64,000 nt of DNA from the NCBI RefSeq assembly GCF_014640315.1, contig NZ_BMGS01000007.1:186001-250000 (forward strand). The letters run 5' to 3'. Positions 1-64,000 of this stretch are shown here, one piece after another. How positions within the stretch are numbered: the first letter of the stretch is position 1; each line of letters opens with the position of its first letter. Source of the stretch: Hymenobacter glacieicola (lineage in GTDB: Bacteria > Bacteroidota > Bacteroidia > Cytophagales > Hymenobacteraceae). The position numbers and the translations under genes are program-made. The notes beneath the pieces were generated by a model that ran no database searches, had not been told where the DNA came from, and saw nothing but the letters and a program-made list of their open reading frames with translations.

Positions 1-126
1 GAATCCCACCAAGCCAACAGCTACCACATGGTTTTTCGCCATAGCCCAGATAAGCGGGATGGTTTCCGGAAAGCCTGCGAATATCTTATCGAGTTGAGTT
101 CAGCGCGCAATGAGGAGCGGTACTGA
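1..126 (+). CDS. C-terminal fragment of an unknown protein
   Basis: Frame 1 is open from the first base to a TGA at 124-126, giving 41 residues rich in charged and polar amino acids and ending in NEERY. The start lies outside the window. I do not recognise a family. The stretch after the stop (127-208) is non-coding and leads into the next plus-strand gene, so this is most simply the end of an upstream plus-strand gene. A chance open frame of this length is also possible in GC-rich DNA. Confidence 0.45.
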   Translation, partial: ESHQANSYHMVFRHSPDKRDGFRKACEYLIELSSARNEERY

Positions 127-208
127 TTCGGATTAGGCATTTGGGCAACAGAAAGGCAACCTTCCGCCTGCCTGGCGGCTCCCTTTGCCAACTCCCTACC
201 TTCTTTCC

Positions 209-1900
209 ATGCGTCTGTTCCTATACCTGCTCTGCCTGCTGAGTTTAGTTACTACCCCCCATGTACTTGCCCAAACCTTGCTGCAGGGCACCGTGCTGGA
301 TGCGCAGACCCAGGCGCCGGTGCCGTTTGCCTCAGTGGGCGTAACAGGCAAGCCGCTCGGGACGGTGGCCGATGAGCAGGGGCGTTTCCAGTTTACTATC
401 CCCACCGACCTAGCCGACCCCGTAATTGTTTCGTGCGTGGGCTACCAGTCGGCCACCTTGCCCGCAGCCACGCTGCAGGCCACCGGGCAGGTAGTGCGCT
501 TGCGCCCCAGCGGCGTTAGTCTGGCAGCCGTGACGGTGCGGCCGGGCAAGGTGAAAACCAAAACGTTTGGCCGCACCAGCAGCTCCTCGCTGATGGGGGC
601 CAGCATGTACACCGAGGCCGGGTTAGTGAGCGACGCCCTGGCCAAAGAGCAGGGCACCATCATCGGTATTGATAAAGACTGCCGCCTGCGCGACTTCAAC
701 ATGCACGTGGCCTTCAACCGCTTCAAATCCGTGAAGTTCCGGCTAAACCTGTACAGCGTAAAAGCCGGCCTGCCCGACCAGCCCCTGCTCCGCCAGGATG
801 TGCGCTTCGACGTGACCCAGCCCCGCGGCTGGGTGCGGGTGGATCTGTCGCCCTACCAGGTGCAGTTGCAGGGCCAGCGGGAGGTAGCCGTAACCATTCA
901 GTGGCTGCAGAGCGAGGCCCAGGAAGGCACCCCGAAGGCTTTTGGAATATCGGCCGTACCCGCGCCGGGCCATAGCATCCTTACCCGCAACAAAAGCCAA
1001 GCGGCCTGGCAGCAACTGAAGGCCAGCTACCTCAGCTTCTACCTCACTGCCGACTCCTACGGTGCCAGCAAAGCCGCGCCCACTACTCCCGCTGATTACG
1101 AACTACCCGACAGCCTGCGGTATCTGCGCTACCTCGCGGCGCCTACCCTGCCCAATCTTACCAACCCCCATCACTACGGCGAAAATGCGCAAGCGGGCCG
1201 CTACGTAGTCGTGAAGGGCGGACGGCTGTACTACGAGCGGTACGGGAAGGGCACCCCGCTCCTGCTCCTGCACGGCAATGGCCAATCCATTGCCGCCTTC
1301 CAGCGGCAGATCGGCGAACTGGCTCAGCATTTCGAGGTTATTGCCGTGGACACCCGCGCCCAGGGCCGTAGCCAGGACCACACCACCGCCGACTTCACCT
1401 ACGACCTGTTTGCGGAGGACACGCGCCAGCTGCTCGACTCGCTGGGCCTACGCCAGGTAGATATTCTGGGCTGGAGCGACGGGGGCAACACGGCCCTGAC
1501 GCTGGCGCTCCGCCACCCCACGTACGTGCGGCGCCTTGCCGTCATGGGCGCCAACCTATTTCCCGCTCCCGAGGCTATTGAACCCGATTTCCTGGCGCTT
1601 CTGCGCCGGCAGCTGCGGGAAGAACAGCAGCTCCCCACCCCTGATCTGAACCGTACGCGCTTACTGCGCATCCTGCTGCAAGAGCCCCAGCTGACGTTTG
1701 CTGAGCTGCAAGGGGTAGCGGCTCCTACCCTGGTCATGGCCGGTCAGCACGACGTAATTCTGGAAGCGCATACCCGGGCCCTGGCGAAGGCCTTGCCCCA
1801 AAGCGAGTTGGTTATCCTCCCCAACACCACCCACTACGCTCCTCAAGAGGCCCCGGAGGCATTTAATAAAGCCGTGCTGCGGTTCCTGCAGCAACGCTAG
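209..1900 (+). CDS. Secreted alpha/beta hydrolase fused to a carboxypeptidase-regulatory-like domain
   Basis: 563 residues from the ATG at 209, which is followed directly by a good signal peptide (MRLFLYLLCLLSLVTTPHVLAQ). A TTG at 185 would add eight residues ahead of the signal and is less likely. Residues 23-105 form a CarboxypepD_reg-like beta-sandwich (LQGTVLDAQTQAPVPFASV is typical). A linker of about 200 residues without a clear family follows. The C-terminal 240 residues are an alpha/beta hydrolase: oxyanion-region LLLLHGNG, nucleophile elbow GWSDGG with the catalytic Ser, a late Asp in GQHDVI, and the His in THYAP. The regulatory-like domain usually begins TonB-linked receptors or surface proteins, so its fusion to a hydrolase suggests an exported, perhaps periplasmic or surface-held, esterase or peptidase. 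The substrate is unknown. Confidence 0.85.
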   Translation: MRLFLYLLCLLSLVTTPHVLAQTLLQGTVLDAQTQAPVPFASVGVTGKPLGTVADEQGRFQFTIPTDLADPVIVSCVGYQSATLPAATLQATGQVVRLRPSGVSLAAVTVRPGKVKTKTFGRTSSSSLMGASMYTEAGLVSDALAKEQGTIIGIDKDCRLRDFNMHVAFNRFKSVKFRLNLYSVKAGLPDQPLLRQDVRFDVTQPRGWVRVDLSPYQVQLQGQREVAVTIQWLQSEAQEGTPKAFGISAVPAPGHSILTRNKSQAAWQQLKASYLSFYLTADSYGASKAAPTTPADYELPDSLRYLRYLAAPTLPNLTNPHHYGENAQAGRYVVVKGGRLYYERYGKGTPLLLLHGNGQSIAAFQRQIGELAQHFEVIAVDTRAQGRSQDHTTADFTYDLFAEDTRQLLDSLGLRQVDILGWSDGGNTALTLALRHPTYVRRLAVMGANLFPAPEAIEPDFLALLRRQLREEQQLPTPDLNRTRLLRILLQEPQLTFAELQGVAAPTLVMAGQHDVILEAHTRALAKALPQSELVILPNTTHYAPQEAPEAFNKAVLRFLQQR

Positions 1901-1965
1901 CGGCTTACTCAGTCGGGTTGAGTGAATAGCATGTAAACAAAGTCATGCTTAATCCAACTGCTTCG

Positions 1966-2113
1966 TGTCATGCTGAGCTTGTCGAAGCATCTCTACCACT
2001 TCGCTTGAACGTCATGTCGAACTGGTCGAGACATTTCGCGTGCTGACGTTGCAGAGGCCAAGGCCACTTGATTAGCCAGAGGTAGAGATGCTTCGGCTGC
2101 GCTCAGCATGACA
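1966..2113. repeat. Palindromic intergenic repeat, family A, copy 1
   Basis: The left arm (1966-1997, TGTCATGCTGAGC...GAAGCATCTCTACC) and the right arm (2081-2113) are inverted copies that differ only in a few central bases. A third, partial copy sits between them around 2011-2041. A related element lies at 12488-12579 and shares the flank ATTAGCCAG(A/C)GGTAGAGATG. There is no coding capacity. It fills the gap between two genes that converge on it. Confidence 0.75.
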
Positions 2114-2148
2114 TATTCTCTATCTATTACGATCTGCCTAGGCTAGCC

Positions 2149-2430
2149 CTACCCCTGGCGCACCAGCGTCACCTCGTCGCGGGTGAAGTCAAAGCGGCTT
2201 TTCTCAACGGGCGTGCGGCTGACGGCCACGCGGGGCGGCTGAAGCTTGCCCTTGCGGCCGGCTTCAATCTGGGCCTCGCCGGTAATGTCCAGGGTGGCGA
2301 CTACCTCTTCGTTCAGGCGCAGCTCCCACGGCCCGGGCTTCAGGGGCCCGTCCAGCCGGCCCACGAGAAAGGTTTCCTTCGGCGACATGACAATGATGTC
2401 GAGCACTTGCATGGTGGGGGTTTCGGGCAT
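2149..2430 (-). CDS. Small hypothetical protein, possibly a beta-barrel
   Basis: 93 residues from an ATG at 2430; an inner ATG at 2412 (MQVLDIIVM) would give 87. There is no signal peptide or membrane segment. The pattern of short beta-strands (ETFLVGRLDGPLKPGPWELRL, then VVATLDITG) loosely recalls the second beta-barrel of translation factors of the EF-Tu type, but no catalytic part is present and the likeness is weak. It follows the SNF2 helicase on the same strand, separated by a hairpin, so it may be transcribed alone. Function unknown. Confidence 0.6.
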   Translation of the reverse strand: MPETPTMQVLDIIVMSPKETFLVGRLDGPLKPGPWELRLNEEVVATLDITGEAQIEAGRKGKLQPPRVAVSRTPVEKSRFDFTRDEVTLVRQG

Positions 2431-2535
2431 GGGATAGGAAAGATAATGGAGAGCGGATAACAGGCAGGGCCAAGTTACGCGCCTGCTGCCAAACCACCTG
2501 TCCTTCCGAACATGTGGCGCATCAAGCCAGGGACG

Positions 2536-2576
2536 AGGAATCTGGGTTAGTATCCTAATGCTTGACCCAGATTCCT
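2536..2576 (-). terminator. Hairpin behind the SNF2 gene, part of repeat family C
   Basis: A perfect 12-base stem (AGGAATCTGGGT at 2536-2547, its complement at 2565-2576) lies 20 bases beyond the stop of the helicase gene. There is no U-tract, so it may be a repeat that secondarily stabilises or ends transcripts. A degenerate relative sits at 47121-47172, and the flank up to 2594 (TCCTCCTGCGTCGGAATGAC) resembles the palindrome at 6021-6047. Confidence 0.5.
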
Positions 2577-2596
2577 CCTGCGTCGGAATGACAGAC

Positions 2597-5500
2597 TTAT
2601 TCGAATAACTCCAGCAGTTCTTGCTTCGAGAGGGTTTTCAGTAGGGCGGCGTCGGTGCGGATGAGGTCCTGGGCCAGCTCGCGCTTGGTTTGCTGGAGCT
2701 GCATGATTTTCTCCTCCACAGTGCGCGGGCAGATGAGGCGCACGGCTACCACTTTCTTGGTTTGCCCGATGCGGTAGGCGCGGTCGATGGCCTGGTTTTC
2801 TACGGCGGGGTTCCACCAGGGGTCCACCAGGTACACGTAGTCGGCCTCGGTGAGGTTGAGGCCGGTGCCGCCGGCTTTCAGGCTGATGAGAAACACGCGC
2901 ACCTGCTCGTTCTGCTGAAACTCCTGCACGGCCGCGGCCCGGTGGCGGGTTTGGCCGGTAAGCTGCTGGTAGGGAATGTCGTGGGCTTCCAGCATGGGCC
3001 GGATCAGGTCGAGCATGCCCACAAACTGCGAGAAGATGAGGATTTTGTGCTGGGGCGCGTGGTTTTGCAGCTCTTCCAGCAGCACTTCCAGCTTGGCCGA
3101 GGCCGCGCCGTAATCGGGTCCGTCGGGAAGCAGAGCGGGTGAGTTGCAGATTTGCCGGAGCCGGGTCAGACCCTGCAGCAGGTGCAGGTGGTCTTTCCCG
3201 AGCACGTCTTCGCGGCGGCCTAACAGCAGGTTACGGTAGTCCTCTTTGCAGGCCTCGTACACCCGGCGCTGCTCGGGGCCCATGTCGCAGTAGAGCACCA
3301 TTTCGGTTTTGTCGGGCAGCTCGGGGGCTACCTGGGCTTTGGTGCGGCGCAGCACAAAGGGCCTGATTTTCTGCTGCAGAGCGCGGGCCTGGCTGTCGTC
3401 CTTGAACTTGTCGATGCGGGTAGCGAAGTGGGCCTTGAAGTGGGCCCGGCTGCCCAGCAAGCCCGGACAGGCAAAGGACAGCAGCCCGTAGATGTCGTAG
3501 GTATTGTTCTCCAGGGGCGTGCCCGTGAGCACCAGCCGGTTGCGGGCCTGCAGGCGGCGCGCCGCCTTGTAGCGCTGCGAGTCGGGGTTTTTAATGGCCT
3601 GGGCCTCGTCCAGAATCACGTAGTTGAACTGGTAGCGCTGCAGGGCGCGCACGTCGGCTACCAGCGTGCCGTACGTCGTCAGCACGATATCGTAGCCGTC
3701 GAACTCCGCCGCGTGCCTGGTGCGGCTGGCTCCGTGCAGAGTATGCACCCGCAGCGTGGGCGCGAATTTCGCTACCTCGGCCTGCCAGTTAAACACCAGG
3801 GAAGTGGGTACCACCACCAGGCTGGCGGCCCGCTCGACCTTCTCGCGCTGGAGCAGCAGAAACGCCAGCACTTGCAGGGTTTTGCCCAGGCCCATATCAT
3901 CGGCCAGGCAGCCCCCAAACTGAAAGGTATCCAGGAAATTCAGCCAGTTCAGGCCCTGCCGCTGATAGTCGCGCAACGTTGCCTGCAGCCCAGCTGGCAC
4001 GGGCGCGGCCTGAATGCCGCCAAAATCGGCCAGGGCCGCCCGGTAGTCGGCGAGCTGGACGCGGGCTTCGGGAGTGAGTTCTTCGGGCTGATAGAGCTCC
4101 TCCACGGCCGCGAAGTTGACGGCGGGCGTGCGCAACTGCTCCTCCACAACTTCGGCGGCGGCAAAGTAGCGGGTGAACTTATCGAGCCACTCCTGGGGTA
4201 GGATGCCGCGGGTGCCGTCGTCGAGGGTGACGTAGCGGCGCTGGTTGCGCACGGCCTGGTAGAGCTGGGGCAAGGTGGCCTGCTGCTTGCCGAAGCGCAC
4301 GCCCAGTTTGGTGTCAAACCAGTTCGTTTCCCGGCTCACCTGCACCGTAATGTGAGCCTTGTGGGGGTTGAGGTTGTTGCCTTTGAGCTGGTTGAAGCCC
4401 AGAATGGTGATGCCCTGGGTGCGCCAGTCTTCAAACGCTTCCAGAAACCAGTCCTCATCCAGAAACTGCTTTTTTGGTACGTACAAGGCGTCGAGGTGGA
4501 GTTGCTCCTCGAAGTGGGGGTAGTGGCGCATCAAGGCTTTTAATAGCCGGGTTTCGGCGGCCGCGTCGCGGGTCACGGCAAAGGGCTGGCCCAGGGCGTC
4601 CGTGTCCTGGAGCTGCTTGCGCGAGAGCACCGACACTTCCCGCTCGCCGTAGCGCATCACGGGCAGCACCTCTACGTGCGCCCCGGCCTCGGAGAGGTAG
4701 AGCAGCGGCCGGGGTTCTTCCTGGTAACCACCCAGGGCCAGCTGCTGGGGCGTGGCGGGCCGCACGTAGGTGTAGTGGATGTGGAGCTTGTCTTCGAGGC
4801 CGGCTAGCACGTCCTGCTGAAACTCCGGGAACTTGCTTTGGTGCAGCAGCAGGGTGTTGCTGCGCTTCTTAAAAAACTCCACCACCCGCCACACGTCTAG
4901 GTCATCGAGCAGGTACAGGTCGTCGTGCAGGGCCACGAAGTAGTCGTAGCGAATGGTCACGTCCTGCAAAGCCAGCAGCTGATCCAGCACGCTAAGCTGG
5001 CCCGACACCCGGTAAAACTCGCCCTGCTCGGTCACCAGCAGGCGCAGCTCCAGCCGGGCCCGGTGCACCCGCACCGCCGCCACCGACTGGGCCGTGGGTT
5101 TCTCGCCCTGGGCGGCCTGGTGAGCGTACACGGGCAGCCCCAAAGGGTTTTTCACTACCGCCCGCAGGGCCTCCAGGGCCTGGGCCGACCGTTCTTCCTC
5201 GTAATTATGCTGGAAGCGCGCCAGACCGGTGTAAAACTTAAGCACCTCGGGGTCCGATACGCTCCAGATGCCATCCAGCGGGTTTAGTAGGGTCAGCGGA
5301 TTGCGGAGCTTGCCCGCGGCGGTGGTTTCCGCTTCGATGAGTTGCAGGGTCAGGTGGCCGTAGTAGCGGTGACGGGTTAGCAGCACGGCGCGCGTAGTGG
5401 CGGGCCCGGCTGGGGGCAACTGCCGTTTCTCGGGCAGGAGCTGGCGCACTAGTTCCTGCTTAGTAGCCGCCGTGAGGGGTAGCAGCTCCGGCTGCCGGGG

Positions 5501-5950
5501 CGTAATGCTGGTTTGCCCTTCGGCGTAGGTTAGCTGAAAATGCTCGTCGAGGTTGGGTTGCTGCTCCAGCCCGTAGTCCCGCGCCACGGCCCGGAGCCGA
5601 CTCTGGCGCAGCGGGGCATCAAAGAAAATCCGCAGCTCCCGGCGCTGCACCAGGGCCAACAGTACCAGAGCCTGGTGCGCGCACAACCGGCCAGCCGGAG
5701 TTAAGCACGTACAGCCCACCAGCAGGTCGCCGGTCTGCTCTACGGTCACCGTCGGCCCTACCCCGGCGCCCAGGTTAAACCGCCCGTGGTTTATCCTCAA
5801 GTCTTCAGGAAGCACCGCGTTCAGGGCCCTGCCCTCCGGCAGCATACCGGCGCTGCTGTGCTGCTCAATGATGGCGCTGGTCAGGTCCGGGAGGGTAAGC
5901 CCAGGGAAGGTGAACTGGTGGCTGTAGGGTGGCTCCGGCGTGTTGGGCAT
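2597..5950 (-). CDS. SNF2-family DEAD/DEAH helicase with SWIM zinc finger
   Basis: 1117 residues. A SWIM-type zinc-binding motif lies near the N-terminus (C80-x-C82-x7-C90-x-H92). A long middle region of unclear family follows, then a two-lobed SNF2 ATPase: Walker A DDMGLGKT around residue 688, the DEAQ box (LDEAQAIKN) around 778, LTGTPLENN, and the C-terminal lobe with DRAYRIGQ near 1057. Proteins of this build are ATP-driven DNA translocases that act in the cytoplasm on DNA-protein complexes. The physiological role of bacterial members is mostly unknown. The gene is followed by a hairpin and preceded by the nested repeats at 5973-6110. The length and the single uninterrupted frame argue for a working gene. 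Confidence 0.93.
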   Translation of the reverse strand: MPNTPEPPYSHQFTFPGLTLPDLTSAIIEQHSSAGMLPEGRALNAVLPEDLRINHGRFNLGAGVGPTVTVEQTGDLLVGCTCLTPAGRLCAHQALVLLALVQRRELRIFFDAPLRQSRLRAVARDYGLEQQPNLDEHFQLTYAEGQTSITPRQPELLPLTAATKQELVRQLLPEKRQLPPAGPATTRAVLLTRHRYYGHLTLQLIEAETTAAGKLRNPLTLLNPLDGIWSVSDPEVLKFYTGLARFQHNYEEERSAQALEALRAVVKNPLGLPVYAHQAAQGEKPTAQSVAAVRVHRARLELRLLVTEQGEFYRVSGQLSVLDQLLALQDVTIRYDYFVALHDDLYLLDDLDVWRVVEFFKKRSNTLLLHQSKFPEFQQDVLAGLEDKLHIHYTYVRPATPQQLALGGYQEEPRPLLYLSEAGAHVEVLPVMRYGEREVSVLSRKQLQDTDALGQPFAVTRDAAAETRLLKALMRHYPHFEEQLHLDALYVPKKQFLDEDWFLEAFEDWRTQGITILGFNQLKGNNLNPHKAHITVQVSRETNWFDTKLGVRFGKQQATLPQLYQAVRNQRRYVTLDDGTRGILPQEWLDKFTRYFAAAEVVEEQLRTPAVNFAAVEELYQPEELTPEARVQLADYRAALADFGGIQAAPVPAGLQATLRDYQRQGLNWLNFLDTFQFGGCLADDMGLGKTLQVLAFLLLQREKVERAASLVVVPTSLVFNWQAEVAKFAPTLRVHTLHGASRTRHAAEFDGYDIVLTTYGTLVADVRALQRYQFNYVILDEAQAIKNPDSQRYKAARRLQARNRLVLTGTPLENNTYDIYGLLSFACPGLLGSRAHFKAHFATRIDKFKDDSQARALQQKIRPFVLRRTKAQVAPELPDKTEMVLYCDMGPEQRRVYEACKEDYRNLLLGRREDVLGKDHLHLLQGLTRLRQICNSPALLPDGPDYGAASAKLEVLLEELQNHAPQHKILIFSQFVGMLDLIRPMLEAHDIPYQQLTGQTRHRAAAVQEFQQNEQVRVFLISLKAGGTGLNLTEADYVYLVDPWWNPAVENQAIDRAYRIGQTKKVVAVRLICPRTVEEKIMQLQQTKRELAQDLIRTDAALLKTLSKQELLELFE

Positions 5951-5972
5951 TGCTCCGGCTTCGGTGGTCGGT

Positions 5973-6110
5973 GTAGAGACGCAACATCTTGCGTCTCGTC
6001 GTTGCTGAGGTTAGCTCTTTTGTCATTCCGCCGCAGGAGGAATGACAGGTGATGTTGGTCGTACTGGAGCGCTCGTTCTGACGCCGAGACGCAAGATGTT
6101 GCGTCTCTAC
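5973..6110. repeat. Nested palindromic repeats, families B and C
   Basis: A 25-base element (GTAGAGACGCAACATCTTGC... at 5973-5997) returns as a perfect inverted copy at 6086-6110. Each copy is itself a small palindrome (GAGACGCAA / TTGCGTCTC). Between them, 6021-6047 is another palindrome (TGTCATTCC / GGAATGACA). This looks like one repeat inserted inside another, between the RES gene and the helicase gene. A degenerate family B pair is found at 7582-7680. Confidence 0.75.
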
Positions 6111-6127
6111 AGCCTAGCTCGTTGTTG

Positions 6128-6589
6128 CTACCCCACATCGGCCGCCTTGATGCGGGCGTCGAAGCTGAATTCCTCCCGCCCTACTATCTGGATGCGCTTG
6201 AACTCGGGGTGGCGGCTGTGGAGCACGTAGTTGTGCTCCTGCGGAATAATGGACGAGGGCACCCGCAGCACCGCCGACTGGCGCGCCGTGTACCAAGCCG
6301 CGCCCAGGGGCTGGCAGAGGGCGTAGCGGCTGGCTTTTTCCCAGTTTTTGGGCAGCTGGGCCAGGCTGATTTCTTCCACCAATAGGTCGTCGGGCACGTC
6401 AATCACCAGCACCCGAAACTGGTCGTTAAGGCCCTCCCCGCTCCGGTGCACCACGTTCTCCAGGCAGGCCAGGGCCCGCGACGAGGCCGTGTAAATCACG
6501 AACTGATCTTTGTAATTCCAGCGGGCCCGGTAGCCGGAGGCGAACAGGTCGTCGGCGTAGCGGGCCAGGCAGATGCGGTATACCAGCAT
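6128..6589 (-). CDS. RES-domain toxin
   Basis: 153 residues covering a complete RES domain. The characteristic residues are visible: Arg23 in the ARWN motif, Tyr33 (VIYTAS), Glu44 (CLENVVH) and Ser112 (RVPSS). Their early spacing (10 and 11 residues) matches characterised RES toxins. Members of this family deplete NAD+ in the cytoplasm and are held in check by the partner antitoxin. The gene lies nine bases after the antitoxin gene on the same strand, the standard antitoxin-first operon order. No truncation is seen, so the toxin is probably functional. Confidence 0.92.
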   Translation of the reverse strand: MLVYRICLARYADDLFASGYRARWNYKDQFVIYTASSRALACLENVVHRSGEGLNDQFRVLVIDVPDDLLVEEISLAQLPKNWEKASRYALCQPLGAAWYTARQSAVLRVPSSIIPQEHNYVLHSRHPEFKRIQIVGREEFSFDARIKAADVG

Positions 6590-6598
6590 ACCCCGCGG

Positions 6599-7060
6599 CT
6601 AGGATAAGTCACCGTAGGCAATGCGAGTCAGCTCCTCGGCCACCAGATCAATGCCGCCGCTGGTTTCCAGCAGGCGCAAGGGCACCTCCTGGTCGAGGCC
6701 GTGGGCGGGCTTATCCAGCCACCGCAGAAACGCGGCTGCCTCCCCAAATACCTCCAGCCCCAGGTTGTAGAGGCTGATAATCTTCAGGGTCTTCTCGCTG
6801 CTGGCCACGCTCAGGGTTTTCTTTTCCTGGGAATACGAGCGCAGGGTTTTCGTGGAAAGCTCGTAGATGGCTTCCAGTTCGTTGGCCTGCAGCTGAAATG
6901 CTTCGGCTACCTCAAACGCCGTGGCGGCCGGCACTCCCTTACGCGCCTCCATCACCAGGGCGAAGGAATCCTGTCCGGCCTGCCCCCAAGCCGCCCACTT
7001 CTTGCGCAGAGCAGCGGGCATCGTAGCCGTAATTTTGGGGTGATGAGCAGTGGCAGCCAT
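6599..7060 (-). CDS. Xre/MbcA/ParS-type antitoxin of the RES toxin
   Basis: 153 residues. The last 60 residues (NLGLEVFGEAAAFLRWLDKP...GGIDLVAEELTRIAYG) match the Xre/MbcA/ParS toxin-binding domain (DUF2384), which blocks the toxin active site. The preceding part is helical and likely carries the HTH used for DNA binding. Together with the RES gene it forms a type II toxin-antitoxin operon. A very regular inverted repeat begins 20 bases upstream of the start, which fits autoregulation by the antitoxin or the complex. Confidence 0.9.
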   Translation of the reverse strand: MAATAHHPKITATMPAALRKKWAAWGQAGQDSFALVMEARKGVPAATAFEVAEAFQLQANELEAIYELSTKTLRSYSQEKKTLSVASSEKTLKIISLYNLGLEVFGEAAAFLRWLDKPAHGLDQEVPLRLLETSGGIDLVAEELTRIAYGDLS

Positions 7061-7079
7061 AGGTGTTGCAGTTTGACAG

Positions 7080-7134
7080 GTCGAACCTAAAGAAATTTTT
7101 CCGATTAACGCGGAAATTTTTCTTTAGGTTCGAC
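7080..7134 (-). promoter_or_regulatory. Palindromic operator of the RES-Xre operon
   Basis: Two 24-base arms (7080-7103, GTCGAACCTAAAGAAA...; 7111-7134) are inverted copies with only two mismatches, around a 7-base centre. The element ends 20 bases before the antitoxin start. Its size, symmetry and position are those of an autoregulatory operator, and it probably overlaps the promoter. That it binds the antitoxin is inferred. Confidence 0.75.
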
Positions 7135-7174
7135 TTCTATACTACGCCGCCGAGCCGCAGGCTGGCTACCGTAC

Positions 7175-7576
7175 TCAGGTGAGCCATTTCAACAGGAGGA
7201 AGGCAACCAACATGCCTAGTAAGACGAGGCAACCTGTACGCCTGAATTTGTCTTGCCTACCGAGCTTATCATTGTACCTAGCGGCTAACTCTTCTGGCAA
7301 AAAGTAACCGCGCCAGGAATTCTCCGGCTCTGACAGCACCCATACTTCCTGGCAGCGTGAGCAGCGGTAGCGGATCGTACGTTCCGTAGGCCATGCTTCA
7401 TAGACGGGCAGCAACTTCAGCGGCTTGCGTAACAGTTGCTGCTCAAATGCCTCGTACTCCCACCACGACGGAAAACTGTATATGCCAGCCGAGAAGCAAT
7501 TAGGACACATGACTTTGGAGAGCAACGTTTCGGAATGTGCCGTAACCACCAGACCACACAAGAAGCGGGAACTCAC
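7175..7576 (-). CDS. Small zinc-ribbon protein with a C-terminal membrane anchor
   Basis: 133 residues from the ATG at 7576, or 111 from an inner ATG at 7510 (MCPNCFSAG), which I favour because the metal motif then starts the protein. Two cysteine pairs (CPNC and CSRC) about 55 residues apart would form a zinc ribbon. The C-terminus carries one membrane helix (CLVLLGMLVAFLLLKWL) behind a basic stretch. I know no specific family. Topology suggests a cytoplasmic metal-binding head tethered to the inner membrane. Confidence 0.65.
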   Translation of the reverse strand: MSSRFLCGLVVTAHSETLLSKVMCPNCFSAGIYSFPSWWEYEAFEQQLLRKPLKLLPVYEAWPTERTIRYRCSRCQEVWVLSEPENSWRGYFLPEELAARYNDKLGRQDKFRRTGCLVLLGMLVAFLLLKWLT

Positions 7577-7581
7577 TCATG

Positions 7582-7680
7582 GTAGAGGCGCAATGTATCG
7601 TATCTGGTTGTGGAACAACTGGCCCTGAACTGTTGTGACAACCTCAACCGACAAGAAGATGCAACATATTGCGTCACTAC
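7582..7680. repeat. Degenerate repeat family B pair
   Basis: 7582-7604 and 7658-7680 are imperfect inverted copies (GTAGAGGCGCAATG / its counterpart), close to the perfect pair at 5973-6110. The right arm overlaps the last codon and stop of holA by a few bases, so the repeat may supply the gene's natural 3' end. Confidence 0.55.
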
Positions 7681-8756
7681 ATGCCTACCACGGCGTGTAA
7701 GGGCACGGGGTGCAGAATCAGCCACACCAGCTCCCGCAGGATTTCGCCGTCGGTCATGGAGCCCGATTCAATGCCTTTGCTTTGGGCGTCGGCGCGGCGG
7801 ATCAAGTGCACGATGTCGCGGGTGCGTTGGAAGTCGAATACTTTCAGGCCGGTTTGATAGTCGCGGCGGGCGTAGGCGTTGGCGAGGTTCAGGCGCTTCC
7901 AGTCGGCTTCGGTGGGGCTCCCGGGCAGCTGGTGCAGGGCCAGCAGGCGGGAGAAGTAGTTGAACAGCAGCGTCAGGTTGGGGATGAGCGGGTTGTTCTT
8001 GGGGTTGGCCTCGAAGTAGAGCAGAATGCGGTTGGCCTTGAGCACGTCGCGCCGAATCAGGGCCGACTGCAGCTCGAAGATGTTATACTCCTTGCTGATG
8101 CCCACCATGCGCTGCACCAGATCCTCGTCGATGCTGTGGCCGGGCAGCAGGTTGATGAGCATCTTGTCGACCTCGTTCGTGAGCCGACCCAGCTCGGCCC
8201 CGATGTACTCGGCCAGCAGGTTGGTGGCCTGGGGCGTGATCTGCTGGCCCTTTGAGCGCACGTAGTTCGTGAGCCAGGGCGCCACCTGGTTGTCGTAGAG
8301 CTTTTTGCTGGTGAGCAGCACGGTGCCAGCCGGGGCCGGGTTGTTTTTGTCGCCGGTCAGCAGCTTGCCCAGCTTCTTGCGGGCATCCAGGGTTTTGTGC
8401 TTGTAGCACAGCACCAGCACCGTGCTTTGCAGTGGGTTTTTGAGGTAGGCCTCCAGAAACGGCCACGCCTTCTCCGCCTCCAGATCGGCCACGGCCTGGG
8501 CTTCCTTCACGATAACCACGGACCGCTCGGCCATCATGGGAAAGCGCTTGGCCTGGTTCAGGATGCCGGCCACATCGGTATCCTTCCCGTAGAGCACCAC
8601 CTGGTTAAACCCCTTTTCGTGCTCCGGCAGCACGTTTTTCTCTAGCAGATCGGCTACCAGGTCAATATAGTACGGCTCCTCCCCTTGCAGAAAGTACACG
8701 GGCGCAAACTGCCGCTGCTGGAGCTGCTTCAGAATTTCGTCGGCGGTGAGGGTCAC
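7677..8756 (-). CDS. holA: DNA polymerase III subunit delta
   Basis: 359 residues, the usual size for HolA, the clamp-loader subunit that opens the beta sliding clamp. The N-terminus (ILKQLQQRQFAPVYFLQGEE) matches the family start, and the middle and C-terminal parts keep typical signatures (FPMMAERSVVIVKEAQ; LTNEVDKML; YNIFELQSALIRRD). The N-terminal AAA+-like fold in this subunit does not bind ATP. The gene diverges from tyrS, and a -7 box (TACCTTTG read on the minus strand) lies about 100 bases upstream. Its stop overlaps a repeat arm. Confidence 0.93.
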   Translation of the reverse strand: MTLTADEILKQLQQRQFAPVYFLQGEEPYYIDLVADLLEKNVLPEHEKGFNQVVLYGKDTDVAGILNQAKRFPMMAERSVVIVKEAQAVADLEAEKAWPFLEAYLKNPLQSTVLVLCYKHKTLDARKKLGKLLTGDKNNPAPAGTVLLTSKKLYDNQVAPWLTNYVRSKGQQITPQATNLLAEYIGAELGRLTNEVDKMLINLLPGHSIDEDLVQRMVGISKEYNIFELQSALIRRDVLKANRILLYFEANPKNNPLIPNLTLLFNYFSRLLALHQLPGSPTEADWKRLNLANAYARRDYQTGLKVFDFQRTRDIVHLIRRADAQSKGIESGSMTDGEILRELVWLILHPVPLHAVVGM

Positions 8757-8854
8757 GGAGTGGAGGCGTAAAAGAGTGGATGAGTGAAGTGGACACGGGT
8801 TGGCGCCAGGCGTACTGCCAACGGAAGCAATTGGTGATTTTCACTCTCAAAAAG

Positions 8855-8874
8855 CAAAGGTACTGCTACCTTTG
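8855..8874. promoter_or_regulatory. Back-to-back -7 boxes for holA and tyrS
   Basis: CAAAGGTA at 8855-8862 is TACCTTTG on the minus strand (towards holA). TACCTTTG at 8867-8874 faces tyrS. Both fit the Bacteroidota -7 consensus TAnnTTTG. The two boxes are four bases apart, so the two promoters may exclude each other. No clear -33 TTTG is visible for either. Confidence 0.55.
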
Positions 8875-8988
8875 TCCAGTTGTAATAGGCCTCAGCTGGT
8901 TTCTCAAAGAGTGCTGGCGGGGCCCACTGGCGGCCTTCAGTGTTTGCCAGGGCCAACTCACGTATTCACTCATTCACCCATTTACTCA

Positions 8989-10287
8989 GTGGATTTAATA
9001 GAAGAACTGCGCTGGCGGGGCATGTTTCACGACATGATGCCCGGTACCGACGAGCACCTGCGCCAGTCTGCGCCCATCACCGGCTACATCGGCTTCGACC
9101 CTACGGCACCTTCCCTGCACATCGGTAACCTGGCTACCATTATGCTGCTGGTGCACCTGCAGCGGGCCGGCCACCGGCCCCTGGCCCTGGTAGGCGGCGC
9201 CACCGGCATGATTGGCGACCCCTCGGGCAAGTCGGCCGAGCGTAATCTGCTGGATGAAGACGCCCTGCGCCGCAACCAGGCCGGTATTCGGGCTCAGCTG
9301 GAGAAGTTTCTGGTATTCGATGACTCGCCTACCGGTGCCCGCGTGGTGAACAACTACGACTGGTTCAAGGAGTTTGGCTTCCTGCAGTTCCTGCGCGAGG
9401 TAGGCAAGCACCTGACCGTAAACTACATGATGGCCAAGGACTCAGTGAAGCGCCGCATCGGCGGCAACGAGGATTCCGGCGCGGAGGGCATCAGCTACAC
9501 CGAGTTCAGCTACCAGCTGCTGCAGGGCTACGACTTCTTCCACCTCTACAAGGAGCTGGGCACCACCCTGCAAATGGGCGCTTCCGACCAGTGGGGCAAC
9601 ATCACGACCGGCACGGAGCTGATCCGGCGCATGTCGGGCGGCGAGGGCAAAGCCTACGCCCTCACCGGCCAGCTTATCACCAAGGCCGACGGCACCAAGT
9701 ACGGCAAGAGCGAAACCGGCACCGTGTGGCTGGATGGCTCCATGACCTCGCCCTACCAGTTCTACCAGTTCTTCCTGGGCGCCGCCGACGCCGACGTACC
9801 CCGCCTCATTCGGGTGTTCACCCTGCTCGACCAGGCGGAAATCGAAGCCCTGGAAGCCGAGCACGCCCAGGCCCCGCACCTGCGCACCCTGCAGAAAGCC
9901 CTGGCCCAAGACGTAACCATCCGGGTGCACGGCGAAGCGGCCTACGAAGCGGCGCTGGCCGCCTCGCAGGTGCTCTTCGGGGGCGGCGACCTAGCTACCC
10001 TCGACGAGGCAACGCTACTGGACGTGTTTGCCGGCGTGCCCCGCTTGGAAGTGCCGCGCGCCGCGCTAACCGAGCAGAACGTCATCGGCCTGCTGAGCGA
10101 AGCTACCAACAGCGTTATTTTCCCTTCCAAGGGCGAAGCCAAGAAAATGATTCAGCAAGGCGGCGTGAGCCTGAACCGAGCCAAAGCCACCCTGGAGCAG
10201 CAAGCCACCGAAGTACCGCTGCTACTGAACCAGTACATTGTAGCCCAGAAAGGCAAGAAGAACTACTACCTAATCAAAGTAGTGTAA
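8989..10287 (+). CDS. tyrS: Tyrosyl-tRNA synthetase
   Basis: 432 residues from a GTG at 8989 (reading [19 protein letters not shown]). The open frame runs back to 8800, but that part is non-coding and holds the promoter and short repeats, so the GTG fits family length best. The class I signatures are present: HIGN near residue 44 and KYGKS near 237 (KMSKS equivalent), with the tyrosine-pocket segment ASDQWGNI between them. An S4-like RNA-binding domain fills the C-terminus from about residue 365. It charges tRNA-Tyr in the cytoplasm. A giant hairpin follows the stop. Confidence 0.95.
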
Positions 10288-10289
10288 GC

Positions 10290-10363
10290 CTACCTCCATA
10301 AAGCGCACACCCCCCTGATGCCTGTTTATAGGCATCAGGGGGGTGTGCGCTTTATGGAGGTAG
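10290..10363. repeat. Perfect 34-base inverted repeat behind tyrS
   Basis: CTACCTCCATAAAGCG... at 10290-10323 is repeated as an exact reverse complement at 10330-10363 around the 6-base loop GTTTAT. It starts three bases after the tyrS stop. As RNA it would form a 34-bp duplex with no U-tract after it, which is longer than usual intrinsic terminators. It may act as a terminator, an RNA-stabilising end or an RNase III-type site. Confidence 0.85.
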
Positions 10364-10448
10364 GAGCCTAAATACGAAGGCCCTGCATGGCTCCTGGGTT
10401 TCAGCCCGAAGCTAATAGCGGCAGCCACCTACCCACCCGGAAACAATA

Positions 10449-10475
10449 AGGCCCCGCCGATAACCGGCGGGGCCT
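10449..10475 (-). terminator. Terminator of the histone-like gene
   Basis: An 11-bp GC-rich stem (AGGCCCCGCCG / CGGCGGGGCCT) with a 5-base loop is followed on the minus strand by TTATTGTTT. A second small hairpin (10492-10510, CACCGCAG / CTGCGGTG) lies between it and the stop of the histone-like gene. Confidence 0.75.
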
Positions 10476-10515
10476 CACACTGAGTTATTCTCACCGCAGG
10501 AACTGCGGTGTCGAA

Positions 10516-10779
10516 TTACTTCTTTTTAGCAGGAGCAGCTTTCTTAGCGGCGGGAGCAGCGGCCTTCTTAGCCGGAGCAGCCTTGGCAGGAGCGGCATCG
10601 CCACCACCGTCATTCTTCTTGTTTTGCACTTCCGTGCGGATGGTCTGGGCCATGTTCTTCAGCTCCTGCATGCCCTTGCGCACGCGGGTGCCAGCGGCCG
10701 AGTTGCCCTTGTCGTAGAACTTCTCGAAGTCAGCTTCCAGCGACATCACGAGGTCTTTCAGTTGGCTAAAATTGCTCAT
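10516..10779 (-). CDS. Histone H1-like (Hc1-type) DNA-binding protein
   Basis: 87 residues. The first 55 form the acidic/basic helical part typical of the Hc1 group in Bacteroidota (MSNFSQLKDLVMSLEADFEKF). The last 30 are an alanine/lysine/proline tail with repeated PAKKAA units, resembling eukaryotic H1 tails and chlamydial Hc1. Such proteins bind DNA without sequence preference and compact the nucleoid. The gene stands alone with its own terminator. The repetitive tail is prone to length variation. Confidence 0.9.
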   Translation of the reverse strand: MSNFSQLKDLVMSLEADFEKFYDKGNSAAGTRVRKGMQELKNMAQTIRTEVQNKKNDGGGDAAPAKAAPAKKAAAPAAKKAAPAKKK

Positions 10780-10968
10780 TTGGGAGGGGTTGTTTGGTGT
10801 GGAAAAATGTGTTTAACCGGCCCTAATATACAGGGATTTCAAATACAAGCAAGTTGGCAAGTTTTTTTCTTAAACCCGTTTTCGGGCCTAACAAGGCACT
10901 TTTTACCAGTAAACACCTCCTCACTAGTCCCAACACTCCCGAAGGACATATCGGAATAATACCAAAAT

Positions 10969-11001
10969 AAAAGCCAGCCCCCGAGCAGGAGGCTGGCTTT
11001 T
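10969..11001 (-). terminator. Terminator of the alpha-oxoamine synthase gene
   Basis: An 11-bp stem (AAAAGCCAGCC / GGCTGGCTTTT) with an 11-base loop lies 20 bases after the stop and is followed on the minus strand by TTTTATTTTGG. Confidence 0.85.
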
Positions 11002-11020
11002 GCACTTAGCGAAGCCGAAT

Positions 11021-12271
11021 CTAGTTCTGCAGCCCGGCAGGAACCTCAGCTTTGGAGTAAAGACCTTTGCTGAGCTTTTCCTGCACCGCTTCGAAGGCCT
11101 TGATGGTAATGGCCACGTCGTCGAGCGAGTGCGAAGCCGTGGGAATAATGCGCAGCATAATTACCCCCTTCGGTACCACCGGATACACCACAATAGAGCA
11201 GAAAATACCGTGATTCTCACGTAGATCGAATGTTACCTGGGTGGCGTCGGAAATCTGCCCCTCCAAGAGTACAGGCGTTACGGGCGAGGTAGTGGTGCCA
11301 ATATTGAAGCCTTTTTCGCGCAGGCCGCTTTGCAGGGCGCGCACAATGGTCCAGAGGTTTTCCTTTAGCTCGGGGCGGGTGCGCAGCAGCTCCAACCGCT
11401 TCAAAGCGCCCACTACCAGCGGCATGGGCAGGCTTTTGGCGAAAATCTGGCTACGCATGTTGTAGCGCAAATATTCAATTACGTTCTCGGGGCCCGCCAC
11501 GAAGGCACCGATGCTGGCCATGCTCTTGGCAAACGTCGAAAAATAAAGGTCAATCCCGTCCTGAATGCCCTGTTCTTCGCCCGTACCGGCCCCCGTAGTG
11601 CCCATGGTACCAAAGCCGTGGGCGTCGTCTACGAACAGGCGGAACTGGTATTTCTCCTTCAGCTTCACTACCCCGCGCAGGTCGCCCTGGTTGCCCGACA
11701 TACCGAACACGCCCTCCGTAATAACGAGAATGCCGCCGCCGGTTTCGTCGGTGATGCGCTTGGCCCGCTCCAGCTGCTTTTCCAGGCTGGCCATGTCGTT
11801 GTGCACGTACACGAAGCGCTTGCCCGCGTGCAGGCGCACCCCGTCAATAATGCAGGCGTGCGACTCGGCGTCGTACACAATCACGTCGTGGCGGCCAACC
11901 ATGGCATCGATGATGCTCACCACGCCCTGGTAGCCGAAGTTCAGAAGCATGCAGTCGGGCTTCATCACGAACTCGGCCAGCTCGTTTTCCAGTTGCTCGT
12001 GCAAGTTGGAGTTGCCGGACATCATGCGGGCGCCCATGGGCAACGCCATGCCGTACTCAGCGGCACCTTCGGCATCGGCCTGGCGCACTTCGGGGTGGTT
12101 GGCCAGGCCCAGGTAGTTGTTCAGGCTCCAGGTGAGCACTTCTTTACCACGAAAAATCATGCGCGGCTTAATCTCGCCTTCCAGCTTGGGGAAGGCGAAA
12201 TAGCCGTGCGCGTAGTGAGAATGGATACCCAGCGGACCGCGGTTGGCGGCAATCTTCTCAAATAGATCCAC
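11021..12271 (-). CDS. Alpha-oxoamine synthase family PLP enzyme, possibly serine palmitoyltransferase
   Basis: 416 residues. This is a fold-type I PLP enzyme of the group that joins an amino acid to an acyl-CoA (KBL, BioF, ALAS, SPT). Visible are the substrate-entry motif LTWSLNNYLGL, the PLP-stacking region (YDAESHACIIDGVRLH), the Asp of VDDAHGFGTMG, and the PLP lysine in FSTFAKSMASIG. Sphingolipid synthesis is common in Bacteroidota, so serine palmitoyltransferase is a good candidate, but glycine C-acetyltransferase or an unnamed relative cannot be told apart by eye. No biotin or threonine-degradation genes lie nearby. A -7 box (12341-12348) lies 70 bases upstream. Confidence 0.85.
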   Translation of the reverse strand: MDLFEKIAANRGPLGIHSHYAHGYFAFPKLEGEIKPRMIFRGKEVLTWSLNNYLGLANHPEVRQADAEGAAEYGMALPMGARMMSGNSNLHEQLENELAEFVMKPDCMLLNFGYQGVVSIIDAMVGRHDVIVYDAESHACIIDGVRLHAGKRFVYVHNDMASLEKQLERAKRITDETGGGILVITEGVFGMSGNQGDLRGVVKLKEKYQFRLFVDDAHGFGTMGTTGAGTGEEQGIQDGIDLYFSTFAKSMASIGAFVAGPENVIEYLRYNMRSQIFAKSLPMPLVVGALKRLELLRTRPELKENLWTIVRALQSGLREKGFNIGTTTSPVTPVLLEGQISDATQVTFDLRENHGIFCSIVVYPVVPKGVIMLRIIPTASHSLDDVAITIKAFEAVQEKLSKGLYSKAEVPAGLQN

Positions 12272-12340
12272 GAGGGAACAGGTTGAATGTGAAACGAAAA
12301 CGAGCGGTTATGCCCCAAGACCTAACGCCCGAGTAATGTA

Positions 12341-12348
12341 CAAAGTTA
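12341..12348 (-). promoter_or_regulatory. -7 box for the alpha-oxoamine synthase gene
   Basis: CAAAGTTA reads TAACTTTG on the minus strand, fitting TAnnTTTG, 70 bases before the start codon. No matching -33 element is obvious. Confidence 0.45.
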
Positions 12349-12487
12349 TGGCAATCCGCGAAGGTAGCGGCCTTTTGGGAGGCATCCAACCGTGAAATTG
12401 CCCGGCACAAATGCACCGGCGCGTTTTACGGAGCCGCCGGAATGGCGTTTCTTTGGGTACCGGAATGCCCATCCCAGGTAAAAGGAA

Positions 12488-12579
12488 TGTCCTGCTGAGC
12501 TGGTCGAAGCCTCTCTTCCGCTTCGTTGAAGTAGCATTCATTAGCCAGCGGTAGAGATGCTTCCTGTCGTCAGCATGAC
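12488..12579. repeat. Palindromic intergenic repeat, family A, copy 2
   Basis: 12488-12519 and 12550-12579 are degenerate inverted arms of the same element as at 1966-2113 (shared core GGTAGAGATGCTTC and CAGCATGAC). The 370-base gap between the alpha-oxoamine synthase gene and accC holds this repeat and the -7 box at 12341. I see no gene in it. Confidence 0.65.
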
Positions 12580-12641
12580 GTTCTCGATTAATTACATCAG
12601 AACCCTCCTTCTTCCCTCCCACCCGCTACCCACTCTCCTAC

Positions 12642-14153
12642 ATGAAGAAAATCACCAAGCTGCTTGTTGCCAACCGGGGCGAAATTGCGTTGCGCGTACT
12701 GCGTTCGGCCAAAGAAATGGGCCTGCAAACCGTGGCTATTTACTCCGAAGCCGACCGCAACGCCCTGCACGTGCGCTACGCCGACGAGGCCGTGTGCGTG
12801 GGTCCGCCCGCCAGCAAGGACAGCTACCTGCGCGGCGACAAGATTCTGGACGTTTGCCGCCAGCTGGGCGTGGATGCCATTCACCCGGGCTACGGCTTCC
12901 TGAGCGAAAACGCCGAGTTTGCCCGCATGGTAAAGGAAGCGGGGCTGATTTTCGTGGGTCCCTCGCCCGAGGCCATGGATATTATGGGCGACAAGCTTTC
13001 GGCCAAGCAGGCGGTGCAGGCCTATAACATCCCGCTGGTGCCGGGCACCGCCGAGGCCATCAGCGACGTAGCCGAGGCCAAGCAGATTGCCCAGCAGGTA
13101 GGTTTTCCCATCCTGATTAAGGCCTCGGCCGGCGGGGGCGGCAAGGGCATGCGCCTGGTACACCACGTGGACGAGTTTGAGGAGCAGATGCAGCTGGCCA
13201 TCAACGAGGCCGTGTCGGCCTTCGGCGACGGGGCCGTGTTCATTGAAAAGTTTGTGACCGGGCCGCGCCACATCGAGATTCAGGTGCTGGGCGACGAGCA
13301 CGGCAACATTGTGCACTTGTTTGAGCGGGAATGCTCCATTCAGCGCCGCCACCAGAAAGTAATTGAGGAGGCGCCTTCCGCCGTGCTTACGCCCGAGCTG
13401 CGCGCCGAAATGGGCCGCTGCGCCGTGGATGTGGCCCGGGCCTGCAATTACACCGGCGCCGGCACCGTGGAATTTCTGCTCGACGACCAGCGCAACTTCT
13501 ACTTCCTGGAGATGAACACCCGCCTGCAGGTAGAGCACCCCGTGACGGAGCAAATCACCGGCCTCGACCTGGTAAAGGAGCAGATCAAAGTAGCCCAGGG
13601 CCAGCCCCTGGCCTTCCGGCAGGAAGACTTAACCATTCAGGGCCACGCCCTGGAGCTGCGCGTGTACGCCGAAGACCCGCAGAACAACTTCCTGCCCGAC
13701 ATTGGGACGCTGACTACCTACGTGCGCCCCCAGGGCCCCGGCGTGCGCGTGGACGACGGCTTTGAGCAGGGCATGGACATTCCGATTTACTACGACCCCA
13801 TGATTGCCAAGCTCGTCACCTTCGGGGCTACCCGGCAGGAGGCCATTGAGCGGATGCTACGCGCCATCGACGAGTACCAGATTACCGGCATCGAAACTAC
13901 CCTGGGCTTTGGCCGCTACGTGCTCCGGCACCCCGCCTTCGTGAGCGGCAACTTCGACACCAACTTCATCAAGGACCACTTCACTCCCGAGTCCTTGAAG
14001 CCCGCCGCCCCGGACGAAGCCAGCGCCACCCTCGCCGCCGTGCTCACGGCCATGCTCCTGACGGAGAAAAAGCCCGGCGCTGCTCCCGCTCCGGCAGAGG
14101 TACCGGCCACTACCGGCTCGGCCTGGAAGCGCAACCGGTTGGGGGTGCGGTAG
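12642..14153 (+). CDS. accC: Biotin carboxylase subunit of acetyl-CoA (or acyl-CoA) carboxylase
   Basis: 503 residues. The protein starts with the classical KLLVANRGEIALRVLR. It carries the ATP-grasp glycine-rich loop (KASAGGGGKGMR near 160-171), the ERECSIQRRHQKVIEEAPS signature (about 228-246), and the catalytic MNTRLQVEHPVTE. It carboxylates biotin on a carrier protein using ATP and bicarbonate. The last 50 residues are a proline/alanine-rich tail that makes it somewhat longer than the usual 450 residues. No carrier or carboxyltransferase gene adjoins it, so it may serve acetyl-CoA or propionyl-CoA carboxylase. Confidence 0.92.
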   Translation: MKKITKLLVANRGEIALRVLRSAKEMGLQTVAIYSEADRNALHVRYADEAVCVGPPASKDSYLRGDKILDVCRQLGVDAIHPGYGFLSENAEFARMVKEAGLIFVGPSPEAMDIMGDKLSAKQAVQAYNIPLVPGTAEAISDVAEAKQIAQQVGFPILIKASAGGGGKGMRLVHHVDEFEEQMQLAINEAVSAFGDGAVFIEKFVTGPRHIEIQVLGDEHGNIVHLFERECSIQRRHQKVIEEAPSAVLTPELRAEMGRCAVDVARACNYTGAGTVEFLLDDQRNFYFLEMNTRLQVEHPVTEQITGLDLVKEQIKVAQGQPLAFRQEDLTIQGHALELRVYAEDPQNNFLPDIGTLTTYVRPQGPGVRVDDGFEQGMDIPIYYDPMIAKLVTFGATRQEAIERMLRAIDEYQITGIETTLGFGRYVLRHPAFVSGNFDTNFIKDHFTPESLKPAAPDEASATLAAVLTAMLLTEKKPGAAPAPAEVPATTGSAWKRNRLGVR

Positions 14154-14220
14154 CCATTGGCTTGCCGCCGCGGCGCAAGAAGCCCGGCTGATCAGGCTAC
14201 ATCCCTGCCTCAAACAAACG

Positions 14221-14264
14221 CACAAAAAAGCGCGTCGGCTCATAGGTCGACGCACTTTTTTGTG
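14221..14264. terminator. Bidirectional terminator between accC and the TonB receptor gene
   Basis: The arms CACAAAAAAGcGCGTCG (14221-14237) and CGACGCaCTTTTTTGTG (14248-14264) form a long stem that ends in a U-tract on the plus strand and in another on the minus strand. Confidence 0.8.
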
Positions 14265-14398
14265 TTAGGAATAGATAGGACCTCTCGCCGCGGCCTCCGG
14301 CAGCGGGGCGGCGCCGGCAGGAGCTGGAGAGCTTCTCTAGCGCTGAATCTGACTAGGCCGGATTCGGGCGAGCAAGTAAGGCCGGGCGCGACCCTAGT

Positions 14399-16876
14399 CT
14401 ACCATTTCACGGCGGCCGTCAGGAAGAAGCTGCGCCCGTCGGAGGGCAGGATGCCGGGGCCGGGGTAGCCCGTGGCGCGACGGGTAAAGTACCGGGCGTT
14501 GCCGAGGTTGTTGACGCTACCCTCCAGCTTCAGCCAACGCCGTTCCCACGACACGGAGGCGTCCAGAATCTGGTAGGCCGGAATCAGCCCAACGACGGCA
14601 AAGTTGGGGTCAGGGCGCGCGTCCTGGGGGCTGTTGGGGGCGTTGGTAGCTTCCGAAAACTGGTCGGAGAGGTAGGTGAACTGCAGGGAAGCCTTCAGCG
14701 GCCCGTAACCGCCCTGCACGCCCGTTTTCAGGTTGACGACCGGCACGAACTCCACTTGCTTGCCCACCACTTCGGCGTTCTGGCTGGCGGTGTAACGGCT
14801 GCGAATCAGGGCTAGATTACCGAAGGAGGACAAGCGCCAACGCTTGGGCTCGGCAGTAGGCCGGAGCAGCTGCAGCACGTCGGCCTCGGCGTACGATTCC
14901 ACGCCCAGAATCAGGGCCCGGCCGATGTTGCCGCGCAGGCGCAGGGTCCGGTCGTTGCGGTCATAGGTCTGCACTTCCCCGATGCGGTTGTTGTAGCGCA
15001 GGGCAAACAGGCTCAGGTCGTACGTTAGCCACTGGCCCTGGTCGCCGCGCAGGCCCAGGTCGGCGGAGTAGCCCCGCTCGTCGCGTAGGTTGGGGTCAAT
15101 GACCAGCGAGTTGTTGGCAATCTGCATGTCGCTGAAGGTGATGGAGCGGTAGTTCTGCGACACGTTGGTGTAGAACTCGCGCTGCTCCACGGGCTTGAAG
15201 CTGGCCCCCAGCCCCCCAATCACGAAGCCGCGGGGGCTGCTACGCTCCTCGCTAAAGGTGCGCACGGCAATGATGTTGCCGGCCAAATCCCGGTCTACGC
15301 TGCCGTAGGCACCTTTGGCGCGGGTGCGGATGTACTCGTAGCGCAAGCCGGGGGTCAGGGAAAACTTCTCGCCGAAGTAAACGATGTTCTCGGCAAAAAG
15401 GGCCGCGTTGTAGTTAGGGAAGCGGTAGTCAGAATAGGCTGATTGGCTGCTCTGCCCTTCCTCAGCTCCCACGAAGCGGAAGTTGGCGCCGCGGCCCGCT
15501 GGCCCAAAGCCCTGAATGCTGTGGTTATTGCCCCGGTATAGGCGCGTGCCCACCAGCAGCACTCCGCTTTTGGTGTCGCTCAAGGGGTAGCGGTTCAGGT
15601 AGCGCGCCTCCAGGCCCGCGTTGCGGAAGTCCCCGGTAATCAGGTCGCGCAGCTGCGATTCGTCGTCGGCGCGCTCCACAAAGTTGGGGCGGTAGCCCAA
15701 GGCTTTGCGCTCCGCCACCAGCCCGAAGGTGGTAAGGTTAACGTTGGCGCGGGAACTGAGCTTCCAGTCGGCCGAAAGGTTGAACAGGTTCCAGTCGACG
15801 GCAAACCAGTTGCGGGCCCGGTTCGACTGGCGCGGGTTCTGGGCAAACTGCCGGTCGCTGAGGCCGCCGGGCTGCTGGGCCAGGTAGTCCATGTGCGTAA
15901 CCTGGGCGCCTACCTTCAGGTTCTCGGTCAGCTGGTAGCGCACGTCGGCGTAGGCCGTTTTGCTGTCGAAGTGGGAGTTGGGCCGCCACCCGTCGCCGCG
16001 CTTATACTGGGCAAAGCCGTAGTAGCTAAGCTTCTTGACCGTGCCGCCGACGCTAGTAAAGGAGTTAAAGAACCCAAAGGAACCCACCGTTTGCCGGGAG
16101 GTAACGGTGAAGGTTTTGTCGGGCTCCGGGCCGCGCAGCTCAAAGTTGAGCAGGCCACCGAACTGAGTACCGTACTGCAGCGAGGCGGCCCCACGCACCA
16201 GCTGAATGCGCTTAACGGCCTCGATGGGCGGGGTATAGTAGCTTTCCGGGTAGCCCAGCGCGTCGGCCGAAATGTCGTAGTTGTTCTGGCGCACGTTGAA
16301 GTTGGCCGTGCGGTTGGGGTCGAGCCCGCGCCCGCCAATGCTCAGCTGCAGGCCGCCCTGGTCACTTTCCCAGATGTTGAGCCCCGCTACCCGCCCGTAC
16401 ACCTGCCGCGCGTTGTTGGTAGCCAGGTTAGCCACCAAGTTATCGGGCACAATGACCTCCGACTTCTTGGCCGCGAAGATGGCCGTGCCTTCCACCTCGC
16501 GCAGGCGCGTCTGGCCGAAGCGGGCCGGGGGCGCGGCTACCACCACTTCCTGCAGCTGCCGCTCGCGGCGGGTAAGGGAAAAGTCGAACACGCCACCAGC
16601 GGCAGATACCTCTACCTCGGTGCGCAGGGGCTGGTGGCCGAGGGAGGACAGCTGCAGCTGCTGGCGGCCGGGCGTCAGCTTGGTGAGGGTAAACAGGCCG
16701 GCGCTGTCGGTGCGCGCAATTTGGCGGGAGCCGCGCACGTACACCTCGCAGCCCGCCACGGGCAGGTTGGTGGCGGCTTCGCGCACCCGGCCCTGCAAGG
16801 TGACTTGCTGGGCAAAGGCCGCCGTAGTAGACAGCACGCTGGCGGCCAGGGCCGCGCTATAAACCGGTAATCTCAT
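14399..16876 (-). CDS. FecA-like TonB-dependent outer-membrane receptor
   Basis: 825 residues from the ATG at 16876 (signal peptide MRLPVYSAALAASVLSTTAAFA). A start at 16948 would place 24 odd residues ahead of the signal. A carboxypeptidase-regulatory-like domain covers about 22-100, then a plug (VPDNLVANLATNNARQVYGR, LVRGAASLQYGTQFGG) and a 22-strand-type barrel ending in an aromatic-rich last strand (RSFFLTAAVKW). The plug wording is that of receptors grouped with Fe(III)-dicitrate FecA. It should import a ferric complex across the outer membrane using TonB. The start overlaps the end of the HTTM gene by 20 bases, showing translational coupling. It is the last gene of the iron operon. Confidence 0.92.
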   Translation of the reverse strand: MRLPVYSAALAASVLSTTAAFAQQVTLQGRVREAATNLPVAGCEVYVRGSRQIARTDSAGLFTLTKLTPGRQQLQLSSLGHQPLRTEVEVSAAGGVFDFSLTRRERQLQEVVVAAPPARFGQTRLREVEGTAIFAAKKSEVIVPDNLVANLATNNARQVYGRVAGLNIWESDQGGLQLSIGGRGLDPNRTANFNVRQNNYDISADALGYPESYYTPPIEAVKRIQLVRGAASLQYGTQFGGLLNFELRGPEPDKTFTVTSRQTVGSFGFFNSFTSVGGTVKKLSYYGFAQYKRGDGWRPNSHFDSKTAYADVRYQLTENLKVGAQVTHMDYLAQQPGGLSDRQFAQNPRQSNRARNWFAVDWNLFNLSADWKLSSRANVNLTTFGLVAERKALGYRPNFVERADDESQLRDLITGDFRNAGLEARYLNRYPLSDTKSGVLLVGTRLYRGNNHSIQGFGPAGRGANFRFVGAEEGQSSQSAYSDYRFPNYNAALFAENIVYFGEKFSLTPGLRYEYIRTRAKGAYGSVDRDLAGNIIAVRTFSEERSSPRGFVIGGLGASFKPVEQREFYTNVSQNYRSITFSDMQIANNSLVIDPNLRDERGYSADLGLRGDQGQWLTYDLSLFALRYNNRIGEVQTYDRNDRTLRLRGNIGRALILGVESYAEADVLQLLRPTAEPKRWRLSSFGNLALIRSRYTASQNAEVVGKQVEFVPVVNLKTGVQGGYGPLKASLQFTYLSDQFSEATNAPNSPQDARPDPNFAVVGLIPAYQILDASVSWERRWLKLEGSVNNLGNARYFTRRATGYPGPGILPSDGRSFFLTAAVKW

Positions 16877-18227
16877 CGTCGAAGGGCAGAATCCAGGGCT
16901 TGGGCCGCAAATCGTCGCGGACGCGGGCCAAGTCCACGGTGGGGTCAATAAGGCTTTTGCCCAGGCGGCCGTTCAGGCTCACGTAGGCATCGGCGTACAC
17001 CTGGGGAGCGTGCACTCCCCGGCGGGCGTAGTAGTCGCGCAGGTAGTGGGCAAACTGCACCAGCATGTCGGGCTGGGTGCTCATCATTTTTTCCTGCAGC
17101 AGGCTCAGGTGCTCGTAGTTATTCACCAGCCGAGCCCGACCGGTGCGGCCGTCTACCACTTTGAATTGCACCTGGCCCATCTTTTCCATCAGCATCACCC
17201 GCCAGCTGAAGCGGTAGCCCTCCTCGGTCCAGAACAGCTCGCGCGGGTACAGCAGGTAGCGGAAGGGTAGCAGCAGCTGCACCAAGAAAAACACGCCCAG
17301 TCCCAGCAGCAGCGCGTGCCGCACGGCCGGCCGATATACCAGCGGCGCCGCGGCCAGCAGAGCCACTGGGGCCGGCCGGCGCAGCAGCCGGCGCAGATGC
17401 CCAAGCACCCGCTCGTGCCAGGCGGCGGGAAAGAAAATCAGCGCCGCTACCATCATCACGTACGGAAACATGCCAATGGGAAAAAGCACGGCCGTCAGCA
17501 CATGGAACACGACCACGGTGGCGTAGGCCATGGGTCGGGTGCGCCGGTTGAGCAGGAAGAAGGGCACGGTCAGGTCGTAGAAGGCGCCAAACCAGCTGAA
17601 GGCGTAGGCCACCCACACCTGGCTCAGCAGGGGCCCAAGCAAGGGCAGATCGTTTTTGGCCGGCAGCCAGATGCGTAACGGCATGGCGTGCACCAGCCAG
17701 TCGGAGTTGAGCTTGGCCAGCCCGGCGTACACGTACACGATGCCCATGAGCAGGCGCAGGGCGTCCACCGTCCAGCGGGGCACCTGGTTGCGCCAGCGCG
17801 CGGGGTGGCGGTAAGCATCCAGGGAAAAGTAGCGGCCGGCGGGCAGCACCATGAGCAGCAAGGCCACCAAGCTCACAAAGTAGTAGTGGTTCAGGTAGGT
17901 GCTTTTGTCCATGAGCTCGATGTACGTAAAGCTCAGAAACAACCCGACGGCAGCCGTGCGGTACCAGTAGCCTACGGCCACCAGCAGGGCACACAGCACA
18001 CACACCACAAACAGCCCGTAGGTGTACCCGCCCAGCGGGCGCACCCACTCGAAGCCGTAGTAGCTGAAGAAAAATTTCGGCTGCAGGTACAGCTCCGCTA
18101 TCCAGCCCTTGGCCCAAAAACGCACCACGCTGGCCAGCACCAGCAGGCCAAAGGCCAACCGGAACGTAGCCAGCGGGGCGGCTGGGATAAACGAATGAAG
18201 GTAGCGCTGCAGGGGGCTGCCGGGCAT
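16857..18227 (-). CDS. HTTM-domain integral membrane protein
   Basis: 456 residues with many hydrophobic helices in the first 330. It matches the HTTM (vitamin K-dependent gamma-carboxylase-like) family: YLNHYYFVSLVALLLMVLP, IVYVYAGLAKLNSDWL and an HVLTAVLFPIGMFPYVM stretch with the conserved His and Lys region. The C-terminal 100 residues are soluble. The enzymatic role of bacterial members is unknown. Here it is wedged between imelysin and the FecA-like receptor (gaps of 3 and -20 bases), so it very likely works in the same uptake or handling of iron. Possible activities include a redox or carboxylation step at the membrane. Confidence 0.9.
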   Translation of the reverse strand: MPGSPLQRYLHSFIPAAPLATFRLAFGLLVLASVVRFWAKGWIAELYLQPKFFFSYYGFEWVRPLGGYTYGLFVVCVLCALLVAVGYWYRTAAVGLFLSFTYIELMDKSTYLNHYYFVSLVALLLMVLPAGRYFSLDAYRHPARWRNQVPRWTVDALRLLMGIVYVYAGLAKLNSDWLVHAMPLRIWLPAKNDLPLLGPLLSQVWVAYAFSWFGAFYDLTVPFFLLNRRTRPMAYATVVVFHVLTAVLFPIGMFPYVMMVAALIFFPAAWHERVLGHLRRLLRRPAPVALLAAAPLVYRPAVRHALLLGLGVFFLVQLLLPFRYLLYPRELFWTEEGYRFSWRVMLMEKMGQVQFKVVDGRTGRARLVNNYEHLSLLQEKMMSTQPDMLVQFAHYLRDYYARRGVHAPQVYADAYVSLNGRLGKSLIDPTVDLARVRDDLRPKPWILPFDDEITGL

Positions 18228-18230
18228 GGC

Positions 18231-19343
18231 TTAGTCGCCGTCGTTATCGACATAGGTGACGGTAACGCTCAGGGCCGAGGTCATGTCAACCTTAATCATG
18301 CGCACGGCTTTCTGCATCTCGTTGTACGAGGCTACTGCGTCGGCATTGCGGGCGGTGAAGGTAGTGTGCAGGTCGGGGCCCAGGGAGCTTAGCTGCTGAT
18401 ACGAGGCGCCCAGCTGGGTGCTGATCAGGCTGCTCAGGGGCTGGCCGCTGCGGCTGTCCTTGGCGCCCAGGGCATCGAGGTAGCTTTTCAGCGAGGGCCG
18501 GCCGGGGCGACCGTTAAAGAACTGCTGTACCGCCGTGTGGGCGGTGGTGGCTAACTGCAGGGGCAGCGCCCCGCGCAGGTAGTAGGCTTCCATCTTGGCG
18601 GGCAAGGGAGTGCCCGTCATCGTGCCGGCCGGAATGCCCACTTTGCCCGCGCGCAGGTAGCGCTCGAAGTACAGGGAGTAGGCATTGATAACGCGCGAGA
18701 GCGAGGAGCTGGCGTCGGTGCCGGTGCTGTTGATGAACGTGTCGCGGTAGCCGCCGTTCCACTGCCCGTATACCGTGCCAAAGGTTTGCTCCATCTTGGC
18801 CACCACATCAGTGAGGTAGCGGCGGTGGCTGGCCGAGGTGGCATACTGCTGGGCAATGGCGGCGTCGCCGGTAGCCACGCCGTTGAGCAGGTAGTCCAGG
18901 GCCGGAAAACCCTGCTGCGGAATGGCCGTGGACAGCTCGAAGTCATAGGTGCCCGAGCTGATATTGCGGTTGATGCCGGCCGCGTCGGCGGGGTAAATAT
19001 TAAAGTGGTTGCGCAGGCTTACGGCTTCCGCGGGCCCGAACTCAAACAGCTCCACCTTCTGCCACTCCACGTACGCCGCCTGCCAAGCCTGGCGGGTTTC
19101 CAGCAGCGTGGCCGTGGTGGGGGCGGCCGTAAAGGCGGTGGTCTTGGTTTTCAGTACGACCAGCTTGTCGTTGAGGCGCTGGTAGCCGGGCTTCACTAGG
19201 CTGTCAGCCCAGTACGTCAGCAGGGCTTTGCGGTCCACGGCCGTATCGGGCGCGGGCGTGCCGCCGCTGGGGTCTTTGCCGCAGCTAAGAATACCAAGGG
19301 CCGCGAGCAACAGCGCAACAACTAATAGAACGGGCTTTTTCAT
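18231..19343 (-). CDS. Imelysin-family lipoprotein
   Basis: 370 residues. A lipoprotein signal with lipobox-like ALGILSCG is followed by an imelysin (peptidase M75) fold: LLETRQAWQAAYVEWQKVELFEFGP at the front and GFPALDYLLNG in the middle. The GxHxxE motif of classical imelysins is not evident, as in many members that act in metal binding and not as peptidases. It should sit in the periplasm or on the outer membrane and bind iron or an iron carrier. It shares an operon with DUF4856, HTTM and the TonB receptor. Confidence 0.9.
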   Translation of the reverse strand: MKKPVLLVVALLLAALGILSCGKDPSGGTPAPDTAVDRKALLTYWADSLVKPGYQRLNDKLVVLKTKTTAFTAAPTTATLLETRQAWQAAYVEWQKVELFEFGPAEAVSLRNHFNIYPADAAGINRNISSGTYDFELSTAIPQQGFPALDYLLNGVATGDAAIAQQYATSASHRRYLTDVVAKMEQTFGTVYGQWNGGYRDTFINSTGTDASSSLSRVINAYSLYFERYLRAGKVGIPAGTMTGTPLPAKMEAYYLRGALPLQLATTAHTAVQQFFNGRPGRPSLKSYLDALGAKDSRSGQPLSSLISTQLGASYQQLSSLGPDLHTTFTARNADAVASYNEMQKAVRMIKVDMTSALSVTVTYVDNDGD

Positions 19344-19439
19344 GCGGGCGTATGAGTAGGGGCAACGGCCAACCCGTCGGGCCGGGGGCCGGCAAACGGG
19401 TTGGCCTAACGGCTGCGCGGGGCAGGCAGGGCCGCAGTA

Positions 19440-20588
19440 CTAAATCTTGAACTTGACCTTGATGGCGTTGATGGCCGCGTCGGCCTGGGCATTGGTTAGG
19501 CTCCAGGCGCCCTGGCTACCCGAGGTCAGCCCATTAAGAATGGCGTCGGAGAAGGCAGCATCCGCGCCGTACTTCGTGCAGAACCGCAGCGAGTAGATGA
19601 AGCCCAGGCCTTCGCCCAGGGCGTGGGCCTTCACATCGAGGGCCGAGGCAGCTTTCCAGTTCGTCAGGTACGACACGGCCGACAAGGCAATGGTTTTCTC
19701 CAGCTCGGTGCGGATGATGTCGGCCTGGGCTCTTACGCCAGCGGCATCGTTGTTGACAATGGCGGCGCGACCCTTCAGGAAGGCCATATACACGCCGGGC
19801 GAGGCAGGACCGTTTTTCTCGTTGAGGTAGCCGGCCAGGAAACGCTCCCGCGGAGTCAGGTTGATGTCCGTGGTCATGATGGCGTTGCTGGTCAGGTAGC
19901 CGTAGGCCAAGTCCCAGTTGTGCTCCAGCTCCGAGTAGGTTTTGCCGTCTACTACCTTGCTGTTGTTGGCCTTCAGCGCATTGTCCGTCAGCAGCACGTT
20001 GTCGATCTGGTCGAGCAGCACGGCCCCAATCAGCGCTTTCTGAATGATCTGGTTTACCTCGTAGCCTTTCTCGTCGACCAGGTAGCGGCCCAGGCGGCCG
20101 GCCTGGCCGGGCACGGCCACGCTGTTTACCGACTGGCTGGCGGTGGCCAATTTCGTAATCTGCTGGTCGATGTAGGTGCGCACGGCTTCGGCGCCCGTGG
20201 CGGAGAAAGAAGCGGCCGTGGTGCCGCGCAACGACAAACCCGATGCGTTCAGGCCCGCGCCCGTGAAGTAGTTGCCGGTGTTGGCGTAGAGGCCGCGCAG
20301 CTTCGCTACGTCCAGCGTAGAGGGAGTAGCCGGCGGGGCCACCGCAACCAGGGCCATGTAGGAGTTAAACTCCGAGAACATATCCAGCCGCTGGTTGGCG
20401 CTGGTCAGGGTTACCGTCGACTGCCCGCTGGCATCCTTGAAAGATTCCGTGTACTTGGAGGAGGCCGTTAGGGAAGCCGCGTCCATTTTAGCCCGCAGGG
20501 CCGGCGCCGATTCCGTATCGTTCTTGTCGCAGGAAGTGAAACCGAAAGCCAGCGCAGCCAGCGCAACCGAAGCGTATTTAAAAGACAT
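19440..20588 (-). CDS. DUF4856-family lipoprotein
   Basis: 382 residues. A lipoprotein signal (AALAFGFTSC, Cys about residue 20) precedes a helical domain. The region FSEFNSYMALV, the strand of GYEVNQIIQKALIGAVLLDQ, and LEHNWDLAYGYL match DUF4856, a family often found next to imelysin genes in Bacteroidota. It is the first gene of the operon; the gap to imelysin is 96 bases with no terminator. Its exact task is unknown. Location and company suggest a surface or periplasmic iron-binding partner. Confidence 0.88.
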   Translation of the reverse strand: MSFKYASVALAALAFGFTSCDKNDTESAPALRAKMDAASLTASSKYTESFKDASGQSTVTLTSANQRLDMFSEFNSYMALVAVAPPATPSTLDVAKLRGLYANTGNYFTGAGLNASGLSLRGTTAASFSATGAEAVRTYIDQQITKLATASQSVNSVAVPGQAGRLGRYLVDEKGYEVNQIIQKALIGAVLLDQIDNVLLTDNALKANNSKVVDGKTYSELEHNWDLAYGYLTSNAIMTTDINLTPRERFLAGYLNEKNGPASPGVYMAFLKGRAAIVNNDAAGVRAQADIIRTELEKTIALSAVSYLTNWKAASALDVKAHALGEGLGFIYSLRFCTKYGADAAFSDAILNGLTSGSQGAWSLTNAQADAAINAIKVKFKI

Positions 20589-20616
20589 AAGAGGTGGGAA
20601 TGGGAGAACAGTGCGA

Positions 20617-20649
20617 CAAAGCTAAAAGCCTATCTATACAAGTTCCAAA
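20617..20649 (-). promoter_or_regulatory. Promoter of the iron operon
   Basis: On the minus strand TTTG (20646-20649) and TAGCTTTG (20617-20624) are 21 bases apart, matching the Bacteroidota vegetative consensus TTTG-N(about 20)-TAnnTTTG. The start codon is 28 bases below the -7 box. Confidence 0.75.
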
Positions 20650-20664
20650 TAGGCGCAGATATTT

Positions 20665-20681
20665 TTTAGAACTTATCTAAA
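20665..20681 (-). promoter_or_regulatory. Palindrome upstream of the iron-operon promoter
   Basis: TTTAGA-ACTTA-TCTAAA is a perfect 6-5-6 inverted repeat lying 16 bases upstream of the -33 element. Position and symmetry suggest a regulator site. A metal-responsive regulator is an inference from the operon content. Confidence 0.5.
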
Positions 20682-20717
20682 GAAGCACACTAGCACACTT
20701 TCCATCAGCCCGTAACC

Positions 20718-20761
20718 AAACAGCCCCCGCCCCGGGCGCAGGCTCGAGGCGGGGGCTGTTT
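20718..20761 (-). terminator. Terminator of the dehydratase gene
   Basis: A perfect 14-base stem (AAACAGCCCCCGCC / GGCGGGGGCTGTTT) with a 16-base loop lies 130 bases beyond the stop of the PLP dehydratase gene. Confidence 0.7.
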
Positions 20762-20893
20762 AGGCAAAAGCAAAGGTTACCTGGTCTACGCTGTAAGTAA
20801 ACTCTGAAAAACGGTGGTGGGCTACGCCGGTGGGCAGTGTGGAATGGTTCGGCCCAGGGAGCTAAGGGCGGCCCTACCTGCCCTGCCGGGCGG

Positions 20894-21844
20894 CTAAAAC
20901 GGCAGCTTCCCAAGGTCCACATTCCCGCCCGAAAGGATAATACCGATGGACTGGCCGGCATACGCGGCTTTGTTCTTAAGCAGGGCGGCCAGCGCCACCG
21001 CACTGGAGGCCTCCACCACAATTTTCAGCCGTTCCCAGATCAGGCGCATGGCGGCCACAATCTCGGCCTCACTAACCAGAATAATTTCCTCAACGCCCTG
21101 CTGAATAATCGGAAAGTTAAGGTCGCCGAGTTGGGTTTTCAGCCCGTCGGCGATGGTGTCGCCGCTGGCGTTTTCCTCAATGCGGCCCGATTGCAGGGAG
21201 CGGAAAGCATCGTCCATCGTCTCCGGTTCGCCGGCTACTACCCGACAGCTGCGGCCAAAGCCCTGGGCGGCCAGAATGGTGCCCGCCAGCAGCCCGCCCC
21301 CGCCCACTGGCGTGAACAGGTAGGTCAGGTCGGGTTGCCGGGCCAGCAGCTCCACGGCGGCCGTCCCCTGCCCCAGAATAACGTGTAGGTCGTTGGAAGG
21401 ATGGATGAAGGCCGCCCCGCGCTCGGTGACGAGCTGCTGCGCGGTTTGCTCCCGGGCACTCAGGGTAGGCGCACAGTCAATCACCTGGCCACCGTAAGCT
21501 AGCACGGCCTCTTTTTTCACGCGGGGCGCGTTGCTGGGCATCACAATGTAGGCCGTTACGCCCAGGCTCTGGGCCGCCAGGGCCAGGGCCTGGGCAAAGT
21601 TGCCCGACGAATGGGTCACGACCCCGTGCCGCTGCTGCTCGGGGGAAAGCTGCATGATTGCGTTGACGGCCCCGCGCATTTTAAAGGCGCCCATACGCTG
21701 GAAGTTCTCACACTTAAAATACAGCGAGGCCCCGGCCAGCTCATTCAGCAGGCGCGAGGTAAGCACCGGCGTATCGTGGATATAGGGCTTGATGCGCGCG
21801 TGGGTTTGCGTTAGCGCGGTTTGTAGTGATTCGGTGTGTGGCAT
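20894..21844 (-). CDS. Threonine/serine dehydratase or serine racemase-type PLP enzyme
   Basis: 316 residues from the ATG at 21844 (MPHTESLQTAL); an upstream ATG at 21904 would add 20 residues. It is a fold-type II PLP enzyme: PLP lysine in GAFKMRGAVNA, the substrate loop THSSGNFAQALA (SSGNF motif), and the phosphate-binding glycines PVGGGGLLAG. A catabolic threonine dehydratase and a serine racemase have the same motifs. It lacks the C-terminal regulatory ACT domain of biosynthetic IlvA, which favours a short degradative or racemase form. No isoleucine pathway gene adjoins it. Confidence 0.88.
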   Translation of the reverse strand: MPHTESLQTALTQTHARIKPYIHDTPVLTSRLLNELAGASLYFKCENFQRMGAFKMRGAVNAIMQLSPEQQRHGVVTHSSGNFAQALALAAQSLGVTAYIVMPSNAPRVKKEAVLAYGGQVIDCAPTLSAREQTAQQLVTERGAAFIHPSNDLHVILGQGTAAVELLARQPDLTYLFTPVGGGGLLAGTILAAQGFGRSCRVVAGEPETMDDAFRSLQSGRIEENASGDTIADGLKTQLGDLNFPIIQQGVEEIILVSEAEIVAAMRLIWERLKIVVEASSAVALAALLKNKAAYAGQSIGIILSGGNVDLGKLPF

Positions 21845-22106
21845 AATGCGGGCATGTGCGACGGCTCCAGCTGGCAAGATAGGCCGCCGCCGGCTCACCC
21901 GCACGGGCCCACCTTAAGCCACGGGCAGCACTTTGGAAACAATAGAACTATATAAATAAATAATAAAACTCTATCTTATAACACTTGTAGTAATTTCGAC
22001 CACTTGCTGTTAGCAGCGGGGTACGGGCCGGAGGCCGGGCCGCGGGAGTTCTTACTAAGAGTACCTGGGCGCTACACGCAAGCGGCGCGCTTACTGAAGA
22101 AGGCGT

Positions 22107-24230
22107 ATGGAAGTGATAGTTACCCGTGAACGGCCGGGGCAACCGGCGGAAGCCAGTGGTTCCCCGGGCTATTTTTTGGAGCAGGAGCGCTTACTGGCGC
22201 TGCAGGCACTGGATATTCTGGATACCGAACCCGAGCCCGAGTTTGATGAGCTGGTAGAACAGGCGGCCCGTTTGTGCGGGACGCCGGTAGCCTGCCTGAG
22301 CTTCCTGGACGAAACCCGGCAGTGGCTGAAGGCCCAAACCGGCAGCTGGCTGCCCGAAATACCGCGCGACCAGTCTTTGTGCGCGCGCACCTTGCTGGCC
22401 AACGACCTGCTGTTGCTGGACCCGGAAAGCGCGCCGGCACTGTTTGCCGCTACCCCCCTCACCTACCACGATACCCCGGTGGCGGCCTACGCTGGCTACC
22501 CCCTACGGACGGGCGAGGGCTACGCGGTGGGCGTGCTGAGCGTAAGTGACGTGGCAAGGCGGGAGTTTAGCCCCGAGCAGCAGCAGTTTCTGCGGCTGCT
22601 GGCCCAGCAGGCCAGCCAGGCCCTGGAGCTGCGCCTGGCCCGGCGCGCCCGGCTGGCGGCGGAGGCGTCGGTGCAGCGGAAGCAGGCGTTTCTGGCCGCC
22701 ATGAGCCACGAAATCCGCACGCCCATTCACGGCATTATGGGGTTAAGCCGGCTGCTGCAGGAAAGCTTTATTACGCCCCAGCAGGAGGAAAACCTGGCCA
22801 TCATCACTTCCACGGCCGAAAACCTGCTCAGTGTTATCAACGACATTCTCGACTTCAGCAAGGTAGAGCTGGGCAAGATGGAGCTGGAGCGGGTGCCGTT
22901 TGACGTGGAAGCAACCGTGCGCGACGCCACCCGCTCCGTGCAGCACATGGCCCAGAAAAAGGGCATTGGCCTGCAAACCATTGTGAAAAGTCCGGCCGGG
23001 CTGCCCACCATAGAAGGCGACCCGCTACGGCTGCGGCAAATTCTGCTCAACCTGCTCACCAATGCCCTGAAGTTCACGGAGGAAGGCCAGATTACGGTTT
23101 CGGTGGAAGTGCAGCACCAGGACGCGGCCCTGGTTCACCTGGAGTTTTGCGTGGACGACACCGGCATTGGCATCAGCATGGACAAGGCCGAGGAGATATT
23201 CCGGGCCTTTGACCAGGCCACCAGCAGCACCGCCCGCCGCTACGGCGGCACGGGGCTGGGGCTAGCCATCTGCCGGAGCCTGATTGAATTGCAGGGCGGC
23301 CGCATCTGGCTGGAAGCCCGGCCGGGGCAGGGTAGCTGCTTCCGCTTCTCGCTGGCCTACCCCACCAGCGCCGCCCGGCCCTACGCCGAAGCCGTGCTGC
23401 CCCCGCTGGCCCCCGGCCTACTACAGGGCCTGCGGGTGCTGCTGGCGGAAGACAACCCCGTTAACAAGCTGCTGGCTACCTCATTACTGCACACCTGGGG
23501 CGTGGAGGTAGCCATTGCAACGGATGGGCAGCAGGCCCTCGATCTGGCCCGCCGCCACCCCTACGACCTGATTCTGATGGATATTCAGATGCCGCTACTC
23601 ACGGGGCTGGAAGCCACGGCCAGCCTGCGCGCTACTCCCAACCCCAACCAGCAAACCCCCATTATAGCCCTCACGGCCAATGCCATGCCGGCCGAGGTGC
23701 AGACCTTCAGCCAGCACGGATTCACAGACTTCCTGATTAAACCCTACCACGAAGCTGACCTGTACCGGCTGCTGGTGCGCACCGCGGGCCGGACGGAGGC
23801 CGCCCCCGACCTGCCCCAGCCCACCTACGACTTTTCGCAACTCGGCCGGCTGGCGCACGATGAGGGCTTCATCCGGAAGATGCAGCAGCTTTTTCTGGAT
23901 ACGGTGCCCGGGCAGCTCCAAGAACTTAAGCGCGCCGTGGGCCACGGCCAATGGACCACGGCAGCCCAGCTGATTCACAGCCTGAAATCAACCTACGGCA
24001 GCATGCAGATGGAGGAAGCAATCCGCTGCCTCAAGCGCCTGGAGCAGGCCCTGCAGCCACCGGTAACGGCCACTCCCCCCCTGATAAGCCTGCTGGAACT
24101 ACTCGGGGCCATTACCAGTCGCACAGTTGAGCTATTTACTCAGCATCTGCGCGCGCCTGCCCCTGAGCAGATGGTTGCCACTCCCGGCCCGCGTCACGAG
24201 CAGCATAGACGTCATACTGCGGGCTTCTGA
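22107..24230 (+). CDS. Hybrid histidine kinase: GAF, HisKA/HATPase, receiver, HPt
   Basis: 707 residues, no membrane segment. A GAF domain lies at about 25-180 (ILDTEPEPEFDELVEQAARL). The H-box is MSHEIRTP with His201. The ATPase shows LLTNALKF (N-box), DDTGIGIS (G1) and GGTGLGLAI (G2). A receiver follows (LLAEDNPVNK, phospho-acceptor Asp492 in LMDIQMP, Lys in FLIKPY) and ends with an HPt domain (His624 in IHSLKS). This is a complete four-step phosphorelay in one soluble chain, lacking only a final response regulator. The single-domain regulator at 24882 is the nearest partner, which would tie it to the exopolysaccharide locus. The input signal is unknown. Confidence 0.93.
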   Translation: MEVIVTRERPGQPAEASGSPGYFLEQERLLALQALDILDTEPEPEFDELVEQAARLCGTPVACLSFLDETRQWLKAQTGSWLPEIPRDQSLCARTLLANDLLLLDPESAPALFAATPLTYHDTPVAAYAGYPLRTGEGYAVGVLSVSDVARREFSPEQQQFLRLLAQQASQALELRLARRARLAAEASVQRKQAFLAAMSHEIRTPIHGIMGLSRLLQESFITPQQEENLAIITSTAENLLSVINDILDFSKVELGKMELERVPFDVEATVRDATRSVQHMAQKKGIGLQTIVKSPAGLPTIEGDPLRLRQILLNLLTNALKFTEEGQITVSVEVQHQDAALVHLEFCVDDTGIGISMDKAEEIFRAFDQATSSTARRYGGTGLGLAICRSLIELQGGRIWLEARPGQGSCFRFSLAYPTSAARPYAEAVLPPLAPGLLQGLRVLLAEDNPVNKLLATSLLHTWGVEVAIATDGQQALDLARRHPYDLILMDIQMPLLTGLEATASLRATPNPNQQTPIIALTANAMPAEVQTFSQHGFTDFLIKPYHEADLYRLLVRTAGRTEAAPDLPQPTYDFSQLGRLAHDEGFIRKMQQLFLDTVPGQLQELKRAVGHGQWTTAAQLIHSLKSTYGSMQMEEAIRCLKRLEQALQPPVTATPPLISLLELLGAITSRTVELFTQHLRAPAPEQMVATPGPRHEQHRRHTAGF

Positions 24231-24881
24231 GCAGCCCTGCTAGCTTGCATAATCCCCTCTGAAGCCTTGCAAATCAATGACCTACGAATAAGTCACCTTC
24301 AAATAAGCAGCCCCGTAGAATCGGAACGAAGATTATCCAATGTTAAGGCAATAATATTTTAATCTTATTTCACGATATTTTTTTCTTTATACTATATCTA
24401 ATTAAATTTTTAATTGTTATAATTACATATTCATCAACTCTAACTCCTGAGCTGCGTATAAACGAGTACTTCGGAAAACACTGGTTTAGTGCCTCCTTGC
24501 TGGACAAAGAGGTGTAACGCCCTTGCTTTTTCGTCCTTACTTGCTCATCACCTTCCTATTGCAACCCCAGTAGAAACAGCCCTTGGCACTGTGAGCGGGC
24601 ACCTTCTACTATTGTTTACCCGGCAAACAGATTGTGTTTGCTTTCTGCTCTGTGTTGCTACCGCTGTGAGCCCTCCGGCTGGCGCCTAGCCCCCTACCTC
24701 TCCCACCCTGCATCTACCCAATAACCTTGGTCAGCAGCCCCTGCTGCGCTAAGGCGTTTTGGTGCGCTGTACTGTGTCGTATGGGCTCGTTACGCCCATA
24801 AAAGGACAAAAATTTATTGAATTAATAATATTGAAATAAGTTGTTTTCCAACTTTTCCTCTCACCATAACCAGCCGCTCGT
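24231..24881. other. 650-base intergenic region with an AT-rich core
   Basis: No gene is supported. 24336-24440 is strongly AT-rich in an otherwise GC-rich window, and a second AT-rich block (24800-24850) leads to the response regulator gene. It probably carries the promoter and regulator sites of the exopolysaccharide locus, but I find no exact TTTG/TAnnTTTG pair. Confidence 0.5.
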
Positions 24882-25274
24882 ATGGTAGTACCCAAGAAAC
24901 AGTTGCTCATCGTCGACGATGAGCCCTCCATTCGTCTGATTCTGGAGCACTATTTCTCCAGCGAGTATGATGTGGTGGTGACCTCCAATGGACAGGAGGC
25001 GCTCAACTGGCTGCAGAAAGGCCACCAGGCCGACGCCATTGTGGCTGACTACGAGATGCCCCAGATGGACGGGCTGGAGTTTCTGAAGCGTTTGCGGGCC
25101 CACGCTTCCCACGCCACTACGCCCCTGCTGATGCTGTCGGTAGCCGATGAAAGCAGCAAGAAAATTCTGTGCCTAAAGCAGGGCGCCGACGACTATATCG
25201 TGAAGCCTTTCAACCCGGAGGAGCTGGAAATCAGGATTAAAAATGTGCTGGGCCGCGTGCGGGCCGGCGCCTGA
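24882..25274 (+). CDS. Single-domain response regulator (CheY-like)
   Basis: 130 residues covering one receiver domain: acidic pocket Asp12-Asp13-Glu14, phospho-acceptor Asp56 (VADYEMP), Ser/Thr region LLMLSVAD and Lys108 (YIVKPF). There is no output domain, so it signals by protein contact. It is the first gene of the exopolysaccharide locus (80 bases before the sugar transferase) and the closest regulator to the hybrid kinase upstream, suggesting control of polymer synthesis or export. Confidence 0.92.
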   Translation: MVVPKKQLLIVDDEPSIRLILEHYFSSEYDVVVTSNGQEALNWLQKGHQADAIVADYEMPQMDGLEFLKRLRAHASHATTPLLMLSVADESSKKILCLKQGADDYIVKPFNPEELEIRIKNVLGRVRAGA

Positions 25275-25354
25275 TACCGGCCCTTTTGCTACCGTTCTGT
25301 CCTACCCGAAATTCCCTTTCTGTATTGGTCGACCCCTACCAACACTCTTTGGCT

Positions 25355-26245
25355 ATGAATGCTACCGCGCCTAACCTCTACCCTTCCGGCCCTCCGCCTC
25401 AGCCCCTGCTGCCCAGCTGGCGGCCGCTAACACACCGTAAATCTAGAAAAGCGGCGGCCCGCAAGCGCTCCGCCGCCACCCGCGCCCTGCGCATGCCCCT
25501 GGCCAAGCGGGCCTTCGACATTCTGTTTTCTGCCACTGTTCTGCTGGTTTTGCTTCCCCTGTTTCTGCTGGTAGCCTTGCTGATTAAGCTGGAATCGAAG
25601 GGGCCGGTGCTGTATTACTCCTACCGCGTGGGCACGGGCTACCGCAAGTTTCGCTTCTGGAAATTCCGCTCTATGCGCCAGGATGCCGACCAGCTGCTGG
25701 CCTCGGTGAAAAACCTGAATCAGTACCAGGCTGCGGCCGCTGATGCCGCTCCGGAGCCGGGCGTTTGTGCCTGCCACGCGGGCCAGCAGGGGCCCTGCCA
25801 GAACCAGTTAATCGATAAAAATGGCCACCCGATTTGCGAGAAGCACTACGCCCAGGCCAAAAAAGCGCGGGAGCAGGCCACCTTCATCAAAATTGCCAAC
25901 GACCCGCGCATCACGCGCATTGGGCTGTTCATCCGCAACACCAGCATTGATGAGCTGCCCCAGCTCTTCAACGTGCTGCGCGGGGATATGTCGCTGGTGG
26001 GGAACCGGCCCCTACCCCTGTACGAGGCCGAGAAGCTTACCACCGACCAGTTTGCGACCCGCTTTCTGGCCCCGGCCGGCATTACGGGCCTCTGGCAGGT
26101 AAGCAAGCGCGGCAAGGGCGGCGACATGTCGGCCGAGGAGCGCAAAGCCCTGGACGTGGAGTACGCCACCAACTACTCCTTTCGCAAAGACATTCAGATT
26201 CTGCTCCGGACTTTTCCGGCCCTGCTGCAAAAGGAAAACGTTTGA
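25355..26245 (+). CDS. Initiating sugar transferase (polyprenyl-phosphate glycosyl-1-phosphate transferase) with Cys-rich insertion
   Basis: 296 residues from the ATG at 25355; an upstream open frame back to 25286 reads through spacer. It should start repeat-unit assembly by moving a sugar-1-phosphate onto the lipid carrier at the inner membrane. After a basic tail, one membrane segment (about 54-78) is followed by the family core: WKFRSMRQDAD, DPRITRIG, the catalytic Asp-Glu in TSIDELPQL, SLVGNRPLP and GITGLWQV. Between WKFRSM and the DPRITR part about 60 residues are inserted carrying C138-x-C140-H141, C148, C161 and H164, which look able to bind a metal. The stop overlaps the next start (TGATG). 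Confidence 0.9.
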   Translation: MNATAPNLYPSGPPPQPLLPSWRPLTHRKSRKAAARKRSAATRALRMPLAKRAFDILFSATVLLVLLPLFLLVALLIKLESKGPVLYYSYRVGTGYRKFRFWKFRSMRQDADQLLASVKNLNQYQAAAADAAPEPGVCACHAGQQGPCQNQLIDKNGHPICEKHYAQAKKAREQATFIKIANDPRITRIGLFIRNTSIDELPQLFNVLRGDMSLVGNRPLPLYEAEKLTTDQFATRFLAPAGITGLWQVSKRGKGGDMSAEERKALDVEYATNYSFRKDIQILLRTFPALLQKENV

Positions 26246-27003
26246 TGAAAACACTACTCTGCTGCCTGGCCCTGGCCGCCGGCCCGCTGCTGGCTTGCGC
26301 CCAAACGGGCCCGCCCGCCCCGCCCACCGACACCTGGGAGGAGCGTTTTTTTAAGGCTCCCGAGGCCGTGCTGCCCATTTTGCACCAGGCCGCCATCAGT
26401 CACTCAGCGGGCATTGAGAAGCTGGAGCTGGCCAAGCAGGTAGCCAATGAGGACATTCGGCTGGCCCGGAAGAAGATTCTGAACACCCTGGCCCTGACCT
26501 CGAGCTACAGCTACGGCACGCTGCCTTACTTTGCTACCAACGGCTCCACGGAGCGCATTCAGCAGCTCAACGCTTTTTCGCTGAGCGCGCGGGCCCAGTA
26601 CACGGTAGGCCTGAACATGGCCGTGCCGTTTGAGCTGCTGGCCAACCGCCGCGCTACCGTGCACAAGCAGGAGCTGCTGCTGCAACAAGCGGTGGCGGAG
26701 CGGGCCGTGGGCGAAACGGAAATCCGCCGCCAGGTTATTCTGCTATATCAGGAGCTGGCCCTGGCCCACGCCAACTTGCAGCACCACCAGAATGCCGTGC
26801 AGTCGGCCAGCATCAGCAAGAAGCTGGCGGATAGCAAGTTCCGCAGCGGCGAAATTCAGGTAGACGAGCAGATGGCGGCCACGGAGCTGCACGGCAAGGC
26901 CCTGCTGGCGCAGGCCGAAGCCCGCAACAAGTATCAGACGGCCATGCTGCTGCTGGAAGATTTTCTGGGCACTCCCCTTCATGTATTAATGACCGGCAAA
27001 TGA
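26245..27003 (+). CDS. Half-size TolC-family outer-membrane protein
   Basis: 252 residues from the ATG at 26245, which shares its A with the preceding stop. Signal peptide MKTLLCCLALAAGPLLACA. The mature part has one outer-membrane-efflux repeat: long helix (LPILHQAAISHSAGIEKLELAKQ region), beta-strands around SLSARAQYTVGLNMAVPF, and a second long helical stretch ending in YQTAMLLLEDFLG. Canonical TolC proteins carry two such repeats and are about 430-480 residues. A pore would need twice the subunits. Placed directly before the Wzc-like gene (4-base overlap) and with no Wza in the window, it is the likely outer-membrane exit for the polymer. That role is an inference. Confidence 0.85.
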   Translation: MKTLLCCLALAAGPLLACAQTGPPAPPTDTWEERFFKAPEAVLPILHQAAISHSAGIEKLELAKQVANEDIRLARKKILNTLALTSSYSYGTLPYFATNGSTERIQQLNAFSLSARAQYTVGLNMAVPFELLANRRATVHKQELLLQQAVAERAVGETEIRRQVILLYQELALAHANLQHHQNAVQSASISKKLADSKFRSGEIQVDEQMAATELHGKALLAQAEARNKYQTAMLLLEDFLGTPLHVLMTGK

Positions 27004-29252
27004 CGCTGAAAGACCTCTACCGCCTGTTGCGGCGCCACTGGCTGCTGCTGCTGCTGGTGCCGCTGGTAACCACGGCCTCGGTGTTTTACTTTGGCCGCAA
27101 CCGGGATAAAAAGTATACTTCCGACACGGTCATTTACACCGGCATTGCCTCGGGCTACAAGATAGACGGCGACAACAACGCGGCCGGGGGCGGGTGGAAC
27201 GCCGCTTCCACGGCCTTCGACAACCTGCTGTCCTTGATTACCTCCCGCGACACGCGCGAGGAAGTGTGCCTGCGCCTGCTGGCCCGCCACTTGCTGGAGC
27301 GCAAAGCCAGCGGGGCCGCCGGTGCGGCCCGGCCCCAAACGGCCTCGGCGGCCCCGAGCGGCGTGCTGGCGGCCGTGCAGCGCGTGCTGCTGCCGGCCAA
27401 GCTGGCCACCGCCGACCAGCCCCTGCTGGATTCGCTGGCCGCTACCCTGGCCGGCAGCACCGAGGAGGAAACCCTGGCCAACCTGACGGCCGCTTACCGG
27501 GCCAGCAACACCAACGCCGTCTACAAGCTGTTTTACTCCAAGCACCCGTACTACTCGGAGGCAGCCATGTGGAATATTTCCGCCAACCGCGTCAAGGACA
27601 GCGACCTGCTCCGGATTGAGTACAGCGCCAAGAACCCCCAAATTTGCCGCGAAACCCTGGACATTCTGACCCAGGTGTTTATTCGCAAGCACAAGGAGCT
27701 GTTCGTGGGGCAGAATGAAAACGTCATCGGCTACTTCGATGCCGCTACCCAGAAGGCGTACACCAAGCTGCAGGCCGCCGAGCAGAAGCTGCTGCAGTTT
27801 CACCAGAAGCACAACATCGTCGACTACGACAAGCAGATGATTACCTCCACGGAGGAGCGCCAGCTGACGGCCGACAAGTTCAACGAGTTGGAAATGCAGT
27901 ACGCCGGGGCCAGCTCGGCCCTGAAGTCGACGGAGTCGGCCCTGGGCAAGCGGGGCGTGTCGAACCTGAAAAGCCAGGAGATTCTGCGGCTGCGCAACCG
28001 TTTGGCCGATTTGAACGGTCAGATTTCGGAGGTAGAGCTGCTAAACAAAAGCGCCACCAGCCCCGACGGCGCCGCCCGCCTGGCCAACCTTAACCAGCAG
28101 GTAGCCACCGTCAGCAACAGCCTGGACGAAGCCGTAAGCAGCTACGACGCCGACACCCGCTCCACGCAGGGCGTGGCCGTGAAGGATTTGCTGCAGGATT
28201 ACACCAAGAACGTGCTGCAGGTGGAAGACCTGCGCGGGCAGCTCAGCTCCATGCGCCGGCAGAAGGAAAACTTCACCAGCCAGTACAACAGCCTGGTGCC
28301 GCTGGGGGCGGAAATCCGCAAAATCCGCCGCGAGGTAGAAATAGCCGAGAAAGAGTACATGTCGCAGGTAGAAGGCTTGAAGCAGAGCAAGCTTTCCCAG
28401 CAGAACGTGGAGCTGGCCTCCCAGCTGAAGGTAGTGGACCCGCCGAACCTGCCGGCCACGGCGGGCGGTACCCGGCTGCTGGTGCTGCTGCTGGGTGGCC
28501 TGATTGGGTCCTTCCTGTTTACCGGGGCGGGGGTGGTAGTGGCGGATCTGCTCAACAACTCCCTGCAGAAGCCCACCCTGGCTACCAAAGTGACCAGCTT
28601 CCCGGTGATGGGCATCATCCCGAATACGACCAACCTCAACCAGAAGCAGCTGCTGGACGCCCAGCGGGCCGAGGACCAGCTGGCGCGGCAGCTGCTGCTG
28701 AAGATGCACCAGAAGGACGACTCCACCAAGCCCTTTATGATTGGGGTGCTCAGCAGCCAGAGTGGCGAGGGCAAAACCACCCTGGCTACCTCCCTCACGG
28801 CCAGCCTGAACAACATGAAAATCAAAACCCTGGGCTTGTTTCCGAATGACCACGCCGACCACGCCTGGCTGGAGGGGCATACTTCCTACTACTCGCCCCT
28901 GCAGGGCCTCTCGCAGGGCGTGACGGTAGCCGACCTGGTGGGCACGCGCACCTACAACAATGCCGTCATCATCGTGGAGTTTCCGGCCCTGCTGGAGGCC
29001 ACCTACCCCGCCTCCCTGCTGCAAAGCCTCGACCTGATTCTGGTGGCGGTAAAGGCCACCCGCAGCTGGGAGCAGGCCGACAAAAAGATTTTCGAGAACA
29101 TCCGGAACGTGTCAAAAGCCCCGATTGAGGTAGTACTCAACGGGGTGCTGCCCGAGTACGTGACGGACTTTATCGGGGCCCGGGTGAAATCGAGCACTGG
29201 CAAACGGGCCGGCCTCCCTCCGCGGCCGCTCCAAGGCTTGCTCAACCCCTAG
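27000..29252 (+). CDS. Wzc-like polysaccharide chain-length/export protein with degenerate kinase domain
   Basis: 750 residues. A Wzz-type N-terminus with a first membrane helix (about 12-31) is followed by a long periplasmic coiled-coil part, a second helix (about 483-510), and a cytoplasmic P-loop domain. Walker A is present (SQSGEGKTT, Lys592). The Walker A' position reads TLGLFPNDHADHAW without the usual DxD, and Walker B reads VIIVEFP with Glu660 where Asp is expected. The C-terminus lacks a tyrosine cluster. It may bind nucleotide but probably is not an active BY-kinase. It should set chain length and link the inner membrane to the TolC-like protein, with which it overlaps by 4 bases. 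Confidence 0.88.
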   Translation: MTLKDLYRLLRRHWLLLLLVPLVTTASVFYFGRNRDKKYTSDTVIYTGIASGYKIDGDNNAAGGGWNAASTAFDNLLSLITSRDTREEVCLRLLARHLLERKASGAAGAARPQTASAAPSGVLAAVQRVLLPAKLATADQPLLDSLAATLAGSTEEETLANLTAAYRASNTNAVYKLFYSKHPYYSEAAMWNISANRVKDSDLLRIEYSAKNPQICRETLDILTQVFIRKHKELFVGQNENVIGYFDAATQKAYTKLQAAEQKLLQFHQKHNIVDYDKQMITSTEERQLTADKFNELEMQYAGASSALKSTESALGKRGVSNLKSQEILRLRNRLADLNGQISEVELLNKSATSPDGAARLANLNQQVATVSNSLDEAVSSYDADTRSTQGVAVKDLLQDYTKNVLQVEDLRGQLSSMRRQKENFTSQYNSLVPLGAEIRKIRREVEIAEKEYMSQVEGLKQSKLSQQNVELASQLKVVDPPNLPATAGGTRLLVLLLGGLIGSFLFTGAGVVVADLLNNSLQKPTLATKVTSFPVMGIIPNTTNLNQKQLLDAQRAEDQLARQLLLKMHQKDDSTKPFMIGVLSSQSGEGKTTLATSLTASLNNMKIKTLGLFPNDHADHAWLEGHTSYYSPLQGLSQGVTVADLVGTRTYNNAVIIVEFPALLEATYPASLLQSLDLILVAVKATRSWEQADKKIFENIRNVSKAPIEVVLNGVLPEYVTDFIGARVKSSTGKRAGLPPRPLQGLLNP

Positions 29253-29308
29253 CCTCCCCTTTTCCTGACCCGCGGGCCCGGCCCGCCCTCCAGCCCGCTT
29301 CCTCCATT

Positions 29309-30745
29309 ATGAGTCAATTCGCATCATCAGCCAGCCCAAAAAGCCGCGGGGCGCAGCTCCTGCTGGCGGTGCTGGCGGCCGTGGTGCTGGGCTGGGGTAC
29401 GGCGCAGGCCGGGGTGCTGGTGCCGGCCCTGTTGATTGCGCTGGCGGTGGTGGTGCCGTTTGTTATTATCCTGTTCACTACGCCGCGGGTGGGCATTATT
29501 GCCCTGCTCTGCTACTGCTTCCTGTTCTTCATCATCGACCGGGAGGTAGGCGGGGCGCCCTTTGGGATGGCCATTGATGGGCTGCTGGTGACTACGGCCG
29601 TGGCCGTGCTGGTGCAGCACCGCCGCTTCGACTGGAGCTACATTAAGAACGACCTGGTGCTGCTGACCCTGTTCTGGTTCGGAGTCAACATTCTGGAGCT
29701 GGGCAACCCCTCGGGGGCCAGCCTGATGGGCTGGGTGCAGGAGTTCCGGAGCGCCTCGTTCTACTGGCTGCTCACGGTGCCCCTCTCGCTGCTGCTCTTC
29801 AACCAGAAAAAGGACCTGAACCTGTTTCTGATGCTGCTGATCGGGCTGTCGGTGCTGGGCACGCTCAACGGGCTCAAGCAGCTCTATATCGGCCTCTCGC
29901 CGGGCGAGCAGCACTTTCTGGACGTAGGCAACGCCAAAACCCACCTGCTCTGGGGCAAGCTGCGGGTGTTTTCCTTCTACAGCGACGCGGGCCAGTTCGG
30001 AGCTTCCCAGGCCCACATTGCCCTAGTGGCCCTGATTCTGGGGTTCGGGCCGTTTAAGAAGTGGCAGAAAACCCTGCTGCTGGTGGCGGCCGCCCTGCTG
30101 ATTACGGGCATGTTCATTTCCGGTACCCGCGGGGCGTTGTTTGCCTTGCTGGTCGGCATTGGGGTAGCCCTGCTCATCAGCAAGAACATCAAGGCCCTGG
30201 TGGTGGGCACCATGCTGGCGCTGTCGGCGCTGTACGTGCTCAAGTACACCAACATCGGGGACAGTAACTACAACGTGTACCGCATGCGCACGGCCCTGGA
30301 CCCCCAGGATGCCTCCCTGAACGTGCGCCTCAACAACCAGCTGGTGCTGCGCAACTACCTCGACTCCCACCCCTTCGGGGGCGGCGTGGGCACCATCGGG
30401 GCCTGGGGCATCAAGTACAACCCGGGCAGCTACCTCTCCACCATCCCGCCCGACAGCTACTGGGTGAAGGTGTGGGTGATGTACGGCATCGTGGGCTTTA
30501 TCATCTGGTTTGGCATCATGCTCTACATCGTGGGCAAAGGCTGCGGCATCGTCTGGAACATCCGCGACCCCAAGCTGCGCGTCAAGCTCAACGCCCTGAC
30601 GGCCGGCGCGGCGGGCATCCTCTTCTGCAGCTACGGCAACGAGGTTATCAACTTCATGCCCTCGGCCATCATCGTGTACATCTCCTGGGCCTTCATTTTT
30701 CTGGGGCCCCGGCTGGATTCAAACCCTGAACCTGCACCGCAGTAA
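29309..30745 (+). CDS. O-antigen ligase/Wzy-type polymerase
   Basis: 478 residues, almost entirely hydrophobic, with about ten to twelve membrane helices. The large periplasmic loop near residues 320-390 (YRMRTALDPQDASLNVRL, then NPGSYLSTIPPDSYWVKVWV) is typical of the O-antigen ligase/polymerase superfamily (PF04932). In a Wzx/Wzy-type locus it most likely polymerises the lipid-linked repeat units in the periplasm. Ligase and polymerase cannot be separated by eye. It lies between the chain-length gene and the glycosyltransferase genes. Confidence 0.85.
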   Translation: MSQFASSASPKSRGAQLLLAVLAAVVLGWGTAQAGVLVPALLIALAVVVPFVIILFTTPRVGIIALLCYCFLFFIIDREVGGAPFGMAIDGLLVTTAVAVLVQHRRFDWSYIKNDLVLLTLFWFGVNILELGNPSGASLMGWVQEFRSASFYWLLTVPLSLLLFNQKKDLNLFLMLLIGLSVLGTLNGLKQLYIGLSPGEQHFLDVGNAKTHLLWGKLRVFSFYSDAGQFGASQAHIALVALILGFGPFKKWQKTLLLVAAALLITGMFISGTRGALFALLVGIGVALLISKNIKALVVGTMLALSALYVLKYTNIGDSNYNVYRMRTALDPQDASLNVRLNNQLVLRNYLDSHPFGGGVGTIGAWGIKYNPGSYLSTIPPDSYWVKVWVMYGIVGFIIWFGIMLYIVGKGCGIVWNIRDPKLRVKLNALTAGAAGILFCSYGNEVINFMPSAIIVYISWAFIFLGPRLDSNPEPAPQ

Positions 30746-30752
30746 TCGGCCT

Positions 30753-31655
30753 ATGGCAACGCCCCTGGTATCCATCATTTCCATCAACTACAACCAAGCC
30801 CAGGTAACCTGCGAGATGGTAGCGTCCCTGCGCCAGCTCACGTACCCGGCCGTTGAAATCATTGTCGTGGACAACGCCTCCCCTACTGACGACCCCGGCA
30901 TCATCCGGGAGCAGTTCCCGGAGGTGCAGCTGATTCGGTCCGCCCAGAACCTGGGCTTTGCCGGGGGCAACAACCTGGGCATCCGGCAAGCCCGGGGCAA
31001 ATACATCCTGTTTCTCAACAACGACACGGAGGTAGCGCCCGGCTTTCTGGAGCCTCTGGTGGCCCTGTTCGAAAGCAACCCGGAGGCCGGCATTGCCTCG
31101 CCCAAAATCATCTTCCACGGCTCGGAGGGCATTATTCAGTACGCCGGCTCCCGGGGCATCAACACCTGGACGGGCCGCAGCGTGACCATCGGCCACCTGG
31201 AGCCCGACGCCGGCCAGCACAACACTTCCGGCCCTACCCAGCTCGCCGACGGGGCCGCCATGATGGTGCCCCGCCGCGTGATTGACGAGGTAGGCCTGAT
31301 GCCGGAGGTGTACTTTCTCTACTACGAGGAGCTGGACTACTGCGAAATCATCAAGCGCTGGGGCTACAGCTGCCACTACGTGGCCGAGTCCACTATTTAC
31401 CATAAGGAGTCCATGTCGGTGGGCAAGGCCTCGGTGCTGAAAACCTACTACATGAACCGCAACCGCCTGCTGTTCATCCGCCGCAACTTCACCGGCTGGT
31501 CTTTCTGGACCAGTACCTGCGTGTTTCTGCTGGCGGCCCTGCCCAAGAAAGCCGTGGCCTTTTCCCGCCGCTCGGAGTGGAGCCACCTGCGGGCCCTGGG
31601 CCGCGGGCTGTGGTGGAATCTGCAGCACCTGGGCACTTCTTCCGCTACTACCTAA
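30753..31655 (+). CDS. Family 2 glycosyltransferase (rhamnosyltransferase-like)
   Basis: 300 residues, cytoplasmic GT-A fold. SIISINYNQAQVTCEMV and VDNASPTDDP mark the nucleotide-sugar site, LFLNNDTEV is the DxD-type metal site, and YYEELDYCEIIKRWG is the acceptor/ED region. This wording is that of the group including dTDP-rhamnosyltransferases, but donor and acceptor are unknown. A hydrophobic patch near residue 250 suggests membrane contact. It starts 7 bases after the polymerase gene. Confidence 0.9.
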   Translation: MATPLVSIISINYNQAQVTCEMVASLRQLTYPAVEIIVVDNASPTDDPGIIREQFPEVQLIRSAQNLGFAGGNNLGIRQARGKYILFLNNDTEVAPGFLEPLVALFESNPEAGIASPKIIFHGSEGIIQYAGSRGINTWTGRSVTIGHLEPDAGQHNTSGPTQLADGAAMMVPRRVIDEVGLMPEVYFLYYEELDYCEIIKRWGYSCHYVAESTIYHKESMSVGKASVLKTYYMNRNRLLFIRRNFTGWSFWTSTCVFLLAALPKKAVAFSRRSEWSHLRALGRGLWWNLQHLGTSSATT

Positions 31656-31665
31656 CCCCCGCGCT

Positions 31666-32892
31666 ATGACCTTTTTTACGCTTGTTCTGGATGGGCTGCT
31701 GTGGGTGCTGGGTATCTACCTGCTGCTGAACTGCGCCTACCTGCTGTTCTTTGCCGTGGCCGGGCACCTGCGCCCAGCCTCCCTACCGGCGCTGGCTTCC
31801 TCGCGCCCCCGCCCGGCCCGCGCCATGTGCGTACTGATTCCGGCCTACCGCGAAAACACGGTGGTGCTGGAAACCACCCGCGCCGCCCTGCGCCACGCCT
31901 ACCGCGGCCCGCACACCGTCTGCGTTATTGCCGATGGCTTGCAGCCCGAAACGGTGGTAGCCTTGCGCGAAATGGGCGCCCAGGTGCTGGAAGTGCATTT
32001 CGAGCGTAGCACTAAGGGCAAGGCCCTGCTATACGCCCTGGAAACCCTGCCCCAGCGCACCTTTGAGGTAGCCATGGTCCTGGACGTGGACAACCTCATG
32101 GGCCGGGGCTGCCTGGAAGCAGTGAACGAGGCTTTTGAGGCCGGCTACCAGGTAATACAAACCCACCGCACGGCCAAAAACACCGACTCGGCCTTTGCCC
32201 TGCTCGACGCCTGCAACGAGGAAATCAACAACCACATTTACCGCAAGGGCCACTTTGCGGTGGGCCTCTCGGCGGCCCTCATCGGCTCGGGCATGGCCTT
32301 TGAGTTCGGCTACCTGCGCCAGCTGCTGCAGGGCATCGGTGAAACGGTGGGCGAGGACAAGGAGCTGGACTTCCGCATTGCCCGCGACCAGGAGAAAATC
32401 TGCTACCTCGACAGCGTGTACGTCTACGACGAGAAGGTGGAAAACGCCCAGGTGTTCACCCAGCAGCGCAGCCGCTGGCTGGCCTCGCAGTTCGAGTTCC
32501 TGAAGAAGTACGCCGCCGAGGGGCTGGAACAGCTCCTTGAGCACGACAACTTCGAGTTTTTCAACAAGGTAGTGCAGGCGTTTCTGGTGCCGCGCACCCT
32601 GCTCATTGGCGTGCTCGGGCTGCTGCTGGTGGTGTCCGGGGGCCTGAGCCTGGTGCTGCCCGCCGGGCCCACGCCCTGGTTCTGGGCCGGGCTGCTGGCC
32701 GTATTGGCCCTAACCCTGCTCATCTCCCTACCCGCGCGGCTTTACAACCGGCAGCTGCTCACGGCTGTGGTGCGCCTGCCCTACGCCCTGCTGTGCATGG
32801 TGCTGGCCCTGCTGCGCATCAACCGCTCCAAAACGGCCTTCCTAGCCACGCCGCACCGGGTGCAGGCCCTGGACGCTTCCCTGGACCACTAA
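31666..32892 (+). CDS. Membrane-bound processive-type family 2 glycosyltransferase
   Basis: 408 residues. One N-terminal and about three C-terminal membrane helices flank a GT-A domain with VLDVDNLMGRG (DxD), GEDKELDF (ED) and QQRSRW at 266-271, the QxxRW motif of processive synthases such as cellulose and hyaluronan synthases. It probably adds a sugar at the cytoplasmic face of the inner membrane. Whether it acts repeatedly is not shown. It begins 10 bases after the previous gene, with GCGCT directly before the ATG. Confidence 0.88.
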   Translation: MTFFTLVLDGLLWVLGIYLLLNCAYLLFFAVAGHLRPASLPALASSRPRPARAMCVLIPAYRENTVVLETTRAALRHAYRGPHTVCVIADGLQPETVVALREMGAQVLEVHFERSTKGKALLYALETLPQRTFEVAMVLDVDNLMGRGCLEAVNEAFEAGYQVIQTHRTAKNTDSAFALLDACNEEINNHIYRKGHFAVGLSAALIGSGMAFEFGYLRQLLQGIGETVGEDKELDFRIARDQEKICYLDSVYVYDEKVENAQVFTQQRSRWLASQFEFLKKYAAEGLEQLLEHDNFEFFNKVVQAFLVPRTLLIGVLGLLLVVSGGLSLVLPAGPTPWFWAGLLAVLALTLLISLPARLYNRQLLTAVVRLPYALLCMVLALLRINRSKTAFLATPHRVQALDASLDH

Positions 32893-32906
32893 GCTTCTCC
32901 TGCGCT

Positions 32907-32993
32907 ATGCCTTTCGAACTCATTGCCCTGCCAGCTGCCGCCTGCCTGGTGTTCGGCTTTATCCGGGGCCTGCGGGCCCGCCAGCAGTCCTGA
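32907..32993 (+). CDS. 28-residue mini-protein with one possible membrane helix
   Basis: The frame starts with an ATG at 32907, 14 bases after the stop of the glycosyltransferase gene, and ends with TGA. The product is hydrophobic at the front (LIALPAAACLVFGFI) and basic at the end (RGLRARQQS), as in small single-helix membrane proteins. The base context before the ATG (TGCGCT) resembles that of the gene at 31666 (CGCGCT). It could be a small regulator of the neighbouring membrane enzymes. A chance frame is possible at this length. Confidence 0.4.
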   Translation: MPFELIALPAAACLVFGFIRGLRARQQS

Positions 32994-33090
32994 CCGCTCT
33001 TCCACCCTACCTCCTTCCTTCTACCTCACACCCGCGTTTCCTCCCACGTGACGCCCAACCTCCTCAGCAGCTGTTGAGCTACCCTTTCCC

Positions 33091-34293
33091 ATGATGAGCA
33101 ACGTGTACCTCTATCTGTTCTGGGCGGCGTTTGCCGTGGCGTTTTACACCTACGTGGGCTACGGCCTGGTAGCCTGGGCCCTGGCCCGCCTCCGCCGGCT
33201 GGTGCGCCCCCGCCGCCCCCTGGCCTTCTTCGAGCCCGACGTGACGCTGGTGGTGCCGGCTTACAACGAGGCCGATATTCTCGCCGACAAAGTAGCTAAC
33301 TGCCTGGCTCTGAACTATCCCCGCCAGAAGCTGCGGCTCGTGTTCATTACCGACGGCTCCACCGACAACTCGGCCGAGGTGCTGGCCCGCTACCCCCAGG
33401 TAGAGCACCTGCACTCCCCCTTCCGCGGCGGCAAGTCGCTGGCCGAAAACCGGGCCATGGAGTTTGTGCGCACCCCCTACGTCATCTTCACCGACTGTAA
33501 CTCCTTCCTGAACCCCGAAGCCGTACGCGAAATGGTGAAGCACTACCAGGACCCGCAGGTGGGGGCCGTATCGGGCGAGAAAAAGGTGCTGGCCCACGAC
33601 TCGGCCTCCGGGGCCGGCGAGGGGCTGTACTGGAAGTACGAGTCCTTCCTCAAGCGCTGCGACTCGGAAATCTACTCCCTCATGGGCGCGGCCGGCGAGC
33701 TGGTATCGTTCCGCTCCAACCTGTTCCAGCCCCTGGAAAAGGATACCATCCTCGACGACTTTATTCAGTCGCTGCGCATTGTGGAGAAGGGCTACCGGGT
33801 AGTGTACGAGCCGGCCGCCTACGCCGCCGAAGCTCCCTCGGCTTCGCTGGCCGAGGAAATGAAGCGTAAAATCCGCATTTGCGCCGGCGGCTGGCAGTCG
33901 ATGGTGCGGCTGCGCTCCTTGCTCAACCCGCTGCGCCAACCGCTGGTCACGTTCCTGTACGTGTCGCACCGGGTGCTGCGCTGGAGCCTTACGCCGGTGG
34001 CCCTGGTGCTGCTGCTGGTGCTGGGCGCGGCCCTGGCCGGCCTGCACGGCGGGTTCTACGCGGCCTTTTTTGCGGCCCAGGTGCTGTTCTACGGGCTGGC
34101 CTACCTGGGCTGGCGCGCCGAAAGCCGGGGCCGCAGCCCCAAGCTGCTGCTCGTGCCCCTGTACTTCACCAGCATGAACGTGGCCGTGTTTGCCGGCTTC
34201 CGCCGCTACCTGCGCGGTACGCAGTCGGCGGCCTGGGAGAAGGCCGCCCGCACCCAGCCCCTGGAAGGCAACCTGAGCATCCCGAAAGCCTGA
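33091..34293 (+). CDS. Membrane-bound family 2 glycosyltransferase
   Basis: 400 residues; two ATG codons (33091, 33094) begin the frame. One N-terminal helix (about 4-30) precedes a GT-A domain (VTLVVPAYNEADILADKV, FITDGSTDNS, FTDCNSFLNPEAV) with the Asp pair of ILDDFIQSLRI, and about three C-terminal helices follow. The QxxRW motif of processive enzymes is replaced by RICAGGWQS, so it may add a single residue. It starts 97 bases after the mini-protein, within the same direction and locus. Confidence 0.88.
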   Translation: MMSNVYLYLFWAAFAVAFYTYVGYGLVAWALARLRRLVRPRRPLAFFEPDVTLVVPAYNEADILADKVANCLALNYPRQKLRLVFITDGSTDNSAEVLARYPQVEHLHSPFRGGKSLAENRAMEFVRTPYVIFTDCNSFLNPEAVREMVKHYQDPQVGAVSGEKKVLAHDSASGAGEGLYWKYESFLKRCDSEIYSLMGAAGELVSFRSNLFQPLEKDTILDDFIQSLRIVEKGYRVVYEPAAYAAEAPSASLAEEMKRKIRICAGGWQSMVRLRSLLNPLRQPLVTFLYVSHRVLRWSLTPVALVLLLVLGAALAGLHGGFYAAFFAAQVLFYGLAYLGWRAESRGRSPKLLLVPLYFTSMNVAVFAGFRRYLRGTQSAAWEKAARTQPLEGNLSIPKA

Positions 34294-34354
34294 CCCCGCC
34301 CCGCTCCTTGCCCACCCGCCATTCAGTAGCCGTTCACCCAACTTTCCTTCGGCG

Positions 34355-35236
34355 ATGCGAATAGCCCATTTGATTATGGCCCACAAAGGTCCGGAGCAGA
34401 TTGCCCGCCTGGTAACGGCCATGGCCCACGAGGGCTTCGACTTTTACATTCACCTGGATGCCAAGGCCGACCGCCGGGAGTTTGCCTTTCTGGAGGAGCT
34501 GCCGGGCGTGCGCCTGACTACCACCCGCCTCTACGTGCGCTGGGCCTCCTACCGCTTCACCAAGGCCATTGTGGAGTGCACCCGCGAAATCCTGGCCACG
34601 GGCATCGGCTACGACTTCATCAACCTGATGAGCGCCCAGGACTACCCCATCAAGCCCGCCGACACCATTTACCGCTTTTTCGCCCGCCACCGGGGGCGCT
34701 CCTTTCTCTCGTTTGAGGCCAATGCCGACGATTCGGAGTGGTGGGCCCACGCCATTACCCGCGTGGAGAAGTACCACTCCACTTACTTCCAGTTCAAGGG
34801 CCAGTACGTGCTGCAGTCTACCCTGAACTGGCTGCTGCCCAAGCGCCGGTTTCCGCTGCCCTACACCCTGTACGGGGGCAAAGACGGCTCCTGGTGGACG
34901 CTGAGCCGCACCTGCGCCCAGTACCTGGTTGATTTCCTGGATGATAACCCCGCCCTGCGCCGCTTCACCATGTTTACCTGGGGCTCCGACGAGTTTCTGA
35001 TTTCTACCATCCTGATGAACTCGCCCTACCGCCCCACCATCATCAACAACAACTACCGCTACATCGACTGGAGCCAGGGCGGGGCCAACCCCAAGGTGCT
35101 GACCACCGCCGACTTCGAGCGCCTGCGCGCCAGCCCCCAGCTGTTCGCCCGCAAGTTTGACCCGGCAGTGGACGCTACCGTCCTGGATCTGGTGGACGAG
35201 CAGCTGCTCCTGGCCCCGCTGCAACCCGTTTCCTGA
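34355..35236 (+). CDS. Family 14-like (core-2/I-branching) glycosyltransferase
   Basis: 293 residues. The start (MRIAHLIMAHKGPEQIARLV) and the middle (YDFINLMSAQDYPIK, GGKDGSWWTLSRTC, WGSDEFLISTILMNS) match the beta-1,6-N-acetylglucosaminyltransferase family GT14, known for making branches. This points to a branched repeat unit. The donor sugar is not certain. There is no membrane segment, so it is likely cytoplasmic. Confidence 0.88.
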   Translation: MRIAHLIMAHKGPEQIARLVTAMAHEGFDFYIHLDAKADRREFAFLEELPGVRLTTTRLYVRWASYRFTKAIVECTREILATGIGYDFINLMSAQDYPIKPADTIYRFFARHRGRSFLSFEANADDSEWWAHAITRVEKYHSTYFQFKGQYVLQSTLNWLLPKRRFPLPYTLYGGKDGSWWTLSRTCAQYLVDFLDDNPALRRFTMFTWGSDEFLISTILMNSPYRPTIINNNYRYIDWSQGGANPKVLTTADFERLRASPQLFARKFDPAVDATVLDLVDEQLLLAPLQPVS

Positions 35237-35281
35237 TGCTCCTGGCGGCCGTGGCCGCGCCTACTATTAGCCTGCTTTCCT

Positions 35282-36508
35282 ATGGAGAATACCCTACTCG
35301 GCCGTGATATTGTGGTGGTGGGCCAGCAGCCCTGGGACACCGAAATCGGCAGCAACTGCCGCAACATTGCCCTGGAGTTTGCCCGCCACAACCGGGTGCT
35401 CTACGTGAATGCTCCCCTGGACCGCAACACCGTGCTCCGGCACCGCCGCGCGGGCTGGGTGCAGCAGCGCCTGCGGGTGGTGCGGGGCCAGGAGCAGCCC
35501 CTGCACATGGCCGGCGACAACCTGTGGGTGCTCACCCCGGATGCCGTGATGGAATCAATCAACTGGCTGCCGGCCTCCCCGCTCTACGACCTGCTCAACC
35601 GGCGCAACAACCGCCGCTTTGCCGCCGCCATTGCGCGCGGCATCCAGGCCCTGGGCTTCCGGGAGTTCGTGCTCTTCAACGACAACGACATCTTCCGCAG
35701 CTTCTACCTCAAGGAGCTGCTCCGGCCCGCCGTGAGCGTGTACTACTCCCGCGACTACATGCTGGCCGTGGACTACTGGCGCAAGCACGGCCGCCGCCTG
35801 GAGCCCCAGCTTATTGCCAAAGCCGACGTGTGCGTAGCCAACTCCAGCTACCTGGCCGCTTACTGCCGGCGCTACAACCCCCGCTCCTACTACGTGGGCC
35901 AGGGCTGCGACGTAGCGCCCGCCGCAACCACCGACGCCCCCGCCGACCTGGCGGGCATTCCCGGGCCGCTGATTGGCTACGTGGGGGCCCTGGTGAGCTT
36001 GCGCCTGGATGGGGAGCTGCTGGTGAGCCTGGCCCGGCAGCGCCCCGACTGGAGCCTGGTGCTGGTGGGTCCCGAGGATGAGGCGTTCAAAGCCAGCGCC
36101 TTGCACGGACTGCCCAACGTGTATTTCCTAGGGCCCAAGGCGCCTGCGGAGCTGCCGGCCTACATCCGGGAGTTTGCCGTGTGCCTTAACCCCCAGCTGG
36201 TCAACGACATGACCATCGGCAACTACCCCCGCAAGATTGACGAGTACCTGGCCCTGGGCCGACCCGTGGTGGCTACCCGCACCCAGGCCATGGACATCTT
36301 CGCCGAACACACCTACTTGGCCGACTCGGGCGCCGACTACGGGGCCCTGATTGAGCAGGCCCTCCGGGAAGACTCCGCGGCGCAGCAGCAGCGCCGGGCC
36401 GCCTTTGCCGCTACCCACACCTGGGAAAACAGCGTCTGGCAGATTTACGCGGCCATTGCGGCCGCCGTGGCCCCGGCCGCTGCCCCACTTTCTGTGGCGC
36501 ACGCCTAA
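35282..36508 (+). CDS. GT4-fold glycosyltransferase (TuaH-like)
   Basis: 408 residues, GT-B fold without membrane helices. The N-terminal part (IVVVGQQPWDTEIGSNCRNIA) resembles TuaH-type enzymes of teichuronic acid synthesis. The C-terminal nucleotide domain shows GYVGALVSLRLDGELL, LVLVGPEDE and YPRKIDEYLALGRPVVAT, the usual sugar-nucleotide site. It should transfer a sugar onto the lipid-linked repeat unit. Donor unknown. Confidence 0.85.
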   Translation: MENTLLGRDIVVVGQQPWDTEIGSNCRNIALEFARHNRVLYVNAPLDRNTVLRHRRAGWVQQRLRVVRGQEQPLHMAGDNLWVLTPDAVMESINWLPASPLYDLLNRRNNRRFAAAIARGIQALGFREFVLFNDNDIFRSFYLKELLRPAVSVYYSRDYMLAVDYWRKHGRRLEPQLIAKADVCVANSSYLAAYCRRYNPRSYYVGQGCDVAPAATTDAPADLAGIPGPLIGYVGALVSLRLDGELLVSLARQRPDWSLVLVGPEDEAFKASALHGLPNVYFLGPKAPAELPAYIREFAVCLNPQLVNDMTIGNYPRKIDEYLALGRPVVATRTQAMDIFAEHTYLADSGADYGALIEQALREDSAAQQQRRAAFAATHTWENSVWQIYAAIAAAVAPAAAPLSVAHA

Positions 36509-36587
36509 GCGCTGGCCCCGCGCACTCCCCCACCGCTCCGTTGCCCCGCCGCTCCTTCTATTCCCACCATTTTTTACCCGGTAGCTG

Positions 36588-37937
36588 ATGCTCGCCTTGT
36601 TTAAAAACCGACACATCTTATCCTTAACCGGGAACGGCGTGATGGCCGTGTTCAGCATCCTCACGTACAGCATTCTGTACCGCTTCCTGCCCGAGACGGA
36701 CATGGGCAACTGGGTGTTTTTTCAGTTTGCCTTTCTGCTGCTCGACACCTTCCGCACGGGCCTGCTGCAAACCCCGCTCATTAAGTTTTACGCCGGCGCC
36801 GACCTGGCCCGTCAGACCACCGTGGCCGGCTCCTCGTGGTTTATTGGCCTGCTGGTGACGGGCGGCTTCGTGCTGCTCAACCTGCTGGCCTGGCCCCTGG
36901 CGGCCCACACCTCCGACGCGGGCGTGCTGCTGCTGCTCACCTACTTCGGCATCAGCCTGGTTGTGACTTTGCCCTTCAACGTGGCCGTGTGGCTCCTACA
37001 GGCCCAGCAGCGCTTCGATGCCATCCTGACCATCCGGCTGCTCAACCAGGGCTCGTTTATTCTGCTGACGGTGCTGCTGTACCTGCTGAACAAAATCAAC
37101 CTGCCGGGCATCGTGTACTCCTTTCTGGCCAGCTCCCTGCTCACCAGCGTGGTAGCCCTGGTCATGGGCTGGGCCCGGCTGGGGGCGCTGCGCCACAAAA
37201 CCCGGGCGTGCGTGGCCGAGGTATTCCACTTCGGCAAGTTCAGCTTCGGCACGTTCCTGTGCGCTACCCTGCTGCGCAGCTCCGATACCTTCATCATCAA
37301 GTTCATGCTCGGGCCGGCCGCCCTGGCCGTATACAACCTGCCCCAGCGCCTGCTCGAAATCATTGAGATTCCCCTGCGCAGCGGCCTGGCCACGGCCATG
37401 CCCGATATGTCGGCGGCCGTGAACCGCAAGCGCCACGACGAGGTAGCCCACACCCTGAAAAAGTACGCCGGCTCCCTGACCCTGCTCTTCATCCCGATTA
37501 TGCTGGGCGTGCTGGTGTTTGCCGACGTGATTGTGCTGGCCATCGGGGGCTCGAAGTACGTGCACACCGAAGCGGCCAACCTCTACCGCATCATGATTGT
37601 GTGCGCCCTGCTGTTTCCCATCGAGCGGTTTTTGGGCGTAACCCTGGACATCATCAACAAGCCCCAGCTCAACCTGATCAAGGTGCTCATTGCCCTGGCC
37701 ATCAACACCACCGCCGACATCCTGTGCATCAAGTTTTCGGGTAGCATTTACGGGGCGGCGGTGGCCTCGGGCTTTACCCTGGTGGCCAGCCTGGGCTACG
37801 GCTACTGGGTGCTGAACAAGTACCTGCCCCTGCACTACCAGGATACGTTTCCGCTGGCCCTGGCCGAGTTTCGGAGCCGGCTGGCGCTGCTCTTTCAAAA
37901 GGTGAAGCTCATCACGCACCGCAACCCTACGTTATGA
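36588..37937 (+). CDS. Wzx-type oligosaccharide flippase
   Basis: 449 residues with about 12 to 14 membrane helices, matching the MOP superfamily polysaccharide transporters. YSILYRFLPETDMGNWVFFQF at the front, the middle KFSFGTFLCATLLRSSDTFIIK and the later LGVTLDIINKPQLNLIKV are typical. It should move the lipid-linked repeat unit to the periplasmic face, where the polymerase at 29309 acts. The last four bases overlap the start of the next gene (ATGA). Confidence 0.9.
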   Translation: MLALFKNRHILSLTGNGVMAVFSILTYSILYRFLPETDMGNWVFFQFAFLLLDTFRTGLLQTPLIKFYAGADLARQTTVAGSSWFIGLLVTGGFVLLNLLAWPLAAHTSDAGVLLLLTYFGISLVVTLPFNVAVWLLQAQQRFDAILTIRLLNQGSFILLTVLLYLLNKINLPGIVYSFLASSLLTSVVALVMGWARLGALRHKTRACVAEVFHFGKFSFGTFLCATLLRSSDTFIIKFMLGPAALAVYNLPQRLLEIIEIPLRSGLATAMPDMSAAVNRKRHDEVAHTLKKYAGSLTLLFIPIMLGVLVFADVIVLAIGGSKYVHTEAANLYRIMIVCALLFPIERFLGVTLDIINKPQLNLIKVLIALAINTTADILCIKFSGSIYGAAVASGFTLVASLGYGYWVLNKYLPLHYQDTFPLALAEFRSRLALLFQKVKLITHRNPTL

Positions 37938-39022
37938 AGAACTTTATCGTCCTCTCCTACGGCAGGCAAAACGAGTATCAGCGGGCGGTGTTTGCGGTGT
38001 TGAGCTTCTGGGCGTGGTATAGGGGGGACAGAGCAAGCGTACAAACCATTATTTACACCGATAATCCGGCCTATTTCCAGCCCTACCTGGCCGGGCTGCC
38101 CGTGCACTACGAGCTGCTGACGCCGGAGCAGCTCACCTACATGAAAGGCCCGGCCCGCTACGTACACCGGGTGAAGGTGCGGCTGCTGGAGCTGATATTC
38201 GCCCGCTTTCCGGCCCGCGACATTCTCTACATCGACACCGACACGTTTTTCGTGGCCGATCCCGCGGCCCTGCTCGCCCGCCTGGGGCCGGGCACCAGCC
38301 TCATGCACCAGCCCGAATACCTGTTGCAGGATGCCGTGGGCGTATTTGCCGAGTTTGGGCAGCAGCACTACCCCGAGCAACTGCTGGAACTGCTGGCCCG
38401 GGAGGCATTTCGGGTGGCCGGGCAGCCGACCCGGTTCTACTCCCGCCAGATGGCCTGGAACTCCGGCGTGCTGGGCCTCAGCTGCCAGCACGCCGATCTG
38501 CTGCCCGATGTGCTGGCGCTAACCGATACGTTTTTTGCCCGTACCCGCTGGTTTGTCAGCGAGCAGCTGGCTTTCTCGCTGGTGCTGCAAAACCAAACCC
38601 AGCTGCTGGGCTGCCAGGCATATTTGCTGCACTACTGGGGCCGGCAGCAGAAGGGCCTGATGGACGCGCAGCTGGCGCTCCTGCTCCGGGCCGGGTTTCA
38701 GCAGGCCCCCTTACCGGAGCGCCTGCGGCAGGTGCGGCAGCTGACGGGCCCCTGGCAGCGGCGAGTGGAGGCCGACCGGCTCCGCGAGGGAGCCCTCTAC
38801 GCCTTTGCCAACCGCCAGCCGACGGCAGGCCTCAAGTACACGCTAAAGTCTTTGATCAAGGCCCCGTTCAGCCGCTATTTTCTGCACCGTTTGCTGGTGA
38901 TGGGCCGGCGCACGCTAGCACCAGTCCCAACGGCAAAACCCGCCCACCATCCCGGGCGGAGCGAGCCCGCCCGGTTCACGCCCAAGGCGTGGGGGCAGGT
39001 TACTCGCTCCCGCTCGGAATAG
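37934..39022 (+). CDS. GT-A-fold transferase-like protein, last gene of the exopolysaccharide locus
   Basis: 362 residues. The region around 85-105 (FPARDILYIDTDTFFVADP) contains a DTD metal motif as in GT8-like nucleotide-sugar transferases, and TIIYTDNPAYFQPYL fits the same fold. I cannot place it in a named family. The last 30 residues (from about 333) are low in complexity and contain a palindrome in the DNA (38951-38973, CCGGGCGG / CCGCCCGG) that may work as the end of the transcript. Translation is coupled to the flippase gene by a 4-base overlap. A convergent gene begins 30 bases later. Confidence 0.75.
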   Translation: MKNFIVLSYGRQNEYQRAVFAVLSFWAWYRGDRASVQTIIYTDNPAYFQPYLAGLPVHYELLTPEQLTYMKGPARYVHRVKVRLLELIFARFPARDILYIDTDTFFVADPAALLARLGPGTSLMHQPEYLLQDAVGVFAEFGQQHYPEQLLELLAREAFRVAGQPTRFYSRQMAWNSGVLGLSCQHADLLPDVLALTDTFFARTRWFVSEQLAFSLVLQNQTQLLGCQAYLLHYWGRQQKGLMDAQLALLLRAGFQQAPLPERLRQVRQLTGPWQRRVEADRLREGALYAFANRQPTAGLKYTLKSLIKAPFSRYFLHRLLVMGRRTLAPVPTAKPAHHPGRSEPARFTPKAWGQVTRSRSE

Positions 39023-39052
39023 CGGGCGGGCGTTGCCTGGGGGCCGTGCCCG

Positions 39053-42000
39053 CTACTCGGCCAGCACTACCCGCTGATTCAGGACGGCCGAGGGAGTGGT
39101 CAGCCGGATGATGTACACGCCGGTGGGTAGGCCCTGGGCGTGCAGCGTAGCGCGTTGCGTACTACCGGCTTCCACCGGGCCCGCCAGCAACTGGCGTACC
39201 AGCCGGCCCTGCAAGTCGTACACGGCCAGGGTAACCCGACCGGTTGTTAGCGGGCGGAAGGTGATTTCGGTGCTGGTGCTGAAGGGGTTAGGCGCTACCG
39301 TGAAGGCGAGGGCCTCGGAGGTGCTGGCCGCTACGAGGGCCGCGGTGCCCTCGCCGAGCAGCGCACTGCTGGCCGTGGCCGTCAGGCTGGCGGCGCCGCC
39401 CACGTAGGGCGACAACCGGCTGCCCGGAATCGGGCCTTCCATCGTGCCATCCGGCAGCTGCCAGCCCACGGCTACCTGGTCGTCGCCGCCCTGCTCCTTG
39501 TGCAGAACCTCCACGTAGTAGCGCTGGCCGGGCGTTAAGGTAACGGGGGCCGATTTCTGGCTGGCGTACTTGTTCCACTCCCGGGAGTTGGTGTAGCCGC
39601 CGACCGAGGCAATGCGCACTTTGCGGGCGGGGTCGCCATCGGGGCTCAGCCACAGCTCGCAGTTGTCGTCGCCGGCAATCCAGAAGGTGTAGGCGCCGGT
39701 TTGGGGCGGGCAGAGGTAGCCCCGGATGCGGGCACCGTAGTTGTCGCCGAGGTTGCGGCTGCTTTCAAGCTGAGTGAGCGGCGTGGTACTGGCTGGGGTA
39801 GTCTGCACCGGAATGTCGGTCACGGCCGAGCCGCCCACGTTGTTCCACTGCTCGCGCAAGATGCTGCCCGTGGCCGAGCAGGTAGCCGGGGCCGTCGTGG
39901 CCGGTGGGGTGCTGCCTACGGTGCTACCCGCCGCCGGAAGCACAAACAGCGGCGTTTCCGTTACTTGAATGCTCAGCTGCCCGTTCGTTAGGTTGATGCG
40001 CTGCACGGCCAGGGCGCTGCCGCTGGTAGGGCGGTACACATCGGCGTAAGCCGCGGTGCCTAGGTTAAGGGTGTACTGCACGGTGCGGCCCTTTTCATCT
40101 GGCACCACGAGGGCGTAGGCTTGCTGCCCGTTCAACTCGTAGCGGTCCACTACGGGGTCCGTGTTCAGGGTTTCCTTGAAGGTGTATTCGCCCAGCAGCT
40201 GGTTGGTTTGACGCAGGTACTGGGTGGCCAGGCGCGGGGTGCGGTCGGCGTTGAGCAGGCCCATGGTGGCAAACTGCGTGGAGCTGCCGGGGTTGTCGTC
40301 GTAGAGCTGGTAGAAGAACACACGCTCCACGCCGTAGCGCGGGTAGAGCAGGGCCGTGCGCAGAATCCAATCGGCCTGGGTTTCCTGCACCGAGCGGCCT
40401 CCAATGGCAATGGCCTTGAAGGGGCTGCCCTGGTTGGTATCGAAGCCGGTTTCAGTAATCCAGACGGGCATGTTGCCGCAGTGCTGGCGGGCCATCTGCA
40501 CAAAGCTGCGGGCCACGGGCGCGGCATCCGACACCTCGGGGGCCGCCCCGCGGGTAGAGTTACCGCCCTGGGAGGTACCCGCGTCGTTGGAGTAGTTGTG
40601 GTAGTTGATGACGTCCCAGCAGAGGTTTACGCTGCCATCGGGACGGTAGCCGCGGTTCTGGCGGCACCACTCCACCATGCCTTTCACGTACTCCGGGTCG
40701 GGCTTGGCCAGGCCGGCCATGACCACCTGCATGGTGGGGTCGGCGTTTTTCACCCCAATGCCCGCGCCCATAGTGTTCTTGTGCCCGTCGTAGAAGGCCG
40801 AGAGGTTGGCCGCGTACTGGGCGGGCGTCTGGTAGGCTTTGGCGCCCTTCCACCACTTGTCCCGCTCGTTGTCGCACTCCATGTAGGTAATCAGGTTCAG
40901 ACCAATCTTCACCTCATTAATACCGTCGCCGGGCCAGCGCGGGGTAGTATTCACTGTCACGAGGCTGCGGCTGAGGCCGGTGTTGCGGCCGTAGCGGGCG
41001 GCAAACTGAAACCCCATGCGGGCCTGCTCGCGGTAGGAAGCGGGGTTGCCAAAGTCGGCGCCGCCGCGCACGGGCACGTTTTCGTGGTCGCGCTGGTCGG
41101 CCGGCCAGGTGTTGAGCAGCCAGCCCGGCAATGTTTTGATGCAGGCCAGCACTTCAATGCCCTCGGCCTTGAGGCGCTGGTACATGGCATCGTAGTTCCA
41201 GCCCCCGCTGTGGGTAGGGTTGAAAGTGTAGCTGCCCTCCGTGGATTCCAGCCGCTCCCAGTCGAGGTAGTGGCGCATACCAGTGAAGTTCTTCATGGCA
41301 GCCAAGCGCGTGGCCTCCACCTCCCAGGGCCGGTTGGGGTCTTCCAGGTCCCACTCGAAGGCATTCACCCCGAAGGACTGCTTGAGCTTGATGGGCCGGG
41401 CCGCGGTGCTGGGCGTGGTTGGGGTAGTGGGGGCCGGCGTGGTAGGCGCCGGGGCGGGCGCGGCCTGCACGGCCAGGTTCTGGCTGGCACTGGCCGCCAG
41501 GTAAGCGGCGCTGGCGGCCTGGGAGGCGGTAATGGTGGTAGTGCCCGCCCCGACCACCGTGGCCTGCCACTGCCCGCCGGCATTGGAAACCGAGGCCACC
41601 GCCGGATTCGACGAGGTAAAGGTGATGGGCGTAGCCGGGTTGTTGCTGGTGGCGCTAAGGACAAACGGTGCCTCACCCACGGTTTTGCCTGCCAACGGGC
41701 CAAAGCTGATAACGGCCGGCGTTGGCGCCGCCGCTGGGGCAGGAGTTGGCGTGGGAGCTGTAGTGCCGCTGGCGTAGCCAAACACCTGAATTTTCTGCGG
41801 GATGTTGTTGCAGTACTTCCGCACGATGATGGCCTCGGCGGTTACCGGCGCGCTGGTTTTCAGCTCCACCCATTGCTGGTAAAGGTCCCCGGTGAAGGTG
41901 CCCAGCAGCGTGCGCTGGGTGCCGTTGAGGGCGTAAATGGAAGCAGGGTTGTCGGCAAAGGAGCCCTCGAAATCATAGAGCCGCACGCGGGTAACGTTCG

Positions 42001-42238
42001 TGCGCTGGGCCAGGGGTAGCGTTACGTCGATGTACTGAAAGTTGGCTGGCTCCCAATGGTTGCGGACCAGGTCGTTGAGGTTGTCGTTCAGCCAGGGCGA
42101 GTAGTCCTGGCCCGTATGTACGCTGGGCGTAATGGCGGTGATGCTGACGCGCGTTTCGGTTTGGGCCTGGGCCGTAAGGGCCAGCAAAAAGCCCACCATG
42201 CAGGCCAATAGCGCCATACATCTGGAAAATTTCCCCAT
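39053..42238 (-). CDS. Large secreted clan GH-A-like glycosidase with PA14 and T9SS sorting domain
   Basis: 1061 residues with a signal peptide. Domains in order: a discoidin-like N-terminal part (about 30-150), a proline/threonine linker, a bacterial Ig-like repeat (about 175-260), a TIM-barrel glycosidase (about 275-720) with MECDNERDKW near 456 carrying the likely acid/base Glu and WITETGFD near 595 with the nucleophile Glu, then a PA14 carbohydrate-binding domain (about 785-945) and a C-terminal type IX sorting domain (FTVAPNPFSTSTEITF to the end). It should be exported by T9SS and act on polysaccharide at the cell surface or outside. It converges on the exopolysaccharide locus, making the locus's own polymer a plausible substrate. 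Its GH family cannot be fixed by eye. Confidence 0.88.
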   Translation of the reverse strand: MGKFSRCMALLACMVGFLLALTAQAQTETRVSITAITPSVHTGQDYSPWLNDNLNDLVRNHWEPANFQYIDVTLPLAQRTNVTRVRLYDFEGSFADNPASIYALNGTQRTLLGTFTGDLYQQWVELKTSAPVTAEAIIVRKYCNNIPQKIQVFGYASGTTAPTPTPAPAAAPTPAVISFGPLAGKTVGEAPFVLSATSNNPATPITFTSSNPAVASVSNAGGQWQATVVGAGTTTITASQAASAAYLAASASQNLAVQAAPAPAPTTPAPTTPTTPSTAARPIKLKQSFGVNAFEWDLEDPNRPWEVEATRLAAMKNFTGMRHYLDWERLESTEGSYTFNPTHSGGWNYDAMYQRLKAEGIEVLACIKTLPGWLLNTWPADQRDHENVPVRGGADFGNPASYREQARMGFQFAARYGRNTGLSRSLVTVNTTPRWPGDGINEVKIGLNLITYMECDNERDKWWKGAKAYQTPAQYAANLSAFYDGHKNTMGAGIGVKNADPTMQVVMAGLAKPDPEYVKGMVEWCRQNRGYRPDGSVNLCWDVINYHNYSNDAGTSQGGNSTRGAAPEVSDAAPVARSFVQMARQHCGNMPVWITETGFDTNQGSPFKAIAIGGRSVQETQADWILRTALLYPRYGVERVFFYQLYDDNPGSSTQFATMGLLNADRTPRLATQYLRQTNQLLGEYTFKETLNTDPVVDRYELNGQQAYALVVPDEKGRTVQYTLNLGTAAYADVYRPTSGSALAVQRINLTNGQLSIQVTETPLFVLPAAGSTVGSTPPATTAPATCSATGSILREQWNNVGGSAVTDIPVQTTPASTTPLTQLESSRNLGDNYGARIRGYLCPPQTGAYTFWIAGDDNCELWLSPDGDPARKVRIASVGGYTNSREWNKYASQKSAPVTLTPGQRYYVEVLHKEQGGDDQVAVGWQLPDGTMEGPIPGSRLSPYVGGAASLTATASSALLGEGTAALVAASTSEALAFTVAPNPFSTSTEITFRPLTTGRVTLAVYDLQGRLVRQLLAGPVEAGSTQRATLHAQGLPTGVYIIRLTTPSAVLNQRVVLAE

Positions 42239-42852
42239 TTCAAAAGAAGTTTAGTGAAGGTGTGGGGTAGCGTCTGGCTTGGGCGCTACCCTCGTTTTGG
42301 TTGGCCAATCCGCTATGCGCCAGACTGAGTAGTGTATTAGACTAGTGCGCTGGTGTGGTTTCCGCCACTGCGGAAGCTGTAATGTCTGCTCTTGCCTCCC
42401 GGCTTCCTGACCAAGCCCGCCGACTAGTAAACCGCCGCCGGGACCCTGTGAAGCGCCCGCTCTTCCTCGTGGGAAGCCCCATCGTTTGCCACTGGTATAG
42501 CAGAAGCAAACTGCGTCCGTACTCGTATTTTTTTCCCACTACCCCCAGGAGAGTAGCCGGACTACCCCCGCGTTACATGCCAAGGCTGGGCCCGCCATCG
42601 GGCGGCCCGCCTCATTATCCCCTACTAAGTGCAGACTCTTTCGTACTGCCCTGCCCTATTTAGCAACCGCTCAATTTTCGTTAAAAATACAATTGCCAAA
42701 TTTAATTACGGTTATAAATACCTGATTTAACGCGTTTTTATATATAATTCAAAAATCATTAACTTAATAATACAAAAATAACATTCAGCTGATTAGCCGC
42801 CATTAACGCACACTGTCCCCTGTGCATTTTGCGATGCATGGTGGTCGGGGTA
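42239..42852. other. 610-base intergenic region, AT-rich towards 42790
   Basis: No gene is supported. 42660-42790 is much richer in A and T than the surroundings and includes CAAATTTA at 42697-42704, a minus-strand TAAATTTG box that would be a distant promoter for the secreted glycosidase. The open frames in 42342-42663 are short and lack any family signature. Confidence 0.45.
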
Positions 42853-44511
42853 TCACTGCTTTGGGCTAGGGTGAGGCCGGGCAACAGTGGCCAGTTGCAG
42901 GCCCGTCAGGGGCAGAATGGTAAAGAAGGCGGGCGCTCCATCCAGCAGTACCTCGCGGCCGGGCAGGCGCATGCTCGTGCCAGATATCCCGAAATCCCAG
43001 CCCCGACGCTCCACTCCAGCTACCGGCCAGCTGGCCGGGAAGGCATAGCGGGCCGTGGCATCTTCCTGCTGGTCGAGCTGGGTTTTGGCCCAGAGCACGT
43101 ACTGGTACTGGTCGGCGCGGCGGAACGCGGCCCCATCCACCTCCTTGGGCAAGTGCAGGGCGGCGGTGCGGTCGGCATCGTAGCGCCAGCCCGCCAACAG
43201 CTCGGCCGTCGTTTTGAAGCCCTGCCCCAACTGGGTCAGCTTTTCACGGCCGGGCAGGTCGCGGTTCATATTTTCATAGAGACCCATAAGCTTGAACTCA
43301 TCGTCGGTGGGGATGCCGGCGGGCTCCCGGGGGGCGCTGGTGGCTTCACCCACGCTGTAGAAATGCACCTGCCGAATGCCATTCTTTTGGGCCGTAACCA
43401 AGGCCTTCATGCCAAAGTTACGCTGCATCTCATCGGAGCCGTAGCGCCATTCGGCCGTGCGGCGGCTGACGTTGGTTTCCGTGATGATAAAGTGCTTTTG
43501 GGGGTAGGCTTCGCCATTAAAGCCGTACTTACGCAGCACGGCATCAAACTGGGCCTTGTGGCGCAGCAGCTGGGCGGCAGCATTATCGGAGTTGCGCTGG
43601 TACGTAAAGCCGGTGTGTAGCAGGTTGCGGCGGCGCAGGTAGTATGAGGGGTACACGTGGTAGTCCACCACGTCGAAGTAGGCGCCGCCCCGGGCCGGGT
43701 ATTGGGCCGTTACGGCCCCGCCCCGGGGGTTGTCGGTGAAGCGCAGCAGGGCATCGAGGTACTCGGCGTAGCCCAGACCGCCGGGCGTCACGTAGTCCTC
43801 GGGGCAGTACTTTTTCACTACCTCCCAGGTAATGCGTAAGGTGCGGATGTAGTGGTAGATGGGCGCCAGCGTATTGGTGGTTTCGGCCGGGCGCGGGGCC
43901 CGGCTTACCCAATCCTTGTTGCTGACATCGGTAATAAAGTCGGGCTCGTTGACTACTTCCCAGAAGCGGATGTGCCGGCCGTAGGTTTGCGTGAGCCGGT
44001 AGATGTAGGCCGCATAGTAATTGCGCGGATTCACGGTGCTGTCGGCCAGCCAAATCGGCTCGTAGAGGTTGGCAAACAGCTTGGACGGCTCCCGGCAGCC
44101 CGGGTACACGGTTTTCTCGCGGTGCTCGGCCGAGGGTTCGCCCACAAAGCACACCAGTTCCCGCAAGCCCAGGTTGGTGGTGTGGTGGTCAAAAGCTGCC
44201 TGCCGGGCCTGCCAGCCCCATTTGTCCAGAAACTGATCGGGCAGGGTTACCCGAATGGTTTGCCCGCCCGCCTTGCTGATGGCCGAGGCCAAGTGCTCAT
44301 CGTCCCAGCCGCTGCCGTAGTAGCCCATGTTGCAGCCGTAGCCAAAATCGGCGGTGTAGGGGCGCACAAAGCTCTCGGCCGTGTGCGGGGTACGCGCCGT
44401 GGGTGGGTGCTGGGGGCTGGTGCAGGTAGCACAAAGCCACGCCAACGCCAGCAGCCCAGGCCCGGGCAGACGTTTCCCGGCGGTACGGCGCCAGGTAGTG
44501 AAGCATTTCAT
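42853..44511 (-). CDS. Secreted clan GH-A-like glycosidase lipoprotein
   Basis: 552 residues. A signal ending in LALAWLCATC suggests a lipoprotein. The barrel carries FWEVVNEPDF (about 183-192, acid/base Glu) and FIITETNVS (about 341-349, nucleophile Glu), the two catalytic glutamates of clan GH-A. YHVYPSYYLRR and the C-terminal small beta-domain support a whole enzyme. I cannot name the GH family. It follows the other glycosidase on the same strand, separated by 610 bases, so the two may be expressed separately. A role in turnover of the neighbouring exopolysaccharide is inferred from location. Confidence 0.82.
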   Translation of the reverse strand: MKCFTTWRRTAGKRLPGPGLLALAWLCATCTSPQHPPTARTPHTAESFVRPYTADFGYGCNMGYYGSGWDDEHLASAISKAGGQTIRVTLPDQFLDKWGWQARQAAFDHHTTNLGLRELVCFVGEPSAEHREKTVYPGCREPSKLFANLYEPIWLADSTVNPRNYYAAYIYRLTQTYGRHIRFWEVVNEPDFITDVSNKDWVSRAPRPAETTNTLAPIYHYIRTLRITWEVVKKYCPEDYVTPGGLGYAEYLDALLRFTDNPRGGAVTAQYPARGGAYFDVVDYHVYPSYYLRRRNLLHTGFTYQRNSDNAAAQLLRHKAQFDAVLRKYGFNGEAYPQKHFIITETNVSRRTAEWRYGSDEMQRNFGMKALVTAQKNGIRQVHFYSVGEATSAPREPAGIPTDDEFKLMGLYENMNRDLPGREKLTQLGQGFKTTAELLAGWRYDADRTAALHLPKEVDGAAFRRADQYQYVLWAKTQLDQQEDATARYAFPASWPVAGVERRGWDFGISGTSMRLPGREVLLDGAPAFFTILPLTGLQLATVARPHPSPKQ

Positions 44512-45096
44512 AGCAGGGCTTTCAAGGGTGACCGGTACTTGAAAGGTGGGCGGCAGCAGGCTAGTTGCCCAGGACGAAGCTTGTCAGCTTGCCGAGCGCA
44601 TCAGCAAAAAGGCTAGCCAGATGATTAGATTGTGAGCATAAAGGGCCGGACGCGGGTGGGGGTCAGTCCAGAGGGCGGCATCAGCAGCGGACTACCACAG
44701 TAGTAAACGCTGCTCTCTAGGCTCAAGATAGATAATAATATTTTGAATTCAAGATTAAGTAGTCCTAAACCATGCAAAACCTTTGCTTTGCGGTAGCTGA
44801 ACTACGGTATTCGTCTCTATTAAACACAGCGTGTGAACTGAAGAACTTACCCCCTGAGCTTACTGAAGTCACTTGACTAGTTGACGGAGTTCCTATCTTT
44901 TTATTCACTTGAAAATGCCCATCCATTCAAGGCCGGGGCGGAATCTTCTCACACGTAAACAATTATTTTTCAATAAATTATACTTTAGCGAGAAGATCCT
45001 GCGCTGGCCCCAGATGGATGGACAGGCTGGTAGACCGATTTAGCTCGGGCTACGCTAACAGTGCGCGAACTGCTTGATGGCTATTTCCACTTCTGC
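44512..45096. other. 585-base intergenic region without a gene
   Basis: The region is AT-richer than its flanks, most of all at 44720-44760 and 44940-44990. No open frame with family signatures and no strong hairpin is visible. It should hold the promoter of the glycosidase lipoprotein gene. Confidence 0.4.
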
Positions 45097-45816
45097 TTAA
45101 ATCAACTCCGTAATTTCCCGTATGCCTACTGGCCTTTCCCGCGTAAATCCCTCACCGAACTCTGCCCCTATCAGGTGGCCAAACTCACGGGCGCGGGCCT
45201 CCAAAAATTGGCTAAAGACGGGCGTTGAGAGGTAGGTAGTAGGCTCCGTGCTGTTGGGGTTGAAGAACTGGGTACCGTAGGCTTGAATGGCTTCCCACTT
45301 TTTAGGCCAGTGGGCGGTAATATCTACCACGAAATCGGCCGGAATCTGGCGGTCCTGGATGTAGTGGTACACCACGCGGGGGCGCCAGGGCTGCTGGGGC
45401 TGACCATCGTCGCCGAGGGTTTCAATCATGCGCAGGCCCGAGAGAAAGCACGCCTCCGACTCCAGCTGGGAGCCGCGGCCGTGGTCGGGGTGCCGGTCAT
45501 GAATGGCGTTGCAGAGTACCACGTCGGGCTGGTAGCGGCGCAGGGCGGCAATCAGGGGCAACTGGTGCTCCCGGTCGTTGCGGAAAAAGCCGTCGGGCAG
45601 GCCTAGGTTTTCGCGGGCATTCAGGCCCAGGATGCGGCTGGCGGCTTCCGCTTCCTGGGCGCGGGTAGCGGCGGTGCCCCGGGTGCCCAGCTCACCCCGG
45701 GTAAGGTCCACGATGCCGATTTTCTTGCCTGCGGCCGCGGCCGCCAGCAGCGCGCCGGCACAGCACATTTCTACATCGTCGGGGTGGGCCCCGAAAGCCA
45801 GGATATCAAGTTTCAT
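45097..45816 (-). CDS. bshB1: Bacillithiol biosynthesis deacetylase BshB1
   Basis: 239 residues, the normal size. The zinc site of the LmbE-like fold is clear: AFGAHPDDVEMCCAG at the front and HDRHPDHGRG in the middle, with the DLTRGELGTRG loop characteristic of BshB1. It removes the acetyl group from GlcNAc-malate in the second step of bacillithiol synthesis, giving a low-molecular thiol used in redox balance. The partner genes bshA and bshC are not in this window. A -7 box lies about 80 bases upstream. Confidence 0.93.
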   Translation of the reverse strand: MKLDILAFGAHPDDVEMCCAGALLAAAAAGKKIGIVDLTRGELGTRGTAATRAQEAEAASRILGLNARENLGLPDGFFRNDREHQLPLIAALRRYQPDVVLCNAIHDRHPDHGRGSQLESEACFLSGLRMIETLGDDGQPQQPWRPRVVYHYIQDRQIPADFVVDITAHWPKKWEAIQAYGTQFFNPNSTEPTTYLSTPVFSQFLEARAREFGHLIGAEFGEGFTRERPVGIREITELI

Positions 45817-45896
45817 GCGAAAAAAGAAAAATCAGGAAAGGCCAAAACTGCTGCCGGGCCCCGAAACGTGGGCCGCAAGCACGAGTTTTTCCGGGG

Positions 45897-45904
45897 CAAA
45901 AGTA
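45897..45904 (-). promoter_or_regulatory. -7 box for bshB1
   Basis: CAAAAGTA reads TACTTTTG on the minus strand (TAnnTTTG), 80 bases before the start. The same 260-base gap must also hold the promoter of the divergent aldo/keto reductase gene, which I cannot place. Confidence 0.45.
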
Positions 45905-46077
45905 GCAGGTTAGCGCGCATACCCCGCCCCGGGCTCCTGGCGGCCGGCGCCAAACCAAAACCCTGGCCCGTGGGAGTGAGTTACACTAGGCAGCCTCCTA
46001 CGGGTACTCTGCACCCCGCACTTGGTAGTAGCCTTTGCTGCCGAGGGCGCGGCATTTACTTATTTTCCCTTCACTTT

Positions 46078-47103
46078 ATGGAATACAGACAGCTAGGCCG
46101 CTCCGGCCTGCGCATCCCAGTTCTGAGCTTCGGCACCGCTACCTTCGGGGGCGGCAACGAGTTTTTTAAAGCCTGGGGCAGCACTCAGGTTGAGGAGGCC
46201 CGGCGCCTGCTTGACATTTGCCTGGAAGCGGGCGTTACGCTCTTCGATACGGCCAACGTGTACTCCCAGGGAATGTCGGAGGAGATTTTGGGTAAGGCCC
46301 TGGCAGGCCGGCGCGGGCAGGTGCTGATTTCGACCAAGGCTACCTTCCCCATGGGCGAGGATCCGAACGGCTACGGTTCCTCCCGCCAGAACCTGGTGCG
46401 CGCCTGCGAGGATAGCCTGCGCCGCCTCGGCACCGACCACATCGACATCTACCACATGCACGGCTTCGACGCCCACACGCCCGTGGAGGAAACCCTGCGC
46501 ACCCTCGATGACCTGGTACAGAGTGGCAAGGTGCGCTACATTGCCTGCTCCAACTTTTCGGGCTGGCACCTGATGAAGAGCCTCTCGGTATCGGAGCGTT
46601 ACGGCTGGGCCCGCTACGTGGGCCACCAAGCCTACTACTCGCTGGCCAACCGGGAGTTTGAGTGGGAGCTGTTCCCCCTAGGTCTCGACCAAGGGGTGGG
46701 CACCATCGTCTGGAGCCCGTTGTCGGCGGGTTTGCTAAGCGGCAAAATCCGGCGGGGCCAGCCCCTCCCGGAAAGCAGCCGCTTGGCCCAGGGTGGCGGC
46801 CAAGGCCCCCAAGTGCCCGATGAGCGGCTGTTTACCATTATCGATGCCCTGGATGAGGTAGCCGCCGAAACCGGCAAATCGGTAGCCCAGGTGGCTTTGA
46901 ACTGGCTGCTCCAGCGCCCCACCGTGGTCAACCTGGTTATCGGGGCCCGCAACGAGGAGCAGCTCCGCCAAAACCTGGCCGCCGTGGGCTGGCACCTCAC
47001 CCCCGAGCAAGTAGCCAAGTTGGATGCCGCCAGCGACACGCCGCCCATCTACCCCTACTGGCACCAGCGCAACTTCCCGATGCTGCACCCCAGGCTGGTG
47101 TAG
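46078..47103 (+). CDS. Aldo/keto reductase
   Basis: 341 residues from the ATG at 46078 (MEYRQLGRSGLRIPVLSFGT, the standard family start). The open frame extends back to 45784, across the bshB1 start and promoter, and is not coding there. Catalytic residues are in FDTANVYSQGMSEE (Asp, Tyr), STKATF (Lys) and HMHGFDAHTPVEET (His). The NADP-binding end shows NLVIGARNEEQLRQN. It reduces aldehydes or ketones in the cytoplasm. The substrate is not predictable. It ends at a strong bidirectional terminator. Confidence 0.92.
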   Translation: MEYRQLGRSGLRIPVLSFGTATFGGGNEFFKAWGSTQVEEARRLLDICLEAGVTLFDTANVYSQGMSEEILGKALAGRRGQVLISTKATFPMGEDPNGYGSSRQNLVRACEDSLRRLGTDHIDIYHMHGFDAHTPVEETLRTLDDLVQSGKVRYIACSNFSGWHLMKSLSVSERYGWARYVGHQAYYSLANREFEWELFPLGLDQGVGTIVWSPLSAGLLSGKIRRGQPLPESSRLAQGGGQGPQVPDERLFTIIDALDEVAAETGKSVAQVALNWLLQRPTVVNLVIGARNEEQLRQNLAAVGWHLTPEQVAKLDAASDTPPIYPYWHQRNFPMLHPRLV

Positions 47104-47120
47104 GGCCTAGCCTGCCACGC

Positions 47121-47172
47121 CGGAAGAATCTGGTCAGGCCCTCCTGTATACCCAGATTTCTCCGGCATCGGA
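47121..47172. repeat. Degenerate repeat family C copy
   Basis: GGAAGAATCTGG... and CCCAGATTTCTCCGGCATCG at 47152-47171 are degenerate inverted arms that resemble the element at 2531-2594. It lies just before the terminator of the aldo/keto reductase gene. Confidence 0.45.
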
Positions 47173-47177
47173 ACAAC

Positions 47178-47213
47178 AAAAGCCCCGCTACGATACACCG
47201 TAGCGGGGCTTTT
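47178..47213. terminator. Bidirectional terminator between aldo/keto reductase and M23 peptidase genes
   Basis: A perfect 15-bp stem (AAAAGCCCCGCTACG / CGTAGCGGGGCTTTT) with a 6-base loop has a U-tract on either strand and lies between two convergent genes. Confidence 0.9.
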
Positions 47214-47237
47214 ACTACTGCGGACGCAACGGCCCGC

Positions 47238-48386
47238 CTATTTGATGCGCAGGGTTCGGCCCACGCGCAGCACTGCCGTACCGCCATTCAAGCGGCGAAT
47301 CTGGGCCTGCGACACGCCGTACTTATCGGCAATTTCCGACAGGGTATCACCACTGCGGATTTTGTGGGTTATGATACGACGGGCCTGGGTAGGCTTGGCG
47401 GCGCTGCTGCGGCTACTGCTGGTCCCACTGCTGGCGCCCGGCACGCTCCCGCCCCGGTACCGCAACGACTTGCTGTAGTAGGCAAACAGGGCCGAGGTAA
47501 TCTGAAAATTGTCCTTGATGAGGCGGTAATCCGGGAAGTCGTACATGCGCTCTGGGTCGATGGGGTTGCCTTCGTAGCGCACCTCAAAGTGCAGGTGAGA
47601 ACCGCTGCTTCGGCCCGTGCTGCCGCCCCAGCCAATCAGCTGGCCGGCTTTCACGAACGTACCAGGTGCCACCAACGACTTCTGTAAGTGCCCGTAGAGC
47701 GTCTCGATGCCGTTGTAGTGCCGGACCAATATGTAGTTGCCGTAGCCGGAGCCGTCCCACTTCACAATGCGCACTACCCCGTCGAAAGCCGCTTTCACGG
47801 AGTCCCCGGTTTCCAGGTCCAGGTCCACGCCGTAGTGCCAGCGGTAGCCCCGGAAGCCGAAGTCCGAGGTAATCGGCGTCCGGTTCAGGGGCATTTTGGC
47901 GTAGCGCTGCCGCTCCGGCTCCGTCAGCTTCAGATTAAGCGTGTCCTTGATGTGGCGCCCGTCAACGCGGTAGGGGTTGATGTTGTGGGTATCCCAGATA
48001 GCGTAGTAGCCCGCTACCTTAATCCAGGAGGAGTCAATTTTCACTTCCTCCGACACTTCCACAATCTGCTGCTCGCCTTCGTTGAGCGTGGTCGTGTCTT
48101 CGCTAACGATGGAGAGCTTCTTGGCCGGGTTAAAGAAGATGGACTTTGCCGCGTCAGAGCCTTCTTCCGGCAACTCCTCCGTCTCAATCAGAATCGTCGT
48201 ATCGGGCCGCACGTAGCGAATGGTAGGCGACTTTATCCGGAAAAAATCCTTCCGTTTGCCCGCTGAGCCAGCTTTTGCTTTCGGCTCGGGGACTTTGCGG
48301 CGCTGGGCCAGCAGCTGGCCGGGCAAGCCAAGAAACAGCCCGATCAGTAGCAGCGGCAGCAGCCAATATTTCGCAAAATTCAGCAA
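47238..48386 (-). CDS. M23 metallopeptidase with C-terminal LysM
   Basis: About 382 residues from a TTG at 48386, just before NFAKYWLLPLLLIGLFLGL, a signal or anchor helix. The frame remains open to 48446, but that part is translated repeat DNA. The start is uncertain. The M23 domain has the zinc ligands in HYGVDLDLETG and GSHLHFEV and should cut peptidoglycan cross-bridges in the periplasm. The C-terminal LysM (HKIRSGDTLSEIADKYGVS) binds the glycan. An acidic stretch of about 100 residues comes between. There is a close repeat block at 48398-48498 upstream. Confidence 0.88.
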   Translation of the reverse strand: MLNFAKYWLLPLLLIGLFLGLPGQLLAQRRKVPEPKAKAGSAGKRKDFFRIKSPTIRYVRPDTTILIETEELPEEGSDAAKSIFFNPAKKLSIVSEDTTTLNEGEQQIVEVSEEVKIDSSWIKVAGYYAIWDTHNINPYRVDGRHIKDTLNLKLTEPERQRYAKMPLNRTPITSDFGFRGYRWHYGVDLDLETGDSVKAAFDGVVRIVKWDGSGYGNYILVRHYNGIETLYGHLQKSLVAPGTFVKAGQLIGWGGSTGRSSGSHLHFEVRYEGNPIDPERMYDFPDYRLIKDNFQITSALFAYYSKSLRYRGGSVPGASSGTSSSRSSAAKPTQARRIITHKIRSGDTLSEIADKYGVSQAQIRRLNGGTAVLRVGRTLRIK

Positions 48387-48397
48387 GGGCAAAAAGG

Positions 48398-48498
48398 GTG
48401 AAATGGTGAGATGGTGAACTAGTGAGTAGTAGAATGGTGAGCTCAACGCTGCATGGGCCCAATTCGCGCAGCCACAACGATAGAACTCACCATTTCAC
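48398..48498. repeat. GTGAAATGGTGAG inverted and direct repeats
   Basis: GTGAAATGGTGAG at 48398-48410 is exactly inverted at 48486-48498, and degenerate direct copies (ATGGTGAA, AATGGTGAG) lie between. Similar units occur before tyrS (8765-8990) and before thrS (62383-62408). They sit at starts of genes and blur the true start of the peptidase gene. Confidence 0.6.
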
Positions 48499-48514
48499 TA
48501 TATCACTAGGTCAC

Positions 48515-49462
48515 TTAATGGTCACCCAGCGCGGCCAGGTAACGCTCCGCATCCAGGGCAGCCATGCAGCCGGAGCCGGCGGCCGTTACGGCCTGGCGGT
48601 AGGTGTAGTCTTGCACGTCGCCGCAGGCAAACACACCATCGACGTTGGTTTTGGCCGTTCCGGGCAGGGTTTTGAGGTAGCCCTGCTCATCGTGGTGCAG
48701 GTAGGGCTGGAAAATCTTAGAGTTTGGCTCGTGCCCGATGGCCACGAAGAAACCCTCAATAGCAATGTCGCGGGTGGTGCCGTCCAGTACGTTCTTTAGG
48801 CGGGCGCCTTCTACGCCGTGCTCCCCCAGAATCTCGTCAGTCACGGTGTTCCAGAGCACCTCAATCTTGGGATTGTCAAGCACGCGCTTCTGCATGATTT
48901 TCGAGGCCCGCATCTCGCCCTTGCGCACAATCATGTACACCTTGCTGCACAGGTTGGCCAGGTAGGTGGCTTCTTCGGCGGCCGTATCGCCGGCGCCGAC
49001 AATGGCCACGTCCTTACCGCGGTAGAAAAACCCGTCGCACACGGCGCAGGCCGACACGCCCGAGCCGTTCAGCCGCTGCTCCGACGGAATACCCAACCAC
49101 TTGGCGGAAGCACCCGTAGCAATAATGACCGTATCAGCCGTCAGCTCCAGGTTTTCATCAATAGTAACCCGGTGCGGATGGCCCGAAAAGTCCACCGCCG
49201 TAGCAATGCCGTAACGGATGTCGGTGCCGAAGCGGGCGGCCTGCTTCTTGAGGTCTTCCATCATTTCCGGCCCCATAATGCCGTCGGGGTAACCCGGAAA
49301 ATTCTCTACGTCGTTGGTAATCGTGAGCTGCCCGCCGGGCTGCAGGCCCTGGTACATGACGGGCTTGAGGTTGGCGCGCGCGGCGTAAATAGCGGCCGTG
49401 TAGCCAGCCGGGCCGGAGCCGATAATCAGACACTTGATGTGTTCTGGGGAGGTAGTCGCCAT
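48515..49462 (-). CDS. trxB: Thioredoxin-disulfide reductase
   Basis: 315 residues from the ATG at 49462 (MATTSPEHIKCLIIGSGPAG). The frame runs to 49606 but that part contains the -7 box and is not coding. FAD site: IIGSGPAGYTAA. Active site: ACAVCDG (CxxC). NADPH site: VAIVGAGDTAAEEA. C-terminal FAD motif: GVFACGDV. It keeps thioredoxin reduced in the cytoplasm with NADPH. A terminator for the rpoD gene lies in front. Confidence 0.95.
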   Translation of the reverse strand: MATTSPEHIKCLIIGSGPAGYTAAIYAARANLKPVMYQGLQPGGQLTITNDVENFPGYPDGIMGPEMMEDLKKQAARFGTDIRYGIATAVDFSGHPHRVTIDENLELTADTVIIATGASAKWLGIPSEQRLNGSGVSACAVCDGFFYRGKDVAIVGAGDTAAEEATYLANLCSKVYMIVRKGEMRASKIMQKRVLDNPKIEVLWNTVTDEILGEHGVEGARLKNVLDGTTRDIAIEGFFVAIGHEPNSKIFQPYLHHDEQGYLKTLPGTAKTNVDGVFACGDVQDYTYRQAVTAAGSGCMAALDAERYLAALGDH

Positions 49463-49516
49463 GAGAAGTACGGAGCACCGGCCACGCCAGCGCTGTGTAA
49501 AGTTATAGTTGGGCTG

Positions 49517-49524
49517 CAAAGGTA
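49517..49524 (-). promoter_or_regulatory. -7 box for trxB
   Basis: CAAAGGTA is TACCTTTG on the minus strand, 55 bases above the start codon. No clear -33 TTTG is present at normal spacing. Confidence 0.5.
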
Positions 49525-49592
49525 ATACCCGCACGCTGCTTCCGCCCGCGGGCAGAAACTTTGCCGCAGTAGCTGGGCTGGTATTACAACAA

Positions 49593-49619
49593 AAAACCCC
49601 AACCAAGGGTCAGGGTTTT
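49593..49619 (-). terminator. Terminator of rpoD
   Basis: A 7-bp stem (AAAACCC / GGGTTTT) lies 20 bases after the rpoD stop. It is followed by further T on the minus strand (GGGGTTTTTTG). Moderate strength. Confidence 0.65.
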
Positions 49620-49639
49620 CTGCGAAGGGGTAAAAAGAG

Positions 49640-50503
49640 TTACCCCAGATAAGGCTTGAGCGCTTTAGAGCGCGAAGTATGGCGCAAACGGCGAATGGCC
49701 TTCTCCTTGATCTGGCGCACTCGCTCGCGGGTCAGGTTAAATTTTTCGCCGATTTCCTCCAGCGTGAGTGAGTGTTCCCCATTCAGGCCAAAGTACAGCG
49801 TGATTACGTCGGCTTCGCGCTTGGTCAGGGTGCTCAACGCGCGCTGTACCTCCTTACGAAGCGAATCATTCATCAGCCCGGTGTCGGGGCTCTCCTCATC
49901 TTCGTTCTCGAGCACGTCTAGGAGGCGGTTTTCCTCACCCTGTACAAAGGGAGCATCTACCGACACGTGACGGCCTGAAATCTTCAGCGTATCGACCACC
50001 TCGGAGGTCGTAAGCTCCAGCACTTCGGCAATTTCTTCGGGCGAGGGCTCCCGCTCGAATTTCTGCTCCAGCTCGGAGAAGGATTTGGAAATTTTATTCA
50101 GTGAGCCTACCCGGTTCAGGGGCAGACGCACAATGCGCGACTGTTCAGCCAGGGCCTGCAGAATGGATTGACGAATCCACCATACGGCGTAGGAAATGAA
50201 CTTAAAGCCGCGGGTTTCATCAAAACGCTTGGCGGCTTTGATCAGACCAAGGTTACCCTCGTTGATCAGGTCACCCAGCGACAACCCTTGGTTCTGGTAC
50301 TGTTTGGCCACCGACACCACGAAGCGGAGGTTAGCCTTGGTGAGTTTTTCCAGCGCTTGCTGGTCACCTTCTTTGATGCGTTGCGCCAGCGTCACCTCCT
50401 CGTCGGGGGTCAGCAGATCCACCTTGCCAATCTCCTGGAGGTATTTATCCAGCGACTGGCTTTCGCGGTTGGTGATCTGCTTGCTGATTTTTAGCTGTCT
50501 CAT
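49640..50503 (-). CDS. rpoD: Primary RNA polymerase sigma factor
   Basis: 287 residues, the short primary sigma form of Bacteroidota without the acidic region 1.1 and its spacer. Region 1.2 and the start of 2 show [19 protein letters not shown]. Region 2 has [21 protein letters not shown], which melts and reads the -7 box. Region 4 ends with [19 protein letters not shown] and the terminal KALKPYLG. It would direct transcription from the TTTG/TAnnTTTG promoters seen in the window. Confidence 0.95.
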
Positions 50504-50578
50504 TGCGGGCGCGTGAGAATTGAGTGTTGATTGCTACTAAACGTCGTTGTCAGTCCGATGTACGGAGGATACCCAAAC

Positions 50579-50620
50579 GCGGGTACCGGCATTGATTATG
50601 TGCAACACGCCGGTACCCGC
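50579..50620 (-). terminator. Hairpin behind pnp
   Basis: GCGGGTACCGGC (50579-50590) and GCCGGTACCCGC (50609-50620) form a perfect 12-bp GC-rich stem 18 bases beyond the pnp stop. No U-tract follows, so it may be a terminator or an exonuclease-blocking end. Confidence 0.65.
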
Positions 50621-50637
50621 GAAAGTTCGGGAAGTTC

Positions 50638-52800
50638 TTACTGGGCGCTGCCGTTCGAATCCGCGGCCCGCTCGGGCTTGGGCAGAAGCACCTTGCGCGA
50701 GAGACGGTATTTGCCGGTTTTTTTGTCGATGTCGAGCAATTTCACGTCAATCTCCTGCCCTACTTCCAGCACGCCTTCCAGCGAAGCCAAACGCTCGTGG
50801 GCTACCTCCGAAATGTGCAACAGACCGTCTTTGCCCGGCATGATTTCCACGAACGCGCCGTAGGGTTGAATCGAGCGAACCTTGCCTTTGTAGGTCTCGC
50901 CAATCTCCGGTACGGCCGCAATGGCCCGGATCCGGTCGATGGCCGCCTGCATGTCTTCCTGGTTGGAAGCGTAGATGCTCACGTGGCCCTTTTCGTCCTT
51001 TTCCTCAATGATTACCGTAGCGTTGGTGTCCTTCTGGATCTGCTGAATCACTTTACCACCCGGCCCGATAACTGCCCCGATAAACTCTTTATCGATAAGC
51101 ATTTTGTGCGAGCGGGGAGTATGCGGCTTCAGCTCCGCGGCCGGAGCCGAAATGGTCTTGGCCATCTCGGCCAGGATGTGCAGGCGACCTTCGCGCGCCT
51201 GATGCAGCGCCGCGGTCAGGATTTCGTTGCTCAGGCCCTGGATTTTGATGTCCATCTGGCAGGCGACGATACCTTTCTCGGTGCCGGTTACTTTGAAGTC
51301 CATGTCGCCGAGGTGGTCCTCGTCGCCGAGAATGTCCGACAGTACGGCGTACTCACCGGTTTCCTTGTCCTGGACCAGACCCATGGCAATGCCCGAAACG
51401 GCAGCGCGCACTTTAATGCCCGCGTCCATCAGCGCCAGCGAGCCAGCACACACCGTCGCCATCGATGAAGAGCCGTTCGACTCCAGGATGTCCGACACGA
51501 TGCGGATGGTGTAGGGGTTTTCTTCCTCGGAAGGCAACACCCGCTTCAGGGAACGGAGGGCCAGGTTGCCGTGACCAATTTCGCGGCGGCCGGGGCCACG
51601 GTTGGGCTTCACCTCACCCGTCGAGAAGGCGGGGAAGTTGTAGTGCAACATGAACTTGCTGTACCCCGACTGCATGGCCGAGTCGATGATCTGCTCATCC
51701 AGTTTGGTACCCAGGGCTACGGTAGTCAGCGACTGGGTTTCGCCGCGGGTGAACAGGGCCGAGCCGTGCGCACCGGGCAGGTAGTTTACTTCGCTCCAGA
51801 TCGGGCGAATCTCCGTCAACTGACGACCATCGAGGCGGGTACGCTCCTTGATCATCATGTCGCGGATAGCCTTTTTCTCAGCCGAAGAGTAATAGCGGCC
51901 GAACATTTTCATGTCCAGCTCCGGCTGCTCTTCCAGCAGTTTTTCCGTCAGAGACTTTTTTACGGCGCCAAAGGACTCCTTACGGCCGGCCTTGCTGGTA
52001 TTGCCCGACTGGGCAATGGCGTAGGCCTGCTGGTAGACGCCCTCGTGAATGCGCTGCTTCAGGTCCTCGTTTTCGTCGTACTTGGGGTATTCGCGCTTTA
52101 CGTGCGACTTTTCAATCTCGGCGGCCAGCTCGCTCTGCACGCGGCACTGCTCCTTGATGGCTTCGTGGGCGTAGGCAATGGCTTCTACCATTTCCTCCTC
52201 GCTCACCTCGTTCATCTCGCCTTCTACCATGGCTACCGAGGTAGCAGTGGCGCCCACAATCAGGTCAATATCCGCGCGGGCAATGTCCGAGCTTTTGGGG
52301 TTGATTTGCAGCTTGCCGTCGATACGGGCCACCCGAACTTCGGAAATAGGGCCGGCAAACGGAATATCAGAAATTGACAGCGCAGCTGAGGCGGCCAGGG
52401 CGGCCAGGGCATCGGGCTGCACGTCTTTGTCAGCGGAAATCAGCGAAATCAGTACCTGTACCTCGTAGTGGTAGTCCTTGGGGAACATGGGGCGCAGAAT
52501 GCGGTCCACGAGGCGGCACACGAGAATTTCGTAATCAGACAAGCGGCCTTCCCGGCGCTGGAACGAACCGGGGATTTTACCGGCACCGCCAAATTTCTCC
52601 TGGTAGTCCACGGACAAGGGCAGGAAGTCCACGTCGCCGCGGGAGCTGGGCTGCGACACCACCGTTGCCAGCAGCATGGCGTCGCCCAGGCGCACCACAA
52701 CGGCGCCGTCGGCGAATTTGGCCAGCTTGCCGGTTTCAATGGAAATCTGCCGCCCGTCGGGCAGCGTAATGTGTTTGGTAACCGCGGTGTAGTTGGGCAT
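50638..52800 (-). CDS. pnp: Polyribonucleotide nucleotidyltransferase (PNPase)
   Basis: 720 residues, the normal length. Two RNase PH-like cores carry [21 protein letters not shown] and the catalytic end [21 protein letters not shown] ([21 protein letters not shown]) and S1 ([24 protein letters not shown]) RNA-binding domains follow. It degrades RNA by phosphorolysis as a trimer in the cytoplasm. rpsO precedes it, the same pair as in E. coli. Three hairpins lie between the two genes. Confidence 0.96.
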
Positions 52801-52842
52801 CGTATGGTTGCTTAAGAAAGCGACAGCGGGCGAGCAGCCGTA

Positions 52843-52870
52843 AAAATAGGGCCAGCAGTAGCCCTATTTT
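52843..52870 (-). promoter_or_regulatory. Hairpin in the pnp leader
   Basis: A perfect 10-bp stem (AAAATAGGGC / GCCCTATTTT, loop of 8) is followed by TTTTTAC on the pnp strand. It looks like an intrinsic terminator or attenuator 43 bases before the pnp start. Confidence 0.6.
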
Positions 52871-52903
52871 GCTCTGAGAAATATCCTTTGGGGGAGTAAA
52901 CAA

Positions 52904-52934
52904 CGAAACCGGCGGAATAATGCGGCCGGTTTCG
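52904..52934 (-). promoter_or_regulatory. Second hairpin between rpsO and pnp
   Basis: CGAAACCGGC / GCCGGTTTCG is a 10-bp stem with an 11-base loop, just after the rpsO terminator. It has no U-tract and could be a processing site. Confidence 0.5.
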
Positions 52935-52944
52935 GACAAAAAAA

Positions 52945-52981
52945 GAGCAGGGAACCTCCCCAGTGGAAAGGCTCCCTGCTC
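52945..52981 (-). terminator. Terminator of rpsO
   Basis: GAGCAGGGA / TCCCTGCTC is followed on the minus strand by seven T. It lies 12 bases after the rpsO stop. Confidence 0.85.
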
Positions 52982-52993
52982 CGGACCGTGGGC

Positions 52994-53269
52994 TTACTTA
53001 CGAATGCCCAGTTCCTTGATGATGGCGCGGTAGCGGTTGATTTCGCGGTGCTGGAGGTAGTCCAGCATGCGGCGGCGCTTACCAACCAGCTTTAGCAGAC
53101 CCAAACGGGTCGAGTAGTCCTTCTTGTTAACTTTCAGGTGCTCGGTCAGGTGCGTGATGCGGGTCGTGAACAGAGCAATCTGCGACTCGGCCGAACCGGT
53201 GTCGTTAGCGGACTTCTGCAGGCTGTTTTTTTCGAAAATGGCCTGTTTTGCTTCAGTAGTGAGTTTCAT
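52994..53269 (-). CDS. rpsO: 30S ribosomal protein S15
   Basis: 91 residues. [24 protein letters not shown] and the end [15 protein letters not shown] are the family signatures. It binds 16S rRNA early in assembly of the small subunit platform. In many bacteria S15 represses its own mRNA. Here a small hairpin sits at the 5' end of the expected transcript. Confidence 0.97.
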
Positions 53270-53316
53270 CGGCAGATAGGTTTCCCCGTCTTAGATTTAA
53301 AAATGAAAAGAGAATT

Positions 53317-53347
53317 CACCCCGCACTTCGGGGTGGCCGCAAAGGTA
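53317..53347 (-). promoter_or_regulatory. rpsO promoter -7 box and 5'-end hairpin
   Basis: TACCTTTG on the minus strand (CAAAGGTA at 53340-53347) places the transcript start near 53333. CACCCCG / CGGGGTG (53317-53335) would then form a hairpin at the 5' end of the rpsO message, which could protect it or bind S15. Confidence 0.5.
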
Positions 53348-53406
53348 AGCTTTTCCTTTGAGAAGATGCAGAAAATATCCTGTATCTGGCCGGAAGCCTC
53401 ACGTTA

Positions 53407-54840
53407 CTAGCTTGCTTTCTTGTAGCCCCGGATGGGCCACCGCAGCCAGGTGGGCAGCAGTTGAGCCCAATTGATGTCGAGCAACCCGGAGTCGTGGCGG
53501 GCTTGGTAGAGGAAGAACAGGCCAACGGGTAGCAGCAAGGTAGTAGCCAGCCACATGCCCGGCCCCACGGGCAAGACCATTTCGCGGCCGTACTTCTCGC
53601 CCATGATGGAAAGGACGTAGTAAATAATAAAGAACACGATGGAAACCAGGATGGGCACTCCCAAGCCGCCCTTCTTGATAATGGCACCCAGCGGGGCCCC
53701 AATCAGAAACATCAGCAGAATAGCGGCCGACTGAGTAAACTTCTTGAAGCTTTCGATGCGGTAGTTGGCCGTTTCCTTGTTTAGATTGGTCAGCCGCTCC
53801 GCCGAGGTGCCCAGAAAGGAGCGCACATTGCGGGCCCGGTTGGCGGCCTGCTGCGTGATGTTGAGGCTAACGGGCTGTAGCTCAGCGGCAGAAACCTTCC
53901 AGTTTTGCACGCGCAAGGCCGCGGCCCGGCCGGTGGTGTCAAAGCGCAGGTAGGTGTAGTACGGGTTGAGCTGGGTGATAAGCTGCACCCGCTCCGTGCG
54001 CAGGCGCTGGTGCAGGGAATCGGTGAAGTGCGCCAGCTGGTTTAGATTCAGCATCATCTTGTTGCTGGCGAAGAGCTCCGTTTTGGTGCGGTCCAGCCCG
54101 AAGGAAGCCAGCGAGAAGGTAATCAGGTTACGGCCGAAGTTTTGCCGGACGAAGTTGGCCCCGCTGCGGTTGTCCGTGCTCGGCTGCTCCACGTACATGC
54201 GCCCCCGAAACAGCTCCAAGCCCAGATACTGCCCCCCGAACCGCGTAAACATGCGCCCCGAGTCGGCCAGAATCACCCGCATCGACCCGGAGCTTTGGGT
54301 ATGGTCATAAATCATAACCCCTTTGAGAATGTCGCCATTCTCGCCCAGCTTCTGATTTACCTTGATGGTGTACCCCGGAATGCCGTTATAGAAAACTCCT
54401 TCGCGAATATCCAGCGCCAGCTTCTGCTGGCGGACGTCCCAGAGCAGGCTATACGCCTCCAGGTTCGCCATAGGCACGATAGTATTGTTGAACCAAAAAG
54501 CCCCACCCGCCAGCAGTACACTTACTAGCAGTACTGGCCGCAGGATGCGGGTAAGAGAAATTCCGGCCGTTTTGATGGCCGTCAGCTCATGATGTTCTCC
54601 CAGGGTCCCGAAGGTCATGAGCGAGGACAGCAGCACGGCCAAGGGCAGGGATATAGGAACGATGAGCACGCTGAAGTAAAACAGCAATTGGGCTATGACG
54701 CCCAGCCCCAGGTCCTTCCCCACGAGGTCGTCCATGTACTTCATCATGAACTGCATCAGGAAAATAAACTGAACCACCGCAAACGTGAGGAAGAACGGTC
54801 CAGCAAAAGCTTGTAGAATAAGCTTATCGAGTTTTTTCAT
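53407..54840 (-). CDS. LptF/LptG-family permease (YjgP/YjgQ)
   Basis: 477 residues, starting KKLDKLILQAFAGPFFLTFAVVQFIFLMQF. Three membrane helices at the front and three at the end flank a periplasmic domain (PSTDNRSGANFVRQNFGRNLITFSL region). Family members form the inner-membrane part of the LPS export ABC transporter with LptB. At 477 residues it is longer than the 360 typical of E. coli, as usual for Bacteroidota forms. F and G cannot be told apart here. Confidence 0.88.
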   Translation of the reverse strand: MKKLDKLILQAFAGPFFLTFAVVQFIFLMQFMMKYMDDLVGKDLGLGVIAQLLFYFSVLIVPISLPLAVLLSSLMTFGTLGEHHELTAIKTAGISLTRILRPVLLVSVLLAGGAFWFNNTIVPMANLEAYSLLWDVRQQKLALDIREGVFYNGIPGYTIKVNQKLGENGDILKGVMIYDHTQSSGSMRVILADSGRMFTRFGGQYLGLELFRGRMYVEQPSTDNRSGANFVRQNFGRNLITFSLASFGLDRTKTELFASNKMMLNLNQLAHFTDSLHQRLRTERVQLITQLNPYYTYLRFDTTGRAAALRVQNWKVSAAELQPVSLNITQQAANRARNVRSFLGTSAERLTNLNKETANYRIESFKKFTQSAAILLMFLIGAPLGAIIKKGGLGVPILVSIVFFIIYYVLSIMGEKYGREMVLPVGPGMWLATTLLLPVGLFFLYQARHDSGLLDINWAQLLPTWLRWPIRGYKKAS

Positions 54841-54893
54841 AGGAAGGCGAAGCCTAGGCTAGCGCAACAGGCTTCTAAGGGGGAAAAAGAAAA

Positions 54894-54936
54894 GAGCAAA
54901 CGGGAAACGAAGATACGGCTCGTTTCGCGTCTGCTC
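54894..54936 (-). terminator. Terminator of the START-like gene
   Basis: 17-base arms (54894-54910 and 54920-54936) pair with two mismatches around a 9-base loop and lead into TTTTCTTTTT on the minus strand. Confidence 0.75.
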
Positions 54937-54959
54937 CTCGGTTATCAGCCAAACGTCCG

Positions 54960-55376
54960 CTACCCTCCTACCTGTTCCCGTAACTTCTGAATCAGACTAT
55001 CCCACATTTCCTGCAGCTCAACCGTATCCGTTTCCTCGGAGTAGTCCACAATGCGCAGGTAGACCTCCTGGGTTAGCTGCGACTCGTCAACGAGGAAATC
55101 CAGGTAGTTGGCATCGGGCGCGTGGCGCTTGTTTTCATCCAGGAATACAAACCGCACCGAGCGGTTGGTCCGGTGTGAAGCCATTTCTGCGTAGTGCGGT
55201 TGATTATCCCAAATGAAGTTGTAGCGGCCGGCGTCAACCCGCACATCTTGGCAGAACCAGTGCGAAAGACCCGAGGCCGAAGCCAGGTAGGGATACAGGA
55301 TTTTCGGGGAAGCATTAATGGGGTATTCGACCGTAAAACGGTGCTTGAGGCGAGTGGCAGAAAGGGGCATAAGCAA
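54960..55376 (-). CDS. START/SRPBCC-like domain protein
   Basis: 138 residues; ATG codons at 55376 and 55370 are both possible. The pattern HRFTVEYPINASPKILYPYLASASGLSHWFCQDV is the start of a START-like (AHSA1-type) fold, and the protein ends with a long helix (LQEMWDSLIQKLREQV). Such single-domain proteins have a deep pocket for a lipid-like ligand. The ligand in Bacteroidota is unknown. It lies before the permease gene on the same strand but is separated by a terminator. Confidence 0.8.
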   Translation of the reverse strand: MLMPLSATRLKHRFTVEYPINASPKILYPYLASASGLSHWFCQDVRVDAGRYNFIWDNQPHYAEMASHRTNRSVRFVFLDENKRHAPDANYLDFLVDESQLTQEVYLRIVDYSEETDTVELQEMWDSLIQKLREQVGG

Positions 55377-55460
55377 AACAGTGTAAAGAATTTAGTGAGT
55401 CCACCTCCTCGGCAAAAGTGGCCCGGGAGCCAATATACACGGGTTTTTTTTTGCACAATG

Positions 55461-55493
55461 CTTGCATCACGTTAAATATTGTTCCTACCTTTG
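55461..55493 (+). promoter_or_regulatory. Promoter of tRNA-Met
   Basis: CTTG (55461-55464) and TACCTTTG (55486-55493) are 21 bases apart, close to the TTTG/TAnnTTTG consensus. The -7 box ends 16 bases before the mature tRNA. Confidence 0.7.
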
Positions 55494-55509
55494 CACCAGC
55501 AAAAAAGAC

Positions 55510-55583
55510 GGCGGGGTAGCTCAGTTGGTTAGAGCACAGGATTCATAACCCTGAGGTCACGAGTTCAACTCTCGTCCCCGCTA
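55510..55583 (+). tRNA. tRNA-Met (anticodon CAT)
   Basis: 74 bases form a complete cloverleaf: acceptor GGCGGGG / CCCCGCT (last pair G-U), D arm GCTC...GAGC, anticodon loop TTCATAA, T arm ACGAG-TTCAACT-CTCGT. The anticodon stem has an A-C mismatch next to the loop and lacks the three G-C pairs of initiators, so an elongator is likelier. A CAU tRNA modified to read isoleucine AUA cannot be excluded. CCA is not encoded. Confidence 0.93.
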
Positions 55584-55590
55584 CATATAG

Positions 55591-55626
55591 AAACGGCTTT
55601 TCCAGAACAGGAAGGCCGTTTTTTTA
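55591..55626 (+). terminator. Terminator of tRNA-Met
   Basis: AAACGGCTTTTCC and GGAAGGCCGTTT pair imperfectly around a short loop and are followed by T6. Confidence 0.75.
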
Positions 55627-55990
55627 TGCCCGTTACTTTTTTATTACAACTCCATGTATTCGCCTGGGTACGAACTCCGCCTGTTTGATTGGATGGTGAC
55701 CTCTGCAAGCGCTGGTAATTACCCGCCTTTATTACCTTGCCCCTCAGGTTTCTTACCCTGGCATCCTGGCGCAGGTCACCGGTTTTCTGTATCAGCAGAG
55801 CAGGCGCGGCATCGAGGCTAAGACTCATAATAAGTCTTTCATATGCCACAAAACTGCCTTCCCCTGAGCAATCATTGCTGGCTTACAGCAGCTACCTCGG
55901 TAATCTTTGTAGGACCCTAGCTTCTGAGCATCCCGAATTATACTGTATTTCAGCTACATTAGGCTTATCCTATTCTTTATTCTTGACCAG
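55627..55990. other. 360-base gap without a gene
   Basis: Base composition turns AT-richer right after the tRNA. No family-like open frame and no strong hairpin is visible, and I find no repeat of the tRNA 3' end that would mark an attachment site. Confidence 0.4.
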
Positions 55991-56659
55991 ATGTATAAGC
56001 TTCTATCCTGCAGCCTGCTTGCGCTGCCCTTAGCGACTCGCGCCCAGACCCCTGGCTCCTCCCTTCCCCTCAAGGCCTATGTAGGCGTGGGTGTTAATGG
56101 AGGGCGGTATTATGATAAACGCTACGGAGAGGTGCTCAACAACGGCTTGCTATATTCTCCGACGGTTGTGGCAGGCCTGCACCTGACTCCTACCCTTACC
56201 CTGCAACTTGGAGCCAACATGTACAATCATCGGATGAGTTACACGGCTCAAGGAGTGGATTACAGCGCCGGTAACCCAAACAATCCCGTTATAAGCTATA
56301 CAAGTGGCACGACACGTCGCCGCTATTATATAGTACCATTACTGGTTCGCTACACCTTTGCTGGTAGCGCGCAGCGGATGAAGCTAGATGGTCTACTAGG
56401 CATTACTATTTATCATACGCGCGAGCATTCGACGACCACTCATCTCGATAGCCAGTTTCAGGTTACGAACCAGTACGCTTATAGCAGAAATGCTACATAT
56501 GCCAACCTGCTAGTGGGCATTGGGGCCAGGTACGCCTTGCTCCCCAAGCTGGAGCTAGCAAGTGAGGTGCGTATTAATCCGTTTTATTTCGGCTATAGCG
56601 TTGGTGCCTACCCCAATGTGGATCTGAGCATACGCTATTGCTTTGGCACCTTGCAATAA
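55991..56659 (+). CDS. Outer-membrane beta-barrel protein
   Basis: 222 residues. Signal peptide MYKLLSCSLLALPLATRA is followed by alternating hydrophobic strands ending in LSIRYCFGTLQ. Segments such as LKAYVGVGVNGG, LTLQLGANMYNH and ANLLVGIGARYALLPKLELASEV give an eight- to ten-stranded barrel like the PorT/outer-membrane-protein-beta-barrel group. It is not linked to a TonB plug. Its codon use is AT-richer than the housekeeping genes of the window. Confidence 0.8.
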   Translation: MYKLLSCSLLALPLATRAQTPGSSLPLKAYVGVGVNGGRYYDKRYGEVLNNGLLYSPTVVAGLHLTPTLTLQLGANMYNHRMSYTAQGVDYSAGNPNNPVISYTSGTTRRRYYIVPLLVRYTFAGSAQRMKLDGLLGITIYHTREHSTTTHLDSQFQVTNQYAYSRNATYANLLVGIGARYALLPKLELASEVRINPFYFGYSVGAYPNVDLSIRYCFGTLQ

Positions 56660-57279
56660 ATGAGCACTTCCGCTGCTTTGTCGAAAGGAAAGCGGCAGAG
56701 GTAGCAGAAGAACTTGGTCTACTTAACCGCGTCAGCATCATTACGAGCGTGCATGTACCAGTAGAATAAAAGGCGGATATGAACCCAGCCCACTAATAAG
56801 TATTCATACTTACTGATATAGCTGCGTAACGTGGGCCCCAAGGCTAGTTAAGAATACAGCCCGCATTCCCAGCTGTAGGTATTGAACCAATTCATAGCTT
56901 CAATTAATCCGGTCGTCGAACCGCTTCAGAAGTAAAGTATCCACTCTGGGCTCTTCTGGCGCAACTGTCAAGATCAATCCACTTAGCTACTTCACGTGGC
57001 GCTGCTATACGGAGCAACTACTCCAGGGCTCGGTACTATCTGTAGCACGCCAGCAGACGCTACTGGCGCATATGTATCATTCAGGCCTGCTTGGGTGTAG
57101 TCCCGCAGGATAGCCCGTTGTTCGCCCCTGTGTGTAATAAAAAAAACGTGCTGGGTGTTCCCAGCACGTTTATCACTTACAATAAACCATAACTAGCTGA
57201 TCGGATATAGACTCTACCGAATTCCGTTATAACTATAGTTTTCGGAGATGGAAAGCTGCCAGAAGCTTTTTAAAACTGC
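56660..57279. other. 620-base gap, probably degenerate sequence
   Basis: No intact gene. On the minus strand short open stretches (around 56720-57000) are broken by several stops, as in a decayed gene, but I cannot name a family. A strong hairpin at 57144-57171 belongs to the next minus-strand genes. Confidence 0.35.
57144..57171 (-). terminator. Terminator of the two-gene hypothetical operon
   Basis: A perfect 12-bp stem (AAACGTGCTGGG / CCCAGCACGTTT, loop TGTT) followed by a long T-run on the minus strand, 108 bases after the last stop. Confidence 0.88.
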
Positions 57280-57534
57280 TTATTCGTACTGGTTGGTAAG
57301 TACATGGGTGAAGTGCCACGTCAGAAAGTTATTTTTCTTGCGTCGGTGAGCGGCGGCAAAAGGCACTTGGTGTAGGGCAGACAACACCTCTTTTTCGGTT
57401 AATTCACGCCCTAGTAATTTGCTCAGCACCCGTTGAATATCTTCAGTAGGATACTCCATATCAAAGGGCGGTGATCCGAATACAATAGCTAAGGCTTCCT
57501 TCACGCTGTAGCGTTTACCTTTGAAGTGTTTCAC
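57280..57534 (-). CDS. Hypothetical protein, second gene of a pair
   Basis: 84 residues, no signal or membrane segment, helical. YSVKEALAIVFGSPPFDMEYPTEDIQRVLSK suggests a small helical domain; I do not recognise a family. The gene starts five bases after the stop of its neighbour at 57540, so they are co-transcribed. Both are in an AT-richer patch. They could be a two-component defence or toxin-antitoxin-like pair, but there is no sequence proof. Confidence 0.65.
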   Translation of the reverse strand: MKHFKGKRYSVKEALAIVFGSPPFDMEYPTEDIQRVLSKLLGRELTEKEVLSALHQVPFAAAHRRKKNNFLTWHFTHVLTNQYE

Positions 57535-57539
57535 TAGGA

Positions 57540-57857
57540 TTAGAGTGAGCGGTGTAGTAGTACCTTTCTGCGCTCCAGGCGGGCTACCGTAAAGAAGTCC
57601 TGCTCACTTTCCACCGCCTTGAAGAAAGTTGAGTAGAAATCTAACCGACCGAACGGTATCAGGTCAAGGGGCCGCTCTAGGGCAGTGTCGTGCAGAAAGG
57701 TGTTGAAAGTGAAGCCACATTCCTGCACTGCATCCTTGAAGGCTCTCTGCTGGAGTCGGGATAATTTCTGGTAAGCTATCCACAAAGGATTTCCTTGGTC
57801 GGGCAAGCGCATAGACCGCACTTTCTTATTGGTATTATCTGCTTGTGAGCTTTCCAT
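57540..57857 (-). CDS. Hypothetical protein, first gene of a pair
   Basis: 105 residues. The middle (WIAYQKLSRLQQRAFKDAVQECGFTFNTFLHD) is helical and the end (VARLERRKVLLHRSL) basic. No family recognised. It diverges from the HTH gene at 57966 with 108 bases between the starts, an arrangement often seen with a regulator and its target. Confidence 0.65.
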   Translation of the reverse strand: MESSQADNTNKKVRSMRLPDQGNPLWIAYQKLSRLQQRAFKDAVQECGFTFNTFLHDTALERPLDLIPFGRLDFYSTFFKAVESEQDFFTVARLERRKVLLHRSL

Positions 57858-57886
57858 TCACACAATATTTTGTAGGTTTTCCCAAC

Positions 57887-57930
57887 ATTTAAGGCAAAAA
57901 GCTTAATCACATACGCAATTTACCTTAAAT
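57887..57930. promoter_or_regulatory. Possible operator between the divergent genes
   Basis: ATTTAAGG (57887-57894) and CCTTAAAT (57923-57930) are an exact 8-base inverted pair separated by 28 bases in an AT-rich divergent promoter region. Binding by the adjacent HTH protein is an inference. Confidence 0.4.
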
Positions 57931-57965
57931 ATTAACTCCTCCAAAAAGCGCCTTCACATTCTAGC

Positions 57966-58454
57966 ATGTCCCCCGCTCATCAGCCCTTAACTGCCAGTAC
58001 GTCTGAGCCTTTCGGAAAGCGTTTGCTGCAGCTTATGGAACTCCTGCGGCTCAAGCCCTCGGCTTTCGCGGCCAAGCTGGACATGAAGCCCCAGACCCTC
58101 AATGGCTTTACCGGGCCCAAGCAGAGCGGCGTAACCCTGAAAACAATTCAGAAAATACTCGCGGTATTTCCCCGGGTCAATAGCCACTGGCTGATTACAG
58201 GCGAGGGCGAACCGCTAGCCCCGCTCCAGTCCCCGGAAGCAGTAGCTGCACTAGCAGCAGATCAGCCGTTACTGGCCCAGGACGGGTCCTTAATTGTGGC
58301 CCAGGAAGCACCAGCTACCTATTCCTCTCCTTTGTTTGCCTGCAGGCAGGAGTTGGAACAAAGCCGCAGCCGCATTAGGGAGCTGGAAGATATCATTGCG
58401 GATAAGCAGCTCATCATTGACTTACTGCGCGACAAGCAGCAGGGCCCAGTTTAG
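57966..58454 (+). CDS. HTH protein with C-terminal coiled coil (phage-repressor-like head)
   Basis: 162 residues. The N-terminal 75 resemble the helix-turn-helix of CI/Xre-like repressors (LLRLKPSAFAAKLDMKPQTLNGF, then LKTIQKILAVFPRVNSHWLITG, with the typical end of the fold). A proline/alanine-rich linker follows, and the last 40 residues (QELEQSRSRIRELEDIIADKQLIIDLL) form a coiled coil for dimerisation. The S24 peptidase part of true phage repressors is absent. It likely controls the divergent two-gene unit or itself. Confidence 0.8.
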   Translation: MSPAHQPLTASTSEPFGKRLLQLMELLRLKPSAFAAKLDMKPQTLNGFTGPKQSGVTLKTIQKILAVFPRVNSHWLITGEGEPLAPLQSPEAVAALAADQPLLAQDGSLIVAQEAPATYSSPLFACRQELEQSRSRIRELEDIIADKQLIIDLLRDKQQGPV

Positions 58455-58612
58455 GGGTAGCTCTTCAGCTGAAGCTTGTTGACCGACAAGTGTGGGACAA
58501 GGTTAAAGAGAAGTTTCTTTATCGATTAAAACAGCGCCAAAAAGGGGCTAGATGGATAAGTGGCTCTCTCAGATACGTTGGTACACTGATATTCTGCAGA
58601 ATTATAAAGCAC

Positions 58613-58648
58613 AAAAAGCGCCTGCTCATATGTGAGCAGGCGCTTTTT
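58613..58648 (-). terminator. Terminator of the thrS-infC-rpmI-rplT operon
   Basis: A perfect 16-bp stem (AAAAAGCGCCTGCTCA and its complement, loop TATG) lies 23 bases after the rplT stop. It is symmetric, so it may also end the HTH gene transcript from the other side. Confidence 0.92.
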
Positions 58649-58670
58649 ATAAGCAGCATATTTAAACGAG

Positions 58671-59015
58671 CTACTTGATTTTTTCCACGATGCCTTTAAA
58701 AGCCTCGGGGTGGTTCAGGGCGAGGTCGGCCAGAACCTTACGGTTCAGCTCGATGCCAGCCTTTTTCAGGCCGCCCATGAACTGCGAGTAAGACAGACCG
58801 TGCTCCCGGGCACCAGCGTTGATACGCTGAATCCAGAGGGCGCGGAACTCGCGCTTCTTAACTTTCCGGTCGCGGTAGGCATACAGCAGACCTTTCTCAA
58901 CCGCGTTTTTGGCAACGGTCCATACGTTTTTGCGACGGCCGTAGTAGCCTTTCGCCAAACGCATTACTTTTTTCCGGCGGTGGCGCGAGGCCACGTGGTT
59001 TACACTTCTTGGCAT
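58671..59015 (-). CDS. rplT: 50S ribosomal protein L20
   Basis: 114 residues with the family wording [20 protein letters not shown] and [18 protein letters not shown]. It binds 23S rRNA early in large-subunit assembly and represses the rpmI-rplT message in several bacteria. It is the last gene of the operon. Confidence 0.97.
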
Positions 59016-59182
59016 AACCAGTTTTTTTTGGCGGCCGGCGGCGGATAATTATTTACCGCAGCTTTTATTTCAGCCGGACGCCTGGTGAAAAAATTACATT
59101 AATAATTGACAATTAGCAGTTAAGAACAATTAGATCCGAAAAAGGTATCGGCCATTCTTACTCGCTAATTCTTAATTACTAA
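59016..59182 (-). repeat. Long rpmI-rplT spacer with an AT-rich imperfect inverted repeat
   Basis: The 167-base spacer is much longer than usual for this gene pair. 59098-59135 (AATTGACAATTAGCAGTTAA...) and 59165-59186 (CTAATTCTTAATTACTAATT) are imperfect inverted copies made of AATTAG/CTAATT units. The look is that of a small repeat insertion within an operon, or a structured control site for L20. Confidence 0.5.
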
Positions 59183-59377
59183 TTAAAGAGTAAGCATGTC
59201 CTTTACGCGGTTCATGTCGGCCGAGCTTACCAGCGTTACGTGCGTCAGGTTACGCTTCTGCTTGGTGCTCTTCTTGGTCAGAATGTGGCTTTTGAAGGCG
59301 TGCTTACGCTTGATCTTGCCCGTGCCGGTCAGCGTGAAACGCTTTTTGGCGCCGGACTTGGTCTTCATTTTCGGCAT
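59183..59377 (-). CDS. rpmI: 50S ribosomal protein L35
   Basis: 64 residues with the typical start [20 protein letters not shown] and [20 protein letters not shown]. It is a small basic protein of the large subunit. It lies between infC and rplT in the order found in most bacteria. Confidence 0.97.
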
Positions 59378-59466
59378 TGTGGTGGTGATAAAAGGTGAAA
59401 AACTGCGGCGGTCGGCTGCCTAGGGCCGGTGCGCCAGCTCAAAATGGGGCCGCAGCCCCGGGTAAA

Positions 59467-60111
59467 CTATTCGGATGCCTTGTCAGCGGCAGCGGGCCGG
59501 GCTTCTTTAGCGGGCTCTTTGCCGGCTTCCTTGGGAGCAGCAGGCTTTGCTACTTTGGTAGGAGCCGCAGCCTTGGGAGCCAGGTAAAGGAACATGCGCT
59601 TGCCTTCTAGCTTGGGCAGCTGCTCCACTTTACCAAGGTCTTCGAGGGCCTGGGCAAATTTCAGCAGCAGAATTTCGCCTCGCTCTTTGAAGACAATGCT
59701 ACGGCCCACGAAATGCACGTAGGCCTTGATCTTGGCTCCTTCACGCAGAAATTCCTGGGCGTGCTTCAACTTAAAGGCGAAATCGTGGTCATCCGTGTTG
59801 GGTCCGAAGCGGATTTCCTTGATGACTACCTTGGTTTGCTTGGCCTTCAGCTCCCGGGTCTTTTTCTTCTGCTCGTACTTAAACTTCGAGTAGTCGATGA
59901 CGCGGCACACGGGCGGTACAGCCGTGGGGGAAATTTCCACGAGGTCGAGGTTCTGCTCCTGAGCAAACCGACGGGCCTGCTCAATGGAATAGATGCCCTG
60001 CTCGATGTTGTCGCCGACGAGGCGAACTTCACGGGCCGTAATCTTCTGATTGATTTTAAACGGCTCCTCGACCTGGGCACGAGGTATATAGCGGCGGTTG
60101 GGGGTAGCTAT
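59467..60111 (-). CDS. infC: Translation initiation factor IF-3, with AUA start
   Basis: 214 residues if the start is the ATA at 60109-60111. The frame begins ATA-GCT-ACC-CCC and reads [20 protein letters not shown], the normal IF-3 N-terminus, without any ATG, GTG or TTG between an in-frame TAG at 60145 or nearby and this point. The first GTG (59940) would cut off the whole N-terminal domain. A perfect AAGGAG lies 7 bases before the ATA. The IF-3 linker and C-terminal domain follow ([27 protein letters not shown]). A 40-residue Ala/Lys/Pro tail ([20 protein letters not shown]) makes it longer than the usual 175 residues. Rare starts of infC are known from E. coli (AUU) and permit self-repression, since IF-3 rejects non-standard start codons. 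Confidence 0.93.
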
Positions 60112-60118
60112 GGCGGTT

Positions 60119-60124
60119 CTCCTT
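60119..60124 (-). promoter_or_regulatory. Shine-Dalgarno of infC
   Basis: CTCCTT is AAGGAG on the minus strand, 7 bases before the ATA start. Strong Shine-Dalgarno sites are uncommon in Bacteroidota, so it supports the unusual start. Confidence 0.7.
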
Positions 60125-60280
60125 AAGGTGAAAGTCGGTTTCTGCTAGGATTGAAAGGACGCGCAAGGGCGCCAGCTAGTTCAATCAGCGTGCGAATATC
60201 CGGCATTTTTTCCACACGCTCAAAAAAGGCTATATAAAAATGCCTATTCAGCCGGTGAAAAACTGGTTTTCGGAAATCAA

Positions 60281-60350
60281 CAACGGACCTTCGGCCGGTA
60301 GTAACGCCCCGCAAAGGGGGTAGCTGCTTCTCTTAGCAGAAGGTCCGTTG
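60281..60350 (-). promoter_or_regulatory. Structured leader between thrS and infC
   Basis: CAACGGACCTTC (60281-60292) and GAAGGTCCGTTG (60339-60350) form a perfect 12-bp stem enclosing 46 bases with a further small hairpin (GCCCCGCAAAGGGGG region). The rest of the 267-base gap shows no gene. It may be a control or processing structure for infC-rpmI-rplT. Confidence 0.55.
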
Positions 60351-60378
60351 CGGTACTTCTAATCAGCTAGCGGCGCTG

Positions 60379-62328
<1,950 letters not shown>

Positions 62329-62479
62329 GAAGTTGGGGATAATGGCTATACAAACAGCCGTGAGCCCGCAAGTTACACAAGTGGTGAAATTGTGAAGAGG
62401 TGAAATGGGAGCTTGACGCTTGAACAGCGCAAGCAGAACCGCAAACACCCCACTGTACTACTTCATAATCCTCCCCCTG

Positions 62480-63601
62480 CTATAAGCCAGAGTGGTCCAC
62501 CACAATGGGCTCAACGGCCTCCACGGCGGGCCGGGGGGCTTCATTCACGATAACGCCCTTGGCCCGGTTGCCCACCTTCCAGGCTTTGTACGTCCAGTGG
62601 CGGTTGCCCGGGTTTTCAGCCACCAGCAGCCGGTACTGATCGGCGGCTTCGGGCCAGCGCCCCACACTTTCCAAGCTCTCGGCCAGCATTTGGCGAGCAC
62701 CGGCCAGGCGCGGGGCGCGGCGCAGGGCCCGCTGCAGGTGCGGCACGGCCTGGGCGTATTTGCGGGCTTTGAAGGCCACGAGGGCCAGGCGGTAATCAGC
62801 CCGGTAGAAAGTTGTGTCCAGCTGAACCGTTCGGGCATAGATGCGCGTGGCACTATCGGGCTGGTTCTGAAGCTCAAACTGCCGGCCGTAATCATACCAC
62901 AGCGGGCCGTAGGTGGGCGCCAGCTTTAAGCCGCGGGCCGCGTAAATGGCCGCTTGGTCGGGTTGGCGGAACGCATTGGACAGAAACGCCAACTGATGCA
63001 GCGTTTCGGGCTGGCGTGGGTCGCGGGCCAAGCTGGCCCGAAAGTGCTCCAAAGCCTGGAGCGTATCCTGTAACCCTACGTAGGCAACTCCTTTATAGAA
63101 CAGCGCGGCGGCGTGGTCCGGCTCCTGTTGCAGGGCGCGGTCTAGTTGGTCCAGGGCATCCTGGTAGCGGCGGGTGGCCAGGTGCATCTCCCCCACCAGC
63201 AGATTCAGATCTGGGGAAGCGAAGCCCCGGCGGGCGGCCTCGGTAGTAGCCGCTAGCGCCGACTGAATTTTTCCTTGCGCACGCAATGCCCGGGCTTTCG
63301 TGAAATAGAACTCACCCGGTGCATCGTCTAAATCAAGGGCTTGGTTGATGTCTCGTAGCGCGGCTTCCGTCAGGCCAGCATCCAGGCGAAAAGCGGCCCG
63401 GCGGGCGTACAGGGAAGCATTCTGCGGCTGGCGGGCAATGGCACCATCCAGCTCTTCGGCCTGAATTTTCGGTCCGCTCTGCACCGTACGCAGGTTCACC
63501 ATGGTTTCGGGCCGCTCCTTGGGGCCTTCTGTGCAGGCAGCTACAACGGCCGGGCCAGCGGCCAGCAACAGAAACAAACGCAAGAAACAGGAGGAACGCA
63601 C
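62480..63601 (-). CDS. TPR-repeat lipoprotein
   Basis: 373 residues. Signal with a lipobox-like PAVVAACTEG, then about eight tetratricopeptide repeats from residue 48 (for example ARALRAQGKIQSALAATTEAA, LDQLDRALQQEPDHAAALFYKG, LEHFRASLARDPRQPETLHQLA). TPR arrays are protein-docking surfaces; here on the periplasmic side of a membrane. No partner is evident. It is on the same strand as the next TPR-like gene. Confidence 0.88.
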   Translation of the reverse strand: MRSSCFLRLFLLLAAGPAVVAACTEGPKERPETMVNLRTVQSGPKIQAEELDGAIARQPQNASLYARRAAFRLDAGLTEAALRDINQALDLDDAPGEFYFTKARALRAQGKIQSALAATTEAARRGFASPDLNLLVGEMHLATRRYQDALDQLDRALQQEPDHAAALFYKGVAYVGLQDTLQALEHFRASLARDPRQPETLHQLAFLSNAFRQPDQAAIYAARGLKLAPTYGPLWYDYGRQFELQNQPDSATRIYARTVQLDTTFYRADYRLALVAFKARKYAQAVPHLQRALRRAPRLAGARQMLAESLESVGRWPEAADQYRLLVAENPGNRHWTYKAWKVGNRAKGVIVNEAPRPAVEAVEPIVVDHSGL

Positions 63602-63623
63602 GGCGCAAAGTAAAATTCAGCAG

Positions 63624-63631
63624 CAAAGATA
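63624..63631 (-). promoter_or_regulatory. -7 box for the TPR lipoprotein gene
   Basis: CAAAGATA is TATCTTTG on the minus strand, 23 bases before the start codon, fitting TAnnTTTG. Confidence 0.5.
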
Positions 63632-63669
63632 CGGGCTCCCGTGCTTGGGCGCTACCTGGCGCCGGCAGC

Positions 63670-64000
63670 TTATAACTTCCTGACGTGACGACTGATTTGG
63701 CGGCGCAACTTGCGGTTAAGCTGCTCTAGCATACGGCGGCAGCGGCGGCTGAGCTCCAACTCATCAGCCGTTACGGGCGTTAGGGCTACTGCTTCCTGCA
63801 ACACGGCGGTAGCCCGGGTCTGCTGGCTGCGGTTTAAGTACACACGGGCCAAATCATAGGCGTATTGAATGCGTTTGGGGTCGAGCTCATGGGCCCGCCT
63901 GAGCGCATCAATAGCCCGAAATGTACTGGCACCCGCCGGCGTTCCACCCAGAAATACCCGGCTAAAAACCCGCTCCAAGGGGCTATAGTGGTCCACGCGG
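63670..64000 (-). CDS. C-terminal part of a TPR-like protein (cut by the window end)
   Basis: The frame is open from the stop at 63670 to the window end, giving 110 residues. IDALRRAHELDPKRIQYAYDLARVYLNRSQ is a TPR-like repeat pair, and the end is strongly basic (LNRKLRRQISRHVRKL). A GTG at 63996 is a possible start, but the coding look of the frame up to the edge suggests the gene goes on outside the window. Confidence 0.7.
   Translation of the reverse strand, partial: RVDHYSPLERVFSRVFLGGTPAGASTFRAIDALRRAHELDPKRIQYAYDLARVYLNRSQQTRATAVLQEAVALTPVTADELELSRRCRRMLEQLNRKLRRQISRHVRKL

Follow-up and report, generated by a model that had tools for sequence, protein, structure and literature searches.

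Many Bacteroidota appear to export a sugar polymer not via Wza but via a half-size relative of TolC and a kinase-degenerate partner. The case described here comes from Hymenobacter glacieicola (GCF_014640315.1, NZ_BMGS01000007.1, positions 186,001-250,000, forward strand), and "the window" denotes this whole stretch of 64,000 nucleotides. It is likely to hold a Wzx/Wzy-type exopolysaccharide cluster with an OPX-free exit, in which identical single-repeat TolC subunits would stand on a pseudokinase-type Wzc. The half-size TolC-like protein is termed hOEP, and the Wzc-like co-polymerase encoded by the adjoining gene WzcL. Pfam domains were sought in 19 cluster and flanking ORFs of the window. 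The genes are as follows.

22107..24230, + strand: hybrid histidine kinase (GAF, HisKA, HATPase, receiver, Hpt; Pfam), upstream of the cluster
24882..25274, + strand: stand-alone receiver domain, a 130-aa response regulator that opens the conserved block (Pfam 5.7e-28)
25355..26245, + strand: polyprenyl-phosphate sugar-1-phosphate transferase, the initiating enzyme (Pfam Bac_transf 2.4e-59)
26245..27003, + strand: hOEP, 252 aa with a single OEP repeat, a putative subunit of the outer-membrane exit (Pfam OEP 1.8e-16; AlphaFold pLDDT 80.9; relatives)
27000..29252, + strand: WzcL, 750 aa with a degenerate tyrosine-kinase domain (Pfam Wzz 2.4e-6; Wzc fold; PslE/Wzc profile match)
29309..30745, + strand: Wzy-type polymerase or O-antigen-ligase-like membrane protein (Pfam Wzy_C 3e-11)
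30753..31655, + strand: family 2 glycosyltransferase (Pfam 1.6e-27)
31666..32892, + strand: family 2-like glycosyltransferase (Pfam 1.1e-22)
33091..34293, + strand: family 2 glycosyltransferase (Pfam 3.7e-20)
34355..35236, + strand: Core-2/I-branching-type glycosyltransferase (Pfam 5.1e-24)
35282..36508, + strand: family 1 glycosyltransferase (Pfam 8.4e-12)
36588..37937, + strand: Wzx-type flippase (Pfam Polysacc_synt_3 3.5e-17)
37934..39022, + strand: putative glycosyltransferase without a family match, D-x-D motif read from the sequence

By Pfam, one cluster encodes the sugar transferase that initiates synthesis together with Wzx, Wzy and glycosyltransferases, as the Wzx/Wzy-dependent pathway requires. 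The sugar transferase matches TIGR03025 at 9.3e-74 but falls under that model's cut-off; its ORF is open from a TTG at 25286. The Wzy_C domain also occurs in ligases, and an ORF at 33079-34422 opposite a family 2 glycosyltransferase has no Pfam match and looks like an antisense shadow. As the sequence-only reading had stated, the sugar transferase and hOEP genes overlap by 1 base and the hOEP and WzcL genes by 4 (ORF coordinates), and the locus encodes no Wza: none of the 19 ORFs matches Poly_export, and a genome search found no Wza on the contig. The hOEP start is the ATG at 26245, with a TTG 3 bases upstream.

That reading had also expected the two genes to be paired in other genomes, and the pairing proved widespread. 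Among 171 fetched loci (148 distinct), hOEP adjoins WzcL on one strand in 163 (140 of the distinct ones), with an overlap of exactly 4 bases in 88 of the 163. Chance or an annotation artefact is ruled out by this pairing together with Pfam's confirmation of the single repeat. Eight loci failed the adjacency test: L218 through start-codon choice only, L168 through a contig end and L092 as a broken copy, while L138, L152, L153, L156 and L157 are real exceptions. A second, more distant batch of 20 loci shows adjacency in 12, and in two of its members (L277, L294) no co-polymerase was seen. A Wza profile, which detected 20/20 Wza loci left out of its building, found no Wza-type gene in either set (0/171 and 0/20, hence 0/191). 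When 78 named loci, 23 of them places already fetched, were found by a scan with WzcL only, a single-repeat OEP lay just upstream in 77, the 78th ending at a contig edge, and Wza was present in 0/78. In the 33 family loci (window counted in), the order receiver-sugar transferase-hOEP-WzcL is invariant, with the receiver gene upstream of the sugar transferase in 33/33; these four genes form the common core, and a hybrid histidine kinase relative occupies the same position in most. A cysteine insert in the sugar transferase was ruled out as a family trait, being present in 3/33. Gene arrangement, conserved pairing and the lack of a detected Wza thus uphold the proposal that a single-repeat TolC-like protein, with a Wzc-like protein next to it, occupies the position of Wza. 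In a residue-coupling analysis of the two proteins (141 sequences, effective 89), scores between hOEP and WzcL lay far above three shuffles, but they are not used here because the top pairs are unlike contacts and shared ancestry explains the scores equally well.

WzcL passes the Pfam Wzz cut-off (28.2 bits against 25.5), is predicted by the structure model to have transmembrane helices at 14-33 and 491-518, and adopts the fold of Wzc (Z 18.6 across 376 residues). Its profile search finds PslE (1.5e-16, profile positions 170-587), whose partner PslD is an OPX protein, and also Wzc. PslE is absent from the best 50 structural matches of WzcL, yet found by sequence, and the absence is uninformative. 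The WzcL profile is about 93 residues longer than E. coli Wzc in the stretch that holds Wzc's Wza contact (PMC12881504, available portion). Arm length was nevertheless ruled out as a mark of the partner: PslE aligns through this stretch, and Wza-linked Wzc proteins of this phylum have the long periplasmic arm too, four such Bacteroidota proteins being of similar length. Two sites bear on the kinase domain.

28746..28778, + strand: WzcL residues 583-593, retained P-loop VLSSQSGEGKT
28977..28979, + strand: WzcL Glu660, at the Walker B Asp position of Wza-linked Wzc

The kinase fold is retained and the P-loop kept, Walker A' is lost, and the Walker B Asp is replaced by Glu. This degeneration, which changes together with the outer-membrane partner, had escaped the sequence-only reading. 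Motifs were counted in 150 hOEP-adjacent co-polymerases, 10 from looser hOEP loci and 23 Wza-linked proteins. The P-loop Lys is present in 145/150 of the hOEP-adjacent proteins; the Walker B Glu occurs in 144/150 of these and in 10/10 of the looser set against 0/23 of the Wza-linked proteins, which have Asp (21/23) or Lys (2/23) in that column. The last 30 residues of WzcL contain no Tyr, and at least 4 Tyr are found there in 0/150 hOEP-adjacent and 0/10 looser proteins as against 17/23 Wza-linked ones, the 6/23 of the latter with fewer than 4 making these kinase marks imperfect. A single branch separates Wza-linked from hOEP-linked co-polymerases (SH-aLRT 100; 23 and 36 rows), and the hOEP side branch of L138, L152, L156 and L157 recurs in this tree with support 99. 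The H. glacieicola genome offers a natural experiment, in which the Wza-side co-polymerases keep the kinase motifs and the half-TolC-side one has lost them: two Wza homologues lie on other contigs, each with a Wzc of its own immediately downstream, and these two Wzc proteins pass the TIGR01007 cut-off whereas WzcL does not match the model.

The sequence-only reading had held that a Wza encoded elsewhere and needed for this polymer would overturn it. The polymer might then exit through that Wza, with hOEP in a helper role, tuning docking or sealing. Such homologues do exist: at least one Wza was found in every genome tested (33/33, 74/74 and 120/120 in the family sample), so a Wza acting in trans keeps some plausibility. 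Against their involvement, 23 of the 24 Wza loci checked (L094-L097, L256-L275; 19/20 in L256-L275) have a co-polymerase of their own beside Wza and 0/24 have hOEP. In 8/33 pair-bearing genomes there is only one Wza, and in one of the eight, G031, that Wza comes with its own Wzc (L096). With hOEP-linked co-polymerases forming a clade apart as well, we regard exit through a distant Wza as unlikely.

That hOEP carries one efflux repeat in its 252 residues, as first read from the sequence, agrees with a single Pfam OEP match over residues 48-243 (1.8e-16; 60.9 bits against a curated cut-off of 22). The cut-off was passed by 8/8 diverse relatives (L098, L127, L138, L156, L199, L220, L224, L230), and each of the 163 paired hOEP ORFs has a single OEP profile match. 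Three elements stand out in the alignment and the AlphaFold model.

26488..26514, + strand: first of two transmembrane beta strands predicted in hOEP, residues 82-90 (AlphaFold model; alternation)
26593..26619, + strand: the second such predicted strand of hOEP, residues 117-125 (AlphaFold model; alternation)
26839..26862, + strand: hOEP residues 199-206, F-x-x-G turn between long helices (alignment and model)

The turn aligns with the corresponding turns in both TolC repeats. Helices of the monomer model span 39-53, 55-80, 135-200 and 206-241, with pLDDT below 50 at residues 95-110. Both strands are conserved with amphipathic alternation in 141 aligned homologues, as expected of a lipid-facing ring, and with them the predicted monomer looks like half a TolC protomer. 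Structural matches comprise adaptor hairpins (Z 11.6, 76-78 residues), F-BAR (10.9) and OprM (10.5, 199 residues); because the first two score level with OprM, the fold match alone is weak and the family claim rests on sequence. In a tree that includes the N and C repeats of eight full-size OEPs encoded in the H. glacieicola genome, the hOEPs form one clade (support 97/90) separate from these and group with neither kind; the branch that places them (85/76) includes a long-branched C repeat, C2b_C. A decaying fragment of a full-size TolC is unlikely given this supported clade, the conserved strands and the signal-peptide-like start kept in most of the 33 family hOEP rows.

With two strands only in one subunit, hOEP might instead be poreless, an outer-membrane-anchored helical adaptor linking WzcL to an unrelated barrel in the manner of the Myxococcus short OPX protein and 18-strand barrels. 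A TonB-dependent receptor gene does lie at 14399-16948 on the other strand, about 8 kb upstream, but nothing ties it to the cluster; Pfam recognizes no outer-membrane barrel besides hOEP within 24882-39022, and the core of the family loci consists of receiver, sugar transferase, hOEP and WzcL. Together with the amphipathic strands kept in 141 homologues, these observations make an adaptor role quite improbable. Most of what is known about OEP proteins concerns efflux and type I secretion. It is nevertheless highly improbable that hOEP serves the efflux of small molecules or proteins and lies in this operon by coincidence, as Pfam recognizes no MFP/HlyD adaptor, RND or ABC exporter among the cluster proteins and the link to WzcL recurs in the 163 paired loci.

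In the OPX-free exporter that we favor, the outer-membrane exit would be a ring of identical hOEP subunits replacing the OPX protein Wza, and each subunit would supply a pair of transmembrane strands plus the helices found in half a TolC protomer. With two strands per subunit, six copies would rebuild the 12-strand barrel of TolC and eight would make a 16-strand barrel. The periplasmic helix tips of the ring would dock on helical arms of the inner-membrane WzcL, which keeps its nucleotide-binding loop but has lost tyrosine-kinase catalytic motifs and the tyrosine tail; given their loss, the Wzc/Wzb phosphorylation switch probably does not drive its assembly cycle. Channel formation, docking, oligomer size and the export of a polysaccharide cargo are what we infer from this arrangement, and the doubled subunit number and Wzc-type gating proposed by the sequence-only reading would likewise be putative features of it. 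More tentatively, and with some doubt, the pair might be a further kind of translocon, in which single-repeat TolC subunits form a homo-oligomer under the control of a pseudokinase co-polymerase that works without phosphorylation. Eight subunits would perhaps fit an octameric ring of the Wzc type, giving 16 strands and enough width for a polymer, and the single-repeat form might be a relic of TolC before its internal duplication.

If the exporter is real, it would account for the way in which a matrix polymer may leave the cell in many Bacteroidota, and the TolC fold would work as single repeats, leaving the channel's symmetry to be set by a partner. Neither a TolC-like/Wzc-like pair nor a single-repeat TolC was found in the titles and abstract openings of open-licence literature. 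The likeness to TolC lies in one full OEP repeat, with the second TolC repeat as best solved profile match (whole-chain E 1.2e-10), and in the model's order of helices and strands, which is that of a single TolC repeat. The differences are one repeat per chain instead of two, a clade apart from both repeats of full-size OEPs, and a locus without a recognized adaptor or pump, where the partner is a co-polymerase. Outer-membrane auxiliary (OMA) proteins of alpha-proteobacteria are presumably Wza-type. Their adaptor-like helical region (PMC2850547, available portion) gave an earlier hint of parts common to polysaccharide export and TolC-type efflux; there Wza-type proteins bear adaptor-like helices, whereas here a TolC-type protein is found instead of a Wza-type one.

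In the Wza-Wzc (OPX and PCP-2a) system, octameric Wza and Wzc make one envelope-spanning channel (PMC12881504, in the part available). WzcL resembles it as a Wzc-fold inner-membrane partner in a Wzx/Wzy-type cluster, and differs in a locus without OPX and in the loss of three kinase features, namely Walker A', the tyrosine tail and the Asp of Walker B. Its nearest solved relative by sequence, Pseudomonas aeruginosa PslE (PDB 9v75 and 9v6l, eight chains each), has the P-loop Lys changed to Val and the Walker B Asp kept (PDB sequences), the reverse of WzcL. Among BY-pseudokinase PCP-2 proteins (EcpK/EpsV, HfsB/HfsA), the accessible text of PMC12004946 describes a degenerate kinase partner proposed to be phosphorylation-free, with one-chain versions reported; there EcpK is without all Walker motifs, whereas WzcL has a P-loop. 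EpsV works in an EPS pathway whose OPX protein is EpsY (PMC9601211, available portion), whereas the hOEP locus has no OPX gene. In Myxococcus EpsY/EpsX, a beta-barrel takes the outer-membrane span in a Wzx/Wzy pathway, but by the available parts of PMC9601211 and PMC9603273 the OPX protein is still required and a single chain makes up the 18-strand barrel, in contrast to an assembly of two-strand subunits. Each of the three outer-membrane polymer routes described in the available portion of PMC9601211 has an OPX protein or a single-chain barrel; the pair of half-TolC and pseudokinase Wzc, if borne out, would be another polymer route across the outer membrane.

The polysaccharide cluster of the window, outlined from open reading frames and protein family matches, begins with a receiver domain, a sugar-1-phosphate transferase, a half-size TolC-like protein of 252 residues (hOEP) and a Wzc-like co-polymerase of 750 residues (WzcL), followed by a Wzy_C membrane protein.

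24882-39022, plus strand, polysaccharide cluster
24882-25274, plus strand, stand-alone receiver domain
25355-26245, plus strand, sugar transferase
26245-27003, plus strand, hOEP
27000-29252, plus strand, WzcL

The cluster also encodes a Wzx-type flippase and three family-2 type, one branching-type and one family-1 glycosyltransferases; a protein without a family match is, in our reading, a further glycosyltransferase. The sequence-only reading had placed overlaps of 1 and 4 bases between the sugar transferase, hOEP and WzcL genes and a single efflux repeat in hOEP, and both statements were correct, hOEP containing exactly one OEP repeat (residues 48-243, 1.8e-16). Searching the window genome (5.04 Mb, 30 contigs) with the OEP profile gave 18 matches, and because those outside hOEP belong to eight two-repeat proteins plus a weak sub-threshold match, no second half-size OEP that could complete hOEP was found there. 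The receiver domain stands first in the block in 33/33 family loci, usually with a hybrid kinase upstream, which suggests two-component control of the cluster. A Cys-rich insert (C-x-C...C...C) in the sugar transferase is present in only three of 33 family members. On the minus strand, a long open reading frame (33079-34422) opposite a plus-strand glycosyltransferase gene (33091-34293) looks like an antisense shadow ORF.

Any match to hOEP was found in 47 of 120 genomes of the family, and in 33 of these a WzcL homolog lay beside it; the remaining 14 had weak matches only (E 1e-5 or worse), in full-size or larger frames. The order receiver, sugar transferase, hOEP, WzcL on one strand was kept in all 33 loci compared (the window and 32 fetched loci, leaving aside L092), and in L093 Wzx precedes Wzy. 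L092 (G065:C67) is a broken second copy of this four-gene block; an intact block is present in that genome too. The WzcL of the window shares 87% identity with its counterparts in Hymenobacter latericoloratus and Hymenobacter sp. HSC-4F20.

An alignment of 33 hOEP rows, used as query at 1e-6, matched 86/291 genomes of the order and 72/345 of the phylum, samples that both include genomes of the family and in which many matches were to full-size OEPs only. Among 60 fetched order loci with half-size matches (L098-L157), WzcL was directly downstream in 55; gene order was reversed in L138, WzcL was elsewhere in the locus in L152, L156, and L157, and none was seen in the fetched locus L153. A second batch comprised 20 loci (L276-L295), 16 from the phylum list and four remaining ones from the order list; L276 is probably the same place as L198, the contigs being equally long. 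The two genes were adjacent in 12 of them, and the fetched DNA included a co-polymerase in 18, with none in the stretches fetched for L277 and L294. Named genomes, through which alone other phyla were covered, were scanned by pattern with the WzcL alignment alone, and the best 80 of 120 relatives yielded 78 loci. These came from Hymenobacter, Pontibacter, Rufibacter, Sabulibacter, Emticicia, Limnovirga, Flavobacterium, Chitinophaga, and many uncultured Bacteroidota; a single-repeat OEP lay just upstream in 77/78, L168 beginning at a contig end. The pairing recurs in other genomes, a strict adjacency script recovering it in 163 of 171 loci (33 from the family, including the broken copy, 60 from the order and 78 from named genomes). 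The failures were L092, L138, L152, L153, L156, L157, L168, and L218, the last solely from start-codon choice. As 23 named loci duplicate family loci, the count of distinct loci is 140 paired out of 148; the 4-base overlap occurs in 88 of the 163 adjacent pairs. Among plasmid records, an hOEP relative turned up only in one from Hymenobacter yonginensis (NZ_CP115397.1:139316-139954; 33.5% identity over 86%, annotated as a TolC family protein).

The sequence-only reading had also stated that Wza, the outer-membrane polysaccharide export protein of standard Wzx/Wzy exporters, is not encoded in the locus. This was right for the loci carrying the pair. Elsewhere in the window genome, contigs 2 and 1 each have a Poly_export match, directly followed by its own Wzc (coordinates internal to the fetched loci).

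L094, 9447-10337, Wza
L094, 10391-12784, Wzc
L095, 9735-10676, Wza
L095, 10740-13196, Wzc

Of three WzcL matches in this genome, the one in the window adjoins hOEP. At least one Wza was present in 33/33 pair-bearing family genomes, and no genome tested was free of Wza. The closest to an intact pair were at 16 kb (genome G009) and 23 kb (genome G094); in G065 a Wza lies 15 kb from the broken copy. Eight of the 33 have a single Wza; in one of them, G031, that Wza is accompanied by an 832-residue Wzc of its own (L096). A profile made from 24 Wza proteins matched none of the 171 loci, which include all 78 from the WzcL scan, and none of the 20 in the second batch. As a control, the profile found Wza in all 20 Wza loci outside the profile set (L256-L275). 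A co-polymerase was adjacent in 19 of these, L263 showing none (23/24 with L094-L097 included), and hOEP occurred in 0/20. In the loci sampled, hOEP and Wza exclude each other within a locus.

The AlphaFold monomer of hOEP (mean pLDDT 80.9, pTM 0.61; low confidence at 19-27 and 95-110) has helices at 39-53, 55-80, 135-200 (66 residues), and 206-241 and strands at 82-90 and 117-125, a layout matching that of one TolC repeat. Foldseek ranked TolC-family chains first (4.5e-5). The VIA list gave OprM (Z 10.5 over 199 residues) and Klebsiella TolC (9.3 over 190) alongside adaptor helix hairpins (up to 11.6) and F-BAR proteins (up to 10.9), and helical proteins attain such scores by chance. The hOEP sequence profile aligns with both TolC repeats, more strongly with the second, and the F-x-x-G turn lines up in each. 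Across 141 aligned homologs, positions 82, 84, 88, and 90 of the first strand and 119, 121, 123, 125, 127, and 129 of the second are mostly hydrophobic or aromatic and intervening positions mostly small or polar, which is the pattern of a lipid-facing beta barrel. For the WzcL model (pLDDT 76.2, pTM 0.41), the best full-length fold match is Wzc (7nib_E, Z 18.6, 376 aligned, rmsd 4.2); the closest solved sequence is PslE.

A quick-method tree of 59 co-polymerases (26 of 150 hOEP-adjacent, all 10 from hOEP loci but not strictly adjacent, and all 23 Wza-adjacent) contains one branch, with SH-aLRT 100, dividing the Wza-linked proteins from all others. Within the hOEP tree, which includes 25 half-size rows, L138, L152, L153, L156, and L157 form a side branch (support 100/99), and the co-polymerases of L138, L152, L156, and L157 group with those of L155, L285, L286, L292, and L293 (support 99); matching side branches in both trees are what co-inheritance of a working pair would predict.

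The P-loop Lys is kept in 145/150 hOEP-adjacent, 10/10 looser and 22/23 Wza-linked co-polymerases. The Walker B position holds Glu in 144/150 (Asp in 1/150) and 10/10 of the first two sets, and Asp in 21/23 and Lys in 2/23 of the third. At least four Tyr in the last 30 residues were found in 0/150, 0/10, and 17/23, respectively, and Walker A', in a subset of rows, was intact in 4/4 Wza-linked and 0/17 readable main-clade hOEP-linked proteins. Both Wza-linked Wzc of the window genome passed the NCBIfam tyrosine autokinase model TIGR01007, which had no match in the window WzcL. From this motif pattern and the NCBIfam result, WzcL is probably a pseudokinase, which may still bind ATP. A phosphorylation-independent class of co-polymerases has been described (PMC12004946), with EcpK/EpsV of Myxococcus and HfsB/HfsA of Caulobacter as examples; single-chain forms occur in some species. 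A search of open-licence literature found no report of a half-TolC partner for pseudokinase co-polymerases.

Several variants were seen. Some Bacteroidales and other Bacteroidota MAGs carry a long WzcL of ~840-980 residues (L230, L201, L217, L226, L229), and that of L230 (8001-10736) has a peptidoglycan-binding LysM domain (Pfam 3.5e-6) in its periplasmic part, roughly where E. coli Wzc has its jellyroll domain. In two Saprospiraceae MAGs (L220:6103-8001 and L223:626-2527), hOEP shares its reading frame with an acyltransferase lying upstream, in ORFs of 633 aa (Acyl_transf_3 4.4e-35 and OEP 1.9e-9, Pfam, in L220), representing either a fusion or an internal start. In L138 (9610-10746), the half-size OEP carries an FKBP-type prolyl isomerase domain as a C-terminal fusion (2.1e-26), and WzcL lies upstream rather than downstream.

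According to PMC12881504, Wza and Wzc of E. coli are both octamers, and Wzc residues 332, 334, 335, and 338 were mutated as the Wza-facing interface. By analogy, the arms of WzcL would contact the tips of an hOEP ring, and polymer made by Wzy would pass straight into that ring. With one repeat per subunit, subunit number would not be bound to the three of TolC; six would copy TolC and eight would match an octameric co-polymerase. Closure of the TolC entrance uses just one of its two repeats. Since all hOEP subunits would be equal, this closing mode could not apply unchanged.

The original observation of a half-TolC beside a Wzc-like protein, with no Wza in the locus, was confirmed, and as a putative distinct exporter the pair is well supported genetically. 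Compared with known systems, it would represent a Wzx/Wzy exporter that differs in its outer-membrane part and is widespread among Bacteroidota.
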